This document shows, one piece after another, positions 1-52,510 of a stretch of 52,510 nucleotides of DNA; position 1 is the stretch's first letter; each line of letters starts with the position of its first letter. The DNA comes from Bacillota bacterium (GTDB taxonomy: Bacteria > Sysuimicrobiota > Sysuimicrobiia > Sysuimicrobiales > Segetimicrobiaceae): assembly GCA_021324295.1 (NCBI GenBank), contig JAJPJJ010000038.1:1-52510 (forward strand), written 5' to 3'. The translations under genes were made by a program, and so were the position numbers. The notes beneath the pieces are model-generated. The model did not search any database. It saw nothing but the letters and a program-made list of their open reading frames with translations, and had not been told where the DNA came from.

Positions 1-61
1 ACCTGCAACACGCCCAGATTGTACTGCAATCCGGCCGGTTTCCCAAGGGTACGCGCCTCCT

Positions 62-91
62 CCCCGGACTGAAGTCCGGGGTTTCCGGCGC
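62..91 (+). repeat. Solo IS200/IS605-type hairpin, copy 1
   Basis: A 9-bp stem (CCCCGGACT, loop GA, AGTCCGGGG) at 62-81 is followed by TTTCCGGCGC and then, after one base, by GGAGGA and an ATG at 104. The same 30 bases recur at 17796-17825, also followed by GGAGGA and an ATG. Short perfect hairpins of this kind are typical of IS200/IS605 element ends. No transposase adjoins, so this is either a solo end or MITE-like remnant, or the right end of an element lying to the left of the window. The assignment rests on resemblance only. Bases 1-61 hold nothing I can identify. Confidence 0.5.
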
Positions 92-103
92 TGGAGGAGT
101 CCT

Positions 104-559
104 ATGAACGGGACGCGCAGTCCCCAGCGGACACGCTTCTTGTCCGCCGAGAGCTTGTGCAAGATAGGATTCGCCGCGGCCGCGCTCGGCGCCCTGGCCG
201 CGGCACTCGCGCCGACCTCCGTATGGAGCCCAGCGTTCGCGCTGGCGTGCGCCGCGCTGGGATCCGCTGCCGTCCGCCGGCGCCTGCTGCAGTGTACCGA
301 CGGAACACATCGGGCGGAACGACCGCCGACTTCCCGCCACGCGCGCTTCGCACGCTCAGCTGTCCTGGCCGCTTTCGGCACCGCGCTCGGTCTGGTCGGA
401 GCGCTTCTCGTATCCGGCGTCCCCGGTGCCGACCCTCCGTGGGTGTACGCCGCGCAGACCTGGTGCTGGCGGCTCGGCACCGGTTTCGCCGGCGTGGCCG
501 CGCTGTTCGCGGGCGCCTCGATCGTTCCAGCCCAGAGGCGCCGGCCGCCCGCGGCATAG
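104..559 (+). CDS. Small multi-pass membrane protein, unknown function
   Basis: The ATG lies 5 nt after a GGAGGA ribosome binding site supplied by the preceding hairpin repeat. The 151-residue product has about four hydrophobic alanine/leucine/glycine-rich segments (near residues 21-38, 43-58, 86-104 and 121-137) joined by short arginine-rich loops, which points to an integral inner-membrane protein. I do not recognise a family. It is the first gene of the window and the next start is 60 nt downstream. Several shadow frames overlap it, so the choice of frame depends on the ribosome binding site and the membrane-segment pattern. Confidence 0.6.
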   Translation: MNGTRSPQRTRFLSAESLCKIGFAAAALGALAAALAPTSVWSPAFALACAALGSAAVRRRLLQCTDGTHRAERPPTSRHARFARSAVLAAFGTALGLVGALLVSGVPGADPPWVYAAQTWCWRLGTGFAGVAALFAGASIVPAQRRRPPAA

Positions 560-618
560 GCTTCCAGCGGCGCAGCGCGCGCCGACCAAGTCGTCAGCGC
601 CTCCCTCTATCTTCCTTC

Positions 619-1016
619 ATGAGCACACGTCGACATTCGCCAAATCCCCTCCAGGCCGCGCGCCGTGATCTGGAGCACGCCGTGATCGCCAAGCTCGAGT
701 CGGGCGCGCCGCGCGCCGAGGCGCCGGCGCACGCGCGCTCCATGATCGCCGCCGACATCCGGCTCGAGTTCGGGACGCGGCGGTTCGCCTTCCTGCAACT
801 GCTCAAGCACGCCTTCCGCGGGAGGACCGCGGCGCCTATCGACCGGGCCGGGCGCTCGCCGCAACGCAGCAGGACGCGGTCGAGATGGCCGTGGACGCGA
901 TTCGGCGCAGCGGCCTGTGGGACACCGTGATCAAGCCGCCGGATCCCGAGTGCGAGCGCGCGCCGCGCCTCGTGTTCGCCCCTCGCTCCGCGCCCCAGCA
1001 GCCCGCGCCGCAGTAG
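619..1016 (+). pseudogene. Frameshifted small protein, paralogue of the genes at 20817 and 21287
   Basis: From ATG 619 the frame reads a short helical region and then RLEFGTRRFAFLQLLKHAF. After about base 818 that frame turns into arginine-rich shadow sequence. The convincing continuation lies in the -1 frame (EDRGAYRPGRALAATQQDAV, then DAIRRSGLWDTVIKPPDP) and ends at TAG 1014-1016. The two halves match, in the same order, the FGG..TFVQLL and EAIRQSPDWTVTITPP segments of the protein at 20817 and the FGPRRFTLVQVL and EALRIGGWRVWVEDG segments of the protein at 21287. So one gene is split by an indel near 815-825. TATCTT at 608-613, five bases before ATG, could be a -10 box for a leaderless transcript. 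Function is unknown. A sequencing error would explain it equally well. Confidence 0.6.
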
Positions 1017-1242
1017 CGGCAGGCCGACCCCGAAGCAGGAGACCGGGGACCCGCACAGCGTATTCCACCGCAGTGCACGGCCCGGGCCGCCCGGCCCCGC
1101 CCTCGGCAGTGTCGCCCCGGGCCAGCGTCGGGACCGCCAGGGACGCAGACGGCCGGCGGCCCGGGCTCCTCAACGACCCGCATCGAACGCTCCCGCGCTC
1201 AAGCACAGCATTCAACACGCCCCGCCGGACGCGGCACGAGGG

Positions 1243-1275
1243 ATGCGCCGCGCGAGCGCCGATCCACGATATCCT
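1243..1275 (+). promoter_or_regulatory. Long-spacer promoter (ATGCGC-N21-TATCCT)
   Basis: ATGCGC at 1243-1248 and TATCCT at 1270-1275 are separated by 21 nt. This is one mismatch from the TTGC-N21-23-TAnnCT arrangement seen repeatedly in this window. It lies about 90 nt upstream of the nuclease gene. The stretch 1017-1362 holds no gene I can support. Confidence 0.45.
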
Positions 1276-1362
1276 CCCGCCCAGGACGCCGCGAGGCAGG
1301 CGCCCGCCTCGCGGCGGGCGGAGCGGCGCCGCGGAACGCCACGCCGCGCACCGGAGGAGATC

Positions 1363-2739
1363 GTGACGACAGACGCCAGCACCGCCGCGCTCCGCGACCG
1401 CCTCCTGCGGGACTTCCGGACCATCTGGGCCGGCCGCGCGCGCCGCGGCCCCTACCAGCCCCGGCTCAGCCAGGCCGGCAAGTGCGTCCGCGCCCTCAGC
1501 TACCACCGCCAGGGCTACCCGGAGACCCACCCCATGCCCGCGGGCGCCGGCCTCACGTTCGACCTCGGGGACCTCCTCCACGCCTACCTCGACCGCAAGC
1601 TCCGCGAGCTGCGCTACCCCCTGCGCGAGTTCGAGCAGTACGTCGAGCTCCGCGCGCCGAGCGGCCTCGTCATCACCGGGCACTTCGACCGCGCCATCGG
1701 CGACCACGTGATCCTGGACTACAAGTCGGCGAGCGACCCCAGCTTCCGCATGATGGTCGACCGCAACGAGCCGCTGCCGGACTACGCGGCGCAGATGACC
1801 GGCTACCTCGAGGCGTGCCGGCAGACGCCCGGGCGCGAGCGCTACACCGCCGGCCTGTTCGTCGTCGTCAACAAGGGCAGCCGCGACCGCAGCGACCCGA
1901 ACGTCGAGGGCACGCACCTGTGGATCTCGCCGCCGCTCGCGCCCAACCCCGAGCTCGCCCGGCAGATCATCGACAAGTTCGAGGCCGTGGAGCGCCACGC
2001 CCGGGCGGGCACGCTGCCGGACCGCCCGTACGCGTCCCCCGCCGAGTACCCGTGCCGGCTCTGCGCGTGGCGCGGGCTGTGCTGGGGCGACCAGCTCCCG
2101 AGCGCCGCCGCCGCCCCCGCCGATCTCAGCGCGCTCGCGGACGCCGCCCGCGCGTACCACGAGCTCGGCCGGCGGATCCGGGAGCTCGAGGAGGAGCGCG
2201 AGCGCGCCGGCGGACGGCTGCGCGCCGCGCTCGCCGACCTCGGCGCGCGCAGCGGCACCGCGGGCGACTACGACGTGGCGCTCACGACGCAGGTCCGGAC
2301 CTCCTACAACGACGCGCTCATCCCGCCCGACATCCGGGCGCGCGCCAGGGTGGCGACCGAGGTCACGCAGCTGCGGGTGCGGCCGGCCGCCGCGCACGCG
2401 CCGATCGCCGGAGGGGCCGGACAGGACGATCCGGCGCCTGCGGAGCCCGCGCAGACCGGCTCGCCGGACGCCGGCCGCGCCGCGCCGGCGCCCGAGCCCG
2501 CCCGGCTCCTCACCTGCGCGGACGGCCGCGTGATCACGCACGACGACTTCCTCGCCTTCATCGGCCGCGCCGCGGCGAAGGAGCACCCCCAGAGCCCCGA
2601 CCCCGGCGCGTGGCTCGCGCGCCGCGGCTTCCCGACCGACCTCGCCCGCCTCGCACCAGCCCAGGTCAGCCGCGCGCTCGCGACCGCCCAGCGGATCACC
2701 GCCCCGCACCTCACCGGACAGACGCCCAGGGGCAGATAG
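1363..2739 (+). CDS. Cas4/RecB-like PD-(D/E)XK nuclease with Fe-S cysteines
   Basis: Predicted DNA exonuclease of the PD-(D/E)XK superfamily, 458 residues. The GTG start follows GGAGGAGA by about 5 nt; an in-frame ATG at 1243 has no ribosome binding site and would add implausible arginine-rich sequence. The nuclease core is visible: LHAYLD near residue 73, GHFD with Asp109, and ILDYKSA with Asp119 and Lys121. Cys41 plus Cys231, Cys234 and Cys240 form the one-plus-three cysteine set that binds a 4Fe-4S cluster in Cas4 and AddB. No CRISPR array or other cas gene is present, so a role with the helicase just downstream and the RecT-like protein at 15348 in element replication or recombination is more likely than adaptation. 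After about residue 265 there is a charged coiled segment and a tail of unknown role. Confidence 0.82.
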   Translation: MTTDASTAALRDRLLRDFRTIWAGRARRGPYQPRLSQAGKCVRALSYHRQGYPETHPMPAGAGLTFDLGDLLHAYLDRKLRELRYPLREFEQYVELRAPSGLVITGHFDRAIGDHVILDYKSASDPSFRMMVDRNEPLPDYAAQMTGYLEACRQTPGRERYTAGLFVVVNKGSRDRSDPNVEGTHLWISPPLAPNPELARQIIDKFEAVERHARAGTLPDRPYASPAEYPCRLCAWRGLCWGDQLPSAAAAPADLSALADAARAYHELGRRIRELEEERERAGGRLRAALADLGARSGTAGDYDVALTTQVRTSYNDALIPPDIRARARVATEVTQLRVRPAAAHAPIAGGAGQDDPAPAEPAQTGSPDAGRAAPAPEPARLLTCADGRVITHDDFLAFIGRAAAKEHPQSPDPGAWLARRGFPTDLARLAPAQVSRALATAQRITAPHLTGQTPRGR

Positions 2740-2769
2740 CGCAGCACTCCACCCAGGCCGGGCCGCGGG

Positions 2770-2802
2770 TTGCCTCTCCCAGGCCCGGCCCGCCCCTACA
2801 CT
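2770..2802 (+). promoter_or_regulatory. Long-spacer promoter (TTGCCT-N21-TACACT)
   Basis: TTGCCT at 2770-2775 and TACACT at 2797-2802, 21 nt apart. The helicase ATG at 2812 is only 9 nt beyond the -10 box and lacks a Shine-Dalgarno sequence, so a leaderless mRNA is likely. Confidence 0.6.
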
Positions 2803-2811
2803 CCCCCTCCG

Positions 2812-5535
2812 ATGGCCCAGCCCTCCCCAGCCGCCGCGCCGGCTCGCCTGTCGCTGCGCCCCTACCAGGAGCAGGCGCTCGCGGCCGTCAAGCGCGCCTA
2901 CGACCGCGGCGTGCGCCGCCAGCTCCTGGTGCTCCCGACCGGCAGCGGCAAGACCCCGATCGCCGCCTGCCTGCCGGGCGCCGTCGGCGACCCCAACATG
3001 GTGTCGATCGCCCACCGGCTCGAGCTGCTCGAGCAGACCATGCAGCAGTTCCTCGAGTGGCGCCCGGACCGGCCCGTGGGCATCGAGCGCGGCGACCAGC
3101 ACCCCGCGCCGCTCGACCGCACCGTCATCGCCACCGTGCAATCCCTCGCGCGCCCGGACCGGCTGGCCAACTACGACCCCGCCCGCTGGCCGCTCATGGT
3201 GTGCGACGAGGCGCATCGGTGCCACCTGCCCGGCACGCTGGTCGCCATGGCCGACGGCCGCGCCGTGCCGATCCAGCTGGTCCGGGAAGGCGACGCCGTG
3301 TGGGCGTGGACCGGGACGTCCTGGCGGGCGCGGCGCGTCACCAGGCTCTGGGTGTACCGCTACAGCGGGCCCATCGTGGAACTGCACACCGCCTCGGGCC
3401 GCGTGCTCCGCACAACCCCCTCCCACGACATCTTCACGCGAGGTGCGAAGCGACATGCCAGTCTCCTTGCGCCTGGGGACAGCATCTCGATGCCAGCTCT
3501 GTGGCACAGCGGTGACCAACCACTCGATCCCCCAACACCTCCGGTGGCACCACCCCGGCTTCAAGCACTGTCCGGACTGCTGCGTCGTGCTCCCGGCACA
3601 GGAGCTCAGAGCGCACCGGCGGGCCCACCGCACAGCGCCCGTCTCCTGCCCGGAATGCGGAGTCACGCTCACGCGCAGGCAGCTCCATGGGCACCGGGTC
3701 CTGAAGCCCGTGGTCACGGCCTTCTCAGCGCAACGCAGACGCGAGATGTACGCACGGGCCGTCGCCACCCGGAATGCCATGCCGTCCTACCACGAGGCGA
3801 TGAGCCGCAAACGGGACTGGCAGAAGACCCTATCGCCGCTCGCCGCGTATGGCATTACACCGGATACGTCTACGACCTCGAGGTAGCGCACGACCACAAC
3901 TACATCGCGAACGGCTGCCTGGTGGGGAACTCCACCGCTGCCACCTACCTCGCCGTCTTCCGCCACTTCCGGCACCTGCCCCACGACGGGACCCCCGCGC
4001 GCCCGGACGGCCTGCTGCTCGGCATCACCGGGACCGCGAAGCGCACCGACAACGTCGGCCTCGGGCTCGTCTTCCAGGAGGTGCCCTTCACCCTCACCCT
4101 GCGGGACCTCATCGAGGACCCGCGCCGCTACCTCGTGCCGCTGCGCGGCTACCTCCTGCGCGGCGGCGCGAACCTGGACGAGGTCGCGACCCACGTCGAC
4201 GACGGCGAGCGCGACTTCGACCCGCACGCGCTCGACCGCGCCGTCAACACCCCCGCGCGCAACCGGCTCGTCGTCGACGGCACCCGCAACAAGGCGCTCG
4301 CGGAGGGCCGCCCGACCATCGTGTTCGCCGCCAGCGTGGCCCACGGCGAGGCGCTCGCCGAGCTGTTCCGCCGCGCCGGTGTGCGCGCGGCCAATGTGCA
4401 CGGCGAGATGCCGCTCGCCGAGCGCCGCGAGATCCTCGAGCGGTTCCGGCGCGGCGAGCTCCAGGTGCTCGTCAACTGCGCGCTGCTGCTCGAGGGCATC
4501 GACATCCCGCAGATCGCCGCCGTCGTCATGGCGCGGCCCACGCAGTCGAGCCTCCTGTACTCCCAGGCGATCGGCCGCGGCACGCGCCCCCACCCGGAGT
4601 CGGGCAAGCGCGACTGCATCGTCATCGACTTCGTCGACAACACCCACAAGCACGCCGCCTCGCTCGTGAGCCTGCCGACCCTGTTCGGCCTGCCGCCGCA
4701 GTTCAACCTGCGGGGCGAGGCCGCCCACGCCGCCATCCGCCGGCTCGAGGACGCCGCGGCCGCGGTCCGCGGCGGGCTGGACCCGGAGGTCGTGCAGAAG
4801 ATCCGCTCGCCCGAGGACATCCCGCGCGTGTTCTACGAGGTCGACCTCCTCAAGATCGCCGGGCTGCCGCCGCACCTCAGCCGCCTCACGCACTTCGCCT
4901 GGCAGCGGATGCCGGACGGGGCGCTGTCGATCACCATCCCGCGCCCGCGGCCGCCCCGGACGCCCGCCGGCGTCGAGCCCGCCCTCGCGGCCGACGGCCG
5001 GGCGGAGCCCGCCAGCCTCATCGAGATCGCCGAGAACGCGATCGGCCACCTGGAGCTGCGCCGGCGCACGGGGCCGGAGGCGCCCGCGAAGATCGCCGAG
5101 TACGAGGACCTCGAGACGGCCCTGCGGAGCGCGGACCGGCTGATCCACACGCAGTACCGAGACCGCCTCACGCTGCTCAGCAAGAGCGCCGCGTGGCGGC
5201 ACGAGCCGGTGACGCCCGAGCAGCTGCGCGCGCTCGAGCGCCTGCGCCAGCCGATCCCGCGCGACGCCCACGGCCGCGTCCTGCTCACGCGGGGACAGGC
5301 GAGCCTGCTCATCGACCGCGCGATCACGCTGCGCCGCGCCCAGCGCGAGGCCGCGCCGGCCGCCTCGGAGCCGCCCACGCACAAGCAGCTGCGCTACCTC
5401 CGCTACTACCGCATCCCGATCCCCGACGGGCTCACCAAGCAGGGCGCGAGCGAGCTCATCGGCCGGCACCGGAAGTTCCAGGAGGCGGCCAGGCGCGCGC
5501 CGGCCCAGCCGAGCGCCCAGCCCGCGCACCGGTAG
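2812..5535 (+). CDS. SF2 (DEAH) helicase interrupted by an intein
   Basis: ATP-dependent nucleic-acid helicase precursor of 907 residues; about 670 after removal of the intein. RPYQEQALAAV near residue 17 is the Q-like motif, PTGSGKT at 42-48 is Walker A, and CDEAHR at 131-136 is motif II, directly after which the intein begins at Cys137. Host sequence resumes at Ser374 (STAATYLAVF) with GITGTAKR (motif III), a RecA-like second domain, and QAIGRGTRPHPESG (motif VI). The C-terminus has a repeated short module (PTHKQLRYLRYYRIPIPDGL). Overall it resembles phage and plasmid DEAD/DEAH helicases related to SSL2/ComFA-type proteins. It follows the Fe-S nuclease by 72 nt and may work with it in end processing. 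ATG 2812 was chosen because of the promoter 9 nt upstream; a TTG at 2770 lies inside the -35 box. Confidence 0.85.
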   Translation: MAQPSPAAAPARLSLRPYQEQALAAVKRAYDRGVRRQLLVLPTGSGKTPIAACLPGAVGDPNMVSIAHRLELLEQTMQQFLEWRPDRPVGIERGDQHPAPLDRTVIATVQSLARPDRLANYDPARWPLMVCDEAHRCHLPGTLVAMADGRAVPIQLVREGDAVWAWTGTSWRARRVTRLWVYRYSGPIVELHTASGRVLRTTPSHDIFTRGAKRHASLLAPGDSISMPALWHSGDQPLDPPTPPVAPPRLQALSGLLRRAPGTGAQSAPAGPPHSARLLPGMRSHAHAQAAPWAPGPEARGHGLLSATQTRDVRTGRRHPECHAVLPRGDEPQTGLAEDPIAARRVWHYTGYVYDLEVAHDHNYIANGCLVGNSTAATYLAVFRHFRHLPHDGTPARPDGLLLGITGTAKRTDNVGLGLVFQEVPFTLTLRDLIEDPRRYLVPLRGYLLRGGANLDEVATHVDDGERDFDPHALDRAVNTPARNRLVVDGTRNKALAEGRPTIVFAASVAHGEALAELFRRAGVRAANVHGEMPLAERREILERFRRGELQVLVNCALLLEGIDIPQIAAVVMARPTQSSLLYSQAIGRGTRPHPESGKRDCIVIDFVDNTHKHAASLVSLPTLFGLPPQFNLRGEAAHAAIRRLEDAAAAVRGGLDPEVVQKIRSPEDIPRVFYEVDLLKIAGLPPHLSRLTHFAWQRMPDGALSITIPRPRPPRTPAGVEPALAADGRAEPASLIEIAENAIGHLELRRRTGPEAPAKIAEYEDLETALRSADRLIHTQYRDRLTLLSKSAAWRHEPVTPEQLRALERLRQPIPRDAHGRVLLTRGQASLLIDRAITLRRAQREAAPAASEPPTHKQLRYLRYYRIPIPDGLTKQGASELIGRHRKFQEAARRAPAQPSAQPAHR
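3220..3930 (+). other. Intein inserted after helicase motif II
   Basis: A 237-codon intervening sequence splits the helicase between DEAHR and STAA. It starts with Cys and block A (CHLPGTLVAMADGRAVPI), continues with block B (TPSHDIFTRGAKRHASLL, then APGD) and ends with blocks F and G (VWHYTGYVYDLEVAHDHNY, then IANGCLVGN), followed by Ser as the +1 extein residue. The penultimate residue is Gly instead of the usual His, which in other inteins slows but does not always abolish Asn cyclisation. Insertion at the ATPase active site is typical for inteins. Between blocks B and F the helicase frame carries about 110 proline/arginine/alanine-rich residues with no recognisable endonuclease. The same stretch in the +1 frame encodes zinc-finger motifs (3443-3886). 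Confidence 0.85.
3443..3886 (+). CDS. Zinc-finger ORF nested out of frame inside the intein
   Basis: In the +1 frame relative to the helicase, the stretch from GTG 3443 (or ATG 3455) to TAG 3884-3886 encodes up to 147 residues with three Cys2-His-like units: CQLCGTAVTNHSIPQHLRWH, then CPDCCVVLPAQELRAHRRAH, then CPECGVTLTRRQLHGH. They are followed by a basic helical tail (REMYARAVATRNAMPSYHEA). Such fingers and tails accompany HNH-type homing endonucleases, but no HNH motif is visible. Either this was the intein insert, knocked out of frame by two opposite single-base indels (near 3490 and 3860), or it is a nested gene. No good ribosome binding site precedes it. The regular Cys/His spacing makes it very unlikely to be a chance shadow. 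Confidence 0.6.
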   Translation: MRSDMPVSLRLGTASRCQLCGTAVTNHSIPQHLRWHHPGFKHCPDCCVVLPAQELRAHRRAHRTAPVSCPECGVTLTRRQLHGHRVLKPVVTAFSAQRRREMYARAVATRNAMPSYHEAMSRKRDWQKTLSPLAAYGITPDTSTTSR

Positions 5536-5575
5536 CCCGCCGGGCGCATCGACCGGCCGGCCTCCCGCCGGCAGG

Positions 5576-5608
5576 TTGCCCGCGCCGCGCCCGGCACCGG
5601 ACTACCCT
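5576..5608 (+). promoter_or_regulatory. Long-spacer promoter (TTGCCC-N21-TACCCT)
   Basis: TTGCCC at 5576-5581 and TACCCT at 5603-5608, 21 nt apart. GTG 5618 is 9 nt beyond the -10 box, as expected for a leaderless transcript. Confidence 0.6.
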
Positions 5609-5617
5609 CCGCCGCAA

Positions 5618-6202
5618 GTGACCGACATGGCAGCCGCCGCGCCGCGCCGCCGCCCCGTGACCGAGGCCGCTTTTGACGCCGGGCACGACCGGCGCACGGC
5701 CGAGCTCGCCTCCGTCCTCGGCGCGGCCCTGGCCCTGCCGCCCGAGCAGCTGGCCGACCTCCGAGCGAGCGCCCGGCTCCACGACATCGGCAAGGCCGGC
5801 GTGCCGGAGGCGCTCCTCGCCAAGCAAGCGCCGCTCACGCGCCGTGAGGCCGCCGCGGTCCGCCGGCACGTCATCGTCGGCGACCGCCTGGCCAGGGCGC
5901 TCGGAGCCCGGGAGCCCGTGCGGCTCGCGATCCGCCACCACCACGAGCGGTGGGACGGCGCCGGATATCCGGACGGCCTGCGGGGCGAGCGCATCCCGCT
6001 GCTCGCCCGCATCATCGCCATCGCGGACGCCTACGACGCCATCACCGCCGGCCGGCCCTACAGGCCCGCCAGGTCGCCCGCGGAGGCGCTCGCGGAGCTC
6101 GCGCGGCACGCGGGATCCCAGTTCGACCCCCGCCTCGCCGCCGCGTTCTGCCGGGAGATCAGGAGGCGCCTGCCCCGGGGCGCCGCTGCGCCCGGCCGAT
6201 GA
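5618..6202 (+). CDS. Stand-alone HD-GYP phosphodiesterase domain protein
   Basis: Predicted metal-dependent cyclic-di-GMP phosphodiesterase, 194 residues. It is almost only an HD-GYP domain: an early His (H23), the HD pair at 55-56 in LHDIGK, RRHV, HHHERWDGAGYPDGLRGE containing the GYP motif near residue 117, and IIAIADAYDAI. No receiver, PAS or membrane segment is present, so its input signal is unknown. The GTG at 5618 fits the leaderless promoter; ATG 5627, three codons later, is the alternative. Its stop overlaps the next start (ATGA). A link with the pilus genes is possible, because the N-terminal region of PilB at 39987 resembles a cyclic-di-GMP-binding MshEN domain. Confidence 0.85.
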   Translation: MTDMAAAAPRRRPVTEAAFDAGHDRRTAELASVLGAALALPPEQLADLRASARLHDIGKAGVPEALLAKQAPLTRREAAAVRRHVIVGDRLARALGAREPVRLAIRHHHERWDGAGYPDGLRGERIPLLARIIAIADAYDAITAGRPYRPARSPAEALAELARHAGSQFDPRLAAAFCREIRRRLPRGAAAPGR

Positions 6203-6420
6203 GCCGGCACCGCGCCCACCGCCGCCGGCGGCGCCGCCCGCCGCTCGGCTGGGACATCGTCCGCACGCCGTTCGGCCAGCGCGCCGTGCCGCTCGGCCGC
6301 GGGTGGCGGGAAGGCGCGAAGTGGGCCCTCCTCCGAACCGCCGGCTGGCTGGTCTGGCTCGCCTGCCTCATCGGCCTGGCCGCCTACGCCGACCGCCTGA
6401 TCCGCACGATCAGGTTCTGA
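6199..6420 (+). CDS. Small single-pass membrane protein
   Basis: 73 residues, starting at ATG 6199 inside the stop of the HD-GYP gene (ATGA overlap), so translationally coupled to it. A very basic N-terminus (SRHRAHRRRRRRPP) precedes one hydrophobic helix near residues 45-65 (TAGWLVWLACLIGLAAY) and a short basic tail. This suggests an inner-membrane protein with a cytoplasmic basic head. No family is recognised; the coupling suggests it could anchor or regulate the HD-GYP protein. Confidence 0.6.
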   Translation: MSRHRAHRRRRRRPPLGWDIVRTPFGQRAVPLGRGWREGAKWALLRTAGWLVWLACLIGLAAYADRLIRTIRF

Positions 6421-6478
6421 GACGCCGCCGACCGCCCGCGGGCGCGTGCCGCGCCCGGACGCAAACGCGGACAGAGAC

Positions 6479-6536
6479 CAGACACACCGCTGCCACCCAC
6501 GGCAGACGTCTGCCGTGGGTGGCAGTCGTCTGTCTG
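6479..6536. repeat. Long palindrome, copy 1
   Basis: Bases 6490-6525 are a perfect 36-bp palindrome without a loop (arm CTGCCACCCACGGCAGAC, centre GACGTC). It is extended symmetrically by CAGACA at 6479-6484 and TGTCTG at 6531-6536 across a 5-nt unpaired interval. A second copy lies at 33532-33589. It sits between the membrane-protein gene and the sigma-factor gene. There is no T tract, so it is not a standard intrinsic terminator. It could be a terminator, a protein-binding site or a recombination/resolution site. Confidence 0.85.
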
Positions 6537-6596
6537 CCCAGCAGGTCGCCGCTCCCATGTCTTTCCGTGACGCACTGGACCGCTACGCTCGCACCG

Positions 6597-7331
6597 ATGG
6601 CATCCGGAACCGATACTTCCATTAAAATTGCGGATACAGCTGCGGACGGCGCCGCGGGCGGCCGCGGCGCCCAGGGCCGCACCCCCACCGCCGGGCCCGA
6701 CTGGCGCCGCAACCCCGAGCGCGAGGCCATGATCCTCCGGCACCGCCGGCTGGCCTACAAGATGGTCAGGCGGTACGAGGGCTGCGGGGTGGACCGAGAG
6801 GACCTTGAGCAGGAGGCGGTCTCGGGCCTCATCAAGGCCGTGGACCGATTCGACCCCACCCGCGGGATCGCGTTCAGCACCTACGCCACGTACTGGATCC
6901 GCCGCAGCCTGCAGGAGGCGGTGGCGCGCGGCGGCCTCATCCGCACCCCGGACCCGTCCAGACAGAAGCGCCCACGCCCGCGCATCATCTCCCTGGACGC
7001 GCCCGTCGGGGAAGACGGCGACCTCACGATCGCCGACACCATCCCCGACCCCTGGTCGGTCCGCCACGATCCCCTCACCCGGTTCACCCACGCGCTGGCC
7101 AGAGAGCGCCTCCACCAGCTCGTGGACCTCCTACCGCCCAGGGAGCGGGAGGTCGTCCACGCGCGGTTCGGGTTCCGCGGCCGGCCGAAGACCCTCAAGG
7201 AGATCGGCGACGACATGGGGATCAGCCACACCCGCGCCGGCCAGATCCTCGGCAGCGCCCTCCGCCACCTCCGGCACACCGCGCGCCTCGCCCGGCTCCA
7301 GGAGCTCACGGACGATGTCGACATGCTCTGA
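6597..7331 (+). CDS. Sigma70-family RNA polymerase sigma factor
   Basis: 244 residues. Region 2 is clear (LAYKMVRRYEGCGVDREDLE followed by FDPTRGIAFSTYATYWIRRS), with the core-binding and -10-recognition segments, then a short region 3. Region 4 (LLPPREREVVHARFGF and LKEIGDDMGISHTRAGQIL) has the helix-turn-helix that would contact the -35 box. There is no long region 1.1, so it is an RpoD-related alternative or group 2-like factor rather than a full housekeeping sigma. TACGCT at 6584-6589 lies 7 nt before ATG, suggesting a leaderless mRNA; a weak ATGTCT lies 21 nt upstream. It is a candidate for recognising the unusual long-spacer promoters of this window (inference). Confidence 0.85.
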   Translation: MASGTDTSIKIADTAADGAAGGRGAQGRTPTAGPDWRRNPEREAMILRHRRLAYKMVRRYEGCGVDREDLEQEAVSGLIKAVDRFDPTRGIAFSTYATYWIRRSLQEAVARGGLIRTPDPSRQKRPRPRIISLDAPVGEDGDLTIADTIPDPWSVRHDPLTRFTHALARERLHQLVDLLPPREREVVHARFGFRGRPKTLKEIGDDMGISHTRAGQILGSALRHLRHTARLARLQELTDDVDML

Positions 7332-7417
7332 GCCCGGCGGGCGGCAGGGCGCGCGCCCGGCGGCGCGCGAAGTCCTCCCGCGAACAGACACTCCAGTCGA
7401 TCAAGGAGGCACTCGGC

Positions 7418-7588
7418 ATGGCGGACCAGCGCACCCTCGCGTTCATCCGAGAGAAGGAGACGAAGAACACGGTCCGGTTCCAGGAGGAGCCAGCGCCAGG
7501 CCAGCCGCCGGTCATCGGGTCGCTCTACGTGGCGAAGTGGTACGCCGGCGACGCCCAGCGGCTCACGGTGACGGTCGAGAAATCATAG
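7418..7588 (+). CDS. Small conserved-type protein, 56 residues
   Basis: ATG 7418 follows AAGGAGG by 8 nt. The product starts MADQRTLAFIREKETKNTVR and contains PPVIGSLYVAKWYAG followed by LTVTVEKS. The motif order (TL.F..EKETKNTVRFQE, then P.IG.LYV.K, then L.VT.E) resembles small beta-rich proteins of unknown function known from actinobacteria and their phages, as far as I can recall. No function is assigned. It lies between the sigma factor and the next promoter. Confidence 0.7.
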   Translation: MADQRTLAFIREKETKNTVRFQEEPAPGQPPVIGSLYVAKWYAGDAQRLTVTVEKS

Positions 7589-7613
7589 GGCCCGGCGCGG
7601 CCGTCCGCGCAGG

Positions 7614-7647
7614 TTGCGCGCTCACCCCCTGCCAGCCGGCATACGCT
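7614..7647 (+). promoter_or_regulatory. Long-spacer promoter (TTGCGC-N22-TACGCT)
   Basis: TTGCGC at 7614-7619 and TACGCT at 7642-7647, 22 nt apart. ATG 7654 is 6 nt beyond the -10 box. Confidence 0.6.
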
Positions 7648-7653
7648 CGCCGC

Positions 7654-7749
7654 ATGCGACGCCTCCTGATCGCGCTCGCCGCCGCGGCGGCCACCGCGGC
7701 GCACCTCGCGCTGTACCGGCGCGCGGCGCGGAGGCTGGGATTCCGATGA
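7654..7749 (+). CDS. Very small membrane peptide, leader of an operon
   Basis: 31 residues (MRRLLIALAAAAATAAHLAL, then a basic tail). It is a single hydrophobic helix starting 6 nt downstream of a -10 box, so probably translated from a leaderless mRNA. Its stop overlaps the next start (ATGA), so it may mainly serve to couple translation of the zinc-ribbon gene, or it may be a small membrane peptide in its own right. Confidence 0.5.
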   Translation: MRRLLIALAAAAATAAHLALYRRAARRLGFR

Positions 7750-8672
7750 TCGCGCTCCCGCCGGGCTACCGGATCACCGCCGCGGCCGGGCTGATGACGC
7801 TGTGGCACGACCGGCCGGACGGGTCGGCGCGGTGCGTCACCGTCGTCACCGACCGGTGCCCCGCAGCACTCGTGTCCGAGATCGCGCGCCGGGACGCGGC
7901 CCGGCGCCCGCGCGGCGCGAACTCCAGGCCTCCGGACGGCCGACCAGCATGTCCCCTCCGCGTGGCCGCGAAGACGCTCCTCTCCAACACGCTCACGCGC
8001 GAGACGGCGATCGCCCTGGCGAGGCATTCCGGCCTGACCCTGGCGCAGATCGGCCTCGCCCACGGCATCTCCCGCGAGCGCGTCCGCCAGATCCTCGCCC
8101 GCGCGGCCGCGCGCGGCGCGGACGTGCGGCCGCGGTGCGCCGTCTGTCGGATGCCGCTGTCGCCATCGGACATCCGCTTCGGGCTGTGCCGCGCGTGCCG
8201 CCGCCGCCGCGCCAGGGAACGCGCGTGCCGCCGCTGCGGCGCCCGGTTCGCCATCGACCACCGCGCCTACGCCTACTGCCCGGCCTGCCGGACCGAAACG
8301 CGACCGTGCGCCTGGTGCGGCCGCCCGATCACACGCGACCGCGGGCGACGCCAGGACGCCTTCCGCAACCGGCGGTGGTTCTGCAACCGCCGCTGCTTCG
8401 GACGGTGGACCGGGAACACCCACGGCTTCCCCGCGCAGATCCGGACCCCGCGCGCGCGGACGTGCCGGCGCTGCGGCGCCGAGTTCACCGCCGCCCACCC
8501 GCGCTCCATCGTCTGCCCTGACTGCCGCGCGCGGCGCCGGCCGCCCACGCCAGCGGACAGCCGGACGCAGCGCCGCCGCCGCGCCGAGCTCGACGCCGCG
8601 GAGCTGCGCCGCCACCGGGCCGTGCCGCGGCCGAGCCCCACGAGAGCCGCCCCCTCGCGAGTTTGTTCTTGA
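7746..8672 (+). CDS. Multi-zinc-ribbon protein with sigma-like helix-turn-helix
   Basis: 308 residues, ATG overlapping the previous stop. Residues around 85-115 (SGLTLAQIGLAHGISRERVR) form a helix-turn-helix like sigma region 4.2. After it come at least four CxxC-x(n)-CxxC-type ribbons: CAVC with CRAC, CRRC with CPAC, CAWC with CNRRC, and CRRC with CPDC, all in arginine-rich sequence. This suggests a nucleic-acid-binding regulator or a structural zinc protein. The stop codon TGA lies inside the -35 box of the following toxin-antitoxin promoter, so the 3' end may have been defined by insertion of that cassette. Confidence 0.7.
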   Translation: MIALPPGYRITAAAGLMTLWHDRPDGSARCVTVVTDRCPAALVSEIARRDAARRPRGANSRPPDGRPACPLRVAAKTLLSNTLTRETAIALARHSGLTLAQIGLAHGISRERVRQILARAAARGADVRPRCAVCRMPLSPSDIRFGLCRACRRRRARERACRRCGARFAIDHRAYAYCPACRTETRPCAWCGRPITRDRGRRQDAFRNRRWFCNRRCFGRWTGNTHGFPAQIRTPRARTCRRCGAEFTAAHPRSIVCPDCRARRRPPTPADSRTQRRRRAELDAAELRRHRAVPRPSPTRAAPSRVCS

Positions 8673-8697
8673 CAATGAGGCTTCTTGAAGCTACATT
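8669..8697 (+). promoter_or_regulatory. Classical promoter and palindromic operator of the toxin-antitoxin pair
   Basis: TTGACA at 8669-8674 and TACATT at 8692-8697 with a 17-nt spacer, a consensus-like sigma70 promoter. GTG 8704 is 6 nt beyond the -10 box. Inside the spacer, GCTTC-TT-GAAGC is a palindrome well placed to be the autoregulatory operator for the antitoxin. Confidence 0.75.
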
Positions 8698-8703
8698 TGG
8701 GGC

Positions 8704-8997
8704 GTGAAGACGGTAGGCCTCCGTGAGCTGAAGAATCGCCTGAGCCGATACGTCCGCCATGTTCGTGCGGGCCACTTGGTTGTCGTGACGGACCGCGGAC
8801 ACGTGGTCGCTGAGCTGCGCCCTCCCGGCGAACTCCCACCCGGGTCCCGCATCGCTCCCGCCCTCGCTCGGCTGGCCAACCGCGGGCTCCTGGTCGTGGG
8901 GGCGCCGAATACCGCGGAGGTGTACCCGCGTCTGCGCCCGCTGCTCCGGTCCACGTCTGCGCAGTCACTCCTCGACTCCGAGCGGGGCGCCCGGTGA
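8704..8997 (+). CDS. Phd/YefM-family antitoxin
   Basis: 97 residues. The N-terminus (MKTVGLRELKNRLSRYVRHV) and the following RAGHLVVVTDRGHVVAELRP are the Phd/YefM DNA-binding fold found in type II antitoxins. The C-terminal part would bind and neutralise the toxin encoded next, whose GTG start overlaps this stop (GTGA). Family knowledge predicts autorepression at the palindrome in the promoter. Lower GC content and a classical promoter mark the pair as cargo relative to its neighbours. Confidence 0.88.
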   Translation: MKTVGLRELKNRLSRYVRHVRAGHLVVVTDRGHVVAELRPPGELPPGSRIAPALARLANRGLLVVGAPNTAEVYPRLRPLLRSTSAQSLLDSERGAR

Positions 8998-9440
8998 CGA
9001 TCTACGCCGAATCGAGCGCGATTCTGGCGTGGATTCTGGGCGAGGCCGCCGGAGACATCGCCCGCCACCACCTGGCGACCGCCGAGGCGGTATTTACGTC
9101 CGCGCTCACGCTGGTCGAGTGCGAGCGTGCGCTCCTCCGAGCGCGGACGCTGGAGGAGATCGCGGAGGCCGAGATCGCTGACCGCCGGCGGATGCTCGCA
9201 CAGGCCTCGACACGCTGGCACCGCATTCCGCTTCGCGATGAGGTCCTGGACCGCGCCAAGCGCCCGTTCCCGGCCGAACCGGTACGGACCTTGGACGCGA
9301 TCCATCTCGCCAGCGCCCTCGTCGCCCGGTCGGCGGCGCCCGGCGTCGCCATCCTGACGCTGGATCGACGAGTCCGCGACGCCAGCATCCAACTGGGCTT
9401 CGAGACCGTGCCGTCCGCAGAACCTGCGCGACCCGCGTAG
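8994..9440 (+). CDS. vapC: VapC-like PIN-domain toxin
   Basis: 148 residues. PIN-domain ribonuclease features are visible: IYAESSAILAWIL at the N-terminus (Glu where most have Asp), LTLVECERALL, RTLDAIHLASAL and ILTLDRRVRDAS, supplying the acidic metal-binding residues. Expected to cleave RNA and arrest growth unless bound by the upstream antitoxin, with which it is translationally coupled through a 4-nt overlap. The N-terminal Asp-to-Glu change is unusual but keeps the charge. Confidence 0.85.
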   Translation: MTIYAESSAILAWILGEAAGDIARHHLATAEAVFTSALTLVECERALLRARTLEEIAEAEIADRRRMLAQASTRWHRIPLRDEVLDRAKRPFPAEPVRTLDAIHLASALVARSAAPGVAILTLDRRVRDASIQLGFETVPSAEPARPA

Positions 9441-9449
9441 TCCTCCGCG

Positions 9450-9676
9450 CCGAACGATCGCCCGGCTTCGTCGTCCTGCCAAAGATCGCGGCGTGGTCGG
9501 CCGCCGAGACCGAGATCCGCGGGCTCGCCGCGCGCGCCCTCCTGTGCCTGCAGCGGGCGGCACCGCTGCTGTTCGGCGGCCTCCGCGCGGTCGAGCTCCC
9601 GGACCGCGCCCGGCATCGTCCAGGACCCCGCGGAGGCCGCGCCGCAGCCCGCGGGGGGATCTCTCCCGACACTCCG
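9450..9676 (+). pseudogene. Possible remnant of an older gene between cargo insertions
   Basis: Between the toxin and the insertion sequence, one frame reads a plausible protein stretch (FVVLPKIAAWSAAETEIRGL and LARALLCLQRAAPLLFGGL in spirit; exact codons at 9467-9590), then degenerates. No start codon or ribosome binding site is present. It may be the 3' piece of a gene broken by insertion of the toxin-antitoxin cassette. The frame choice is weak, so this is a tentative call. Confidence 0.2.
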
Positions 9677-9686
9677 CGGGCACGCG

Positions 9687-9692
9687 TACACT
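9687..9692 (+). promoter_or_regulatory. -10 box (TACACT) of the gene disrupted by the insertion sequence
   Basis: TACACT lies about 40 nt before the left end of the IS element. Downstream, GGAGGA and CCGACC lead to AT at 9732-9733, where the reading frame of the gene now at 11437 would have begun before insertion. No clear -35 box is seen. Confidence 0.35.
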
Positions 9693-9752
9693 CGCTCCTG
9701 AGCGACACCCTGTCCCTGCGGAGGACCGACCATAAGGACGTAGGCGCGGGGA

Positions 9753-9772
9753 CTGCCGCCTTTAGGCGGCAG
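9753..9772 (+). repeat. Left-end hairpin of the insertion sequence
   Basis: CTGCCGCC, loop TTTA, GGCGGCAG: an 8-bp perfect stem. Such subterminal hairpins are what TnpA recognises on single-stranded DNA. Confidence 0.8.
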
Positions 9773-9854
9773 GGGAAGCGCCGCGGGGCTACACAGCCGG
9801 TTTTCGTGGAGTTGCAGCCGTTCATCGAACGTGCGTTTGGTGTATACTAATGGC

Positions 9855-10253
9855 GTGGGACTAATCGTCGCTCATAACGCCGGTGCCGCGTTCTCGCTCA
9901 AGTACCACCTGGTGTGGTGTCCGAAATACCGCCGCGCGGTGTTGACCGGGAGTGTGGCTGAGCGCCTGAAGGCATTGCTCTCGGAGAAAGCCGCGCACGT
10001 CAACGCGATCCTCCACGTCATGCAGATCATGCCCGACCACGTGCACCTGTTCGTTGAGACCCCTCCGACGTGCGCGCCCGCGTCCCTCGCCGGGCTCTTG
10101 AAAGGGTACCCATCGCGTGCCCTGCGGTGTGAGGTCCGCCACCTGCGCGATCGCCTGCCCGCGCTGTGGTCCCGGAGCTCCGACATCGGCACGATCGGCC
10201 ACGTCTCCGAACCCACGGTCCGGCGTTACATCGCCGCACAACGAGGACGGTAG
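9855..10253 (+). CDS. tnpA: TnpA, Y1 single-strand transposase of IS200/IS605
   Basis: 132 residues from GTG 9855, which lies 6 nt after a TATACT box at 9843-9848, so probably leaderless. LKYHLVWCPKYRRAVL is the family signature near the N-terminus. The HUH motif is DHVHLFVE with His62 and His64, and the helix TVRRYIAAQ carries the catalytic Tyr125. The usual SYF segment before GTIGHVS is altered to SRSSDI, but the catalytic residues are all present. The enzyme would excise and insert the element as single-stranded DNA. It is followed two bases later by tnpB. Confidence 0.9.
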   Translation: MGLIVAHNAGAAFSLKYHLVWCPKYRRAVLTGSVAERLKALLSEKAAHVNAILHVMQIMPDHVHLFVETPPTCAPASLAGLLKGYPSRALRCEVRHLRDRLPALWSRSSDIGTIGHVSEPTVRRYIAAQRGR

Positions 10254-10255
10254 CG

Positions 10256-11440
10256 ATGGATCGGACCGTCCGCCTGTCCCTCGTCACTCCCCCTGACGAT
10301 GCCGCCGCCCTGCTCGAGACGATCCAGCAGTGGACAAGCGTGTTCAACGCCATCTGCGCCTACGGCGTCGCGCACCGGATCCGCAACGGCGTCACCCTGC
10401 ACCACCGGCTCTACCGAATGCTCAAGGCGCAACACCCGGCTCTGAGAAGCGATCTGCACATCCAGGCGCGCGTGAAAGCCGCCGAGGCCCTCAAGAGTGC
10501 CTTCACCCGGCGGCGCCACGGGCTCCCGGTGTCGTGCCCGCGTTCGACCCTGTGCCCGCCCCGGTATAATTGCCACACCTTCGCGATCGACTGGGACGCG
10601 CGGACGGTCCGGTTGTCCACCACCCGCGGCCGGCGGACGATCCCGTTCCACCTGCCGGCGTACGCCGCGCGGTACGCGAAGCGTCCGGTCTCCACAGCTG
10701 ACCTCGTGTATCGTGGCGGCCGGTTCTCGCTGCACGTCGTGGTGGAGCTGCCCGCGCCGGAGACGGTCCCGTCGGACGACGTGCTCGGCGTCGACATCGG
10801 CGAAGCGCAGCCCGCCGTGACCTCGCGCAATCAGTTTCTCGGCCAGCGGTTCTGGAAAGCGATCGAAGGGCGCTACTTCCGGCTGCGACGAGCGCTCCAA
10901 CGGGCCGGGACGAAGAGCGCCAGGCGGCACCTCCGCCGGATCCGTCATCGTCAGCAACGCTTCCGGCGCGACTGCGATCACGTACTCAGCAAGCAGATCG
11001 TCGCCAGCGTGGAGGCGGGTGCCGTCATCGCCGTCGAGCGCCTCACCGGCATTCGTTCACGCGCCCGGAAACGCAAGGGAAGGCAAAACCGGCGCTTTCA
11101 CGGCTGGAGCTTCGCGCAACTCCGGCGCTTCATCGCGTACAAGGCGGAGGAGCGGGGTTGTACGGTGGCCGAGGTCGATCCTCGGCATACCTCGCAGCGG
11201 TGCTCGCGGTGCGGGTACACCGCTCGGGCCAACCGCCGCTTGCGGGCGCTGTTCCGGTGCCGCGCGTGCGGTTTCACGTTGCACGCCGACCTGAATGCCG
11301 CGCGCAACATCGCCGCCGCGTACCGTGCCGGTCCCGGTAGATCCGAGACCGGTGGGCTGCCTGTCAACCAGCCTGATGTAGCGCTCGCGGCTGCGGCTGC
11401 GGGCAGCTGCAAGCCGTCGCCTTTAGGCGACGGTCGTTGA
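10256..11440 (+). CDS. tnpB: TnpB, RNA-guided RuvC-type nuclease of IS200/IS605
   Basis: 394 residues from ATG 10256. The RuvC acidic triad is intact: Asp180 (VLGVDIGEAQ), Glu261 (VIAVERLTGI) and Asp345 (LHADLNAARNI). A zinc ribbon of Cys316, Cys319, Cys335 and Cys338 sits between the second and third. The N-terminal bridging/recognition part is present, so the protein looks complete and active. Known TnpB proteins use an RNA from the element right end as guide; here the 3' end of the gene and the right-end hairpin overlap, as in characterised elements. The terminal residues (KPSPLGDGR) are encoded by the hairpin itself. Confidence 0.92.
   Translation: MDRTVRLSLVTPPDDAAALLETIQQWTSVFNAICAYGVAHRIRNGVTLHHRLYRMLKAQHPALRSDLHIQARVKAAEALKSAFTRRRHGLPVSCPRSTLCPPRYNCHTFAIDWDARTVRLSTTRGRRTIPFHLPAYAARYAKRPVSTADLVYRGGRFSLHVVVELPAPETVPSDDVLGVDIGEAQPAVTSRNQFLGQRFWKAIEGRYFRLRRALQRAGTKSARRHLRRIRHRQQRFRRDCDHVLSKQIVASVEAGAVIAVERLTGIRSRARKRKGRQNRRFHGWSFAQLRRFIAYKAEERGCTVAEVDPRHTSQRCSRCGYTARANRRLRALFRCRACGFTLHADLNAARNIAAAYRAGPGRSETGGLPVNQPDVALAAAAAGSCKPSPLGDGR
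11414..11433 (+). repeat. Right-end hairpin, probable 3' part of the omega RNA
   Basis: CCGTCGCC, loop TTTA, GGCGACGG, an 8-bp perfect stem overlapping the last codons of tnpB. By analogy with other TnpB systems the guide RNA would extend through this hairpin into the downstream flank, i.e. the start of the gene at 11437. Confidence 0.7.
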
Positions 11441-11853
11441 CCCCGGCCCTCAGCCTCGCCGCCGCCGCCGCCGCGGCCGTGGCCTGGGCGGCCGCGCTCG
11501 TCCCCGTCCTGCTCCGGCTCCGCCGCACCCTCGCGCGCATCGAAGCGGCCGCCGACGCCGTCCGCGGCTCGATCCCGGACGCCATCCTCGAACTGCGCGG
11601 CGAGGCGGACGGCATCCGCGAGCTCGCCAAGGCCGCGCAGACCGCGGCCGGGCTCGCCGCCATCGAGGCCGCGGCCGAGGCGCTGTCCGCCTCCGCCGCC
11701 CGCTCCGCGGACGTCATCCGGCGTACGACGGAGGAGATCTCAGAGCGCCTCCGGGCCGGCGCCCGCGAGCTCGCCGGCATGCCGCGCCCTGAGGCAGACA
11801 CCGCGCCGGCGCGCGTGCCGGAGCCGGCAGCCACAGCGGCGCTCAGGCCGTAG
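11437..11853 (+). CDS. Membrane-anchored coiled-coil protein, 5' end disrupted by the IS
   Basis: 138 residues: one N-terminal transmembrane helix (residues about 5-25, alanine-rich, then PVLLRL), followed by a long heptad-like helical region (LARIEAAADAVRGSIPDAIL onward) similar in style to DUF948-type proteins. Before the insertion the gene would have read ATG ACC CCG with a GGAGGA site 6 nt upstream. Now the codon is TTG, whose two T residues come from the IS end, and the original ribosome binding site is 1.7 kb away. It can be expressed only if TTG is used, for example after tnpB translation, whose stop TGA overlaps this codon. Function is unknown. Confidence 0.65.
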   Translation: MTPALSLAAAAAAAVAWAAALVPVLLRLRRTLARIEAAADAVRGSIPDAILELRGEADGIRELAKAAQTAAGLAAIEAAAEALSASAARSADVIRRTTEEISERLRAGARELAGMPRPEADTAPARVPEPAATAALRP

Positions 11854-11930
11854 CCGCGCCGCGCCACTTCGAGATCGCCTCTGCGCCGGTCGGACAGCGC
11901 CGCGCGCATCCCGGAGCATTCCCCGGAAGC

Positions 11931-11952
11931 GGCGGCCGGCTCCGCCGGCCGG
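11931..11952. repeat. Intergenic GC hairpin with TCC loop
   Basis: CGGCCGGC-TCC-GCCGGCCG with flanking GAG. The same hairpin recurs at 20171-20192, and relatives with other stems but a TCC-type loop lie at about 12226-12243, 22819-22833 and 29133-29149. All lie between genes; possible terminators or mRNA stabilisers. Confidence 0.5.
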
Positions 11953-11965
11953 AGCGGCGGGCAGC

Positions 11966-12211
11966 ATGACACCTTCCAGCGCCCACGAGCCCGCACCCCC
12001 AAGCGCCCGCTGCGCCGCCTGCGGCCGCAGGCGGCCCCGCCTCGCCGTGCTCCACGGCGACCCGTACTGCAGCGCGGCATGCTGCAGGCAGGCCCACGGG
12101 GTCGTCGACACGGACGCGGGCGTCCCCGACCTGGCCAGGGCGGCGCTGCCGGCGAGGCCGAAGCCCGCTGAGCGCAGCGCGGCCGGCTCTCCGCACGGCC
12201 AGCGCCGGTAG
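11966..12211 (+). CDS. Small zinc-ribbon protein
   Basis: 81 residues starting MTPSSAHEPA. CAACGRRRPRLAVLHGDPYC followed by SAACC gives a CxxC-x(16)-CxxxC ribbon in the first half; the tail is proline/alanine-rich and likely disordered. The ribosome binding site is weak (GGCGGG). Function is unknown; it may bind nucleic acid or a partner, as many small ribbon proteins do. It sits just before the sliding-clamp gene. Confidence 0.6.
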   Translation: MTPSSAHEPAPPSARCAACGRRRPRLAVLHGDPYCSAACCRQAHGVVDTDAGVPDLARAALPARPKPAERSAAGSPHGQRR

Positions 12212-12291
12212 CGCTCCGGGAACCGCGCGCGCCTCCGGCGCGCGGAGCGCCGGCGCTCGCCAGCACCGACCAGCGCCCAAGGAGGATCCGC

Positions 12292-13473
12292 ATGCGCGCC
12301 ACGATCGAGACCCGCCGCGCCCTGCAGGCCCTGCGCGTGCTCGCGCCGGCACTGAGCCGCTCCAACCCGGCCGCGGCCCCCGCCTGCGGCTGGGCGGCCG
12401 CCCACGACGCGCTCACGCTGCGCGCCGCGGGACTGGAGTGGGACGTCCAGTACACGATCCCGGCGGAGGTCGCCGAGCCAGGGGACGCGTGGGTCCCGGC
12501 CGCGCTCGTGCGCGCGCTGCCCTGGGGCCAGCTCGCGCCCGCGATCGCCGTCCGCGCCGCCGCGGGCGGCCTCGAGCTCCGAGCCGGCAGCCTCGGCTAC
12601 ACGCTGCCGCTGCTGCCGCCCATGACCGTGGCCGCCGTCGCCCCGGGCGCGAGCCCGCTCGCCGCGGCGCGCGGGGCCGCGCTGGCCTCGGCGCTCCTCC
12701 TCGGCGCGTCCGCCGCCCGCGGCGCGGCGGCCGCGCCCGGCCCGGACGGCGAGCGCGCGCCGGTTCCGGCGCCGGACCGCGACGGCGTGTGGGTGGAGAT
12801 CGCCCGCGCGTCGCTTCGGGTGAGCAGCACCGACCGCGCGCGCGCCGCCCTGGCAGCCATTCCGATCGAGGACGGCCGCGAGGCCGCCGCGGCCGTGCCG
12901 ACCCACGCCGCGGCGGCGCTCGCGCGCGCCGCCGCGCTCGCCGAACGGGTCCGGCTCTACCGCGCGGCCGACCGGCGGCAGTCGCCCGTCCTCACCGCGG
13001 CCGCCGGGCCCGCGACCGTCACCGTGCGCACACTCGCCCAGCTCCCACCCGACCCCCGAGGGATCGCCTGGGACCGCCAGGGACCGGCCGTCCGCTGCCG
13101 GGCGCAGGACCTGCGCGCGGCGCTGCGCGCCGCGCTCGCGATCGCCGGCACCGACCCCGCGGCCGCCGCCGAGCTGCGCCAGCGCCGCGGCCACCTCGTC
13201 GTCTCAGCCGCCTGCCGCGGCAGCACCGCCACGGCCGCGGTCGAGCTCCTCCACGGCCGGTGGGGCGACGACCCCGTCCTGGCCCCGGCCCGGGACCTCC
13301 TGCTGGCCGCCTCCGTCCCCGGCGAGGCGGAGCTCGAGCTCGCGGTGCGCGGCGGCTCGTCGCTCCAGCTCGCGTCCCGCCACGGCGAGGTGGACTACCG
13401 CGCGCTCGTGGCCCTGCGCGCGGCCGCCTGCGCGGCCGCCTGCGCGGCCGGAGCGGGAGCCGCGCGCGGGTAG
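12292..13473 (+). CDS. Divergent DNA polymerase sliding clamp (DnaN-like)
   Basis: 393 residues; ATG preceded by AAGGAGGATCCGC. The N-terminal repeat follows the DnaN pattern: RRALQALRVLAPALSRSN, then LTLRAAGLEWDVQYTIPAEV, then EPGDAWVPAALVRALPWGQL. Two further regions of similar length follow, and the C-terminus (LELAVRGGSSLQLASRHGEV, then DYRALV) resembles the last clamp strand. An insertion of about 40 Ala/Gly/Pro residues lies near residues 120-165. Clamps encircle DNA and tether polymerase; with primase directly downstream this suggests the element replicates with its own processivity factor. Identification is by pattern only. A separate clamp N-terminal fragment lies at 29673. Confidence 0.6.
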   Translation: MRATIETRRALQALRVLAPALSRSNPAAAPACGWAAAHDALTLRAAGLEWDVQYTIPAEVAEPGDAWVPAALVRALPWGQLAPAIAVRAAAGGLELRAGSLGYTLPLLPPMTVAAVAPGASPLAAARGAALASALLLGASAARGAAAAPGPDGERAPVPAPDRDGVWVEIARASLRVSSTDRARAALAAIPIEDGREAAAAVPTHAAAALARAAALAERVRLYRAADRRQSPVLTAAAGPATVTVRTLAQLPPDPRGIAWDRQGPAVRCRAQDLRAALRAALAIAGTDPAAAAELRQRRGHLVVSAACRGSTATAAVELLHGRWGDDPVLAPARDLLLAASVPGEAELELAVRGGSSLQLASRHGEVDYRALVALRAAACAAACAAGAGAARG

Positions 13474-13503
13474 ACGGCCCGCGCGGCGCTTTGCGGATAT
13501 GCT
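13471..13503 (+). promoter_or_regulatory. Long-spacer promoter (TAGACG-N21-TATGCT)
   Basis: TAGACG at 13471-13476 and TATGCT at 13498-13503, 21 nt apart; primase ATG 13511 is 7 nt further on. The -35 box is a weaker match, and it overlaps the clamp stop codon (TAG). Confidence 0.5.
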
Positions 13504-13510
13504 CACGGCG

Positions 13511-14845
13511 ATGGCGGCCGCACCCGCACAGGCCAGGACCGACGACGCGCACCGCGAGCTGCGGCGGCGGCTGCGCGAGCGCGTCCGCATCGAGGACGTG
13601 CTCGCGAAGTTCCAGATCGCCACCCGCGGCCGCGGGCGGGCGTTCTGCCCGTTCCACCTGGACCGCAGGCGGCCGTCGCTCACCTGGCACGCCATCGACA
13701 CGCCCGACGAGGGCGCGGTCGAGGTCTGGCGCTGCTGGGCCTGCCGGGCCCACGGCGACCTCTTCACGCTGGTGCAGCTCCTCGGCGGCTACGCCACCCG
13801 CGGGGACGCGATCCGCGCGCTCGCCGCGGAACAGCGCCTCCCGGTCCCCGACCGGCGCCCGCGGGACAGCCTGCTGCGGGACCGCGTCCTCGAGCTCGCG
13901 GCCGACTACTACGCGCGGCACCTCGCCGGCCCGGCGCTCGCCTACCTCGCCTCCCGGGGGCTTCCGGAGCCGCTGCTCGCCGAGCACCGCGTGGGGTACG
14001 CGCCGCCGACCCCGCTCACCGGGTTCGCGCAGCACTGCGAGGCCCACAAGCTCGACCGCATCGCCGAGGCCGTGGGGCTGGTGCAGCCAGCGACCGACCG
14101 GACGCCGAGGCGGGACTACTTCCGCGGCCGCATCATCTTCCCGAACCTCGTCCGCGGCCGCGCGGTGGACCTGCAGGGCCGCGCCTGGCCGAACCGCGAG
14201 CCCCGGTACCTCACCCTGCCGTCGCACGCGAACGGGGACGAGGAGCTGTACGGCCACCCGCGCGTGTACAACGCGGAGGCGGCCTCCCGCGCCCACGTCG
14301 TCGTGTGCGAGGGCATCCCGGACACGCTCAGCGTCCTCGCCGGCGGCCTGCCCGCATGCGGGATCTACGGGACCCAGGGCTGGCGGGACGGATACCGGGC
14401 GCTGTTCCGGAGCGCCAGCCGCGTCTACGTGGCGATGGACCGCGACGCCCAGGACGCCGCGATCGCGATCGCCTCGGCGTTCGGCACGCGCGGGCGGGTG
14501 CTCGTGCCGCCCGAGGCGCTCGGCGAGCACGGGGACCTCAACGACTGGCTCGTCACGCTCGCCGGGCGCGACCCCGCCCGGTTCGCCGCGATGCTGCGCG
14601 ACGCCATGGCCGCGGCCCCGACCCCGTGGGAGCTGTGGATCAGCCGGCTGCCGGAGGTCCGCCCGTCCGAGCGGCACGACCAGATCCAGCCGCTGCTGCG
14701 CGACCTCGCGGGCCTGCCGAGGCTCTTCCAGCACGCGCACCTGGAGCTGCTGCACCGCCGGACGGGCCTGCCGGCCGCGGCGCTCGCCGGCGCGCTCGAC
14801 GAGATCGAGGAAGAGCTGAGCGCGCCGCCGGGGGACGCGCCGTGA
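13511..14845 (+). CDS. DnaG-type DNA primase
   Basis: 444 residues. A CHC2 zinc-binding domain is at the N-terminus: CPFH with Cys46 and His49, and CWACRAHGD with Cys75 and Cys78. The TOPRIM domain follows: VVVCEGIPD with Glu267, GTQGW, and VAMDRD with Asp310 and Asp312. These residues bind metal for primer synthesis. A last helical domain of about 90 residues could contact a helicase. ATG 13511 fits the leaderless promoter; an ATG at 13499 lies inside the -10 box. It is downstream of the clamp-like gene and coupled to the next gene by a GTGA overlap, making a replication operon. Confidence 0.9.
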   Translation: MAAAPAQARTDDAHRELRRRLRERVRIEDVLAKFQIATRGRGRAFCPFHLDRRRPSLTWHAIDTPDEGAVEVWRCWACRAHGDLFTLVQLLGGYATRGDAIRALAAEQRLPVPDRRPRDSLLRDRVLELAADYYARHLAGPALAYLASRGLPEPLLAEHRVGYAPPTPLTGFAQHCEAHKLDRIAEAVGLVQPATDRTPRRDYFRGRIIFPNLVRGRAVDLQGRAWPNREPRYLTLPSHANGDEELYGHPRVYNAEAASRAHVVVCEGIPDTLSVLAGGLPACGIYGTQGWRDGYRALFRSASRVYVAMDRDAQDAAIAIASAFGTRGRVLVPPEALGEHGDLNDWLVTLAGRDPARFAAMLRDAMAAAPTPWELWISRLPEVRPSERHDQIQPLLRDLAGLPRLFQHAHLELLHRRTGLPAAALAGALDEIEEELSAPPGDAP

Positions 14846-15258
14846 GGCTCGCCAGCCTCATCACCGCCTGCGCCATCGACGCCGCGCGGCGCCGGGGCCC
14901 GGCGCGCAGCGCGGTCGTCTGGCTGTTCGGCCGGGACCCCACCGCGCCGCTGCGCGTGATCGTGGTTGATCCCATAGACGGCCGCGCGTCGGCGCGCGAC
15001 TGCCTCGACGCCCTGGACCTGGCCGTCGCCGGCGAGGCCAGGACGCTCGCGGAGCCGCCCGAGGCCGCCGTGGTCCTGGGACCGGCATCGGGCCCCCGCC
15101 GGTGGTTCGACGCCGCGGCGTGGGGCGGCGCCGATCCCGTGCGCACCCCGTACCCGCCCGCGGCCGCGGAGGACGCGCGGCCGGTCCCGAGATCCGCCTC
15201 CACCGCCCTGCGGGTCCTGGTCCAGGCCCGCCTGGCCAGGATGGCCGCGCTGCACTGA
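14842..15258 (+). CDS. Unknown protein, paralogue of the gene at 19066
   Basis: 138 residues; the GTG start overlaps the primase stop. It begins VRLASLITACAIDAARRR and contains SAVVWLFGRDP, a beta-strand pattern (LRVIVVDPIDG), EAAVVLGPASGPRRWFD and a C-terminal helix (STALRVLVQARLARMAAL). The protein at 19066 has the same layout (ARVWIFGPHPD, TALVVALLDGARLVVD, AAVLLRHAQRLWAA). Both follow another gene with a 4-nt overlap. No known family is recognised; close coupling to primase suggests a replication-related role, which is inference. Confidence 0.65.
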   Translation: MRLASLITACAIDAARRRGPARSAVVWLFGRDPTAPLRVIVVDPIDGRASARDCLDALDLAVAGEARTLAEPPEAAVVLGPASGPRRWFDAAAWGGADPVRTPYPPAAAEDARPVPRSASTALRVLVQARLARMAALH

Positions 15259-15347
15259 GCGGGTGTCTGGGAGATCCCCAGGCCAGCCCGTAGACTCTGG
15301 CAGAGCCGCCTAGCCATCCGGCACTGCCGCCGATTCGAGGTGCCGCC

Positions 15348-16820
15348 ATGCAGACTGCCCTGAGCCCAGCCAGGCCGGCCAGCGCCTCCCCCGCGCCCGC
15401 GCGGCGCGCGCCGGCCGCGCGCCACGAGCCGCTGTGGATGGTCCTCTTCGACCCCGACCGGTTCGCCACCATGCGGCAGATGGCCGGCATCCTGCTCAAG
15501 AGCGGGTTCCTGCCCCGCGCCATCCGCACCGAGGAGCAGGTGATCACGATCCTCATCAAGGGGTGCGAGCTCGGCATCCCGCCCATGGAGGCGCTCACCG
15601 GGATCGTCGTCATCGACGGCAAGCCCGCGGTGTCGCCCCAGCTCATGCTGTCCCTCATCAACCGCAGCGGCGAGCTGCGGGACATCGCGATCGACAGCGA
15701 CGACCAGCACTGCACCGTCACGATGACCCGGCGCGGCCGCAGGCCGCACACCGAGACGTTCACGCTCGCGGACGCACGGCGCATGGGGCTCGCGAGCCGC
15801 GAGAACTGGATGAAGCAGCCCCGCGTCATGCTCCGCTGGCGGGCCGTCTCCGCCTGCGCCCGGATCGTGTTCCCCGACGTGATCTCCGGCCTGTACACGC
15901 TCGAGGAAATGGACGCCGCGGTCGCGGTGGACGACGACGGCGGCATGCGGGCCGCGGACGCCGACATCGAGCCGCCCGCCGCGCCGCACCCGGGATCGGA
16001 CAGCGGCGCGCCCCCATCGGGCGCGCTTCTGCCGGAGCCGGACGCCGGCCAAGCACCGGAGGCCGAGCCCGGCGGCGCCGAGGAGCTCGACGCCATCCTG
16101 CGCAGCGCGGCCGCGGCGGCCGGCTACGACGGCCCGGACGCCGTTCGCCGGTACCTCGCGTCCCGCCACCGGATCAGCGCGGGCGGCGCCGAGGACATCC
16201 CGGCCGAACTGCGCGGGCGCGTCCGCGCGGACGCCGTCCGGCTCCTCACGGACGAGGACGCGCCGCCGGACGCCGCACCGCCCTCCGCGGACGCCGCAGC
16301 CGCACCGCCCGAGCCCGACGCTCCCGCGCGCGCGGCCGAGGGGGGCGGCGTGTCCGACGCCGACCTCCTAGCCGCGGTCCACAAGGCCGCGGCGGCCCTG
16401 CGGGTGCGGAACCCCAACCCCGGGCTCGCCTGGCTGCGCGCGCACTACAAGACCGACGACATCTCCGCCCTCACGGCGCAGCAGCGCGATGAGGCCTACC
16501 GGCGCGCGCTCGAGATCGTCAGCAGCCGCGCCGCGCGCCAGGCGCCGTCCAGCGGGCAGAAGCGGCCGCCTTCCCCCGCGGCCGCGAAGCCCACCGGCGC
16601 GAACGGCGAGCTCCGCGGGCCGGCCGCGCCCGGCGCGACATCCCCGGCCGCGGCGGCGCTCCGGGCCGCCTTCGAGCGCGACCAGGAGCCGCCCGAGCGG
16701 CAGGAGGCCATCATCCGCGAGTTCACCCGCGGGCGCGCCCGCGAGATCGCGCAGATGACCGAGGCCGAGATCCGCGCGCTGCTGAGCGAGCGCTGGCCGG
16801 AGCTCCCCGCCACCGCCTGA
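15348..16820 (+). CDS. RecT-like phage recombination protein, long C-terminal extension
   Basis: 490 residues. Residues about 45-200 match a phage family annotated as RecT-type annealing proteins: MRQMAGILLKSGFLPRAIRT, then GCELGIPPMEALTGIVVIDG, then KPAVSPQLMLSLINRSGEL, and RMGLASRENWMKQPRVMLRW followed by SACARIVFPDVISGLYT. The remaining 290 residues are acidic, alanine/proline-rich and probably disordered, with two short folded segments. A single-strand annealing protein fits well with the Cas4/RecB-like nuclease at 1363, because such pairs act together in phage recombination. TAGACT at 15291-15296 may be its -10 box; a GAGGTG site precedes ATG 15348. The family assignment is from memory of the motif set. 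Confidence 0.6.
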   Translation: MQTALSPARPASASPAPARRAPAARHEPLWMVLFDPDRFATMRQMAGILLKSGFLPRAIRTEEQVITILIKGCELGIPPMEALTGIVVIDGKPAVSPQLMLSLINRSGELRDIAIDSDDQHCTVTMTRRGRRPHTETFTLADARRMGLASRENWMKQPRVMLRWRAVSACARIVFPDVISGLYTLEEMDAAVAVDDDGGMRAADADIEPPAAPHPGSDSGAPPSGALLPEPDAGQAPEAEPGGAEELDAILRSAAAAAGYDGPDAVRRYLASRHRISAGGAEDIPAELRGRVRADAVRLLTDEDAPPDAAPPSADAAAAPPEPDAPARAAEGGGVSDADLLAAVHKAAAALRVRNPNPGLAWLRAHYKTDDISALTAQQRDEAYRRALEIVSSRAARQAPSSGQKRPPSPAAAKPTGANGELRGPAAPGATSPAAAALRAAFERDQEPPERQEAIIREFTRGRAREIAQMTEAEIRALLSERWPELPATA

Positions 16821-16825
16821 GCCGC

Positions 16826-17806
16826 ATGCCGCAGGCACCCGCCGCCCCGGCGGCGCCGCCCGCCATCCCGCGGCCGCCCGCCCCCACGGGCGAGCTCGCC
16901 GCGCTGCGGCGCGACATCCTCCGCTGCACCCGGTGCCCGCTCCACGCGCACCGCCGGCGCGCGTGCCCGGGCGAGGGCCCCGCGCGCGCGGCCGTCATGA
17001 TCGTCGGCGAGGCACCGGGCTGGCAGGAGGACCGCGACGGCCGCCCCTTCGTCGGCGCGGCCGGACAGCTGCTGACCCGGCTGCTCGCCGACTGCGGGAT
17101 CGACCGCGGGAGCGTCTACATCACCAACACGGTCAAGTGCCTGCCGCCCATGGCCGGCGCGTCCGCGGCCCCGTCCGCGGACGCCGTCCAGACGTGCCTG
17201 CCGTTCCTGCGGCGCGAGCTCGAGCTCGTCTCGCCCGCGGTCGTCGTCCTGGCCGGGGGCACCCCGCTGCGGGCGCTCGTCGACCCCCGCCTGTCGATCA
17301 CGCGGGCGCACGGCCGCGCGTTCTTCAAGGACGGCCGATGGCTGTACCCGATCTACCACCCGTCCTACCTCCTGCGGTCCCGGGGCGACCCCCGCGTCGC
17401 GGCCGAGGCGCGGGACGACCTCCAGCGCCTCCACCACCTGCGCGGCCTGCACGCCGCGACGCTGCGGCGCCCGTGGCCGCTCCCCGAGGTCCTGCGGCAC
17501 CTGTTCGCGAGCACGCCCACGCCCCACGAGCCGAACAGGCACAGCCAGGCCGCCGCCTGGCACGTCCTGGAGCACTTCGCGCTCCCCACGACGCGGGACG
17601 GCGCCATCACCTGGGACGTTCGCGGGCTGCGGCCGATGTTCAAGACGCCGAGCGCGATCCAGGAGCTGCTGCGCCGCTGGGCCGGCCGGCCCGTGCGGCT
17701 CCGGTCGGTCTCGGAAGCCCACGGCGCGGTCGCCGCGCTCGGCGAGCCCGATGCCGGCCCGGCAGAACGCGCACCAAGGAGAGACACGTCAACTACCCCG
17801 GACTGA
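16826..17806 (+). CDS. Family 4 uracil-DNA glycosylase with C-terminal extension
   Basis: 326 residues; removes uracil from DNA. The Fe-S cysteines are Cys34, Cys37, Cys106 and Cys125, the spacing of family 4 enzymes. Motifs are GEAPGWQED at 61-69, TNTVKCLPP at 101-109 and the catalytic-loop YHPSYLLR near 178-185. Family members are about 200 residues, so roughly 110 extra residues form the C-terminus. It contains FKTPSAIQELLRRWAGRPVR, a module found alone in the small gene at 20037. The last codons (TSTTPD) run into the solo hairpin repeat at 17796, so the 3' end was probably changed by that insertion. It starts 5 nt after the RecT-like gene. Confidence 0.9.
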   Translation: MPQAPAAPAAPPAIPRPPAPTGELAALRRDILRCTRCPLHAHRRRACPGEGPARAAVMIVGEAPGWQEDRDGRPFVGAAGQLLTRLLADCGIDRGSVYITNTVKCLPPMAGASAAPSADAVQTCLPFLRRELELVSPAVVVLAGGTPLRALVDPRLSITRAHGRAFFKDGRWLYPIYHPSYLLRSRGDPRVAAEARDDLQRLHHLRGLHAATLRRPWPLPEVLRHLFASTPTPHEPNRHSQAAAWHVLEHFALPTTRDGAITWDVRGLRPMFKTPSAIQELLRRWAGRPVRLRSVSEAHGAVAALGEPDAGPAERAPRRDTSTTPD

Positions 17807-17825
17807 AGTCCGGGGTTTCCGGCGC
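17796..17825 (+). repeat. Solo IS200/IS605-type hairpin, copy 2
   Basis: Identical over 30 bases to 62-91 (stem CCCCGGACT / AGTCCGGGG, then TTTCCGGCGC). It lies just after AAGGAG (17776-17781), a ribosome binding site that no longer has a start codon at the right distance, and is followed by its own GGAGGA and ATG 17838. The position directly after a Shine-Dalgarno site parallels the intact IS element at 9734. Confidence 0.55.
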
Positions 17826-17837
17826 CGGAGGAAATCT

Positions 17838-18128
17838 ATGATCAGCGAGACGAGCGCACGGATCGTCGCGCGCCTCAGCGAAGGCGCATCGTTCACCATC
17901 GACAAGCGGGAGATCACCGTCCGCCGCCGGCGCGTCATCATCTGGGCGCGCGAGTGGGACGGCGGCGCGCCGGTCGCGTCGATCTACGAGTGCTGCGATC
18001 CCGGCGCGCGGCCCATCCGCGTCCCCGTCGAGCACGCGCGCGGCAGCCGCGACGGCGTCGTGAGCGGCCTCGACCTCCTGGAGACGCTCAAGCGCTGGGT
18101 GGCGCGCCTGCCCGAGGACGAACGGTAG
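17838..18128 (+). CDS. Small protein of unknown function
   Basis: 96 residues; ATG preceded by GGAGGAAATCT from the hairpin repeat. It reads MISETSARIVARLSEGASFT, then a beta-rich stretch (KREITVRRRRVIIWAREW) and a C-terminal helix (GLDLLETLKRWVARLPEDER). No family is recognised. It heads a run of six short genes (17838-19968), each with its own ribosome binding site or a 4-nt overlap, that look like accessory genes of the element. Confidence 0.65.
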   Translation: MISETSARIVARLSEGASFTIDKREITVRRRRVIIWAREWDGGAPVASIYECCDPGARPIRVPVEHARGSRDGVVSGLDLLETLKRWVARLPEDER

Positions 18129-18184
18129 GCGCGCCTGCGGCGCGGACCGCCGCGCGACACAATACGAGACAGGAGAGATCCACG

Positions 18185-18562
18185 ATGAGCGCCACTGCGC
18201 CCATCCCACTGGAGCACTGGATCCCCGATCCCGAGCGGCCGGGCTACCTCGCGTTCGCAGGCACGCCGACATACCGGGAGGTGTTCACCGCCCTCGCCGG
18301 GGCGCTCGCCGCCGAGGGACTGGTCGATGAGTACTTCGCGCCCGGGCTCGCGATCGACGGCCCCGCGCTCGACGCCCTGGTCCCGCGCGGCGCGCGGCGC
18401 GTCGCCTGCTGGGCCGCGACCGGCGGCTCGGAGGGCCACTACGTCCACGTCGAGCTCGTGTATCCCGGCCGCCGCGTGAGACTGGCCCTCGGCAAGACGT
18501 TCCTCGGCTGGGACCACGCGTGGGCGATCGCCAAGCGCGCCGCGGAGCTCCTCGGCGCGTAG
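18185..18562 (+). CDS. Unknown protein, 125 residues
   Basis: ATG follows CAGGAGAGATCCACG. The sequence has LEHWIPDPERPGYLAFAG, a helical stretch (YREVFTALAGALAAEGLVDE), then ARRVACWAATGGSEGHYVHV and a C-terminal helix (WDHAWAIAKRAAELLGA). A mixed alpha/beta cytoplasmic protein is likely. No family recognised. GC-rich codon use matches its neighbours. Confidence 0.65.
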   Translation: MSATAPIPLEHWIPDPERPGYLAFAGTPTYREVFTALAGALAAEGLVDEYFAPGLAIDGPALDALVPRGARRVACWAATGGSEGHYVHVELVYPGRRVRLALGKTFLGWDHAWAIAKRAAELLGA

Positions 18563-18594
18563 CGCGCCGCCGCGCGAACCAACTGGAGGCAGCC

Positions 18595-18804
18595 ATGCGC
18601 CAGCGCAGCCCAGCGCCGAGCACCATCACGATCCGCGCGTGGAACCCCGCCACGCGCAGGTTCGATCTGGACGTCGACGCACGCCTCGCCCACCCCGACC
18701 AGCGCCGCCGGCGCGGCGGGCCGATCTGCTGCGTCTGCGGCGGCCCGACTTACCCCGTGCTCGACGGCGAGGCGTGGTGCGGCGCGTGCGGCCTGTACCA
18801 GTAA
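18595..18804 (+). CDS. Small zinc-ribbon protein
   Basis: 69 residues; CTGGAGG lies 6-8 nt before ATG. The C-terminal half carries CCVCGGPTYP and WCGACGLYQ, a CxxC-x(n)-CxxC ribbon. The N-terminal half is a short basic beta region (TITIRAWNPATRRFDLDVDA). Probably binds nucleic acid or protein; function unknown. Confidence 0.65.
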   Translation: MRQRSPAPSTITIRAWNPATRRFDLDVDARLAHPDQRRRRGGPICCVCGGPTYPVLDGEAWCGACGLYQ

Positions 18805-18865
18805 GACGCCGCCCCGAGACCAGGCGCGCCCAGCGCAGCACCATGCGAGACAGGAGGGATCCGCC

Positions 18866-19069
18866 GTGACAAGCCGCATGCCCGACGCGTGGTACCGCAG
18901 CAAGGCCGCCGAGCTCTACCACCGCGGCGGGGACGTCGAGATCGACCCCGACGCCGCGGTGTCGCGCGGCGATGACCCCGCCTCGAGCCGCGGCGCCTAC
19001 GTCCAGGCGTGGGTGTGGGTCGACGATCCGGAGCCGGCGGCGGAGGCGGAGCCCCGGATGCGCCCGTGA
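18866..19069 (+). CDS. Small acidic protein, unknown function
   Basis: 67 residues from GTG 18866, 6 nt after GGAGGGAT. It contains WYRSKAAELYHRGGDVEIDP and AYVQAWVWVDDPEPAAEAEP. The first part looks like one amphipathic helix. The stop overlaps the next GTG (GTGA), so it is coupled to the gene at 19066. No family recognised. Confidence 0.6.
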   Translation: MTSRMPDAWYRSKAAELYHRGGDVEIDPDAAVSRGDDPASSRGAYVQAWVWVDDPEPAAEAEPRMRP

Positions 19070-19467
19070 CGCTCAGCGACCTCGTCGACCGGTGCGCGGC
19101 GTCCCACGGCACCGGGGCGCGCGGAGCCGCGCGCGTGTGGATCTTCGGCCCGCATCCCGACCGCGTCCACACCATCGAGATCATCGGCCCCCGGAACGTC
19201 GACCACGCTGCGTGTGGCGCGCTCCTCGCCGGATCCATCTCCGCCGCCGCGCCCCTCCTGCCGTGGGCCCCGACGGCGCTCGTAGTGGCGCTACTAGACG
19301 GCGCGCGGCTCGTCGTCGACGGCGCGTCCTCCGGCGAGGCGCTCGCGCGGATCTCGCCCGCCTGCGCCCCGCACGCGGCGGAGCCCGTGCGCCTGCCCCC
19401 CGCCCGGTCCATCGCGGCCGTCCTGCTCCGCCATGCCCAGCGGCTTTGGGCGGCCCCGCTCAACTGA
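19066..19467 (+). CDS. Unknown protein, paralogue of the gene at 14842
   Basis: 133 residues, GTG overlapping the preceding stop. Layout: a short N-terminal helix (VTLSDLVDRCAASHG), AARVWIFGPHPDRVHTIEII, a central TALVVALLDGARLVVDG and a C-terminal helix (SIAAVLLRHAQRLWAAPL). The order and spacing match the primase-linked protein at 14842, and both use 4-nt overlaps with the preceding gene. This indicates an internal duplication within the element. Function is unknown. Confidence 0.6.
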   Translation: MTLSDLVDRCAASHGTGARGAARVWIFGPHPDRVHTIEIIGPRNVDHAACGALLAGSISAAAPLLPWAPTALVVALLDGARLVVDGASSGEALARISPACAPHAAEPVRLPPARSIAAVLLRHAQRLWAAPLN

Positions 19468-19488
19468 CGGCTGACGGGAGACGCGCCC

Positions 19489-19968
19489 GTGCTCAGGCTC
19501 TCCGAACGCTACCCCGTGATCGCCCGCATCCCGGCCGACCACTACCTCCGGATCCACCGCTGGTGCGCGGCGCACGACGTAGGACACGGCGGCACGGCCG
19601 ACCACGTCTACGACGCCCCCTCCGGCGGCGCGATCAACGTCTGGAGCGAACCGTGGGACACGCGGGATGGGCGCGCCAGGAGCGAACTGCGGGGCACGTA
19701 CTACCACGAGCGAGACGACGGACTGCCTCAGGGCGCGGTGCTGGAGGCTGCTGCACGTGCCCTCGCCGAGGGCCGCGAGCCGCGCGGACTCCACGACATG
19801 ACCGGACTGTCCGGCAGCGAGGAGATCCTGCCTGCCAGGACGTGCCTCGTCGTGTGGAGCCCGGGACGCCTCCGCGAGCACGCCTGGACCGCCGCGCAGG
19901 CGCGCGCGCACTTCGCGGCGCTCTACCGGCGCGTCATCGGCGTCCCTCTCCCGGGCGAACCACTGTAG
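19489..19968 (+). CDS. Unknown protein, 159 residues
   Basis: GTG 19489 follows GGGAGACGCGCCC. It reads LRLSERYPVIARIPADHYLR, then HRWCAAHDVGHGGTADHVYD, INVWSEPWDTRD, a helical stretch around VLEAAARALAEGREPRGLHD and EHAWTAAQARAHFAALYRRV near the end. The His/Asp/Cys-rich segment near residue 30 might bind metal, but no family is recognised. Confidence 0.6.
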   Translation: MLRLSERYPVIARIPADHYLRIHRWCAAHDVGHGGTADHVYDAPSGGAINVWSEPWDTRDGRARSELRGTYYHERDDGLPQGAVLEAAARALAEGREPRGLHDMTGLSGSEEILPARTCLVVWSPGRLREHAWTAAQARAHFAALYRRVIGVPLPGEPL

Positions 19969-20036
19969 CACGGCCGCCTTCAAGCCGTACGCCGCGTACG
20001 CCGTGCTGCCCGGCAAGACACGGCGGCGTCCACGAG

Positions 20037-20198
20037 ATGTTCGGCCCGCCGTCCGCTATCCAGGAGCTGTTGCGCCGCTGCGTCGGCCGGCCCATCCGGC
20101 TCGACCTCGCCCACTCACCCCTGCGATGTGGGGTCCGGGCCGCCATCCTCTCCGGCGAGACCGCAGATGCGCGGCCGGCTCCGCCGGCCGGAGGCTAA
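20037..20198 (+). CDS. Small protein carrying the C-terminal module of the uracil glycosylase
   Basis: 53 residues (MFGPPSAIQELLRRCVGRPI and a basic tail). Nine of the first ten residues after the initial MF correspond to the FKTPSAIQELLRR segment at the end of the glycosylase at 16826. The match shows a duplicated helical module, either a free copy of an interaction domain or a remnant left by recombination. No convincing ribosome binding site precedes ATG 20037. The gene ends just after the hairpin repeat at 20171-20192. Confidence 0.45.
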   Translation: MFGPPSAIQELLRRCVGRPIRLDLAHSPLRCGVRAAILSGETADARPAPPAGG

Positions 20199-20251
20199 CC
20201 GCAACCGGACCGCCTCGGGCTGGAGGACCGGCCGCCATGGAGCGCCAGAGG

Positions 20252-20285
20252 TTGCACCCACCTCACCCGGCCGCCGGCCTACACT
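20252..20285 (+). promoter_or_regulatory. Long-spacer promoter (TTGCAC-N22-TACACT)
   Basis: TTGCAC at 20252-20257 and TACACT at 20280-20285, 22 nt apart. Transcription would start near 20292 and give a leader of about 120 nt before ATG 20412. Confidence 0.6.
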
Positions 20286-20411
20286 CCCCTCCGCCTGGGC
20301 GCGTCCAGGGCGGGAGTCGCGTGCTCCCGCCCCCGCGGCGGCAGCACCCTCTTCGTCCGGCACCACCCGGAGCTCACAGAGCCCGGGCCGACCGGGCGGA
20401 AGGAGGAAGGC

Positions 20412-20705
20412 ATGCTGCCGAGGATCGGGCGGAGGACATGGGTCAAGATCCGATACAGAATGCGGGTGCATGAGACAGGTCAACTTGAGCGACTGCACCT
20501 CAAGCTCTCCCCGGAGGCCTTCCGGTACTGTCCGGCAAGCCTCCGCGGTCGCGTCTGGCGGATCCTCGACCTGCTCGCGCAGATGGACGCGGGCGTCCTC
20601 CCACCCCGCACCCGCCGCGAGCTCGAGGAGCGGCTCGCGGAAGTCGACCCCATCGTGGACCGGCTCATCGCCGGTCAAACACGATGGGGAGCGTCCCAGG
20701 ACTAA
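20412..20705 (+). CDS. Small helical protein, unknown function
   Basis: 97 residues; ATG preceded by AAGGAGGAAGGC. A basic start (MLPRIGRRTWVKIRYRMRVH) leads to LHLKLSPEAFRYCPASLRGR and helices (VWRILDLLAQMDAGVLPPRT and RRELEERLAEVDPIVDRLIA). Mostly alpha-helical and charged; could bind nucleic acid. No family recognised. It is transcribed from the promoter at 20252. Confidence 0.6.
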   Translation: MLPRIGRRTWVKIRYRMRVHETGQLERLHLKLSPEAFRYCPASLRGRVWRILDLLAQMDAGVLPPRTRRELEERLAEVDPIVDRLIAGQTRWGASQD

Positions 20706-20816
20706 CCACTAACCGGCGGGCGCTCCCCCCCCGGCGGTCCGGAGGCACCGATATCCGCCTCCCCCCCTCTTCTCTCCACACCAGGAGCCTTGTATACTAC
20801 ACCCGTTGGAGGCGCC

Positions 20817-21290
20817 ATGCCGAAGCGAATTACGCGCATCGCTCCACCACGAAACCCGAGCCTCGACCGGCAGGACGACATCATCAGGAGGCTCCGCGCC
20901 GATCCCGGCGCGCCCCTCATCGACGTACCCGCCGATGTCGCCAGAGCCGTCAGGGCCGTGGCCAGCATCGAGTTCGGAGGACACTGCACGTTCGTCCAGC
21001 TCCTGCACGCCTGCCTGTCCCTCCCGGAGTTCGCCTGGTGGGCCTCCCCCGAGAATGCCGCCGTGCTCACTCCGCGCGAAAAGCTCGTGCAGGACGCGAT
21101 CGACGCCAGCACACCCGCCGACGACCGCCTCCTCTACAAGACAGTCCGCCCCGCCACCCCAAATCCCGAAGAGATCGCACTCATGATCACGGAGGCGATC
21201 CGGCAGAGCCCCGACTGGACCGTCACCATCACACCGCCCACACAGTACGGCAGCCAGCGCCTCGTCTTCCGCAGGCACGCCCCCTCGTGA
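20817..21290 (+). CDS. Unknown protein, member of a three-copy family in this window
   Basis: 157 residues. GGAGG at 20807-20811 precedes ATG, and TATACT at 20793-20798 is a likely -10 box. The core is VASIEFGGHCTFVQLLHACL, then a variable linker, then ALMITEAIRQSPDWTVTITP. The same two blocks in the same order occur in the next gene (21287) and in the frameshifted gene at 619. The first block looks like a helix, the second like a helix followed by a beta strand. Function is unknown; coupling to the next gene by GTGA suggests they act together. Confidence 0.7.
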   Translation: MPKRITRIAPPRNPSLDRQDDIIRRLRADPGAPLIDVPADVARAVRAVASIEFGGHCTFVQLLHACLSLPEFAWWASPENAAVLTPREKLVQDAIDASTPADDRLLYKTVRPATPNPEEIALMITEAIRQSPDWTVTITPPTQYGSQRLVFRRHAPS

Positions 21291-21790
21291 GCCACCGCTT
21301 CGCCCTCAGGGAACGACACGAGCGGCACTTCTGGTGGGACGTCAACGACCACCTCGCCGCCCTCATGGAGCACCTTCCGGACGGCCCGTGGGCGGACGTG
21401 CCCCACCCCCTGGGCCCCGCCATCTGCGCGTGGATCGATGCCCTCTTCGGACCCCGGCGGTTCACCCTGGTCCAGGTCCTCCGAGAACCGCTCCCCCACG
21501 AGCTCACCCCGCCGCCGCGGCCCTGGGACCCGGAGCGCGACGCGTACTACACCGGACAGCAGCCGCCAAAGCACGACATCGTGATGGAGCTGTACGAACG
21601 GCGCGCAGCCAAGTACGGACCGCCAGTGGCGCGGGACTCCCGGCACGCCGGAAGGATCATCGCCGAGGCCCTGAGGATCGGCGGCTGGCGCGTCTGGGTC
21701 GAGGACGGCCTCGTCAAGTTCCAGCAGCGCCAGAAACGCGACACCGCGCAGCCGCCTGATCCGACAGGGCAGATCCTCACCCCGGTGTAA
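21287..21790 (+). CDS. Unknown protein, second member of the three-copy family
   Basis: 167 residues; GTG 21287 overlaps the stop of the previous gene. Blocks shared with its neighbours are WIDALFGPRRFTLVQVLREP and RIIAEALRIGGWRVWVEDGL. Between them is a proline-rich stretch and DIVMELYERRAAKYGPPVAR. The N-terminus has RHFWWDVNDHLAALMEHLP. The tandem arrangement with a diverged paralogue suggests duplication followed by heteromeric function, which is inference. Confidence 0.7.
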   Translation: MSHRFALRERHERHFWWDVNDHLAALMEHLPDGPWADVPHPLGPAICAWIDALFGPRRFTLVQVLREPLPHELTPPPRPWDPERDAYYTGQQPPKHDIVMELYERRAAKYGPPVARDSRHAGRIIAEALRIGGWRVWVEDGLVKFQQRQKRDTAQPPDPTGQILTPV

Positions 21791-21973
21791 CGCCTACCGC
21801 CGCTCTGTCGCAGGTTCCAGCGGGCCGCGATCGACTACCTGCGGGCACTGCCGACCGCCGACCCCGTGCGCGTGCTCGTCGTCAATCGCTCCTCCAGCGG
21901 CGATGCGCGGCCTCCGGCCGCGGAGCCGCGCGCCGCTGCGGTGAGCCGCGCCGCCGCAGAAAGGAGCATGCCC

Positions 21974-22816
21974 ATGCCATCCACACTGCCCCGCGCCGCC
22001 GTCTTCATCGACGCCGGCCACGCGATCGCGCACCTCGGCCAGCTGCTGCACCGGACCACCGAGCGCGCGGCGCTCGCGGTTGACGCCGAGGCGCTCGCCG
22101 CGGCCATCCGCGAGCACATCACCAAGGACAGCCGCGAGGAGGTCCTCCGCACCTACTGGTACGACGCGCCGCCGCCCGGCGGCGACGCACACGCCGACCT
22201 CCCCGCCGCCCCCGGCATCACCGTGCGGTTCGGCCAGCTCGTGGGCGGCCGCCAGAAGCGCGTGGACGCCATGATCGTCGCCGACATCGTGCGGCTCGCC
22301 TGGACCGGCGCTATCTCGACCGCGTACCTCGCCGCGCGCGACGACGACCTGCTGCCGGCCGCCGCCTCCGCCAAGGACGCCGGCGCCCGCGTCGTCCTCG
22401 TCGAGCTGGGCGCCGCCTCGCCCTCCCTCCTCCGCGCCGAGGCCGACGCCGCGCTCACGGTCCCGCTCGAGGCGCTCCGCCACGCCGTCCGGCTCCGCGC
22501 CGACACCGCCTCGCCCACGCGCGACCTCACCGACCCTGCGGCCGCCGCCTACGCCGTGGGCCGCGAGTTCGCCGCCCGGTGGCTCCTCGACGCCGACCAG
22601 GCGGCCGTGCGCGCCGTCCAGCGGGTCCTCGCCAGCGGCGGCCGCATCCCCGTGGAGATCGACGCCCAGCTGCTGGATGCCACCGAGCAGCACGTCGGCC
22701 GCGCGGTGAAGCAGGACGCGGTCCGCCAGCGCATGCGCGACGGCTTCTGCGAGGAGATCGCCAACGCCGCGCCGCGCCAGAACGGCGACCGCGCACCGCG
22801 CGGGGCGCGGCGGTGA
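21974..22816 (+). CDS. NYN-domain (PIN-like) ribonuclease family protein
   Basis: 280 residues. AAGGAG precedes two candidate ATGs; 21974 has the better spacing (7 nt) than 21968. The NYN/DUF88 layout is visible: RAAVFIDAGH with Asp near residue 13, GGRQKRVDAMIVADIVRLAW with a conserved Asp, AYLAARDDDLLPAAASAKDA and ARVVLVELG. NYN proteins are PIN-like nucleases acting on RNA. The C-terminal 90 residues are helical (AVRAVQRVLASGGRIPVEID). A role in RNA turnover, defence or counter-defence is possible; the neighbours give no further hint. Confidence 0.75.
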   Translation: MPSTLPRAAVFIDAGHAIAHLGQLLHRTTERAALAVDAEALAAAIREHITKDSREEVLRTYWYDAPPPGGDAHADLPAAPGITVRFGQLVGGRQKRVDAMIVADIVRLAWTGAISTAYLAARDDDLLPAAASAKDAGARVVLVELGAASPSLLRAEADAALTVPLEALRHAVRLRADTASPTRDLTDPAAAAYAVGREFAARWLLDADQAAVRAVQRVLASGGRIPVEIDAQLLDATEQHVGRAVKQDAVRQRMRDGFCEEIANAAPRQNGDRAPRGARR

Positions 22817-22869
22817 CCGCGCGCGCCTCCGGCGCGGAGGCGCCGCCGCCACACCCGGGAGGCACACAG

Positions 22870-23160
22870 ATGGCAAAGGTCGCTGTTCCGATCATCAAGC
22901 TCCGCTACGACAGCGCCGACGCGTACCCCAACGACGTCGTGGCCGTGTTCGAGGACGCGGGCGCGTGGACCCCGGCCGAGGACTACACATTTACCGGCCG
23001 CGTGTCGATCGACGCCGACACGCCGAAGGAGCGCACGGCGCAACGCAACGCGATCGCCGCGAAGCTTTGCACGATCATGCCCCGCGCTCAGGCCGAGCGC
23101 CTCATCACCCTGCTGGACGAGCACAACTGGGACGTGAGCTTCTTCGTGGACTGCTGGTAG
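22870..23160 (+). CDS. Unknown protein, 96 residues
   Basis: ATG after GGGAGGCACACAG. It reads MAKVAVPIIKLRYDSADAYP, DVVAVFEDAGAWTPAEDYTF, VSIDADTPKERTAQRNAIAA and ends ITLLDEHNWDVSFFVDCW. Codon use is a little less GC-extreme than its neighbours. It looks like a compact alpha/beta protein. No family is recognised. Confidence 0.65.
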   Translation: MAKVAVPIIKLRYDSADAYPNDVVAVFEDAGAWTPAEDYTFTGRVSIDADTPKERTAQRNAIAAKLCTIMPRAQAERLITLLDEHNWDVSFFVDCW

Positions 23161-23271
23161 CCGGCCGCCCGCACGAAGGCACAGGCAGCCAGCACGGCAG
23201 TGGTGCTCAACCACCTTACGAACCGTGGGAGGCGAGTGCAGCGTGGCACACAGCCGGCTCGGAGGCACACC

Positions 23272-23676
23272 GTGACCGCGGCCCGTGCCAGAACCATCAC
23301 CTTCGGCGTCCCGCGCCCGTGGGAACCCGGCACCACCGCCGTCGTCACCGCCTCTACCCGGCTGTCGGCGCACGGCGTCAGAGGCGCCGTTCTGGAGGCC
23401 GCGACCACATGGTCCCGCACCCAGACCGGGCGGGCGGCCATCCGCGAGCACCGGCGGCACGGCTGGGCCTTCAACATCGGCGATCTCGCCGGACATCTCC
23501 GCGACCACGCCCTGCGGCGCCTGCTCTGCGAGCAGGGCATCCGCCGCCTGTCCATCCGGACGGTCGAGGGCACTGACCGCCTCGGCTGGGAGTTCGACGA
23601 TCCCGTCGTGCTCGATCCCTCTCCACGCCGCTCGACGCCGCGACGCGCGACCGGGACGGCGCCGCGCGCTCGCTGA
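23272..23676 (+). CDS. Unknown protein, 134 residues
   Basis: GTG 23272 lies 7 nt after GGAGG; an in-frame GTG at 23200 lacks such a site. It contains ARTITFGVPRPWEPGTTAVV, a helical part (GRAAIREHRRHGWAFNIGDL, then AGHLRDHALRRLLCEQGIRR) and SIRTVEGTDRLGWEFDDPVV. The helical part could be a small DNA-binding domain. No family recognised. Confidence 0.6.
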   Translation: MTAARARTITFGVPRPWEPGTTAVVTASTRLSAHGVRGAVLEAATTWSRTQTGRAAIREHRRHGWAFNIGDLAGHLRDHALRRLLCEQGIRRLSIRTVEGTDRLGWEFDDPVVLDPSPRRSTPRRATGTAPRAR

Positions 23677-23748
23677 TGCGCGCCGCGGCCAATCTGAGAA
23701 GGATGGCGCTCCAAGGACGGCCGCAACCCCGGACGGCATCCGCCCAGG

Positions 23749-23781
23749 ATGCGGCCCTCCAGCGCCAGCACCCACTATCCT
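23749..23781 (+). promoter_or_regulatory. Long-spacer promoter (ATGCGG-N21-TATCCT)
   Basis: ATGCGG at 23749-23754 and TATCCT at 23776-23781, 21 nt apart, close to the expected start of the LexA-like gene. Confidence 0.5.
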
Positions 23782-23791
23782 GAGCACAACG

Positions 23792-24298
23792 ATCCTGGCC
23801 GAAGGCGCCCGCCGCCAGGCGGCACGGGCGCCGGCGCCCGCCGCATCCACGGAGGCCGCCACGACACACCAGTCGAGCTCCACAGAAACGCGCAGCGCGC
23901 CCCCCGCCGTCCCGGAGGAGGACCGTGGCACGGCCACCACCGCCGCGCCGCCCACGGCAACGGCACACCTCACCGAGCGGCAGGCCGAGGTCCTCCAGGC
24001 CCTGGCCGCCTACCAGCACCAGCACGGCTACCCGCCGTCGATCCGGGAGCTCGGCCGGCTCACTGGAATCCACAGCCCGTCCACAATCTTTCAACACCTC
24101 TGGACGCTCGAGCGCAAGGGGTACATCCGCCGGGAGCCGCGCCTGCCCAGGGCCGTGGCCGTCGTCCGGCTGCCGGACGCGGGCCAGACGCCCGGCGGAC
24201 AGACGCCCGCTGGCGCGGGCGGAGGCGCGCCGCGGTGGCCGCGGGACCGCGCCCGGACCGCGTTGCGCGGCTCCGCCGCGGACGACGCGCTACGATAA
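23792..24298 (+). CDS. LexA-like DNA-binding domain protein without peptidase domain
   Basis: Residues about 56-110 form a LexA-type winged helix: LTERQAEVLQALAAYQHQHG, then YPPSIRELGRLTGIHSPSTI and FQHLWTLERKGYIRREP. The Ser/Lys self-cleavage domain of LexA is missing; a glycine/arginine-rich tail of about 45 residues takes its place. It probably represses genes in a way not relieved by RecA-stimulated cleavage, perhaps including the adjacent ribonucleotide reductase. The start is uncertain: no ATG, GTG or TTG lies in frame near the promoter. ACG 23789, ATC 23792 and CTG 23795 are the only candidates at the right distance. A GTG at 23925 after GGAGGAGGACC is in another frame, so a frameshift is also possible. 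Confidence 0.55.
   Translation: MLAEGARRQAARAPAPAASTEAATTHQSSSTETRSAPPAVPEEDRGTATTAAPPTATAHLTERQAEVLQALAAYQHQHGYPPSIRELGRLTGIHSPSTIFQHLWTLERKGYIRREPRLPRAVAVVRLPDAGQTPGGQTPAGAGGGAPRWPRDRARTALRGSAADDALR
24263..24296 (+). promoter_or_regulatory. Long-spacer promoter (TTGCGC-N22-TACGAT)
   Basis: TTGCGC at 24263-24268 and TACGAT at 24291-24296, 22 nt apart, 30 nt before the reductase ATG. Confidence 0.55.
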
Positions 24299-24326
24299 CG
24301 CCCGTGCCCAGCGAGGTGACCGCCCG

Positions 24327-26885
24327 ATGACCACTCGCACCGCGCTTCCGCCCGAGACCCTCGCCGCGTTCGGCGGCGATGAGCTGCGGGCCCGGGTGTA
24401 TTGGGAAAAGTACTCCCTCCGCGGGCCAGACGGACACCCGACTGAGCGCACTCCACAGGACATGTGGCGCCGCGTCGCCTCGGGGCTCGCCGCCATGGAG
24501 CCGGATGAACCTCGGCGCGCCTCCTGGCAGCAGGAGTTCTATTGGCTGCTGGACGGCTTCCGCTTTCTCCCCGGCGGGCGCATCCTCCATGCCGTCGGGC
24601 AACACGCCGTCGGCCGCAAGGCGGCCCCGACAAACTGCTTTGTGATCCCCCTCAAGGGCGACTCCCTGCCCGACATCTACGAGTGCGCGAAGGAGATGGC
24701 CGTCACGTATTCACGCGGGGGCGGCGTCGGCGTGGACATTTCCGCGCTCCGGCCCCGCGGCTCGGTCGTCCACAACGCCGCTCACGAGAGCACCGGCGCC
24801 GTCTCGTTCATGGAGACCTTCTCGCTCGTCACCGGCACGATCGGCATGTCCGGCCGGCGCGGCGCGCTCATGATCACGATCCGGGACTCCCACCCGGACG
24901 TCCTGGACTTCGTGCGCGTCAAGCGCAACCGGGACAAGGTCCGGTTCGCGAACATCAGCGTGCTCGTGAGCGACGCCTTCATGCGCGCCGTGGAGGCCGA
25001 CGGGCCGTGGCGCCTCCGCTTCGAGAACCCCGAGGCCCGGGTCCTCGTGGAGCGCACCATCAATGCGCGCGAGCTGTGGCACGAGCTCATCCGCGGCGCC
25101 CGCGACTGGGCCGAGCCGGGGTGCCTTTTCATCGACACCGCCCGGCGGCTCGGCACCACCGAGTACAACGGGATGCACGTACTCACCACAAACCCCTGCG
25201 GAGAGCAATTTCTGGACCCCTACAACAACTGCTGCCTCGGCTCGCTGAACCTGCTCACGTTCGTCCGCCAGCCATTCGCTGACCTCCAGCCGCAGGACAA
25301 CGTGAACTGGGACGCGCTTCGCCGGGCCGTCCAGGCCAGCGTGCGTTTCCTCGACAACGTCATCACCTACGCCGACCCGCTCTTCCCGCTGGAGGCCCAG
25401 CGCGAGGCCGCGCGGCGCACACGCCGGGTGGGACTGGGCATCACCGGCCTCGGCGACCTGTTGGCCGCCCTGCGGCTCCGCTACGATAGCGACGAGGCCA
25501 TCGCGTTCGCGGACCGCCTCATGGCGTTCATCAAAATCGCCGCGTACCGAACATCAGTCGAGCTCGCGAAGGAGAAAGGCGCATTCCCCGCCTTCGATGC
25601 GGCCCAGCACCTCGCGCAAGCGTTCTGCTCCGCCCTCCCGGACGACCTGCGCGCCGACATCGAGGCCGCAGGACTGCGCAACGCGGCGATCCTCACCGTC
25701 CCCCCCACCGGCAGCATCAGCGCCATGGCAGGCGTCACCAGCGGCATCGAGCCCATCTTCGCGCTCGCCTACCTGCGCCGCAGCGAGTCCCTCAGCCAGG
25801 AGTATTTCACCGTGGTCCATCCGCTCGCGGACGCGTACCTCCGCGCGGCGGGCCGCGCCGTCCCCGACCTCCGCAACGCCGCGCAGCCGGACGACCTCCT
25901 CCGGAGCCTCCTCCCGGCATACTTCGTCACGGCGCATGAGATCGACCCGCTCCAGCGCGTCCGCATGCAGGCGGCGATCGCGCGCCACGTAGACAACTCG
26001 GTGAGCACCACGGTCAATCTCCCGCGGGACGTCTCCATCGACACCGTCGAGCAGGTCTACCGGCTCGCCTGGCAGCTCGGCTGCAAGGGCATCACCGTCT
26101 ACCGCGAGGGCTCGCGCGAGGGCGTGCTGCTCACCCCCGAGGAGGCCCGGCGGCGCCAGCAGCTCGTCGCCCTGGCCGACCGCGTCACGGCCGCGGCCAC
26201 GGAGGCCGTCCCCACGCTCGCCGACCGCAACGGCCGCGCGCCGGAGGAACAGATCGAGCACGTCGTCCGCGTGCTCGCCGAGCTGGCCCGGCGGCGCCCC
26301 GAGCAGCTCGAGCTCATCTCGCAGCCCACGGGCCCCCTGCGCGACCGGCCGCAGGCGCTCGAGGGCATGACCTACCGGATCCCGATGGACCGGCTCGGGA
26401 CGCTGTTCGTCACGATCAACGACCTCGACGGCGAGCCGTTCGAGGTCTTCTGCCGGCTCGGCAAGGCCGGCGCCGACACCGAGGCCGACAGCGAAGCCCT
26501 GGGACGCCTCGTGAGCTTCGCGCTGCGCCTGCACGGCCCGGTGCCGCGCCGGACGCGCCTCGAGGCCCTGGCCGAGCAGCTCCAGGGCATCGGCGGCAGC
26601 ATCTCGATCGGGTTCGGGCCGAACCGCGTGCGTTCGATCCCGGACGGCATCGCCCAGGCGCTCCGGCGGCACCTCGAGCGGCAGGCCGCGCCCGAGCCCG
26701 AGCCGGCGCCCGCACCCGCGCCGGCGGGCACCGCGGCGGCCGGGGGCGCGGCGCCGCGCGCCGCGGATGCCGCGCCGCCCATCGCGGGCGCCAGCAACGG
26801 CAACATCTGCCCGCGCTGCCAGCGCTACACCCTCGTCACCAGCGAGGGGTGCTCGAAGTGCGGATGCGGCTATAAGGAGTGCTGA
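24327..26885 (+). CDS. nrdJ: Adenosylcobalamin-dependent (class II) ribonucleotide reductase
   Basis: 852 residues; reduces ribonucleotides to deoxyribonucleotides without needing oxygen. Visible family features: APTNCFVIPLKGDSLPDIYE, SRGGGVGVDISALRPRGS, the active-site TTNPCGEQ near residue 290, NNCCLGSLNL, and LTVPPTGSISAMAGVTSGIE. A C-terminal ribbon (CPRCQRYTLVTSEGCSKCGC) supplies the redox cysteines typical of NrdJ. Residues from about 640 form the extra domain seen in vitamin B12-dependent enzymes (MTYRIPMDRLGTLFVTINDL). GAGGTG precedes ATG 24327. It gives the element its own dNTP supply, as in many large phages and plasmids. Confidence 0.95.
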   Translation: MTTRTALPPETLAAFGGDELRARVYWEKYSLRGPDGHPTERTPQDMWRRVASGLAAMEPDEPRRASWQQEFYWLLDGFRFLPGGRILHAVGQHAVGRKAAPTNCFVIPLKGDSLPDIYECAKEMAVTYSRGGGVGVDISALRPRGSVVHNAAHESTGAVSFMETFSLVTGTIGMSGRRGALMITIRDSHPDVLDFVRVKRNRDKVRFANISVLVSDAFMRAVEADGPWRLRFENPEARVLVERTINARELWHELIRGARDWAEPGCLFIDTARRLGTTEYNGMHVLTTNPCGEQFLDPYNNCCLGSLNLLTFVRQPFADLQPQDNVNWDALRRAVQASVRFLDNVITYADPLFPLEAQREAARRTRRVGLGITGLGDLLAALRLRYDSDEAIAFADRLMAFIKIAAYRTSVELAKEKGAFPAFDAAQHLAQAFCSALPDDLRADIEAAGLRNAAILTVPPTGSISAMAGVTSGIEPIFALAYLRRSESLSQEYFTVVHPLADAYLRAAGRAVPDLRNAAQPDDLLRSLLPAYFVTAHEIDPLQRVRMQAAIARHVDNSVSTTVNLPRDVSIDTVEQVYRLAWQLGCKGITVYREGSREGVLLTPEEARRRQQLVALADRVTAAATEAVPTLADRNGRAPEEQIEHVVRVLAELARRRPEQLELISQPTGPLRDRPQALEGMTYRIPMDRLGTLFVTINDLDGEPFEVFCRLGKAGADTEADSEALGRLVSFALRLHGPVPRRTRLEALAEQLQGIGGSISIGFGPNRVRSIPDGIAQALRRHLERQAAPEPEPAPAPAPAGTAAAGGAAPRAADAAPPIAGASNGNICPRCQRYTLVTSEGCSKCGCGYKEC

Positions 26886-26887
26886 TC

Positions 26888-27112
26888 GTGGTCCCCGCGG
26901 ACGCCGTCAAACGCTTCACCTACCGCTGCGACAGCTGCGGAGGGCGCGCATCGACCTATTTCGGCGGACCCGTGCTCTGCGTTGGCTGCGGCCGGCACTG
27001 CCGCTGCCTCGGAGTCGAGGTGCTCGTCCGCCTCCGAAACGGCCGCAGGCGCTGGAAGCGGCCGTGGAACGTCAGACAGACCGACAGCGCGATCACTGAT
27101 CGCGACTTTTGA
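26888..27112 (+). CDS. Small zinc-ribbon protein
   Basis: 74 residues from GTG 26888, 7 nt after AAGGAG; the site lies inside the end of nrdJ. It has CDSCGGRASTYFGGPVLCVG followed by CGRHCRC, a Cys-rich ribbon, and a basic tail (RRRWKRPWNVRQ). Probably a nucleic-acid or partner-binding accessory protein co-expressed with the reductase. A GTG at 26879 is an alternative start. Confidence 0.6.
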   Translation: MVPADAVKRFTYRCDSCGGRASTYFGGPVLCVGCGRHCRCLGVEVLVRLRNGRRRWKRPWNVRQTDSAITDRDF

Positions 27113-27126
27113 CCGGGAAGCACCAC

Positions 27127-27540
27127 ATGCGCCGGCTGATCACCGGACTCGTCATCGGCTTCACGTTCGGCGCCGCGGCCGCGGCGTCGGCCGGGTACTA
27201 CGACCGCCAGATGTGGGCGCAGATGCTCCCTGTGGAGCAGCTGGGCTACATCGCCGGGGTCGCGGATGCCCTCCAGGCCGTCAACGAGGCGATTCAGATC
27301 CTCGGGGCGGAACGCGCCGCTGAGCTCGTCGCCGCGGCCGACCGGTGCACCAACCCCCTCAAGCTCGGCGAGGTTCGCGACATCGCCCGCGGCGCTGTGG
27401 CAAAGCACCCGGACGTCGCGCCGGCGGAGGCGATCTTCGTGGAGCTCTGGGACTGCTCGACCACGGCGCCGCAGCCCCAGCCGCAGCCAGAGCAGACTCC
27501 AAGCTCCACGTCCGGGTACTCAGCCTCCGCCCTGCCGTAG
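27127..27540 (+). CDS. Small exported protein, unknown function
   Basis: 137 residues. The N-terminus MRRLITGLVIGFTFGAAAAA with SAG is a signal peptide or membrane anchor. The mature part is helical (YIAGVADALQAVNEAIQILG, then RAAELVAAADRCTNP) and ends in a proline/glutamine-rich tail. Two cysteines in the mature part may form a disulfide. ATG 27127 is preferred over TTG 27109, which overlaps the previous stop. Confidence 0.6.
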   Translation: MRRLITGLVIGFTFGAAAAASAGYYDRQMWAQMLPVEQLGYIAGVADALQAVNEAIQILGAERAAELVAAADRCTNPLKLGEVRDIARGAVAKHPDVAPAEAIFVELWDCSTTAPQPQPQPEQTPSSTSGYSASALP

Positions 27541-27550
27541 GCGCACCGGC

Positions 27551-28036
27551 ATGGACCTGCCAGGCACCCCAGACTGCCCGCCGGGATGCGCGGCCGGCAC
27601 CCCCATCCTCGCGCCGCGCGGCTGGGTGCCGATCGAGCGCCTGGACCCAGGGACGCACATCAGCACCGTGAACGGCATCCACCACGCCGTCCGCATCGAC
27701 CGCCACAGCCGGGTGCCGGTCTTCCTGGTAGAGACGGAGGACGGGCAGCGGCTGCGGGCGTCCGGCGCCTGCCTCGTCCGCACCCGCGCGTCGGACGACC
27801 CTCGGGAGCGCGCCTGGACCCGCGTCGATGTTCTGCGCGCCGGCGACACCGTTGACACCCACCTCGGCCCCCGGCGCGTCGCCTCGGTTTCACCCGACGG
27901 CGCGGAGGACGTCTACCTGCTCCACGAACCACACACCCGGACCTACATCGCGGGCGGATACATCTGCCGCGCCGCGGGCCACACCGCGCCGCCGCCGTGC
28001 GCATACAGCAGGGGTTCACCTCGCGGCGCCGCCTGA
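27551..28036 (+). CDS. Free-standing Hint (intein/hedgehog-like) domain protein
   Basis: 161 residues, almost only a Hint fold: block A with Cys13 (GCAAGTPILAPRGWVPIERL), a block B-like RLRASGACLVRTRASDD, WTRVDVLRAGDTVDTHLG and a C-terminal block F (AEDVYLLHEPHTRTYIAGGY, then ICRA). The final His-Asn of inteins is absent (IAGGYICRA), so full splicing is not expected, but N-terminal cleavage through Cys13 remains possible, as in bacterial intein-like domains. Only 12 residues precede the cysteine, so there is no real N-extein. It lies after a small exported protein. Its substrate, if any, is unknown. Confidence 0.75.
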   Translation: MDLPGTPDCPPGCAAGTPILAPRGWVPIERLDPGTHISTVNGIHHAVRIDRHSRVPVFLVETEDGQRLRASGACLVRTRASDDPRERAWTRVDVLRAGDTVDTHLGPRRVASVSPDGAEDVYLLHEPHTRTYIAGGYICRAAGHTAPPPCAYSRGSPRGAA

Positions 28037-28047
28037 GCCGGTACACT
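28015..28047 (+). promoter_or_regulatory. Long-spacer promoter (TTCACC-N21-TACACT)
   Basis: TTCACC at 28015-28020 and TACACT at 28042-28047, 21 nt apart, ahead of the small exported protein at 28090. Confidence 0.45.
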
Positions 28048-28089
28048 GGCCCACCAGAACCACACACCACCGAAAGGAGCGTGATCGAC

Positions 28090-28266
28090 ATGCGCACCAT
28101 CGCCGCGCTCGCCGCAGCGGCCCTTCTCGCCATCCTCGGCGGCTCCGGACAGGCCCTCGCCGCCCACGGAGGCGCTGGCGGCGGCGCGCTCCAGTTCTCC
28201 GCGCCGCAGCACCCGCTGTGCTCCGCGTACCCGGAGCAGTGCCCGGACCAGGGCAACGCGGACTAG
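28090..28266 (+). CDS. Small secreted peptide
   Basis: 58 residues: MRTIAALAAAALLAILGGSG with QALA-AHG is a signal peptide with a probable cleavage site after ALA. The mature peptide is about 34 residues with two cysteines (LCSAYPEQC). AAGGAG lies 10 nt before ATG 28090; GTG 28081 is too close to it. Function unknown. Confidence 0.55.
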   Translation: MRTIAALAAAALLAILGGSGQALAAHGGAGGGALQFSAPQHPLCSAYPEQCPDQGNAD

Positions 28267-28334
28267 CTAGCCGCAGCAGCCGCACCGGGCACGGACGCAC
28301 GCCCGGCCCGCTGCGGCCCGGCCCCAGCCTCCGC

Positions 28335-28967
28335 ATGACCGACCGCACCGCCGACCGCCTGGCGCTCACGCTGGCCGCGCTCGCCGCCGCCGCGTGGGCA
28401 TCCGCGCTTGCCGCCGCCGGCCTGTCCGCGCATGCCGACCGGCTCGCCGCCGCGGGACTCCTCCTCGCCGCCGCCGCGGCGGCCGCGTTCACATCCGGCG
28501 CCGCCGCGGACGCCGTCCGCAGAGCCCGCGCCGCGCGGGCGCGCGCCCTCCACGGCCTGTCGAGCCCGTCCCTCTGGACGGACGACGCCGAGCTCGACGA
28601 CTTCCTCCGCGACACCTACGCCGCGCGCGGCGCGCTCACGCTGGCCGCCTACCAGACCGGCGCCCGCGTCACGGCCCGGTACCCGAAGCGCGGGCTTGTG
28701 GGCCTGTACTACACCGCGCTCGGGCTCGCGGGCGAGGCCGGCGAGATCGCCAACAAGGTCAAGAAGCTCATCCGGGACGAGGGCGAGGCGCTCCCGGACG
28801 ACGCGCGCGCGGCCATCGCCGACGAGCTCGGAGACGCCCTCTGGTACGCCGCCATGCTCGCACGCGAACTCGATCTGCCGCTCGAAGACGTCGCCCGGCG
28901 CAACCTGGCAAAACTCCGCGACCGCGCGGAGCGCGGCGCCATCGCCGGCAGCGGCGACCACCGGTAG
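28335..28967 (+). CDS. Membrane-anchored MazG-like nucleotide pyrophosphohydrolase
   Basis: 210 residues. Two hydrophobic segments (about residues 9-30 and 37-55) are followed by a linker and a MazG-like domain: YYTALGLAGEAGEIANKVKK, then IADELGDALWYAAMLARELD. The acidic EAGE and DELGD residues bind the magnesium used to hydrolyse nucleoside triphosphates. The enzyme could cleanse the nucleotide pool beside the element's own reductase; phage MazG proteins also affect host alarmone levels. Membrane anchoring is unusual for the family. The frame after the two helices is well supported. Confidence 0.75.
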   Translation: MTDRTADRLALTLAALAAAAWASALAAAGLSAHADRLAAAGLLLAAAAAAAFTSGAAADAVRRARAARARALHGLSSPSLWTDDAELDDFLRDTYAARGALTLAAYQTGARVTARYPKRGLVGLYYTALGLAGEAGEIANKVKKLIRDEGEALPDDARAAIADELGDALWYAAMLARELDLPLEDVARRNLAKLRDRAERGAIAGSGDHR

Positions 28968-29040
28968 CACGCCGGCCGGCGCGCGCCTTCCGGCGCGGAC
29001 CGGCGGGTGATCACAGCAGCGCACGGAACGCGCACGCGCC

Positions 29041-29178
29041 ATGCGCCCCAAGATCGATCACCGCACCGGCATCGGCCTGCGCGATCCGGACGGCGCCGCC
29101 AGCGCCGCGATGAACGACGGCTGCGGTCGGCTCCGCCGACCGCCCGGTGCACCAGGGAGGTGCATCACCAGTGCTTAG
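29041..29178 (+). CDS. Possible 45-residue peptide
   Basis: ATG 29041 opens MRPKIDHRTGIGLRDPDGAA, followed by a short tail, ending at TAG 29176-29178 just before the next ribosome binding site. No good Shine-Dalgarno site precedes it. It fills a 225-nt gap between recognised genes but has no other support. A hairpin with a TCC loop lies inside it at about 29133-29149. Confidence 0.25.
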   Translation: MRPKIDHRTGIGLRDPDGAASAAMNDGCGRLRRPPGAPGRCITSA

Positions 29179-29191
29179 GAGCCCACGCACC

Positions 29192-29407
29192 ATGCGCACC
29201 ACGCTCACCACCGCCGGTCTACTCGCGCTCGCCGTGTTCGCGGCCGCCACCACCGCCGCGATCGGCAGAATCCGCACCGACCTGCAGAGCCTCCACCACA
29301 CGGTCGCGCTGCTCGAACACCGCCCCCTGGCCGCGGCCACCGACTTCAAGACCGCGGCGGGCGCCCGCGTCTACACATCCACTGACTGGAAGACCATCAG
29401 CCGGTAA
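29192..29407 (+). CDS. Small single-pass membrane protein
   Basis: 71 residues. AGGAG lies 10 nt before ATG. The N-terminal helix (TTAGLLALAVFAAATTAAIG) is a membrane anchor; the rest (RIRTDLQSLHHTVALLEHRP) is an amphipathic helix and a short polar tail. A GTG at 29171 is an alternative start. No family recognised. Confidence 0.5.
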   Translation: MRTTLTTAGLLALAVFAAATTAAIGRIRTDLQSLHHTVALLEHRPLAAATDFKTAAGARVYTSTDWKTISR

Positions 29408-29442
29408 GCGCCGGCATACCGCCGCGCAGGAGGCACACAGCC

Positions 29443-29673
29443 ATCCTCCCGCTCCGAGACTCGATCGCCGTACGAGAAGCGGCCCGGCTCCTGGACGTAT
29501 CCCGCCAGCGCGTCCACCAGCTCACCGCCGCCAGCGCGCTCAGGACGCAGGCAGTTCCCGCACCAGGCCGCTCGGGCTTCCTGTACCTCATTCATCGGCA
29601 GGACATTGAGCGCCGCTTGGCCGCCCAACACGACGAACACCGCCACCCTCAGCGCAAGGAGAGCACACGGTAA
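29443..29673 (+). CDS. Excisionase/MerR-like helix-turn-helix protein with ATC at the start position
   Basis: About 76 residues. AVREAARLLDVSRQRVHQLT is a helix-turn-helix of the excisionase (HTH_17) type, followed by a wing (APGRSGFLYLIHRQDIERRL). A strong AGGAGG at 29428-29433 is followed after 9 nt by ATC, not ATG, and no ATG, GTG or TTG occurs in frame before the domain. Either ATC is used for initiation, or an ATG has mutated and the gene is silenced. Its stop overlaps the next ATG (TAATG). Such proteins often control excision or early transcription of mobile elements. Confidence 0.6.
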   Translation: MLPLRDSIAVREAARLLDVSRQRVHQLTAASALRTQAVPAPGRSGFLYLIHRQDIERRLAAQHDEHRHPQRKESTR

Positions 29674-29860
29674 TGCACGCCCAGATCGACCGCGTCCAGC
29701 TCGCCAGAGTCCTTCAAACGACCGGACGGGCGCTGCCGGCGAGACCGGCCATGCCGGTCCTGGCCAGCGTGCTCCTGGAGGCTAGGCACGGCACGCTCAC
29801 CGTCTCCGCCACCGACCTCGAGCTCGGCATCCGGACGCGCGCCCCGGCGGCGCCGCGTAT
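29673..29860 (+). pseudogene. dnaN: N-terminal fragment of a DNA polymerase sliding clamp
   Basis: About 62 codons reading VQLARVLQTTGRALPARPAM, then PVLASVLLEARHGTLTVSA and TDLELGIRTRAPA: the first strands and helix of clamp domain 1. The match stops where the recA promoter begins. The frame stays open into recA (a single ORF from 29673 to 30950), so an in-frame clamp-RecA fusion of 425 residues is formally possible. An internal -10 box, ribosome binding site and ATG argue that recA is expressed separately. AAGGAG precedes ATG 29673. It looks like a recombination scar with the rest of the clamp gene deleted. Confidence 0.6.
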
Positions 29861-29863
29861 ACT
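29858..29863 (+). promoter_or_regulatory. -10 box (TATACT) of recA
   Basis: A near-consensus -10 hexamer 40 nt before the RecA ATG. No clear -35 box is seen at 17 or 21-23 nt, and no LexA-type operator was recognised around it. Confidence 0.45.
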
Positions 29864-29903
29864 GTCATGCAGTCGTCCGTCAACACGCGCGATGGAGGTT
29901 CCG

Positions 29904-30950
29904 ATGGCCGCCAACCGCGTTCGCGAGCGAACGGCCGACGCCGACCCGGCGCTCGACCGCGCGCTCGCGCAGATCCGCAAACAGTACGGCCCGGGCGCGA
30001 TCATGCGGCTGGGGGAGCGGCCGGCCGCGGCGCGCGCCGCGGCCATCCCGACCGGCGCCCTCGCGCTCGATCTCGCGCTCGGGATCGGGGGCGTGCCGCG
30101 CGGGCGGATCACCGAGATCTACGGCACGGAGGGATCAGGCAAAACGACCATCGCGCTCCACCTCGCGGCCGGCGCCCAGCGCCAGGGCGGGCTGGCGGCC
30201 TACATCGACGCCGAGCACGCGCTCGACTGCGCCTACGCCCGCGCGATCGGCGTCGACACCGACGCCCTCTACATCGCCCAGCCCGACCACGGCGAGGAGG
30301 CGCTGCAGGTGGCCGAGACGCTCATCCGCAGCGGGCGGGTCGCCATCATCGTCATCGACTCGGTCGCGGCCCTCGTCCCCAAGGCCGAGCTCGAAGGCCA
30401 GGTGGGCGATCCGTTCGTCGGGCTGCAGGCGCGGTTGATGTCGCAGGCGCTCCGGAAGTTCGCCGGACTGGCCGACCGCGCCGGGACGGCCGTCGTGTTC
30501 CTCAACCAGATCCGAGAGCGCGTCGGCGCGATGTTCGGACCGGCGGAGACCACGAGCGGCGGCCGGGCGCTGCGCTTCTACGCCTCGGCGCGGCTCGAGG
30601 TCCGCCGCACCGAGACCCTCAAGGAGGGCGATCGGCCGATCGGCCAGCGCGTGCGCGTCAGGGTGGCGAAGAACAAGCTCGCGCCCCCGTTCCGCGAGGC
30701 CGAGCTCGAGATCCTGTTCGGGCGCGGCATCAACACTGCCGCGAGCCTCCTCGACGCGGCGCTCGCCTCCGAGACGCTGTCTCGCGGCGGGGCGTGGATC
30801 GCCTTCGGCGATCGGCAGCTCGGACAGGGGCGCGGCGCCGCGTGCAGGGCGCTCGCGGACGATCCCGCGCTCGCCGCCGAGATCGAGCGCCGGGTCCGGA
30901 GCGGAGGCCAGGCGGCGTCCCAGGGACGCCCGGACGCCGCCACGCTGTGA
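29904..30950 (+). CDS. recA: RecA recombinase
   Basis: 348 residues. GGAGG lies 5 nt before ATG 29904. Family features in order: LDRALAQIRKQYGPGAIMRL, Walker A GTEGSGKTT (near 74-82, Thr-Glu where most have Pro-Glu-Ser), DAEHALD, Walker B IIVIDSVAAL, LMSQALRKFAGLADRAGTAV, VFLNQIRERVGAMFG and GGRALRFYAS. RecA forms filaments on single-stranded DNA for strand exchange. The acidic C-terminal tail is replaced by a basic, glutamine-rich end, which in other RecA proteins raises DNA binding. The gene overlaps the next by 4 nt. It is diverged enough to be the element's own copy. Confidence 0.95.
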   Translation: MAANRVRERTADADPALDRALAQIRKQYGPGAIMRLGERPAAARAAAIPTGALALDLALGIGGVPRGRITEIYGTEGSGKTTIALHLAAGAQRQGGLAAYIDAEHALDCAYARAIGVDTDALYIAQPDHGEEALQVAETLIRSGRVAIIVIDSVAALVPKAELEGQVGDPFVGLQARLMSQALRKFAGLADRAGTAVVFLNQIRERVGAMFGPAETTSGGRALRFYASARLEVRRTETLKEGDRPIGQRVRVRVAKNKLAPPFREAELEILFGRGINTAASLLDAALASETLSRGGAWIAFGDRQLGQGRGAACRALADDPALAAEIERRVRSGGQAASQGRPDAATL

Positions 30951-31627
30951 TCGACGCCGCGCCGCCTCTTCCCCGGCGCTCCACCCGGGCAGCTCCGGAT
31001 CGCGGCGGCCGCCCGAAGCCGGCGCGGCGCCCTTCGGACAGCGCGCTCGCGGCGCGCGCCCGCGCCGGGGACGACGCCGCGTTCGAGGCCCTGGCCGCCC
31101 GCTACGCCGCGTACATCCGCGCGAGGGCGTCCACGTTCTTTCTCCCCAGCGGCGGCAGCGCCCAGGACCTCGCCCAGGAAGGCCTGCTCGGGCTGTACCA
31201 GAGCGTCCGGGACTACCGGCCCGGGCGCTGCGGCTTCGCGGCGTTCGCCAGGGTGTGCATCGACCGCCAGATCCTCACCGCGGTCAAGGCCGCCACCCGC
31301 GAGAAGCACCGCGCCATCAACACCGCCGTGCCGCTCGACGCGCCGATCCGCGCCGACAGCGCGCTCACGCTGGCCGACGTCCTCCCCGGCCCGGACCGGC
31401 ACAACCCCGAGCACGAGGCGATCCGCCGGCTCGAATGCCGGGAGCTGCTCGGCAGCATGCGCGCGCTGCTGAGCCCGCTCGAGTACACGGCGGCGGCCGA
31501 CTGCCTCGCGGGGCTGTCGTACCGCGAGATCTCCGCTCAGGCCGGCCTCGGTCAGAAATCCATCGACAACGCGCTCCAGCGGGCCAAGCGGAAGCTCGCG
31601 GACGCCGGCCGCGCGGCCTCGGCATGA
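30947..31627 (+). CDS. SigH-like alternative sigma factor
   Basis: 226 residues; GTG overlaps the recA stop. After a basic N-terminus the SigH/ECF-like layout follows: DDAAFEALAARYAAYIRARA, then DLAQEGLLGLYQSVRDYRPG and FAAFARVCIDRQILTAVKAA (region 2). Region 4 is LLSPLEYTAAADCLAGLSYR followed by QKSIDNALQRAKRKL. It most resembles the sporulation/competence sigma-H group. In Gram-positive bacteria SigH-type factors control competence genes, and here a complete pilus cluster follows, so control of pili by this factor is an attractive inference. Confidence 0.85.
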   Translation: MIDAAPPLPRRSTRAAPDRGGRPKPARRPSDSALAARARAGDDAAFEALAARYAAYIRARASTFFLPSGGSAQDLAQEGLLGLYQSVRDYRPGRCGFAAFARVCIDRQILTAVKAATREKHRAINTAVPLDAPIRADSALTLADVLPGPDRHNPEHEAIRRLECRELLGSMRALLSPLEYTAAADCLAGLSYREISAQAGLGQKSIDNALQRAKRKLADAGRAASA

Positions 31628-31709
31628 CGGCGCTCGGCGGCGAGGGCGCGCCGCCCACGGTGCCCGCGATGCCGCGGCGGGCGAGCGGCGGCACGCGGTG
31701 CGGCGTCGG

Positions 31710-32327
31710 ATGAAGACGCCCGAGCGCCGCGCCCCAGATCTCAGCGCCGCCCAGCGCCGCCTGCTCGGCGGGCTCGACACGCTGGAGGCGCTCGCCAGTT
31801 ACCTCATCTCACAGGACGAGCGCCGTCGGGAGCTCCTGTGGGAGACCGCGGATCTCCTGGCCGCCTGGATCTCGACGCACGCGAACGGCGGCCACGTGAC
31901 CCCGCTGTACAGGAGCCTGGCGCAGGCCACGGGCTGGAGCAGCCGGTTCGTCCGCGACCTCGTGCGCACCGCCGCGGCCTTCCCGCCCGATGCCCGCGCG
32001 CGGCACGCGGACAAGTCCTGGCAGTGGTTCGCGGAGTGCCTGCGCGACGGCGATCCCCAGGAGGCCGCCGAGCGGTACGCCGACATGTCCGTGCGCGAGA
32101 TCCGGGACTACCGGCGAAGCCGCAAGCAGCGGCCCGGGGAGCCCGGCTACCTCCGGCTCAGCGTGACGCTGCGGCCGGACCACGTCCAGGAGCTCGAGGC
32201 GACCGACAAGGTGGCCGTCACGACCGTCCTGCCGAGCGGGCACGAGGCGCGCGTCACGATCCGGCGCGGCGCGCCCGCCGTGCGCGAGCCTGGAGATCGC
32301 GAGCTGGAGGACGCAGGGCGCTGCTGA
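31710..32327 (+). CDS. Putative DNA-binding protein, unknown family
   Basis: 205 residues from ATG 31710 (GTG 31698 is an alternative; neither has a clear ribosome binding site). The central part is helical: RELLWETADLLAAWISTHAN, then YRSLAQATGWSSRFVRDLVR, which reads like a helix-turn-helix, followed by YADMSVREIRDYRRSRKQRP. The C-terminal 60 residues are beta-rich (YLRLSVTLRPDHVQELEATD). It may be a regulator or partition-type protein. No family is recognised with confidence. Confidence 0.6.
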   Translation: MKTPERRAPDLSAAQRRLLGGLDTLEALASYLISQDERRRELLWETADLLAAWISTHANGGHVTPLYRSLAQATGWSSRFVRDLVRTAAAFPPDARARHADKSWQWFAECLRDGDPQEAAERYADMSVREIRDYRRSRKQRPGEPGYLRLSVTLRPDHVQELEATDKVAVTTVLPSGHEARVTIRRGAPAVREPGDRELEDAGRC

Positions 32328-32471
32328 CCGCAGCGCCTTCCGACACGCCTCCATGCCGCCGACAAGGCCGAGATCTCTCCCCAGCAGGACGGCGCCCGCG
32401 GCGCGGATCCCGAACCAGCCGGGACCCCAGCGCGAGAAGCGGGCGCCCGTGCCCGCCCCTGTGAGGCCGGG

Positions 32472-32505
32472 TTTCGAGCCGTCCGGCCGCCCGCCGGCGC
32501 ATACT
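32472..32505 (+). promoter_or_regulatory. Long-spacer promoter (TTTCGA-N22-CATACT)
   Basis: TTTCGA at 32472-32477 and CATACT at 32500-32505, 22 nt apart, about 40 nt before the pilin start. Each box has one mismatch from the common pattern. Confidence 0.4.
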
Positions 32506-32543
32506 GTCGGTCCCCTCCTTCTGGGCGCGGGAGGGACCAGGAG

Positions 32544-33450
32544 ATGCGTTGCCGACGAGCCTTCGGGCTCGTGGAGCTTATCGTCGCCATGGCCGTGCTC
32601 GCCGTCCTCGCGGCCTCGGGCACGGCCTCGTACACGGCGATTGCGCGCCGAGCGCACACCTCCGTCGCCGCCGCGGCATTGGACCGGCTCGGCACGCTGC
32701 TCGAGGCCTACCGGTCGTTCGCGGTCTCCGAGAGCTACCCGACCGACGCGGTCAACGCGGCCGGGCAGCCGAACGCGGGAGCGCAGAGCTACGACGCCCT
32801 GATCGCCGACCTCGCGTCCGACGCCCCCGCTCCCGCCGCTCCCTACGCCTCCGTGTTCGCGTCCTGGACCTACCAGCCGGGACCGCCCGCGGCGATCCAG
32901 GGGCCGTGCTGCGCGGGGATCGGCGTGCAGCTTGCGGTCGGCCCGGACGGCAGCGCCGCGGGAACGTTCGGCGGCGTGCCGGTCGAGGGGAGCGTCGCCG
33001 GCGGAGGCGGCGCGGGAACGCTCGCCCTGTCGGCCGGCGGCGCCGCGTTCGCGTACGGATCGTACACCTGCGGCGGGGGATGCGTGTTCAGCGGGACCGT
33101 GTCCGGGACAGCGTTGAGCTTCGATCTTACCGGAGATCCGGCGCAGGGGGGGCGACCTCGTGGCGCAGTCAGCGTCGCTCCAGAACCACGGCGCGTGGGT
33201 GTCGTCCGTGGCGCGGTGGGCGAACCAGCACATCCCGCCCGGCAGCCTCCGCGGAGAGATCGTCTCGGACGCCGCGCGGTCGCCGTGGCTCAGCGGCTCC
33301 CCCGATCCTCCGCCCGCGCCCACGTCGTACACCATCGCGGCGGCGGCCCGTGACGGAGACGGGCACGTCCTGTGCCTCGACGGCATCCACGGGGTGGTCG
33401 ACCTCGGCCCCGGCGGAGCCCCGGCATCGCCCGGCGTCTCGTGCCGCTGA
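32544..33450 (+). CDS. Type IV pilin-like protein, frame broken at a G7 tract
   Basis: ATG 32544 follows GGGAGG. The prepilin start is MRCRRAFGLVELIVAMAVLA, with Ala before the cleavage-site Phe and Glu at +5. The frame is good to about codon 200 (ALSFDLTGDPAQ), where a run of seven G (33146-33152) shifts it. With six G it would continue GGDLVAQSASLQNHGAWVSS and end TSYTIAAAARDGDGHVLCLD, then GVVDLGPGGAPASPGVSCR at TGA 33448-33450. That C-terminus matches the major pilin at 41681 (YTITATATGGTNHVICADPV and GVVDLGAGGTPATPGIKC). Relative to that pilin it has some 130 extra residues in the C-terminal loop. Either phase-variable through the G tract or a simple frameshift. In the current frame translation would stop at 33353. 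Confidence 0.7.
33146..33152 (+). repeat. Homopolymeric G7 tract inside a pilin gene
   Basis: Seven consecutive G exactly at the point where the pilin reading frame is lost. Loss of one G restores the frame. Such tracts are classic sites for slipped-strand phase variation, and also for sequencing error. Confidence 0.7.
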
Positions 33451-33531
33451 CGCCGTGCGCGGCGGATGCCTCCGGGACGCGGGCGGACAGCTGCCGCGGG
33501 CCCGCGGCGCAATCCGCCAGATGCGGCCGGC

Positions 33532-33589
33532 CAGACAGATCCCTGCCACCCACGGCAGACGTCTGCCGTGGGTGGCAGGCCTCTGTCTG
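33532..33589. repeat. Long palindrome, copy 2
   Basis: Bases 33542-33579 form a perfect 38-bp palindrome whose central 36 bases equal copy 1 at 6490-6525. Symmetric arms CAGACAGA (33532-33539) and TCTGTCTG (33582-33589) extend it across a 2-nt interval. It lies in the 328-nt gap between the pilin and pilC. The rest of the gap holds a small hairpin (GGTGCC/GGCACC near 33606) and the pilC promoter. Confidence 0.85.
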
Positions 33590-33735
33590 CTCCCGGCGCC
33601 TCGCGGTGCCAGACCGGCACCGCAACCGGCAGCAGGAGCGCCTCGGGCGCAGCCCCGCGGCGGCGTCGCCAACACCCGGAGGCCGGCGGTGCCATAGGCC
33701 GCGCCCAGGCCGGCGCCGCCCGATCCGGCGCCGGG

Positions 33736-33769
33736 TGGCGGCGAACGAAGGCCGGCGCCGCGCTATCCT
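33736..33769 (+). promoter_or_regulatory. Long-spacer promoter (TGGCGG-N22-TATCCT)
   Basis: TGGCGG at 33736-33741 and TATCCT at 33764-33769, 22 nt apart; pilC ATG 33779 is 9 nt beyond the -10 box. Confidence 0.5.
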
Positions 33770-33778
33770 GTGCGTGCC

Positions 33779-34996
33779 ATGCCGCAGCTCGCCTACACCG
33801 CGATCTCGTCCCGCACCGGGGAGCTCGTGCGCGGCTCGGTGGACGCCGCGACGCCCCGGGAGGCGGTGGCCCGGCTGCAGGCGCAGGGGCTCGTCCCCGT
33901 CGACGTCCGCGCGCCGGGCCTGCTGGGCCTGCGCCGCCGGCGCATCCCGGTCCAGCTCGTGGCGAACACGCTCCAGCAGATGGCGCAGATGCTCCAGATC
34001 GGCAGCGCGCCGCTCGCGCAGATGCTCGACAGCATGGCCGAGGAGCAGGAGCACCCGGGGCTGCGCGGGGTGCTCGAGCAGCTCAACCGCGCGGTGGTGC
34101 GCGACGGGATGGCGCTCAGCCAAGCGATGGCCCGGATGCCGGACGTGTTCCCCGCGGTGGTGACCCAGCGCGTCGCAGCCGGGGAGGCGGACGGCACGCT
34201 GGGCGAGGCGCTGCAGGGCTCGGCCGCGTACCTGATCCAGATGGCGCGGGCCCGCGCCCGGATCCTGAGCGCCATGAGCTACCCCGCCGTCGTCGGCGGG
34301 ATCGCCGTCGCGATCGTCTCCGGGCTCAGCGTCACCGTGATGCCGCGGTTCGCCGCGTACTTCGTGCAGGCGCACGTCCCGCTGCCGCTCATGACGCGGC
34401 TCGTGCTCGGGTTCGGCCAGCTGCTGGCCCGCCACGCGCTCCTGGTGCTGCTGGGGCTCGCGGGCGCGGCGGTGGGGACGGCGCGCCTGCTGGCGCGGCC
34501 GCGGGTCCGCGACGCGCTGGACCGGTTCCTCTGGCGCGTGCCCGGGTGGCGGCGGATCGTCCGCCACCTCGCGTGGGCGCGGTTTGCGCAGACGCTCGGG
34601 GCCCTCTACGGGCACGGCGTCAACATCCTGGACGCGCTCCAGCTCGCCTGCGACGGCGCGGGGACGGCCGTGGTCCGCGACGCCGCACCGCTCCTGATCC
34701 GGCGCGTCAGCCAGTCCGTGCCGCTGTCCGCGGCGCTGCGCGAGGCCGGCGTGTTCAGCCCGAGGCTGGTGACGATCGCCGCGTGGGGCGAGCGCCACGG
34801 GACGCTCGACCGGATGCTGCTCGACGCCGCGGAGATGTACACGCACGACGTGGACGTGCTCCTGGAGCAGCTCCCGCAGCTCGTGCAGCCGGTGATGATC
34901 GTGATGATCGGCGGCATCGTGGCGACGTTCCTGGTCTCGATGTACTGGCCGATGTTCTCGCTGTACAACGTCATCGCGAGCGGAGGCCTCAAGTAG
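33779..34996 (+). CDS. pilC: Type IV pilus inner-membrane platform protein PilC
   Basis: 405 residues. The two-repeat GspF/PilC layout is clear: an N-terminal cytoplasmic part (YTAISSRTGELVRGSVDAAT and RRIPVQLVANTLQQMAQMLQ), GEADGTLGEALQGSAAYL, a first membrane helix near residues 170-190 and a pair near 200-240. The second repeat follows (FAQTLGALYGHGVNILDALQ, then GERHGTLDRMLLDAAEMYTH) with a last helix near 380. It anchors the assembly ATPase and guides pilin extrusion. ATG 33779 fits the leaderless promoter. It is followed 2 nt after its stop by pilT. Confidence 0.92.
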   Translation: MPQLAYTAISSRTGELVRGSVDAATPREAVARLQAQGLVPVDVRAPGLLGLRRRRIPVQLVANTLQQMAQMLQIGSAPLAQMLDSMAEEQEHPGLRGVLEQLNRAVVRDGMALSQAMARMPDVFPAVVTQRVAAGEADGTLGEALQGSAAYLIQMARARARILSAMSYPAVVGGIAVAIVSGLSVTVMPRFAAYFVQAHVPLPLMTRLVLGFGQLLARHALLVLLGLAGAAVGTARLLARPRVRDALDRFLWRVPGWRRIVRHLAWARFAQTLGALYGHGVNILDALQLACDGAGTAVVRDAAPLLIRRVSQSVPLSAALREAGVFSPRLVTIAAWGERHGTLDRMLLDAAEMYTHDVDVLLEQLPQLVQPVMIVMIGGIVATFLVSMYWPMFSLYNVIASGGLK

Positions 34997-34998
34997 CC

Positions 34999-36276
34999 GT
35001 GCCCAGGCCCGACGCCCCGCGCCCGCGCCGGACCGCGCCGCCGCCGGGAGCGGCGCAGGAGGCGCTGCCCGTGTTCACGGCCGCTGACGCCGTCGCGTCG
35101 TCCGCCGCGAGCGGGAACGGCCAGGGCGGGCGGCCCGGCGATGCCGGCGCCGCGAAGGCCCTGCTCGAGTGGCTGGCGCTGGGGCGCGAGCTGGGGGCGA
35201 GCGACCTCCACGCCGTCCCCGGCGCGCCGCCGCGCCTGCGGATCTCCGGCGCGCTGGCGCCGCTCGAGGGCGCCCCGGAGATCACGGGCCCGATGCTGGC
35301 CGAGATCACGCGCGACCTCCTCTACGGCGCCGGCTACGGCCAGGCGTGGCACGACTGGTACTACGAGGAGCACGACCTCGACCTCGGGCTCACGATCGAC
35401 GGCGTGGGGCGGCTGCGGTGCAGCCTGCTGTTCGACCGCGGCGCGCCGGCCATCATCGTGCGCCTTGTGGCCGACCGCATCCCGTCGCTCGAGTCCCTGG
35501 GGCTGCCGGCCGTGACGCGGTCGCTCATGCAGCGGCACGCGGGGCTGTGGATCTTCACCGGCGCGACCGGCAGCGGCAAGAGCACGACGCAGGCGGCGAT
35601 CCTGCGGGCGATCCTCGAGGAGCAGCCCAGGCGCGTCATCACGATCGAGGACCCGATCGAGTACCTGCACGCGCACGCCCGCGGGCTCGTCACCCAGCGC
35701 GAGGTCGGGCTCGACACCGCGAGCTTCGAGCGCGGGGTGCTCGGGGCGCTGCGCCAGGACGCGGACGTCATCCTGATCGGCGAGATGCGCGAGCTCGAGA
35801 CGATCCAGCAGGCGGTGCGCGCGGCCGAGACCGGGCACCTGGTGCTGGCGACCCTGCACACGAAGGACGCCCCCGGCGCCGTGGACCGGCTCATCGACGT
35901 GTTCCCGCCCGGCCAGCAGGAGCAGATCCGGCTGCAGCTGTCGGACGTGCTGCTCGCCGTGTACGCGCAGCAGCTGGTCCCCGCGTCCCCCGCGGCCCGG
36001 GAGCCCGAGGAGCGCGCGCTGCGGGGCCGCGTGGCCGCGGTCGAGGTCCTGCTCGGACCGATGGCCGAGCTGTACGCGACGGGGGCGCAGATCCGGGATC
36101 GGCGCACCCAGCAGCTCGTGACGATCATGGACTCGAACGTGCGCCTGGGCTGCCAGACCATGGAGCGCGCGCTCGTGGAGCTCGTGCTCGCCGGCCGGGT
36201 GACCGAGCGGGACGCCCTGGACGCCGCCGTGCGCAAGGAGGCGTTCCAGCGCCTCCTTGCGGAGCTGCGCCGGTGA
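34999..36276 (+). CDS. pilT: Type IV pilus retraction ATPase PilT
   Basis: 425 residues from GTG 34999. After about 50 disordered residues: GASDLHAVPGAPPRLRISG (PAS-like N-domain start), Walker A GATGSGKST near 188-196, the Asp box ITIEDPIEYLH, DADVILIGEMRELETIQQAV (Walker B) and ETGHLVLATLHT, VDRLIDVFPPGQQEQIRLQL. These are the PilT signatures; the AIRNLIRE motif is replaced by GAQIRDRRTQQL. It would power pilus retraction, needed for twitching and DNA uptake. Its stop overlaps the next start (GTGA). Confidence 0.9.
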   Translation: MPRPDAPRPRRTAPPPGAAQEALPVFTAADAVASSAASGNGQGGRPGDAGAAKALLEWLALGRELGASDLHAVPGAPPRLRISGALAPLEGAPEITGPMLAEITRDLLYGAGYGQAWHDWYYEEHDLDLGLTIDGVGRLRCSLLFDRGAPAIIVRLVADRIPSLESLGLPAVTRSLMQRHAGLWIFTGATGSGKSTTQAAILRAILEEQPRRVITIEDPIEYLHAHARGLVTQREVGLDTASFERGVLGALRQDADVILIGEMRELETIQQAVRAAETGHLVLATLHTKDAPGAVDRLIDVFPPGQQEQIRLQLSDVLLAVYAQQLVPASPAAREPEERALRGRVAAVEVLLGPMAELYATGAQIRDRRTQQLVTIMDSNVRLGCQTMERALVELVLAGRVTERDALDAAVRKEAFQRLLAELRR

Positions 36277-36680
36277 GGGCGCGCAGGGGCGGCTCGCTCG
36301 TCGAGGCGCTCGTCGCCTCCGCCGTGCTGGCGGCGGTCGGGCTCGCGCTCGTGGAGTCGGTCGCCGCGGCGGCGAACGCCGGCACGCGCGCCGCGGCGGG
36401 CGCGCAGGCGCGCCGGCTGCTCGAGCAGGGCCTCGAGCAGGCCCGGAGCGGCCGCGGGGCGCCGTCCGGCGGGACCGCGGGGCCGTTCACGGTGGCAGTG
36501 GCGACCCAGCCGGCGTCGTTCGGCGCGCTCACCACTCCGGCGAACGCGCCGTCGTGCGGCGGCTGCAGCGGCGCGATCGCGACGGGCGGGGTGGGCAGCC
36601 TCACGCAGGTGACGGTCACGATCACGGATACGGCCGACGGATCGGTGGTGGCGCGCGGTGCCACGGTCACGCCGCCCTAG
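36273..36680 (+). CDS. Minor pseudopilin
   Basis: 135 residues from GTG 36273. Class III prepilin leader: MRARRGGSLVEALVASAVLA, with cleavage after Gly, Ser at +1 and Glu at +5, followed by a hydrophobic helix. The mature domain is short, with PSCGGCSG (cysteines) and VTVTITDTADGSVVARGATV. Ser in place of Phe at +1 is unusual. It overlaps pilT by 4 nt and the next gene by 23 nt, as expected for a pseudopilin operon that builds the pilus tip. Confidence 0.8.
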   Translation: MRARRGGSLVEALVASAVLAAVGLALVESVAAAANAGTRAAAGAQARRLLEQGLEQARSGRGAPSGGTAGPFTVAVATQPASFGALTTPANAPSCGGCSGAIATGGVGSLTQVTVTITDTADGSVVARGATVTPP

Positions 36681-37440
36681 CGGCCGCGCGCGGCGCGGCC
36701 AGGCGCTGCTCGGCGCGCTCATCGCCGCGGGCGCGGTCGGCCTGCTCGCGGCCGGCCTCTACGGGCTCGCGTTCGAGGGCGCGCAGGCCGGCCACGCGTC
36801 GCTCGCGCAGCTCGCCGCGATGAGCGCCGCGGAGGGCGGGCTCAACGTGACGCTCAAGATCCTCAACGACACCGCCAACCAGGCGCTCGTCCAGAACCTC
36901 GGCCAGGTGCCCCGCTCTACCGCGCAGGCGTGGGGCCAGCAGTCCACGTCGTACAGCGCCGCGCAGCAGAACTTCCAGGCGATGATGACGGGCTACGGGC
37001 CGTTCGAGTGGGTGGCGGCCTTCCCGGACACCGCGCAGGCCGCTCCCCCCGCCGCGATCGTCGGGGCCAGCGGCACGCTCCCGGGACCCGGCGGGACGCT
37101 CAAGTGGAGCGCGTACGCGGGCCTCATCGCGGTGCCCTCGCCGCTGCCGACCTGGCAGGACAACGGCGTCGTCGCGACCCTGACCTTCCCGATCGGCCTC
37201 CTGGCGCACGCGTGGGTGTGGGGGCCGCCGGACGCCAGCCCGGGCGCGGGCCAGTACCTGGGCGAGGTGACGGGCTACAGCCCGCCCAACGTCCCCGGCG
37301 CGATCGTCCTCACCTACCAGGACTGCCCGAACTACTACCAGCCCCCCTCGTGCGGCTACCCGACCGCGGTGCAGGTCACGGTGCCGGCAGGCCAGCTGAT
37401 CCTCAATGACCCGAACGCGCAGGTCCCGCCCCCGCCGTAG
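36658..37440 (+). CDS. PilX-like pilus assembly protein
   Basis: 260 residues from GTG 36658. A basic N-terminus and a single hydrophobic helix (GQALLGALIAAGAVGLLAAG) resemble PilX/GspK-type proteins, which lack a normal cleavage motif in some lineages. Then comes MSAAEGGLNVTLKILNDTAN, a helix often seen after the anchor (the SAAE..L pattern), and a large tryptophan-containing domain. The C-terminus has a Cys pair (YQDCPNYYQPPSCGYPTAVQ). It overlaps both neighbours, so it is co-translated in the pseudopilin operon. Confidence 0.7.
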   Translation: MPRSRRPSGRARRGQALLGALIAAGAVGLLAAGLYGLAFEGAQAGHASLAQLAAMSAAEGGLNVTLKILNDTANQALVQNLGQVPRSTAQAWGQQSTSYSAAQQNFQAMMTGYGPFEWVAAFPDTAQAAPPAAIVGASGTLPGPGGTLKWSAYAGLIAVPSPLPTWQDNGVVATLTFPIGLLAHAWVWGPPDASPGAGQYLGEVTGYSPPNVPGAIVLTYQDCPNYYQPPSCGYPTAVQVTVPAGQLILNDPNAQVPPPP

Positions 37441-37948
37441 GGCGTTCACGCTCGTCGAGGCGCTCGTGGCGCTCGCGATTGTCGCCATCAGTGCGACCGT
37501 TGCCATGGGGGCCTGGCAGCGCACGCAGGAGGCCGCGACCCTGAGGCAGGCGCAGATGCAGGTCGCCGCGATCCTGCGGGACGCGGTCGCGCGCACGCAG
37601 CAGGCGACCGGGGCGCCGGTGCAGGCGGGGGTGGCCTTCCAGGCCAATAGCGGCGTCCTCCAGGAGTACGTGAACACGGGCGGCGGCTGGCAGGCCGCGC
37701 AGCCGGGCGGCAACCTGTCCCTCAGCCTGCCGCCCGGCGTCGTGGTGCAGAGCTGGTCGTTCGACCAGACCGGGTTCGCGAGCTGGCCATACGGGGCGAC
37801 GGCCATGCGGGCCCAGAGCGGAGAGACGGACACGGGCGTCTACGAGCAGGTTGCGGGGGTGACCTCGCCCGGGAGCGTCACAATAGCCTCGACGCACGGG
37901 ATGACCGCGACGGTCTACGTGACCAGGGCCGGGACGGTCTGGTACTGA
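37406..37948 (+). CDS. Type IV pseudopilin (GspH/FimT-like)
   Basis: 180 residues from ATG 37406, overlapping the previous gene by 35 nt. Leader MTRTRRSRPRRRA, cleavage before FTLVEALVALAIVAISATVA with Glu at +5. The long helix continues as QEAATLRQAQMQVAAILRDA, and the C-terminal domain is beta-rich (GMTATVYVTRAGTVWY). The AILRDAVARTQQ stretch after the helix fits GspH/FimT-type pseudopilins. Probably part of the tip complex. Confidence 0.8.
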   Translation: MTRTRRSRPRRRAFTLVEALVALAIVAISATVAMGAWQRTQEAATLRQAQMQVAAILRDAVARTQQATGAPVQAGVAFQANSGVLQEYVNTGGGWQAAQPGGNLSLSLPPGVVVQSWSFDQTGFASWPYGATAMRAQSGETDTGVYEQVAGVTSPGSVTIASTHGMTATVYVTRAGTVWY

Positions 37949-37963
37949 CGCGGGAGGCGCAGC

Positions 37964-38395
37964 ATGCGGTACGGTGCGTGTCGGCGCGGCTTCACGCTCG
38001 TGGAACTCATCGTCGCGCTGGCCATCCTCGTCGTTTTGGCGGTATTCGGCCTGCAGCGCTTCGCGGCCGCGCAGAAGCAGGCGCAGCAGAACGCGCAGTG
38101 GGCCCAGGCCCAGGCGCTCGCGCAGGCGGTGAGCGCGTTCTATGCCGTGAACGGCTGCTATCCCCCCAGCCCCGGAGACAACCAGATGCCCGCGGGGCTT
38201 GCCCCCTACGTCGGCGGGACGTGGCCCATGGGGTACCAGTACGTCGCGTGGTCGTGCACGTCGTACTGCGTGAACGCATCCTCGGGCGGGACCGCCAACG
38301 GCATCGGGGTGATCGCCGACGCGCTCTACCAGGGCATCTTCTTATCGAGCGACATGGTGGTCCTCGTCTACTACCAGCCCGTGCCGGTGTGCTGA
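37964..38395 (+). CDS. Type IV pilin-like protein
   Basis: 143 residues. Leader MRYGACRRG, cleavage before FTLVELIVALAILVVLAVFG with Glu at +5. The mature domain contains QALAQAVSAFYAVNGCYPPS and the Cys pair WSCTSYC plus a final VPVC, so a disulfide-bonded loop is likely, as in type IVa pilins. GGGAGG lies upstream of ATG 37964. One of a run of pilins with very similar helices but different heads. Confidence 0.82.
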   Translation: MRYGACRRGFTLVELIVALAILVVLAVFGLQRFAAAQKQAQQNAQWAQAQALAQAVSAFYAVNGCYPPSPGDNQMPAGLAPYVGGTWPMGYQYVAWSCTSYCVNASSGGTANGIGVIADALYQGIFLSSDMVVLVYYQPVPVC

Positions 38396-38430
38396 GGCTG
38401 TGCGGCCGGCGCGGCGGGGTCGAGGTTGAG

Positions 38431-38865
38431 ATGCGCAGGGGGTTCACGCTCATCGAGCTCATCGTCGCCCTCGGCATCGTGGCCGTGATGGCCGCGGTCG
38501 GCCTGGGCGTGCTCGGCGGCGTCCAGCGGAAATCCAACGACAACATCGCGATCGGGATCGTCGCCCAGCTGGGCAGCAACATGTCGCACTACGCCGCGTT
38601 CAATGCCGGCGCGTATCCCGCTAACATGTCCGCGGCCACATGGGCGCAGATGATCGCGGCGCTGGGCAGTTACGCGGAGCTGCCGTCCGCGACACCCAGC
38701 GTCCTTCAGAACTTCACGGGATACGTTGACACCACCGGCAGCACGTTCCAGTTTGTCTTCACGGCCAAGAACGGCACGGGGGCGTGGTACTGCCACGACC
38801 CGAACGGCATGGCGCAGCTCAGCGGCACCCCGAGCGGCGGCGGCCCGTGGTCGGGGTGCCCGTGA
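38431..38865 (+). CDS. Type IV pilin-like protein
   Basis: 144 residues from ATG 38431, preceded by GAGGTTGAG. Leader MRRG, cleavage before FTLIELIVALGIVAVMAAVG. Then VAQLGSNMSHYAAFNAGAYP, TGYVDTTGSTFQFVFTAKNG and CHDPNGMAQLSGTPSG, ending in Cys-Pro. The very short leader and disulfide-type cysteine pair are typical of minor pilins. Its stop overlaps the next GTG (GTGA). Confidence 0.82.
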   Translation: MRRGFTLIELIVALGIVAVMAAVGLGVLGGVQRKSNDNIAIGIVAQLGSNMSHYAAFNAGAYPANMSAATWAQMIAALGSYAELPSATPSVLQNFTGYVDTTGSTFQFVFTAKNGTGAWYCHDPNGMAQLSGTPSGGGPWSGCP

Positions 38866-39959
38866 CCATGGTGCGGAGAATCATCTCCGTGGCGCTCGCC
38901 GCGGCCGGCATGGCGGCCGTCATGCCCGCGGTCCCGCTTTGGAGCGGAGCGGCCGCGCGCGCGGAGGTCAGGAACGTCCCGCTCGCGAGCGCGCTCGCCG
39001 GCCCCGTGCCGGTCGAGATCGGCGTCGGCCGCGTCGCGCTGCTCGATGTCGCCCCGCACCGGGTCGTGGTCGTGTCGACGAGCGACCCCACGGTCGCGCA
39101 CGCGGTCGTCCGCGGCAGCGATGTGCTGCTGGTCGCGCTCCGGCCGGGCGTGACGACGGTCGGGGTGGGCCTCGGCGGCAGCCTCGCGGCGTCGTTCCGC
39201 GTGACCGTCACCGATCAGGACAGCGGCGTCCGCGCGGTGCGCCTGGACGCGGGGAGCGCGGCGGCCCGGGGATCCGACACACCCGTTTCGAAGCCGTCCG
39301 GCGGGCAGCCGGCGGCGCAGGCCGGCGGCAGGGGCGCCGCGCGTGCGTCGGACGCGGCCGGATTCGTGTCGTCGCTCAGCGGTCCGCAGCGCGCCGCGCT
39401 CGCGGCGTACCTTCAGGACCAGTCGCTCGGCAGCCTGGCCGCGCTGCTGCGCGCGCTCAGCCCGGCGCAGCAGGCCGAGTTCATGCGGCTCGTCTCGGCA
39501 TCCTCCGATGAGGTGGCGAGGGTCGTGGGAAGCCGTCCCTCCGGAGCCCAGACGGCCGAGCGCGGGCAGGCCGCTCCGGACGGCTCCCAGGCGCCGCCAG
39601 GCGGCCGCGCGGCGGCCGCGGGCGCGCCGGCCGGCGCCGACGTCAGCGCCCCCGCCGGGGTCCGCGTAACCGTGGTGCCCACGTGGACGGGGCCGATGCT
39701 CTGGCTCAGCTACGTGCTCGAGAACCACACCTCCGCCGCGCTGCGCGCCGATCCCGCCAACATGTCCGTGTCCGGCGCGGCGGGGCCCGTGACCGTGCGG
39801 CAGCTCGATCCTGGCGATCCCGGGGTGATTTCGCCGGGAGGCGTGGAAACGGGAGTGATCGTGCTCGCACCGGCCCGCGGATCCGACGTGCGCGTCAGCT
39901 GGCCGCTCGGAGGCGGCGGCGCGGCCGTGCGGGTCGCTGTCAGGCGGCCAGCGCCGTAG
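38862..39959 (+). CDS. Secreted pil_N-domain protein, paralogue of the gene at 47233
   Basis: 365 residues from GTG 38862 (or ATG 38868). A signal peptide is near residues 5-35. Next is a domain resembling the N-terminal domain of pilus/secretin proteins: VPVEIGVGRVALLDVAPHRV, then STSDPTVAHAVVRGSDVLLV and ALRPGVTTVGVGL. A helical middle follows (LSGPQRAALAAYLQDQSLGS and LLRALSPAQQAEFMRLVSAS) and a C-terminal beta domain (MLWLSYVLENHTSAALRADP). The middle and end match the protein at 47233, which follows pilQ. Probably a periplasmic pilus accessory factor. It converges with pilB, leaving 27 nt between stops. Confidence 0.65.
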   Translation: MTMVRRIISVALAAAGMAAVMPAVPLWSGAAARAEVRNVPLASALAGPVPVEIGVGRVALLDVAPHRVVVVSTSDPTVAHAVVRGSDVLLVALRPGVTTVGVGLGGSLAASFRVTVTDQDSGVRAVRLDAGSAAARGSDTPVSKPSGGQPAAQAGGRGAARASDAAGFVSSLSGPQRAALAAYLQDQSLGSLAALLRALSPAQQAEFMRLVSASSDEVARVVGSRPSGAQTAERGQAAPDGSQAPPGGRAAAAGAPAGADVSAPAGVRVTVVPTWTGPMLWLSYVLENHTSAALRADPANMSVSGAAGPVTVRQLDPGDPGVISPGGVETGVIVLAPARGSDVRVSWPLGGGGAAVRVAVRRPAP

Positions 39960-39986
39960 CGGAGCCCGGCGCCGTTCCGCCTCCCG

Positions 39987-41690
39987 TCAGTCGGCGGCGC
40001 CCCCTCCGTTCGTCCACAGCGCCTCGCGCAGCACCTCGCTCGTGGTCGTGCGGCCAGCTTTCACCTGCTCGATCCCGTTTCCAAGCAGCGTGGGGAATGT
40101 GCTCATCCGCTGGATGTCGAGCGCCGTCACCTGCGCTGTGATCCGCGATGAGATCTCGTCGCTGACGACCAATAGCTCCCCGATCGGCAGCCTCCCCACA
40201 TAGCCCTGGTAGCACGCCGGGCACCCGCGTCCCACGCGCTCGGTCTCCGGCAGGTCCGGCAGCGCCTTGCGGAGCGCCTCCGGCACCGGGCTGGGCTGCC
40301 CGCAGGCGCGGCACGTGGCGCGCACCAGCCGCTGGCTCAGGGCCGCCCGCAGCACGTCGGCGACGTAGTAGTGGGGGACGCCGAGGTTGATGAGGCGGGG
40401 GATGGCCGCGGCCGCGGTGTTGGTGTGCAGGGTGCCGAGCACGAGATGGCCGGTGAGCGCCGCCTGGACGGCGATCTGGGCGGTCTCGAGGTCGCGGATC
40501 TCGCCGACCATGATCACGTCGGGGTTCTTGCGCAGCGCGCTGCGCAGCAGCACCGGGAACGTGCGCCCGGCCCGGACGTCCACCGGCACCTGCACGACCC
40601 CGGGGATCGCCTGCTCGACCGGGTCCTCGACCGTGTAGATCGCCTTGCCCGGGAACAGCGCGTGGATGCGGCGGACGAGGACGGCGAGCGTGGTGCTCTT
40701 CCCGCACCCGGTGCGGCCGCACACGAGCACCAACCCGTGTGGCAGGCGCGACACCTGGTCGAGCCCGCGGGCGATGTCCGGGGTGAACCCCAGCGCCTCG
40801 AGCGTCTGGATCCCGGCCTGCGTGAACACCCGCACGACGGCGTGCTCGCCCCGCGCGTCCGGGGAGGTCTCGATCCGGAGGTCGTAGCGCGGCCGCTGGG
40901 CCGTGGGCCACGGGATCTTGCCTGACTGCGGGAGCCGGTGCTGGCTGATATCCAAGCCGGCCAGGAGCAGCAGGCGCGAGACGACGCCCGCGAGCGCGCG
41001 GCGGGGGATGGGGACGCCCGGGGCCTGCAGCTGGCCGTCGACCCGGAACCGCGCCTCGCACCCGGTCCCGCCCTCGTCGAACCGGGCGACGTGGACATCG
41101 CTCGCGCCGAGCGCGATCGCGCGCTCGATGATGTCGGTGGTCAGCCGGACGATGAACGTGTCCTGGCCGAGCGCCCGCATCCGCGCGGGGTCGGCCTCGA
41201 CCTCGTGAACCGTCTCCTCGGTCTCGCCGCCTTCCTCGGCCGTCGGCAGGTCGCTCGCCGGGACGACCACGAGCCTGAGCCTGCGGCCGCGGGCAGCCTC
41301 GCGCAGCGCGTCCCGCAGCTGCACGGGCTCCGGGTCCGCCACGGCCACCGCGAGCTCCTCGGGCGCGCTCGCGAGCACCGCGAGCGGCCAGCGGGCGCGG
41401 ATCTCGTCGGGTACCTCGCGCGCCAGCGCGGGATCAGGCGGGGAGTCCAGGCGCCGCCACTCCAGCCCCCAGCGGACCGCCCGCGCCTCGGCGACCTGCA
41501 GCAGCGTGAGCCGGCCGCGGCCGACGAGGGCCGTCACGGGATCGTCGGGCTGCTGGCGCGACGCCGCCTCCCACTCGTCCGGCGTGACGTAGGCGCGGGC
41601 GATCAGGATGTCGCGGACCGGGGCTCCAAAGAGAGCCGGGCGGGAGGTCCCGCCCGGCTCCTGGGTGGCGCGCTCCTGCGCTACTGGCAC
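39987..41690 (-). CDS. pilB: Type IV pilus assembly ATPase PilB
   Basis: 567 residues, GTG start at 41690 overlapping the pilin stop by 10 nt. The N-terminus (VTALVGRGRLTLLQVAEARA followed by WGLEWRRL) resembles the MshEN domain that binds cyclic-di-GMP in related ATPases. The core has ASDVHVARFD, Walker A CGRTGCGKSTT near 325-335, YTVEDPVEQAIPGVVQVPVD (Asp box), NPDVIMVGEIRDLETAQIAV (Walker B) and LTGHLVLGTLHTN. A zinc site is formed by CRACG and CPACY, as in PilB/GspE. It powers pilus extension. It lies on the opposite strand from the rest of the cluster. Confidence 0.93.
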   Translation of the reverse strand: MPVAQERATQEPGGTSRPALFGAPVRDILIARAYVTPDEWEAASRQQPDDPVTALVGRGRLTLLQVAEARAVRWGLEWRRLDSPPDPALAREVPDEIRARWPLAVLASAPEELAVAVADPEPVQLRDALREAARGRRLRLVVVPASDLPTAEEGGETEETVHEVEADPARMRALGQDTFIVRLTTDIIERAIALGASDVHVARFDEGGTGCEARFRVDGQLQAPGVPIPRRALAGVVSRLLLLAGLDISQHRLPQSGKIPWPTAQRPRYDLRIETSPDARGEHAVVRVFTQAGIQTLEALGFTPDIARGLDQVSRLPHGLVLVCGRTGCGKSTTLAVLVRRIHALFPGKAIYTVEDPVEQAIPGVVQVPVDVRAGRTFPVLLRSALRKNPDVIMVGEIRDLETAQIAVQAALTGHLVLGTLHTNTAAAAIPRLINLGVPHYYVADVLRAALSQRLVRATCRACGQPSPVPEALRKALPDLPETERVGRGCPACYQGYVGRLPIGELLVVSDEISSRITAQVTALDIQRMSTFPTLLGNGIEQVKAGRTTTSEVLREALWTNGGGAAD

Positions 41691-42214
41691 TTGATGCCGG
41701 GCGTCGCCGGTGTGCCGCCCGCGCCGAGGTCGACGACGCCGTTCACGGGGTCGGCGCAGATCACGTGGTTGGTGCCGCCCGTCGCGGTCGCCGTGATCGT
41801 GTACGTCGGCGGGGTGGTGCCGTCGATGGGCTCGTAGGACCAGCTCGCGAACACGTTCGCGAACGCGGGCAGGTTCTGCACGCCCACGGTCCCGAGGTCG
41901 GCCACGAGGGCGTTGTAGCTGGCCGCGTCGGTGTTGGCCGCGCTGTCGGTGTTGACCGTGTCGGTCGACGGGGTGCCCTTCTCGGGGTAGAGGCCGGTCG
42001 GGTTGTAGCTCTGGAACGTCGCGAGCCCGGTGTTGAGCTCGTCCATGACCTGCATCATCGAGTGCGTGTGCGCCTGGGCGATCTGGCCGCTGTAGATCGA
42101 GATGCCGACCGCGGCCAGGATGGCGACGACGGCCATCGCGACGATGAGCTCAATGAGCGTGAACCCCCGGGCCCGGCCCCTGCGGAGCCGGGTGGCGAGA
42201 TGAGCGAAAACCAT
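41681..42214 (-). CDS. pilA: Major type IV pilin
   Basis: 177 residues. GGAGGA lies 6 nt before its ATG (reverse strand). Leader MVFAHLATRLRRGRARG, cleavage before FTLIELIVAMAVVAILAAVG with Glu at +5. Then YSGQIAQAHTHSMMQVMDEL, TGLATFQSYNPTGLYPEKG and a C-terminal ITATATGGTNHVICADPVNG, ending GIKCQ with a disulfide-type Cys pair. First gene of a minus-strand unit with pilB and served by its own promoter, so it is the likely major subunit. The pilin at 32544 shares its C-terminus. Confidence 0.88.
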   Translation of the reverse strand: MVFAHLATRLRRGRARGFTLIELIVAMAVVAILAAVGISIYSGQIAQAHTHSMMQVMDELNTGLATFQSYNPTGLYPEKGTPSTDTVNTDSAANTDAASYNALVADLGTVGVQNLPAFANVFASWSYEPIDGTTPPTYTITATATGGTNHVICADPVNGVVDLGAGGTPATPGIKCQ

Positions 42215-42273
42215 GCGTATCCTCCGCAGCCGGGCCCGAGTGTGGACGGTGTGAGCCCGGAGACTGCACGCTC

Positions 42274-42307
42274 AGCATACCCGCGCGCGTCTTTCGCCGG
42301 CGCGCAA
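42274..42307 (-). promoter_or_regulatory. Long-spacer promoter of the pilin-pilB unit (TTGCGC-N22-TATGCT)
   Basis: On the minus strand, TTGCGC (42307-42302) and TATGCT (42279-42274) are 22 nt apart. About 50 nt of leader with a GGAGGA site precede the pilin ATG. It shows that the long-spacer pattern is strand-independent. Confidence 0.65.
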
Positions 42308-42375
42308 CCCGTCGGACGCCCGCGGCGCCCCGGCGCTGCCGCGCCCGCGCGCGGAAGGACGCGCCGGCGCGCGGG

Positions 42376-42409
42376 TTGTGCCCGCGGCGCCGGCCGCGCC
42401 GGGTACAGT
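42376..42409 (+). promoter_or_regulatory. Long-spacer promoter of the pilM operon (TTGTGC-N22-TACAGT)
   Basis: TTGTGC at 42376-42381 and TACAGT at 42404-42409, 22 nt apart, about 30 nt before pilM. Back to back with the minus-strand pilin promoter. Confidence 0.6.
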
Positions 42410-42440
42410 AGTCCGCGACGACGGCACGAGGCGGTGGAGC

Positions 42441-43313
42441 ATGGTCGGCGTTGATGTGAGCCTGCGCCCCTGGACGTGGGCCGCGCCGCGCGGCGGGCGC
42501 TGGCTGTTCGGCGACCTGCCGGACGGCGACCCGGCCCGGGCGCTGCGCGAGGCGCTCGCCTCTTCCCACGTGCGCGAGAAGGCGGTTGCGCTCTGCATCC
42601 CGTCGCGGTCGGTCGTCTGGGACGCCATCCCCGGGCTCCGCGCGGCGCCGCGCCAGGCCCGGAAGGCGGCGGCGCTGGCCGCCGCCGCGCGCCTGCGTGC
42701 CGCGGCGCGGGACGTCGTGGTGAGCGTCGCGGACGCGCGCGACGGGGTGACGTACGTGGGGGCCGAGCGCGCCACCGTCGAGGCGGCCGTGGCCCCGTGG
42801 CTGCGGGCCGGGTTTTCGGTCCCCGTGGTCGAGCCCGCGGCGGTGAGCCTGCTGCGCGGGATCGGCAGCGACGCCCCCGTCGTGGTCGTCCGGACGGGCG
42901 CCGGCGAGGTCGAGATCGTGGCCGGGAGCCGCGACCGCCTCCTGTTTGCCCGCCACCTGCCGCTGCCGGAGGAGGCGGGGCAGGCGGACGCGGTGCGCCT
43001 CGAGGTCGACGCCACGATCGACGCGGCCCGCAAGGAGGGCGCCGCGATCGAGCGCGTGCTGGTGAGCGGCCGCGGCGATCTCGGGGCGCTCGCGGCGGCG
43101 TTCGCGGGCCGCGCGGCCGCGGCCGCTCTCTCGCCCGCCCACCGGGCGCCGGAGGTCCCTTCGTGGGCCCTGGCCGCCGCGAGCGCGGCGCTGTGGCGGG
43201 CGGGCGCGCCGGCGTCGAGACAGCGGGAGCAGCGCGCGGGCGGCGTGTTCGAGCGCCTGCTCGCGGCCGCGCGGCGGCGCCGCTGGCGCGAGGGGGAGGA
43301 CCATGCGGCATAA
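42441..43313 (+). CDS. pilM: PilM-like actin-fold protein
   Basis: 290 residues from ATG 42441 (GGTGGAGC upstream). Starts MVGVDVSLRPWTWAAPRGGR, a phosphate-1-like beta hairpin, then REKAVALCIPSRSVVWDAIP, AGFSVPVVEPAAVSLLRGIG, APVVVVRTGAGEVEIVAGSR and KEGAAIERVLVSGRGDLGAL. This is the order of the actin-like PilM fold, somewhat shorter than the usual 350 residues. PilM is the cytoplasmic ring that binds the N-terminus of PilN. It overlaps pilN by 11 nt. Confidence 0.8.
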   Translation: MVGVDVSLRPWTWAAPRGGRWLFGDLPDGDPARALREALASSHVREKAVALCIPSRSVVWDAIPGLRAAPRQARKAAALAAAARLRAAARDVVVSVADARDGVTYVGAERATVEAAVAPWLRAGFSVPVVEPAAVSLLRGIGSDAPVVVVRTGAGEVEIVAGSRDRLLFARHLPLPEEAGQADAVRLEVDATIDAARKEGAAIERVLVSGRGDLGALAAAFAGRAAAAALSPAHRAPEVPSWALAAASAALWRAGAPASRQREQRAGGVFERLLAAARRRRWREGEDHAA

Positions 43314-43830
43314 CCTCGCCGTCCGCCAGCCCTTCTGGCACGGCCCGCTCCTCGGCTGGGCGCTGGTGGCGTGCGCGCTGATCGGAGGACTGGCGTGGGG
43401 CGGCGCGCTCGACGCGCGCCTGGGCGCCCTCGGGCGCGGCGTCGCCGCGCAGCGCGCGCGCGCCGCGCGGCTGCGGGTGGAGCTGCGCGAGGCCGAGCGG
43501 ATCGCGGCCCCGAGGCGCCGGGCGCAGGCGATCATGGCGGCGCTCGACCGCGACGCCGTGGATCCCGCGGTGCTCCGACGGATCGAGCCCGCGGCGCCCG
43601 AGGACGTCTGGCTCACGAGCGCCGATCTCGCGAGAGGGCGCCTCGCCATCGACGGCAGGGCGGTCACGTGGCGCAGCGCCGCCGGGTTCGCGGACGCGCT
43701 GTCGCGCGTGCCCGGACTCGCGAACGTCCAGCTCACGTCGCTGCAGGCGGCCGGCTCGGGGCGCGCCGGCTACGACTTCCACATCACCGCCGACGCGGCC
43801 GGACCGGCCCCCGCGGAGGCGCTCCGGTGA
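43303..43830 (+). CDS. pilN: PilN-like inner-membrane alignment protein
   Basis: 175 residues from ATG 43303. A short cytoplasmic N-terminus (MRHNLAVRQPFWHGPL) in the place of the PilM-binding INLLP motif, one membrane helix (LGWALVACALIGGLAWG) and a coiled coil (ARAARLRVELREAERIAAPR) lead to a ferredoxin-like domain (VDPAVLRRIEPAAPEDVWLT and FADALSRVPGLANVQLTSLQ). The lineup is that of PilN. It lies between pilM and pilO with overlaps on both sides. Confidence 0.8.
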   Translation: MRHNLAVRQPFWHGPLLGWALVACALIGGLAWGGALDARLGALGRGVAAQRARAARLRVELREAERIAAPRRRAQAIMAALDRDAVDPAVLRRIEPAAPEDVWLTSADLARGRLAIDGRAVTWRSAAGFADALSRVPGLANVQLTSLQAAGSGRAGYDFHITADAAGPAPAEALR

Positions 43831-44444
43831 CTCGGCGCACCGCCATACCCGCATGGGTCCCCGCGGCGCTCGCCGCCGCCCTCTTCGCCGGCCTCTACGG
43901 CCTGTGGGTGCGGCCCACCCAGGCGCGGATCGCCGCGGCGGAGGAGCAGCTGCGGCAGGCGCGGCAGCAGGCGGGATCGCTCGAGGTCCAGATCCAGCGC
44001 GACCGCGCGGTCCCGCCCGTGCCGCTGCCCGTGACCAAGGCCGCCTTCGACCGCCTGTGGCCGGACGTCGTCGCGCGCGCGCAGGCGGCGGGGTACGCGC
44101 TCCAGGGCGTGACGTTCTCGGCGGCGCCGCCGCTGCCGTCCCCGGGGCCGTCCGAGGGAGGCGCCGCGGCGGGGGCCGCGACCCCGCTGGAGATCACGGC
44201 GCGCTTTGCTGGTCCGTACCTGCCGCTCGACGAGGCGCTCAGGCGCATGCAGAGCGTCCTGCCGCTGTGGTCGTGGAGGTCGATCCACGTCTCGGCCCAG
44301 CAGGGAGTTCAGGGAGGCGCGGAGCTCTCCGTCGCGGTGGACGGCGTCGTGCCCGTCGAGGGGCAGATCGCCGGGCCGCGCGGCACGGTGCCGCGCACTC
44401 CCGCGCCAGCGCCTCCGCCCCCTCCGCCAGGGAGTCAGCCGTGA
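43827..44444 (+). CDS. pilO: PilO-like inner-membrane alignment protein
   Basis: 205 residues, GTG overlapping the pilN stop. One N-terminal membrane helix (WVPAALAAALFAGLYGLWV), a coiled coil (RIAAAEEQLRQARQQAGSLE) and a periplasmic ferredoxin-like domain (ITARFAGPYLPLDEALRRMQ and ELSVAVDGVVPVEG). The proline-rich C-terminus is likely flexible. PilO pairs with PilN to connect the inner-membrane platform with the secretin. Confidence 0.8.
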   Translation: MTRRTAIPAWVPAALAAALFAGLYGLWVRPTQARIAAAEEQLRQARQQAGSLEVQIQRDRAVPPVPLPVTKAAFDRLWPDVVARAQAAGYALQGVTFSAAPPLPSPGPSEGGAAAGAATPLEITARFAGPYLPLDEALRRMQSVLPLWSWRSIHVSAQQGVQGGAELSVAVDGVVPVEGQIAGPRGTVPRTPAPAPPPPPPGSQP

Positions 44445-45448
44445 GCGCGCCGCGAGCTCGGTGGTGGATCGCCGGAGCGCTCGCGGCGCTCGTGGGCGCT
44501 GTGGGCGCCGTCGCGGCCGTGAGGGCGCCGGCTGGCCCCGCGCCGCCGGGCACACGCCTCGTCAGGGACGCGGCGGGACGGTTCGAGATTTCGATCCCTG
44601 CCTCGTGGGAGACGCGCATCGCTCCGCCCGGGCGCGGCGCCGCGGCGCTTGTCGCCAGCGCCCCTGGCGCGGGAGACGGCGCCGGGCCGAGCGTGGCCGT
44701 GACGGTCGAGGCGCTGCCGCGCCCGATGACCGCGCAGGAGTACGCGCACGCCGGCATGCCGCTCCCTGGGGCGGCGATGTCGGCCCTGCGGGTGCTGAGC
44801 GAGGGGCCGGCCAGCGTCGGCGGCTCGCCAGGCTACGCGCGCACGTTCACGTGGATCTCCGGGAACGGGACGCCCACGTACACCGTGCAGGCGTATGTGG
44901 TCCGCGGCGCGCTCGGGCTGATCGCGACCGGCAGCACGCGGAACGCGCCTGAGGCTGTCTCGCGGGACTCGGGAGTCCTCAGAGGCGTCGTGCTGTCGCT
45001 GCGGGCGCTGGGCGCGGCCCAGGCGCCGCGCGGCGCGGCCGCCGGAGACGAGCGCGTCGCGGCTGGCCGGCGCGACCTGTTCGCCGCGCCTCCCAGCGCC
45101 GCCGAGCCGTCTGGATCGTCGCAGGGCGGCGTGACTCTCCCGCCCGTGCCGTCCGCGGGCGGCGTGCCGTTGCCCCCGATGCCTCCCACCGCGCCGCTGC
45201 TGCCGCCCGCGCCGGGAAGCGGCGCACCGCCGGCCCCAAAGCCGGCGCCGCCGCTGCCGCGCCTCGCGGCCGTGGTCCTGGGGCCGACGCCGCAGGCGGT
45301 GCTCAAGGGCGCCGACGGCGCGTACGCGATCGTTCGCCGGTCCGAGCGCACGCCGTGGGGGACGGTGGCCGCGATCCGCGCCTCTGGCGTCGTGCTCGAC
45401 ACCGGATCCGGAACGCGCACCATCTCGTGGACAGGAGGCTCGCCATGA
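44441..45448 (+). CDS. PilP-like protein fused to an N-terminal PsbP/DUF1795-like domain
   Basis: 335 residues, GTG overlapping the pilO stop. A membrane helix (WIAGALAALVGAVGAVAAV) is followed by a domain typical of PsbP/DUF1795-like proteins (GRFEISIPASWETRIAPPG and YARTFTWISGNGTPTYTVQA). After AAGRRDLFA and a long proline-rich linker comes a PilP/GspC-like beta domain (LPRLAAVVLGPTPQAVLKGA and GTVAAIRASGVVLDTGSGTR). The RDLF box and final domain are what PilP shows before docking onto the secretin. The N-terminal domain is not usual for PilP and is an oddity. Confidence 0.65.
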   Translation: MSAPRARWWIAGALAALVGAVGAVAAVRAPAGPAPPGTRLVRDAAGRFEISIPASWETRIAPPGRGAAALVASAPGAGDGAGPSVAVTVEALPRPMTAQEYAHAGMPLPGAAMSALRVLSEGPASVGGSPGYARTFTWISGNGTPTYTVQAYVVRGALGLIATGSTRNAPEAVSRDSGVLRGVVLSLRALGAAQAPRGAAAGDERVAAGRRDLFAAPPSAAEPSGSSQGGVTLPPVPSAGGVPLPPMPPTAPLLPPAPGSGAPPAPKPAPPLPRLAAVVLGPTPQAVLKGADGAYAIVRRSERTPWGTVAAIRASGVVLDTGSGTRTISWTGGSP

Positions 45449-47217
45449 CCCGCACGCTCGCCGTTCTCGCGCTGGCCGCCGCGCTGGCCGCGCCGGCCCC
45501 GGCCGGGGCCGCGCCGCCTCCGCGTCAGGCGGCGGCGGCGACCCTCACGCTCGACTTCGTGGACGTGCCGCTCGCGCAGGCGCTGTCCACGCTCGCGCGC
45601 GCCGCGGGCGCGGATCTGGTGGTCGAGGGCCAATTGGCCGGCACCGTCACCCTGCACCTAGCCCGCCAGACGTTCGCGCAGGCGCTCGCGATCCTGGCGC
45701 AGGCGTACCGGCTCGACGTCCGCGCGGTGAGCGGCGGCTACCTGGTGCGCCAGCTCGAGGCGGGGCCGATGGTGGTCGCGGCGCCCCAGGCGCAGTCCCA
45801 GGATCCGGTCGTCCGCGCCTACCGCCTGCGGTACGCGCCGGCGAGCGAGGTGGCGGACGAGCTCAGGACGGTGCTGGGGATCGCCCAGTCGCAGAAGGGG
45901 CAGTCGCTGGTGGTCGGCCAGCCGCCGCAGGTCTCCTCGGCGGCCGGCGCCGCGGGGACCGCCCAGCCCGGCGCTCCGCAGCCGACCGCGGCTCCGGCGC
46001 CGGCCCCGGGCGGCGCCGGGTACGGCGGCGCGCAGCCGCCCTCGCCGACGCCCGCCCCAACCCCGGCTCCAGCGCCCGCCCCGGCGGTCCCGCCGCCGCC
46101 ATCCCCCTCGGGCCCGGCGGCCGGAGGGCCGCAGGGCGCGTCTCAGCAGCAGGCCGTCGCCGTCGCGAGCGACGACCGCACGAACACGGTCGTCGTGACG
46201 GCGCCGTTCGCGCTGCAGGTGCAGATCCAGGAGACGATCGAGCGCCTGGACCGCCCGGAACCCGGCCCGGCCGTCGTGGGCCCCCAGGGCGCGGATCCGG
46301 GAGCCGGCCAGGGAGGCGAGCGGGTTCTGCCCCAGACCTACCGGTACGCCGTTCACTACGCGGACCCGCAGGCGATGTCGCAGGTGCTCCAGGCCGAGGT
46401 GCCGGGCGTCTCCGTCGTGACCGACCTGCGGACGAACACCCTGCTCGTCACAGGCGATGCTGCCATGCAGCGGCGCGCCGCCTCCGTGCTGCGGGCGCTC
46501 GACACCCCGGCCGCGCAGATCGTCATCCAGACGGAGATCCTGGACCTGTCGAAGACCGCGGCGAGCCAGCTCGGGATCCAGTGGACCTGGCAGCCGTACA
46601 CGATCAACCAGGTGAGCATCGGCGGGGCCCCGATCCTCCAGCAGGCGCAGCCCCTGGCGCAGGCCGCGGGGATGGTGCCGATCGTCGCCACGCTCAACGC
46701 CATGGTGAGCAGGGGCGAGGGCAAGGTGCTCGCCAACCCGCAGGTGGCCACGCAGGACGGCGTGCAGGCGTCGATCAACGTCGGCCAGGCGCTGTACGTG
46801 CCGATCACGAACGTGACGAACGGGGTCGCGACCACCACGCTGCAGACGATCAACGCGGGCATCCTGCTCCAGGTCACCCCGCGGCTCAACCGGGACGGGG
46901 TCGTCACCAACACGATCAACGTGCAGTCGAACTCGATCTCGGGGTTCACGCCGCAGGGGTACCCGGAGATCACCACGCGCGCGGTGCAGTCGATCATGAC
47001 GGTGCGGGACGGCGAGCCGATCCTGATCGGCGGCCTCATCTCGCAGACGACGACCGAGGCGATCCAGAAGATCCCGCTCCTCGGCGACATCCCGATCATC
47101 GGGAACCTGTTCCGGTTCACGAGCAAGACCGACGAGTACGACAATATCGTCGTAGTGCTCACGCCGCGCGTGCTCGCGCCAGGCGCGGCCGCCCCGCTGG
47201 GGTCGTCCGGGAGCTGA
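45445..47217 (+). CDS. pilQ: Type IV pilus secretin PilQ
   Basis: 590 residues, ATG overlapping the previous stop. Signal peptide TRTLAVLALAAALAAPAPAG with an Ala-rich cleavage site. STN-like domain (LTLDFVDVPLAQALSTLARA and VTLHLARQTFAQALAILAQA), NolW modules (VRAYRLRYAPASEVADELRT, TYRYAVHYADPQAMSQVLQA) separated by a long proline-rich linker, then the secretin pore: GKVLANPQVATQDGVQASIN, GILLQVTPRLNRDGVVTNTI, PILIGGLISQTTTEAIQKIP and LLGDIPIIGNLFRFTSK. It forms the outer-membrane gate, which implies a cell with an outer membrane. Confidence 0.93.
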   Translation: MTRTLAVLALAAALAAPAPAGAAPPPRQAAAATLTLDFVDVPLAQALSTLARAAGADLVVEGQLAGTVTLHLARQTFAQALAILAQAYRLDVRAVSGGYLVRQLEAGPMVVAAPQAQSQDPVVRAYRLRYAPASEVADELRTVLGIAQSQKGQSLVVGQPPQVSSAAGAAGTAQPGAPQPTAAPAPAPGGAGYGGAQPPSPTPAPTPAPAPAPAVPPPPSPSGPAAGGPQGASQQQAVAVASDDRTNTVVVTAPFALQVQIQETIERLDRPEPGPAVVGPQGADPGAGQGGERVLPQTYRYAVHYADPQAMSQVLQAEVPGVSVVTDLRTNTLLVTGDAAMQRRAASVLRALDTPAAQIVIQTEILDLSKTAASQLGIQWTWQPYTINQVSIGGAPILQQAQPLAQAAGMVPIVATLNAMVSRGEGKVLANPQVATQDGVQASINVGQALYVPITNVTNGVATTTLQTINAGILLQVTPRLNRDGVVTNTINVQSNSISGFTPQGYPEITTRAVQSIMTVRDGEPILIGGLISQTTTEAIQKIPLLGDIPIIGNLFRFTSKTDEYDNIVVVLTPRVLAPGAAAPLGSSGS

Positions 47218-47232
47218 CAAGGAGGGGTGCAC

Positions 47233-48354
47233 ATGATGACGATGAAAGAGGCCGCCTGGGCGCTGCGGATCGCCGCGGCGGCGGCGGCGATCTCGGCGCT
47301 GCCGATGGCGGCGCCGTTCGCCGCGGTGGCCGCCGACCCCGCGCTCGGGGCACCGCCCGCGGTGACCGTGCCCGAGGCGTCGGTCCTGTCGTCCCCGTAC
47401 ACGGTCGAGCTCGCCCCTACGGGCGAGCTGCGGGTCATCAGCTTCCCGGACGCGCTCGTGTCGTCCGTGGTCGTCGCGAAGCCGTGGCTCCTCACCGTGC
47501 TGGTCCAGGGGCACGACGCGGTGCTGCAGGCCAAGGCCAGCGGCGGCGAGACGCAGGTGATCGTGTACGCGGGGGGCGCGGGCACGCTGTGGAACGTGGT
47601 GATCGCTCCCCACAAGCCGGCCGCCTCCCGGATCGTCGTCTCCGCGGCGCCCCGCGAGGCCGCCTCGCCGGCGCCCGGCCTCCCCGCGCGGCCCGGCACC
47701 GGGCAGGCGGCGCCCGCCGTGCCCCGCGCGCTCGCGGCCTTCGCGGGCACCCTCGGCCCGCAGCAGCGGGCCGCGTTCGAGGCCTGGCGGCGGGATCCGA
47801 CGATGAAGCGCCTCAGCGACTTCCTCGCCGCGCTCGACGCGACGCAGCGCGCGGAGTTCGAGCGGCTCGTCGGCGCCGGCGACGTGACACTGCCGGGCGC
47901 CCAGGCCGCGCCGCGCGTCGTCGAGACGACGACGGTGATCCGCGCGCCCGCGGAGCCGCAGCGGGCCGCGGACGGCGCATCGGCGACAGCGGCCGCGCCG
48001 GGCGGGCAGGAAGCGCCCCGCGCCGCGCAGCCGCTGTACGCCTACCCCGAGGACGTGCCCTCCGGGATCACCGTCGCCGCGCAGGCCGAGCAGGCGGGGA
48101 GCGGGATCGTCGTGCGCTACGCGATCCACAACGGCCTGGGAGTCGGGCTCGAGCGCGTGCGCGTCGCGGCGGTGGACGGGCACGGGACCGAGGCGGTGGC
48201 CGCGGACAGCGGCCCGCGCGCCGTGGCGCCGGGGGCCGACGCCCGCGGCGCCGTGAGCGTCGCCGCCTCCGCGCTGCCGGTCACGCTGCGCTGGACGTGG
48301 GGCAAAGCGTCCAAAGCGGGCGCGGCGGAGTTCTACGTGCTCGTCACGCACTGA
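47233..48354 (+). CDS. Secreted pil_N-domain protein, paralogue of the gene at 38862
   Basis: 373 residues from ATG 47233, just after GGAGGGG. Signal peptide around residues 8-37. A pil_N-like domain (YTVELAPTGELRVISFPDAL and VVAKPWLLTVLVQGHDAVLQ), then LGPQQRAAFEAWRRDPTMKR and FLAALDATQRAEFERLVGAG, which align with the helical middle of 38862, and a C-terminal beta domain (GSGIVVRYAIHNGLGVGLER and LPVTLRWTWGKASKAGAAEF). The position after pilQ suggests a secretin-associated periplasmic factor. Confidence 0.65.
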   Translation: MMTMKEAAWALRIAAAAAAISALPMAAPFAAVAADPALGAPPAVTVPEASVLSSPYTVELAPTGELRVISFPDALVSSVVVAKPWLLTVLVQGHDAVLQAKASGGETQVIVYAGGAGTLWNVVIAPHKPAASRIVVSAAPREAASPAPGLPARPGTGQAAPAVPRALAAFAGTLGPQQRAAFEAWRRDPTMKRLSDFLAALDATQRAEFERLVGAGDVTLPGAQAAPRVVETTTVIRAPAEPQRAADGASATAAAPGGQEAPRAAQPLYAYPEDVPSGITVAAQAEQAGSGIVVRYAIHNGLGVGLERVRVAAVDGHGTEAVAADSGPRAVAPGADARGAVSVAASALPVTLRWTWGKASKAGAAEFYVLVTH

Positions 48355-48361
48355 CGCCCTG

Positions 48362-49183
48362 ATGGGACTTCTGTGCGTCGCCGCGGGCGCGGCGGCCGGG
48401 GCGGGCGCCGACCTCGCCGCGGCGCGGGTCGCCGGGCAGCGTCCGACGCCGCGGACGGCCGCCGCGGCCTCGGCGGTCGGGGCGCTCACCGCCGCCGCGG
48501 TGGCGGCGCATCCCGCGCACACCTGGCACGGATGGCTGGCGCCGCTGTGGGCGTGGGGGTGGCTCGTTGCGGCCGACGTCGACCTGCGGGCGCGCGTGGT
48601 CCACGACCTCCACGCGGCCGCGCTCGCGGCTTTGGCGCTCGCGGCCGCGGGGCTCGACGGCCAGGCGGTGATCTCGATAGCCGGCGGACTGGCGGTGGCA
48701 GGGATGCTGGCGGCGCTCAACTGGGCGGCAGCGTCCGGGCGCCGGGGCGCGTGGCCCGTCGCCGCCGCCGGAGCCGCGGGCATCGTCCTGGCGGCCGCCG
48801 CGTGGGCGATGATGGCACGTGCGACGGCCGGCCTGCCGGTCCGCGGCGCGGGCGATCCCCGGGTTGTGCTTGCGCTCCTGCTGGCCGCGGCGCCGCCCGG
48901 GCTGACGGTCGCGCTGCGCCGCATGGCGCGCGGCTGGGACGGCGAGGTGGTGGGCTGGGGGGACGTGATGCTCGCGGGCGTGATGGGACTGTGGTTCGGG
49001 ATCAGGTTGGTATGGGCGCCGCTCGGCATTGGGATCGGCGCCGCGGCCGCCATGGGAGCGGCGCGGTGGGCGGCCGCGGCGTGGGCGCGGCGGCGGCCCC
49101 CGTGGCTGCGGGAGGCGCAGCCGACCGTTCCGGGGCTGCTCGTCGGCGCCGTGCTGGGGGTCGTGCTTGCCACGCCTTCGTAG
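48362..49183 (+). CDS. pilD: Prepilin peptidase (A24-type aspartic protease)
   Basis: 273 residues from ATG 48362. Multi-pass membrane protein with about seven alanine-rich helices. The two catalytic aspartates are in ADVDLRARVVHD (in place of the usual DLR..IIPN) and in EVVGWGDVMLAGVMGLWFG (the GxGD motif). There is no N-terminal cysteine-rich methylase domain, so it may cleave but not methylate, like TadV/CpaA peptidases. It would process the pilins of this cluster. Confidence 0.8.
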   Translation: MGLLCVAAGAAAGAGADLAAARVAGQRPTPRTAAAASAVGALTAAAVAAHPAHTWHGWLAPLWAWGWLVAADVDLRARVVHDLHAAALAALALAAAGLDGQAVISIAGGLAVAGMLAALNWAAASGRRGAWPVAAAGAAGIVLAAAAWAMMARATAGLPVRGAGDPRVVLALLLAAAPPGLTVALRRMARGWDGEVVGWGDVMLAGVMGLWFGIRLVWAPLGIGIGAAAAMGAARWAAAAWARRRPPWLREAQPTVPGLLVGAVLGVVLATPS

Positions 49184-49189
49184 GCCGCG

Positions 49190-50155
49190 GTGCCGCCGGA
49201 GCCCCACTCCCCGCACGCGGTGAGACAGGCCGATCCGATCTCCTCCGGGCTGGCCGCGCTCGCGCGCGATCTGTCGGTATCGCGCATCGCGGTGCGCGTC
49301 CGCCGCGACGGCAGCGGCCGCGACGCCGTGGTCGCGGAGGTCACCAGGAACGGGACGGCGGCCCCGGACCCGGTGATCCAGGACCGCGCGGACCTCGAGC
49401 GGCTGATCGCCCGGCTGCTCGGCCCCGACCGCGCGCTCGGGACCGTGTCCATCCGCGGCCTGCACGGCCTCGCCGCCCTGCCCCCGGCGGCCGACGCGCC
49501 GCTGCTGGTGCTCGAGCGGACCGCGCCGACGAGGCCTGCCCCCGACGGCGGCGGCGCCTTCCCTCCCGCCGCCGCAGCGGCCGCCGCGGCGCTCCTGCGG
49601 GCCGGCGCGGGCGTGGTGCTCGCCGGCCCGGACGGCCCGCACATGGGCGCGGCCATCCGCGGCGTGTGCGCGCGGCTGGGTCCGTCGGCCAGCATCGTCC
49701 TCGTCGAGGACGGCCCGCAGACGCCGCTCCCGATCAGCGCCGTGCGCCTGCGGGACGTTCCCTCAGGCGCGCTCAGGGCGTTCAGGCACGCCGTCGTCGT
49801 CGTCAACCGCGCCGCGCCGCCGTGCCTGCCGGCCCTCTCCGGCGCCGTGCTCGTCACGGCCGCCGCCCGCACGCCCGAAGCGGCGCTGGCGCGCCTCGCG
49901 GCGGAGAGCGCCGCGCCGCCGCCAGTGCTGGCGCGCCTGTGCGCGGACGCCGCCCCGCTGCTCCTGTGGTTCGGCTCGGGCCGGGGCGCATGCCGTCTGA
50001 CGGCGGCCTACGAGATCCTGCCGACGCCCGACGCGTCCGGCCTGCCCATGCTGCAGATGCTCACCGGGCTCGACCCGGTGAGCGGCGCGCTCGTCCCGAC
50101 CGGCGCCGTGCCAGCCGATCCGGCGCTGCGGGACGTGTGGAACGTCCCCGCATAA
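49190..50155 (+). CDS. Unknown protein, possibly a degenerate secretion ATPase
   Basis: 321 residues from GTG 49190. The layout faintly recalls TadA/VirB11-type ATPases: an N-terminal IAVRVRRDGSGRDAVVAEVT and a central AGVVLAGPDGPHMGAAIRGV where Walker A would be. Then SIVLVEDGPQTPL sits in the place of the IEDT box, and AYEILPTPDASGLPMLQMLT with FSALVPTGAVP-like ending (GALVPTGAVPADPAL) follows. The lysine and serine/threonine of Walker A are missing, so ATP hydrolysis is not expected. It may be a structural subunit evolved from such an ATPase. The identity is a guess from pattern; it lies between the peptidase and the last pilin gene. Confidence 0.4.
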   Translation: MPPEPHSPHAVRQADPISSGLAALARDLSVSRIAVRVRRDGSGRDAVVAEVTRNGTAAPDPVIQDRADLERLIARLLGPDRALGTVSIRGLHGLAALPPAADAPLLVLERTAPTRPAPDGGGAFPPAAAAAAAALLRAGAGVVLAGPDGPHMGAAIRGVCARLGPSASIVLVEDGPQTPLPISAVRLRDVPSGALRAFRHAVVVVNRAAPPCLPALSGAVLVTAAARTPEAALARLAAESAAPPPVLARLCADAAPLLLWFGSGRGACRLTAAYEILPTPDASGLPMLQMLTGLDPVSGALVPTGAVPADPALRDVWNVPA

Positions 50156-50207
50156 TCACGCCGCGGGGCGCTCCCGGAGCGGCACGCCGGCCGGCACATG
50201 AGCCGGG

Positions 50208-50242
50208 TTGCGACGCCTCCCCTTCTCGCCCCGTGGTATCCT
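50208..50242 (+). promoter_or_regulatory. Long-spacer promoter (TTGCGA-N23-TATCCT)
   Basis: TTGCGA at 50208-50213 and TATCCT at 50237-50242, 23 nt apart, about 95 nt before GTG 50337. It shows that the TGA-rich gene has the same kind of promoter as the other backbone genes. Confidence 0.5.
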
Positions 50243-50336
50243 ACCGCCAGCACGGCGGCGCCGCGGCCGCTCCGCACCCTCCGGCGCGGCCGGTTCCGGG
50301 CGCCTCACCCGAGGGGAGAAAGGAGGAGACGAGCAG

Positions 50337-52252
50337 GTGAGACACTGATCCACGCGTTTTGCGCTTCACGCGCCTTCACAACCGCATAGCGAAGCAGTTT
50401 CCAGTGCGAACACGAATGCCAGTGCCGACCGTTCGTTCACGGGCCAAGCCAGGCGCGGCTTCTCGCTCACCGAGGCGCTGGTCGCCCTGGTGATCACCGC
50501 GCTCGTGGTCTCGCTCGGGGTCGCGATGGTCAACGCGTTTGCCACAGGCGGCCGGACGCTCCCCATTCAGGCGCCCGCGCCGCGAGCGACGCCCGCGTCG
50601 AGGCCATGATCGGCGAGCTCCGCAACGCGGTCGCGATCAGCCAGATCTCGCCCAACCAGGTCACCGCCGTGATCAACACCGCCGGAAACGCCAGCGCGAC
50701 CACGACGGTCAACGGCACCGCCACTGGGCAGTACGCGGTCAGCTACTCCTTCTGAGCCGCCACCGGCGCGCTGTACCGGAACGGCGGCGGCACGGCCAGG
50801 TTCTGAGCGGCCGGCTGAGTCAGCCCCAAGCTGCCGGCGCTGTGAGGCCTGCCGACCCCGCCCACCGCGCCGTCGGTCAACCCGCCGGGACCGCAGCCGC
50901 AGCCGCCCAGCTGCGCGAGCCCCTGCTACAACCCCAGCGGCGCGTACGTCGCCTACACCGCCTACGCCTGGAGCGGCGGCACCGCCTACTACACGACCAA
51001 CTCCTCCGGCGCCTCCCAGAGCGGCGGCGTCGGCCCGGGCGAGTGAAACGGGTGCACGATGTACCGCAACCTCTGAACCGGCAGCGGTTACAACCAGCCC
51101 ATGGGCAGCAGGAGCTACAACCTCAGCGGCAACCCGTCCTCGGAGTCCTACCTGGGCCTCCAGTCGTACTACTGCGACTGGACCCGGAACGGCCCGACGA
51201 TCAGCGGCGGCTACATGGCCGTCCGCAACGACCGGTACGGCACGCTGTACTGCACGGGCCGGTGATGGTGATACGCCTGCTTCACTGGCTACGTGACCGC
51301 GATCTACTACGTGCCGATCTCCAGCTCGACCGCCTACTACTACCTGCCGAGCTGCGGCTGCTACCTCAGCCAGAGCTGATACAACGCGGACGTCACCAAC
51401 TGGAACAACTACCAGGCCGCGCTCAACACCTACAACCAGCAGATGGCCGCCTGGCAGTGAGCCAAGAACCAGTGGTGAGCGTACGACACCAGCTACAACG
51501 CCTACGCGTGAAAGGTCAAAGGGTGGAACGTCGCCGCCCAGAACGCCGTCGTCAACACCGTGATGCAGGGCGGGAAGACAGGCACCAGCACCGTCACCCA
51601 GTGGAACACCGCGGCCGTCTGGCAGCTCGTCGCCGACAACATCCAGAGCCTCACCTTCACCGGCTACGACCAGAACATGCGGCCCACAACCTGAGCCGGG
51701 GAGGTCCTGGTCCTCGGCATCAAGGTCCAGTACCCCGGACAGCCGATCGAAGAAGAACAGCTCACCCTGCAGGGGACGCATGCCTTCTCCGCAGCCAAGA
51801 CGTACCCCCTCACCATCCCCCCGGCACCGCCGGACCCGCGGTGACCGACGCCGTGGCCCAGCTACAATGGGTGGACCGCTTGACACTGACTCGACAGAGG
51901 CGGGCTGGGAGCGGCGGCATCCAATCCGGGAGCCTACGGATACGGCGAACTAAGGGGTCCTGGACCGTTCACCCCTAGCGTCCTCGGCAGCGCCAGCGTC
52001 GGACAAGCGTACGTGGGCCCTGGTGTATCCGTGACAGTCTGATTCCAAGTGTGAGTCGGCGGACAGACATTCACAGGCCATGGCTCCGGGTACGGCCCAA
52101 CCGCGTGAGCCGCCAGAATGGCTGCGTTGGATGCCGTCGACCAATCCGCCGGCGGTCGCCTTGGGAAAGACCAGGGAGTATCCCCCGGTAGCGCCGGCGT
52201 CTGACTAGGCAGCGCACACGACGCGTTCGGGGTTGGCTCGTTCAACCCGTAA
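50337..52252 (+). CDS. PilW-like pilin with 20 in-frame TGA codons read as sense
   Basis: AAGGAGG precedes GTG 50337. The opening frame (codon 4 is TGA, 50346) leads to a long leader and GFSLTEALVALVITALVVSL, a class III prepilin helix. Between about 50550 and 50575 the coding frame steps by -1, after which AASDARVEAMIGELRNAVAI continues the pilin helix. From there to TAA 52250-52252 one frame holds 20 TGA codons and no TAA or TAG. Third positions are almost all G or C up to about 51690. The text is Tyr/Trp/Gly-rich, for example WQ*AKNQW*AYDTSYNAYA*, and includes the PilW-type VADNIQSLTFTGYDQNM. Reading TGA as Trp gives a smooth protein. The domain may end at TGA 51842 (about 500 residues) or run on to TAA (about 637). 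Under the standard code only short pieces would be made. Confidence 0.75.
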
Positions 52253-52318
52253 CGTCGACTCACGGGACATCTGAACAGACCGATCAGCACTTCATGCTGC
52301 CCGACCTATCGCCGGGCC

Positions 52319-52345
52319 CGAGCCGCCCCATAAAGGCGGCTCGGT
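52319..52345 (+). terminator. Intrinsic terminator-like hairpin
   Basis: GAGCCGCC, loop CCATAAA, GGCGGCTC, then GGTTGCTT. An 8-bp GC stem about 65 nt after the TAA at 52250, closing the pilus transcript. The T tract is short. Confidence 0.6.
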
Positions 52346-52379
52346 TGCTTGCAGGGAGTCCCCACACGGTGTTTATCAT
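52345..52379 (+). promoter_or_regulatory. Possible promoter (TTGCTT-N23-TATCAT)
   Basis: TTGCTT at 52345-52350 and TATCAT at 52374-52379, 23 nt apart, immediately downstream of the terminator hairpin and ahead of the last gene start. A weak match to the common pattern. Confidence 0.3.
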
Positions 52380-52501
52380 GTGGCACCGCGCCCAACCAAA
52401 ATTTCACCGGACTTGCGCAAGTCGCAGGAATTTGGGCCTGGGGGACGTAGAGTGGAAGCAACGCAGCAACCATTGCAGCTTCGACGGAGCAGGAGACGAC
52501 G

Positions 52502-52510
52502 ATGTGGCCG
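52502..52510 (+). CDS. Start of a further gene, cut by the window end
   Basis: ATG TGG CCG at 52502 follows GGAGCAGGAG with about 7 nt spacing. Only three codons (Met-Trp-Pro) are inside the window, so nothing can be said about its product. It uses TGG for its first Trp. Confidence 0.4.

Follow-up and report, generated by a model that had tools for sequence, protein, structure and literature searches.

In-frame TGA codons in a type IV minor-pilin-like gene are best explained by past or present use of UGA as a sense codon

Toward the end of the window (the whole stretch of DNA that was analyzed, 52,510 bases), a type IV minor-pilin-like gene is interrupted by TGA, and by no other stop codon, in an otherwise normal reading frame. 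This TGA-only interruption is real, and decay, chance, and sequencing error do not explain it; the best explanation is that UGA is, or was, a sense codon in this gene. In the reading that we favor, and hold with moderate confidence, the gene would be a real coding sequence in which UGA is, or was, most likely read as tryptophan by means supplied in trans, while UGA remains a stop codon in the host and in the rest of the contig. A full-length pilin would need such a decoder, for which an aberrant tRNA-Trp(CCA) on another contig, C118, is the candidate. The window is contig C8 of the metagenome-assembled genome (MAG) G000 (4.02 Mb, 129 contigs, 96% complete, 4.7% contamination), has a GC content of about 75%, and carries the features listed in Table 1.

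Table 1. Features of the pilus region in the window
Feature	Position	Strand	Basis or remark
Type IV pilus/type II secretion operon: T2SSF, T2SSE ATPase, prepilins, PilN, secretin	33698..48354	+	Pfam; related operon on G002:C28
Membrane protein in the prepilin peptidase position	48362..49183	+	Homologue is the last gene of the related operon, G002:C28
Gene of unknown family directly upstream of the pilin gene	49190..50155	+	Second copy on C97
Shine-Dalgarno-like AAAGGAGG and spacer, before the GTG start	50318..50336	+	Sequence; identical in the C97 copy
Prepilin leader and N-terminal helix: GTG start 50337, codon-4 TGA 50346, ...RRGFSLTEALVALVITALV...	50337..50570	+	PF07963 N_methyl
−1 frameshift relative to the C97 copy (GG in C8, GGG in C97)	50569..50572	+	Alignment; the codon model changes frame at the same place
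Pilin body, minor-pilin-like; 13 in-frame TGA, 9 TGG, 0 TAA/TAG	50571..51841	+	Codon model, stop counts
3' extension of the TGA-rich frame; 7 TGA, end at TAA 52250; status uncertain	51842..52252	+	Weak coding signal
GC-rich stem-loop GAGCCGCC-CCATAAA-GGCGGCTC, then TTGCTT; possible transcript end	52307..52350, approximate	+	Read from the sequence

The 20 TGA codons listed in the initial annotation lie exactly where it placed them and share one frame (starts = 2 mod 3), namely, at 50753, 50804, 50816, 50843, 51044, 51074, 51263, 51269, 51377, 51458, 51476, 51509, 51692, 51842, 51881, 51887, 52040, 52052, 52106, and 52202. As was also stated there, this frame has no TAA or TAG before the TAA at 52250, which we confirmed from 50390 onward. 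The third-position GC content in the frame was 0.91 to 0.96 over most of 50551–51600, and a codon model trained on G000 ranked it as the best of the six frames at approximately 50580–51820, except for a near tie with a minus frame at approximately 50680–50740; the codon model and the stop counts ruled out coding on the minus strand or in another frame. The coding signal faded near the TGA at 51842 and was weak beyond it. A-ending codons other than TGA amounted to 2.7% in 50571–51841 versus 3.5% in 19 other genes of the window, none of which contains an in-frame stop, and this low value argues against general decay. The earlier statement that such codons are rare stands for the first two thirds of the frame but does not hold in the last third. 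TGA accounted for 13 of the 22 TGR codons (59%), whereas 8.4% of the remaining NNR codons in this stretch ended in A (Fisher p = 2.6e-7). None of 3000 dinucleotide shuffles of 50570–51841 produced a frame that had 13 or more TGA and was free of TAA and TAG; the seven TGA codons without TAA or TAG in 51842–52249 were matched in 3 of 5000 shuffles, which is still unusual.

An ordinary pseudogene, i.e., a decaying gene that has collected random nonsense mutations, or a chance pattern would agree with the frame-disrupting shift at 50570 and with the weak coding signal after 51842. We nevertheless consider this very unlikely because the 424-codon best frame has accumulated 13 TGA but neither TAG nor TAA despite its 24 CAG, 35 TAC, and 22 TGR sites, the shuffles never reproduced the pattern, and the other third positions are uneroded. 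A sequencing or assembly artefact might be suspected for a gene at most 2.2 kb from the contig end that has lost one G in a GGG run. Errors are, however, blind to the reading frame, yet the TGA excess is confined to one frame, and the codon-4 TGA is present in two contigs, which leaves this explanation with hardly any probability. No second TGA-riddled gene was found in approximately 470 kb scanned from G000 and related genomes; recoded genomes have in-frame TGA in many genes, and here only the pilin gene has them.

The assignment of the gene as a pilin, made in the initial annotation, was supported by its prepilin N terminus, which matched PF07963 (N_methyl) with 25.3 bits against a Pfam cut-off of 21.2; the pilus-tip role proposed there is putative. 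The start frame reads V-R-H-TGA-STRF...ARRGFSLTEALVALVITALVVSLGVAM, with the N-terminal methylation motif following the leader peptide as in type IV prepilins. Because no ATG, GTG, or TTG lies between the codon-4 TGA and this motif in the same frame, the TGA must be read if the protein is to be made. TGA is indeed the fourth codon after the start, as had been proposed, but its frame (0 mod 3) is not the TGA-rich one (2 mod 3); the −1 shift at approximately 50570 joins the two. Like type IV minor prepilins (PF07963, PilW-like), the gene has a leader, an GFSLTEALVALVI motif, and a position at the end of a pilus operon; unlike them, it has TGA at codon 4 and throughout, and its body is unmatched. 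The body is long, Tyr/Asn/Gly-rich, and without a family match. AlphaFold2 without an alignment was uninformative for the gene (pLDDT 34 and 41), with the single-sequence model of the 3' extension at pLDDT 41. Given the weak coding signal in 51842–52249, the last seven TGA codons are less secure, and the protein may end at TGA 51842, which could be a true stop, or at TAA 52250. The stem-loop downstream was not flagged by a terminator scan, which wants more T.

A second copy of the locus on contig C97 shares 90% identity with C8 from 48462 to 50634 and has the same GTG, the same codon-4 TGA, and the same ribosome site. The leaders of the two copies differ in length by 18 nt, and the frame is kept across this indel. 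At the place where C8 has GG, the C97 copy has GGG. The diverged C97 copy is dead: an in-frame TAG follows its N-terminal helix, a frameshift breaks its reading frame, and it is fused to the terminal part of a DDE transposase (PF13701, E = 1e-4, under the curated cut-off). The C8 copy may likewise be inactive because of its −1 frameshift. This shift, the end of the coding signal near 51842, and the broken C97 copy were absent from the initial annotation. The gene might be a dead relic that used to be translated with UGA as sense, perhaps in a former host or through a decoder since lost, and that is now unexpressed and starting to decay; the frameshift in C8, the multiple lesions in C97, the failure to find a UCA tRNA, and the lack of a homologue in relatives are all in keeping with it. 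We regard it as somewhat unlikely, since, one base aside, both the codon bias and the frame free of TAA and TAG are preserved, so that any death must be very recent. A target of a diversity-generating retroelement was also considered and rejected: a DNA search of the own genome returned only 56 nt on C97 and no near-identical template repeat.

The residue is probably tryptophan, which is favored as a first guess because, among G/C-ending codons, only TGG becomes TGA by one transition. A whole-genome search of 100 relatives for homologues of the gene returned only a spurious proline-rich match, and no homologue of the pilin body was found in phages, plasmids, IMG/VR, or GTDB contigs. Searches of Pfam, NCBIfam, and PDB with TGA read as X, W, R, E, C, Q, or G returned no credible domain, so they did not identify the residue, and neighbor-residue statistics ranked control residues poorly and were of no use for this purpose. 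UGA might instead be a sense codon for another residue (e.g., Cys, selenocysteine, Arg, or Glu), decoded by a tRNA of its own that is encoded on a part of the element missing from the assembly. In favor of this, TGG by itself (2.1%) suffices for a Trp content like that of the contig's other pilins, the third-position GC rule would not constrain a residue that has only one codon, and the base after the codon differs, G never following TGG (0/11) but following TGA in 9 of 20 cases (p = 0.012), which is odd if both codons encode Trp. However, the assembly contains no such tRNA and the neighbor statistics pointed to no residue, and we judge this alternative to be distinctly improbable. Selenoprotein genes are recognized by SelB/SelC and a SECIS element after each UGA, and we know of no precedent for 13 to 20 selenocysteine codons in one bacterial gene.

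The host looks to use the standard code. None of the 46 tRNAs over the Rfam cut-off in the 96%-complete MAG, whose anticodons were read, has a UCA anticodon, and prfB, encoding RF2, is present and intact (500 bits, over the cut-off, no stops); a second, weaker release-factor match is probably RF1. Genes of the window end at 8 TGA, 7 TAG, and 2 TAA, the same mix as in the host, which agrees with the earlier observation that TGA is a stop in other genes here. TGA stops are as frequent in the element as in the host, so efficient suppression would be harmful to the element. The control of pilus display by a suppressor tRNA, a modified release factor state, or readthrough, as initially proposed, is hypothetical: the −1 frameshift, the lack of a UCA-anticodon tRNA among those found, and the intact RF2 all speak against a working control. 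The sense-UGA reading itself is supported by the 13 TGA without TAA or TAG and by the codon-4 TGA in both copies; the frameshift in C8, the dead C97 copy, and the intact RF2 count against it.

The sole tRNA-Trp detected in the MAG lies on C118 at about 4524–4597 and has a CCA anticodon, a 7-bp acceptor stem, normal anticodon and T arms, and an encoded G73-CCA, but its D arm is shrunken to 4 bp with a 3-nt loop. It scored weakly as a tRNA in Rfam (34 bits) and reached 32 bits, below the gathering score, as a tRNA-Sec; relatives have an ordinary tRNA-Trp gene. The host tRNA-Trp is probably not truly missing: contigs C27 and C74 end at the place where relatives carry it (tuf/secE), C27 approximately 0.2 kb upstream of secE and C74 inside an apparent tuf, which makes an assembly gap likely. 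In the relative G006, which also carries an ordinary tRNA-Trp, a second CCA-anticodon tRNA gene (C10:21085–21165) looks like a tRNA of the selenocysteine or serine type that bears the anticodon for the Trp codon; its acceptor stem and its variable arm are both long. In the Hirsh-type suppressor of E. coli, a D-arm change lets tRNA-Trp with CCA read UGA; the C118 tRNA is likewise altered outside the anticodon, in the D arm, although the former is a point mutation whereas in the latter the whole arm is reduced. In protists, UGA is read by a tRNA-Trp(CCA) whose anticodon stem has 4 bp, and such a stem also increases UGA readthrough in E. coli (PMC13092985). The C118 tRNA is also a structurally altered CCA tRNA-Trp and a possible UGA reader, but its anticodon stem has the normal 5 bp (CCGGT/ACCGG), which, like its CCA rather than UCA anticodon, speaks against the reading. 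It is a candidate UGA suppressor and no more.

C118 is a mobile-element-like contig of 21.9 kb with SSB, an ExoX-like exonuclease, and UvrD, and it is nearer to the window than most of the other sampled contigs in shared 13-mers and, relative to the first third of the window, in tetranucleotides; we infer that C118 and C8 belong to one element and that its tRNA would be the decoder. C8 itself looks like a mobile element from its gene content, which includes a primase, RecT, a PD-(D/E)XK nuclease, UDG, ribonucleotide reductase, sigma factors, and a DnaN-RecA fusion only approximately 60% identical to the host RecA on C106. In this fusion (29610–30947), a DnaN-like N-terminal domain precedes RecA; the small contig G005:C52 carries a related region, with 81% identity over 510 bases downstream. 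An intein splicing domain lies inside a helicase at 2740–5535 and a TnpB/Cas12f-like gene at 10166–11440, and the stem-loop CCCCGGACTGAAGTCCGGGG, common to 17787–17818 and C118:21460–21491, looks like IS200/IS605-type ends. The related pilus operon of relative G002 (L141:2310–17388 on C28) ends after the prepilin-peptidase position, without a TGA gene. The two operons sit on contigs of very different GC (75% in the window versus 60%), which suggests that the pilus operon is mobile. The membrane protein at 48362..49183 has no Pfam match, and the gene at 49190..50155 was not found in the searched relatives.

Stop-codon reassignment is known for whole genomes or phage gene sets, and the known UGA-to-Trp cases usually involve a cognate UCA tRNA, many affected genes, and, in bacteria, the loss of RF2. 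Like phages and bacteria using NCBI code 4, the pilin gene has UGA as a sense codon, probably for Trp, in a protein gene, in a host that may use the standard code; unlike them, it is a single gene at approximately 75% GC, with no UCA tRNA found and RF2 intact. In a more specific form, which we put forward as improbable, the mobile element would use UGA as Trp in one pilin gene, at codon 4 and 12 to 20 more sites, and synthesis of the pilin would require expression of the element's own structurally minimal tRNA-Trp(CCA), making surface display dependent on conditional reading of the stop codon. One gene saturated with a single stop codon, in a genome that stops at this codon and whose strong GC bias disfavors codons ending in A, would amount to gene-specific recoding. 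Such a case would make it possible to test how tRNA supply can let a mobile element gate a surface protein, and whether UGA can be read by a tRNA-Trp with a shrunken D arm.
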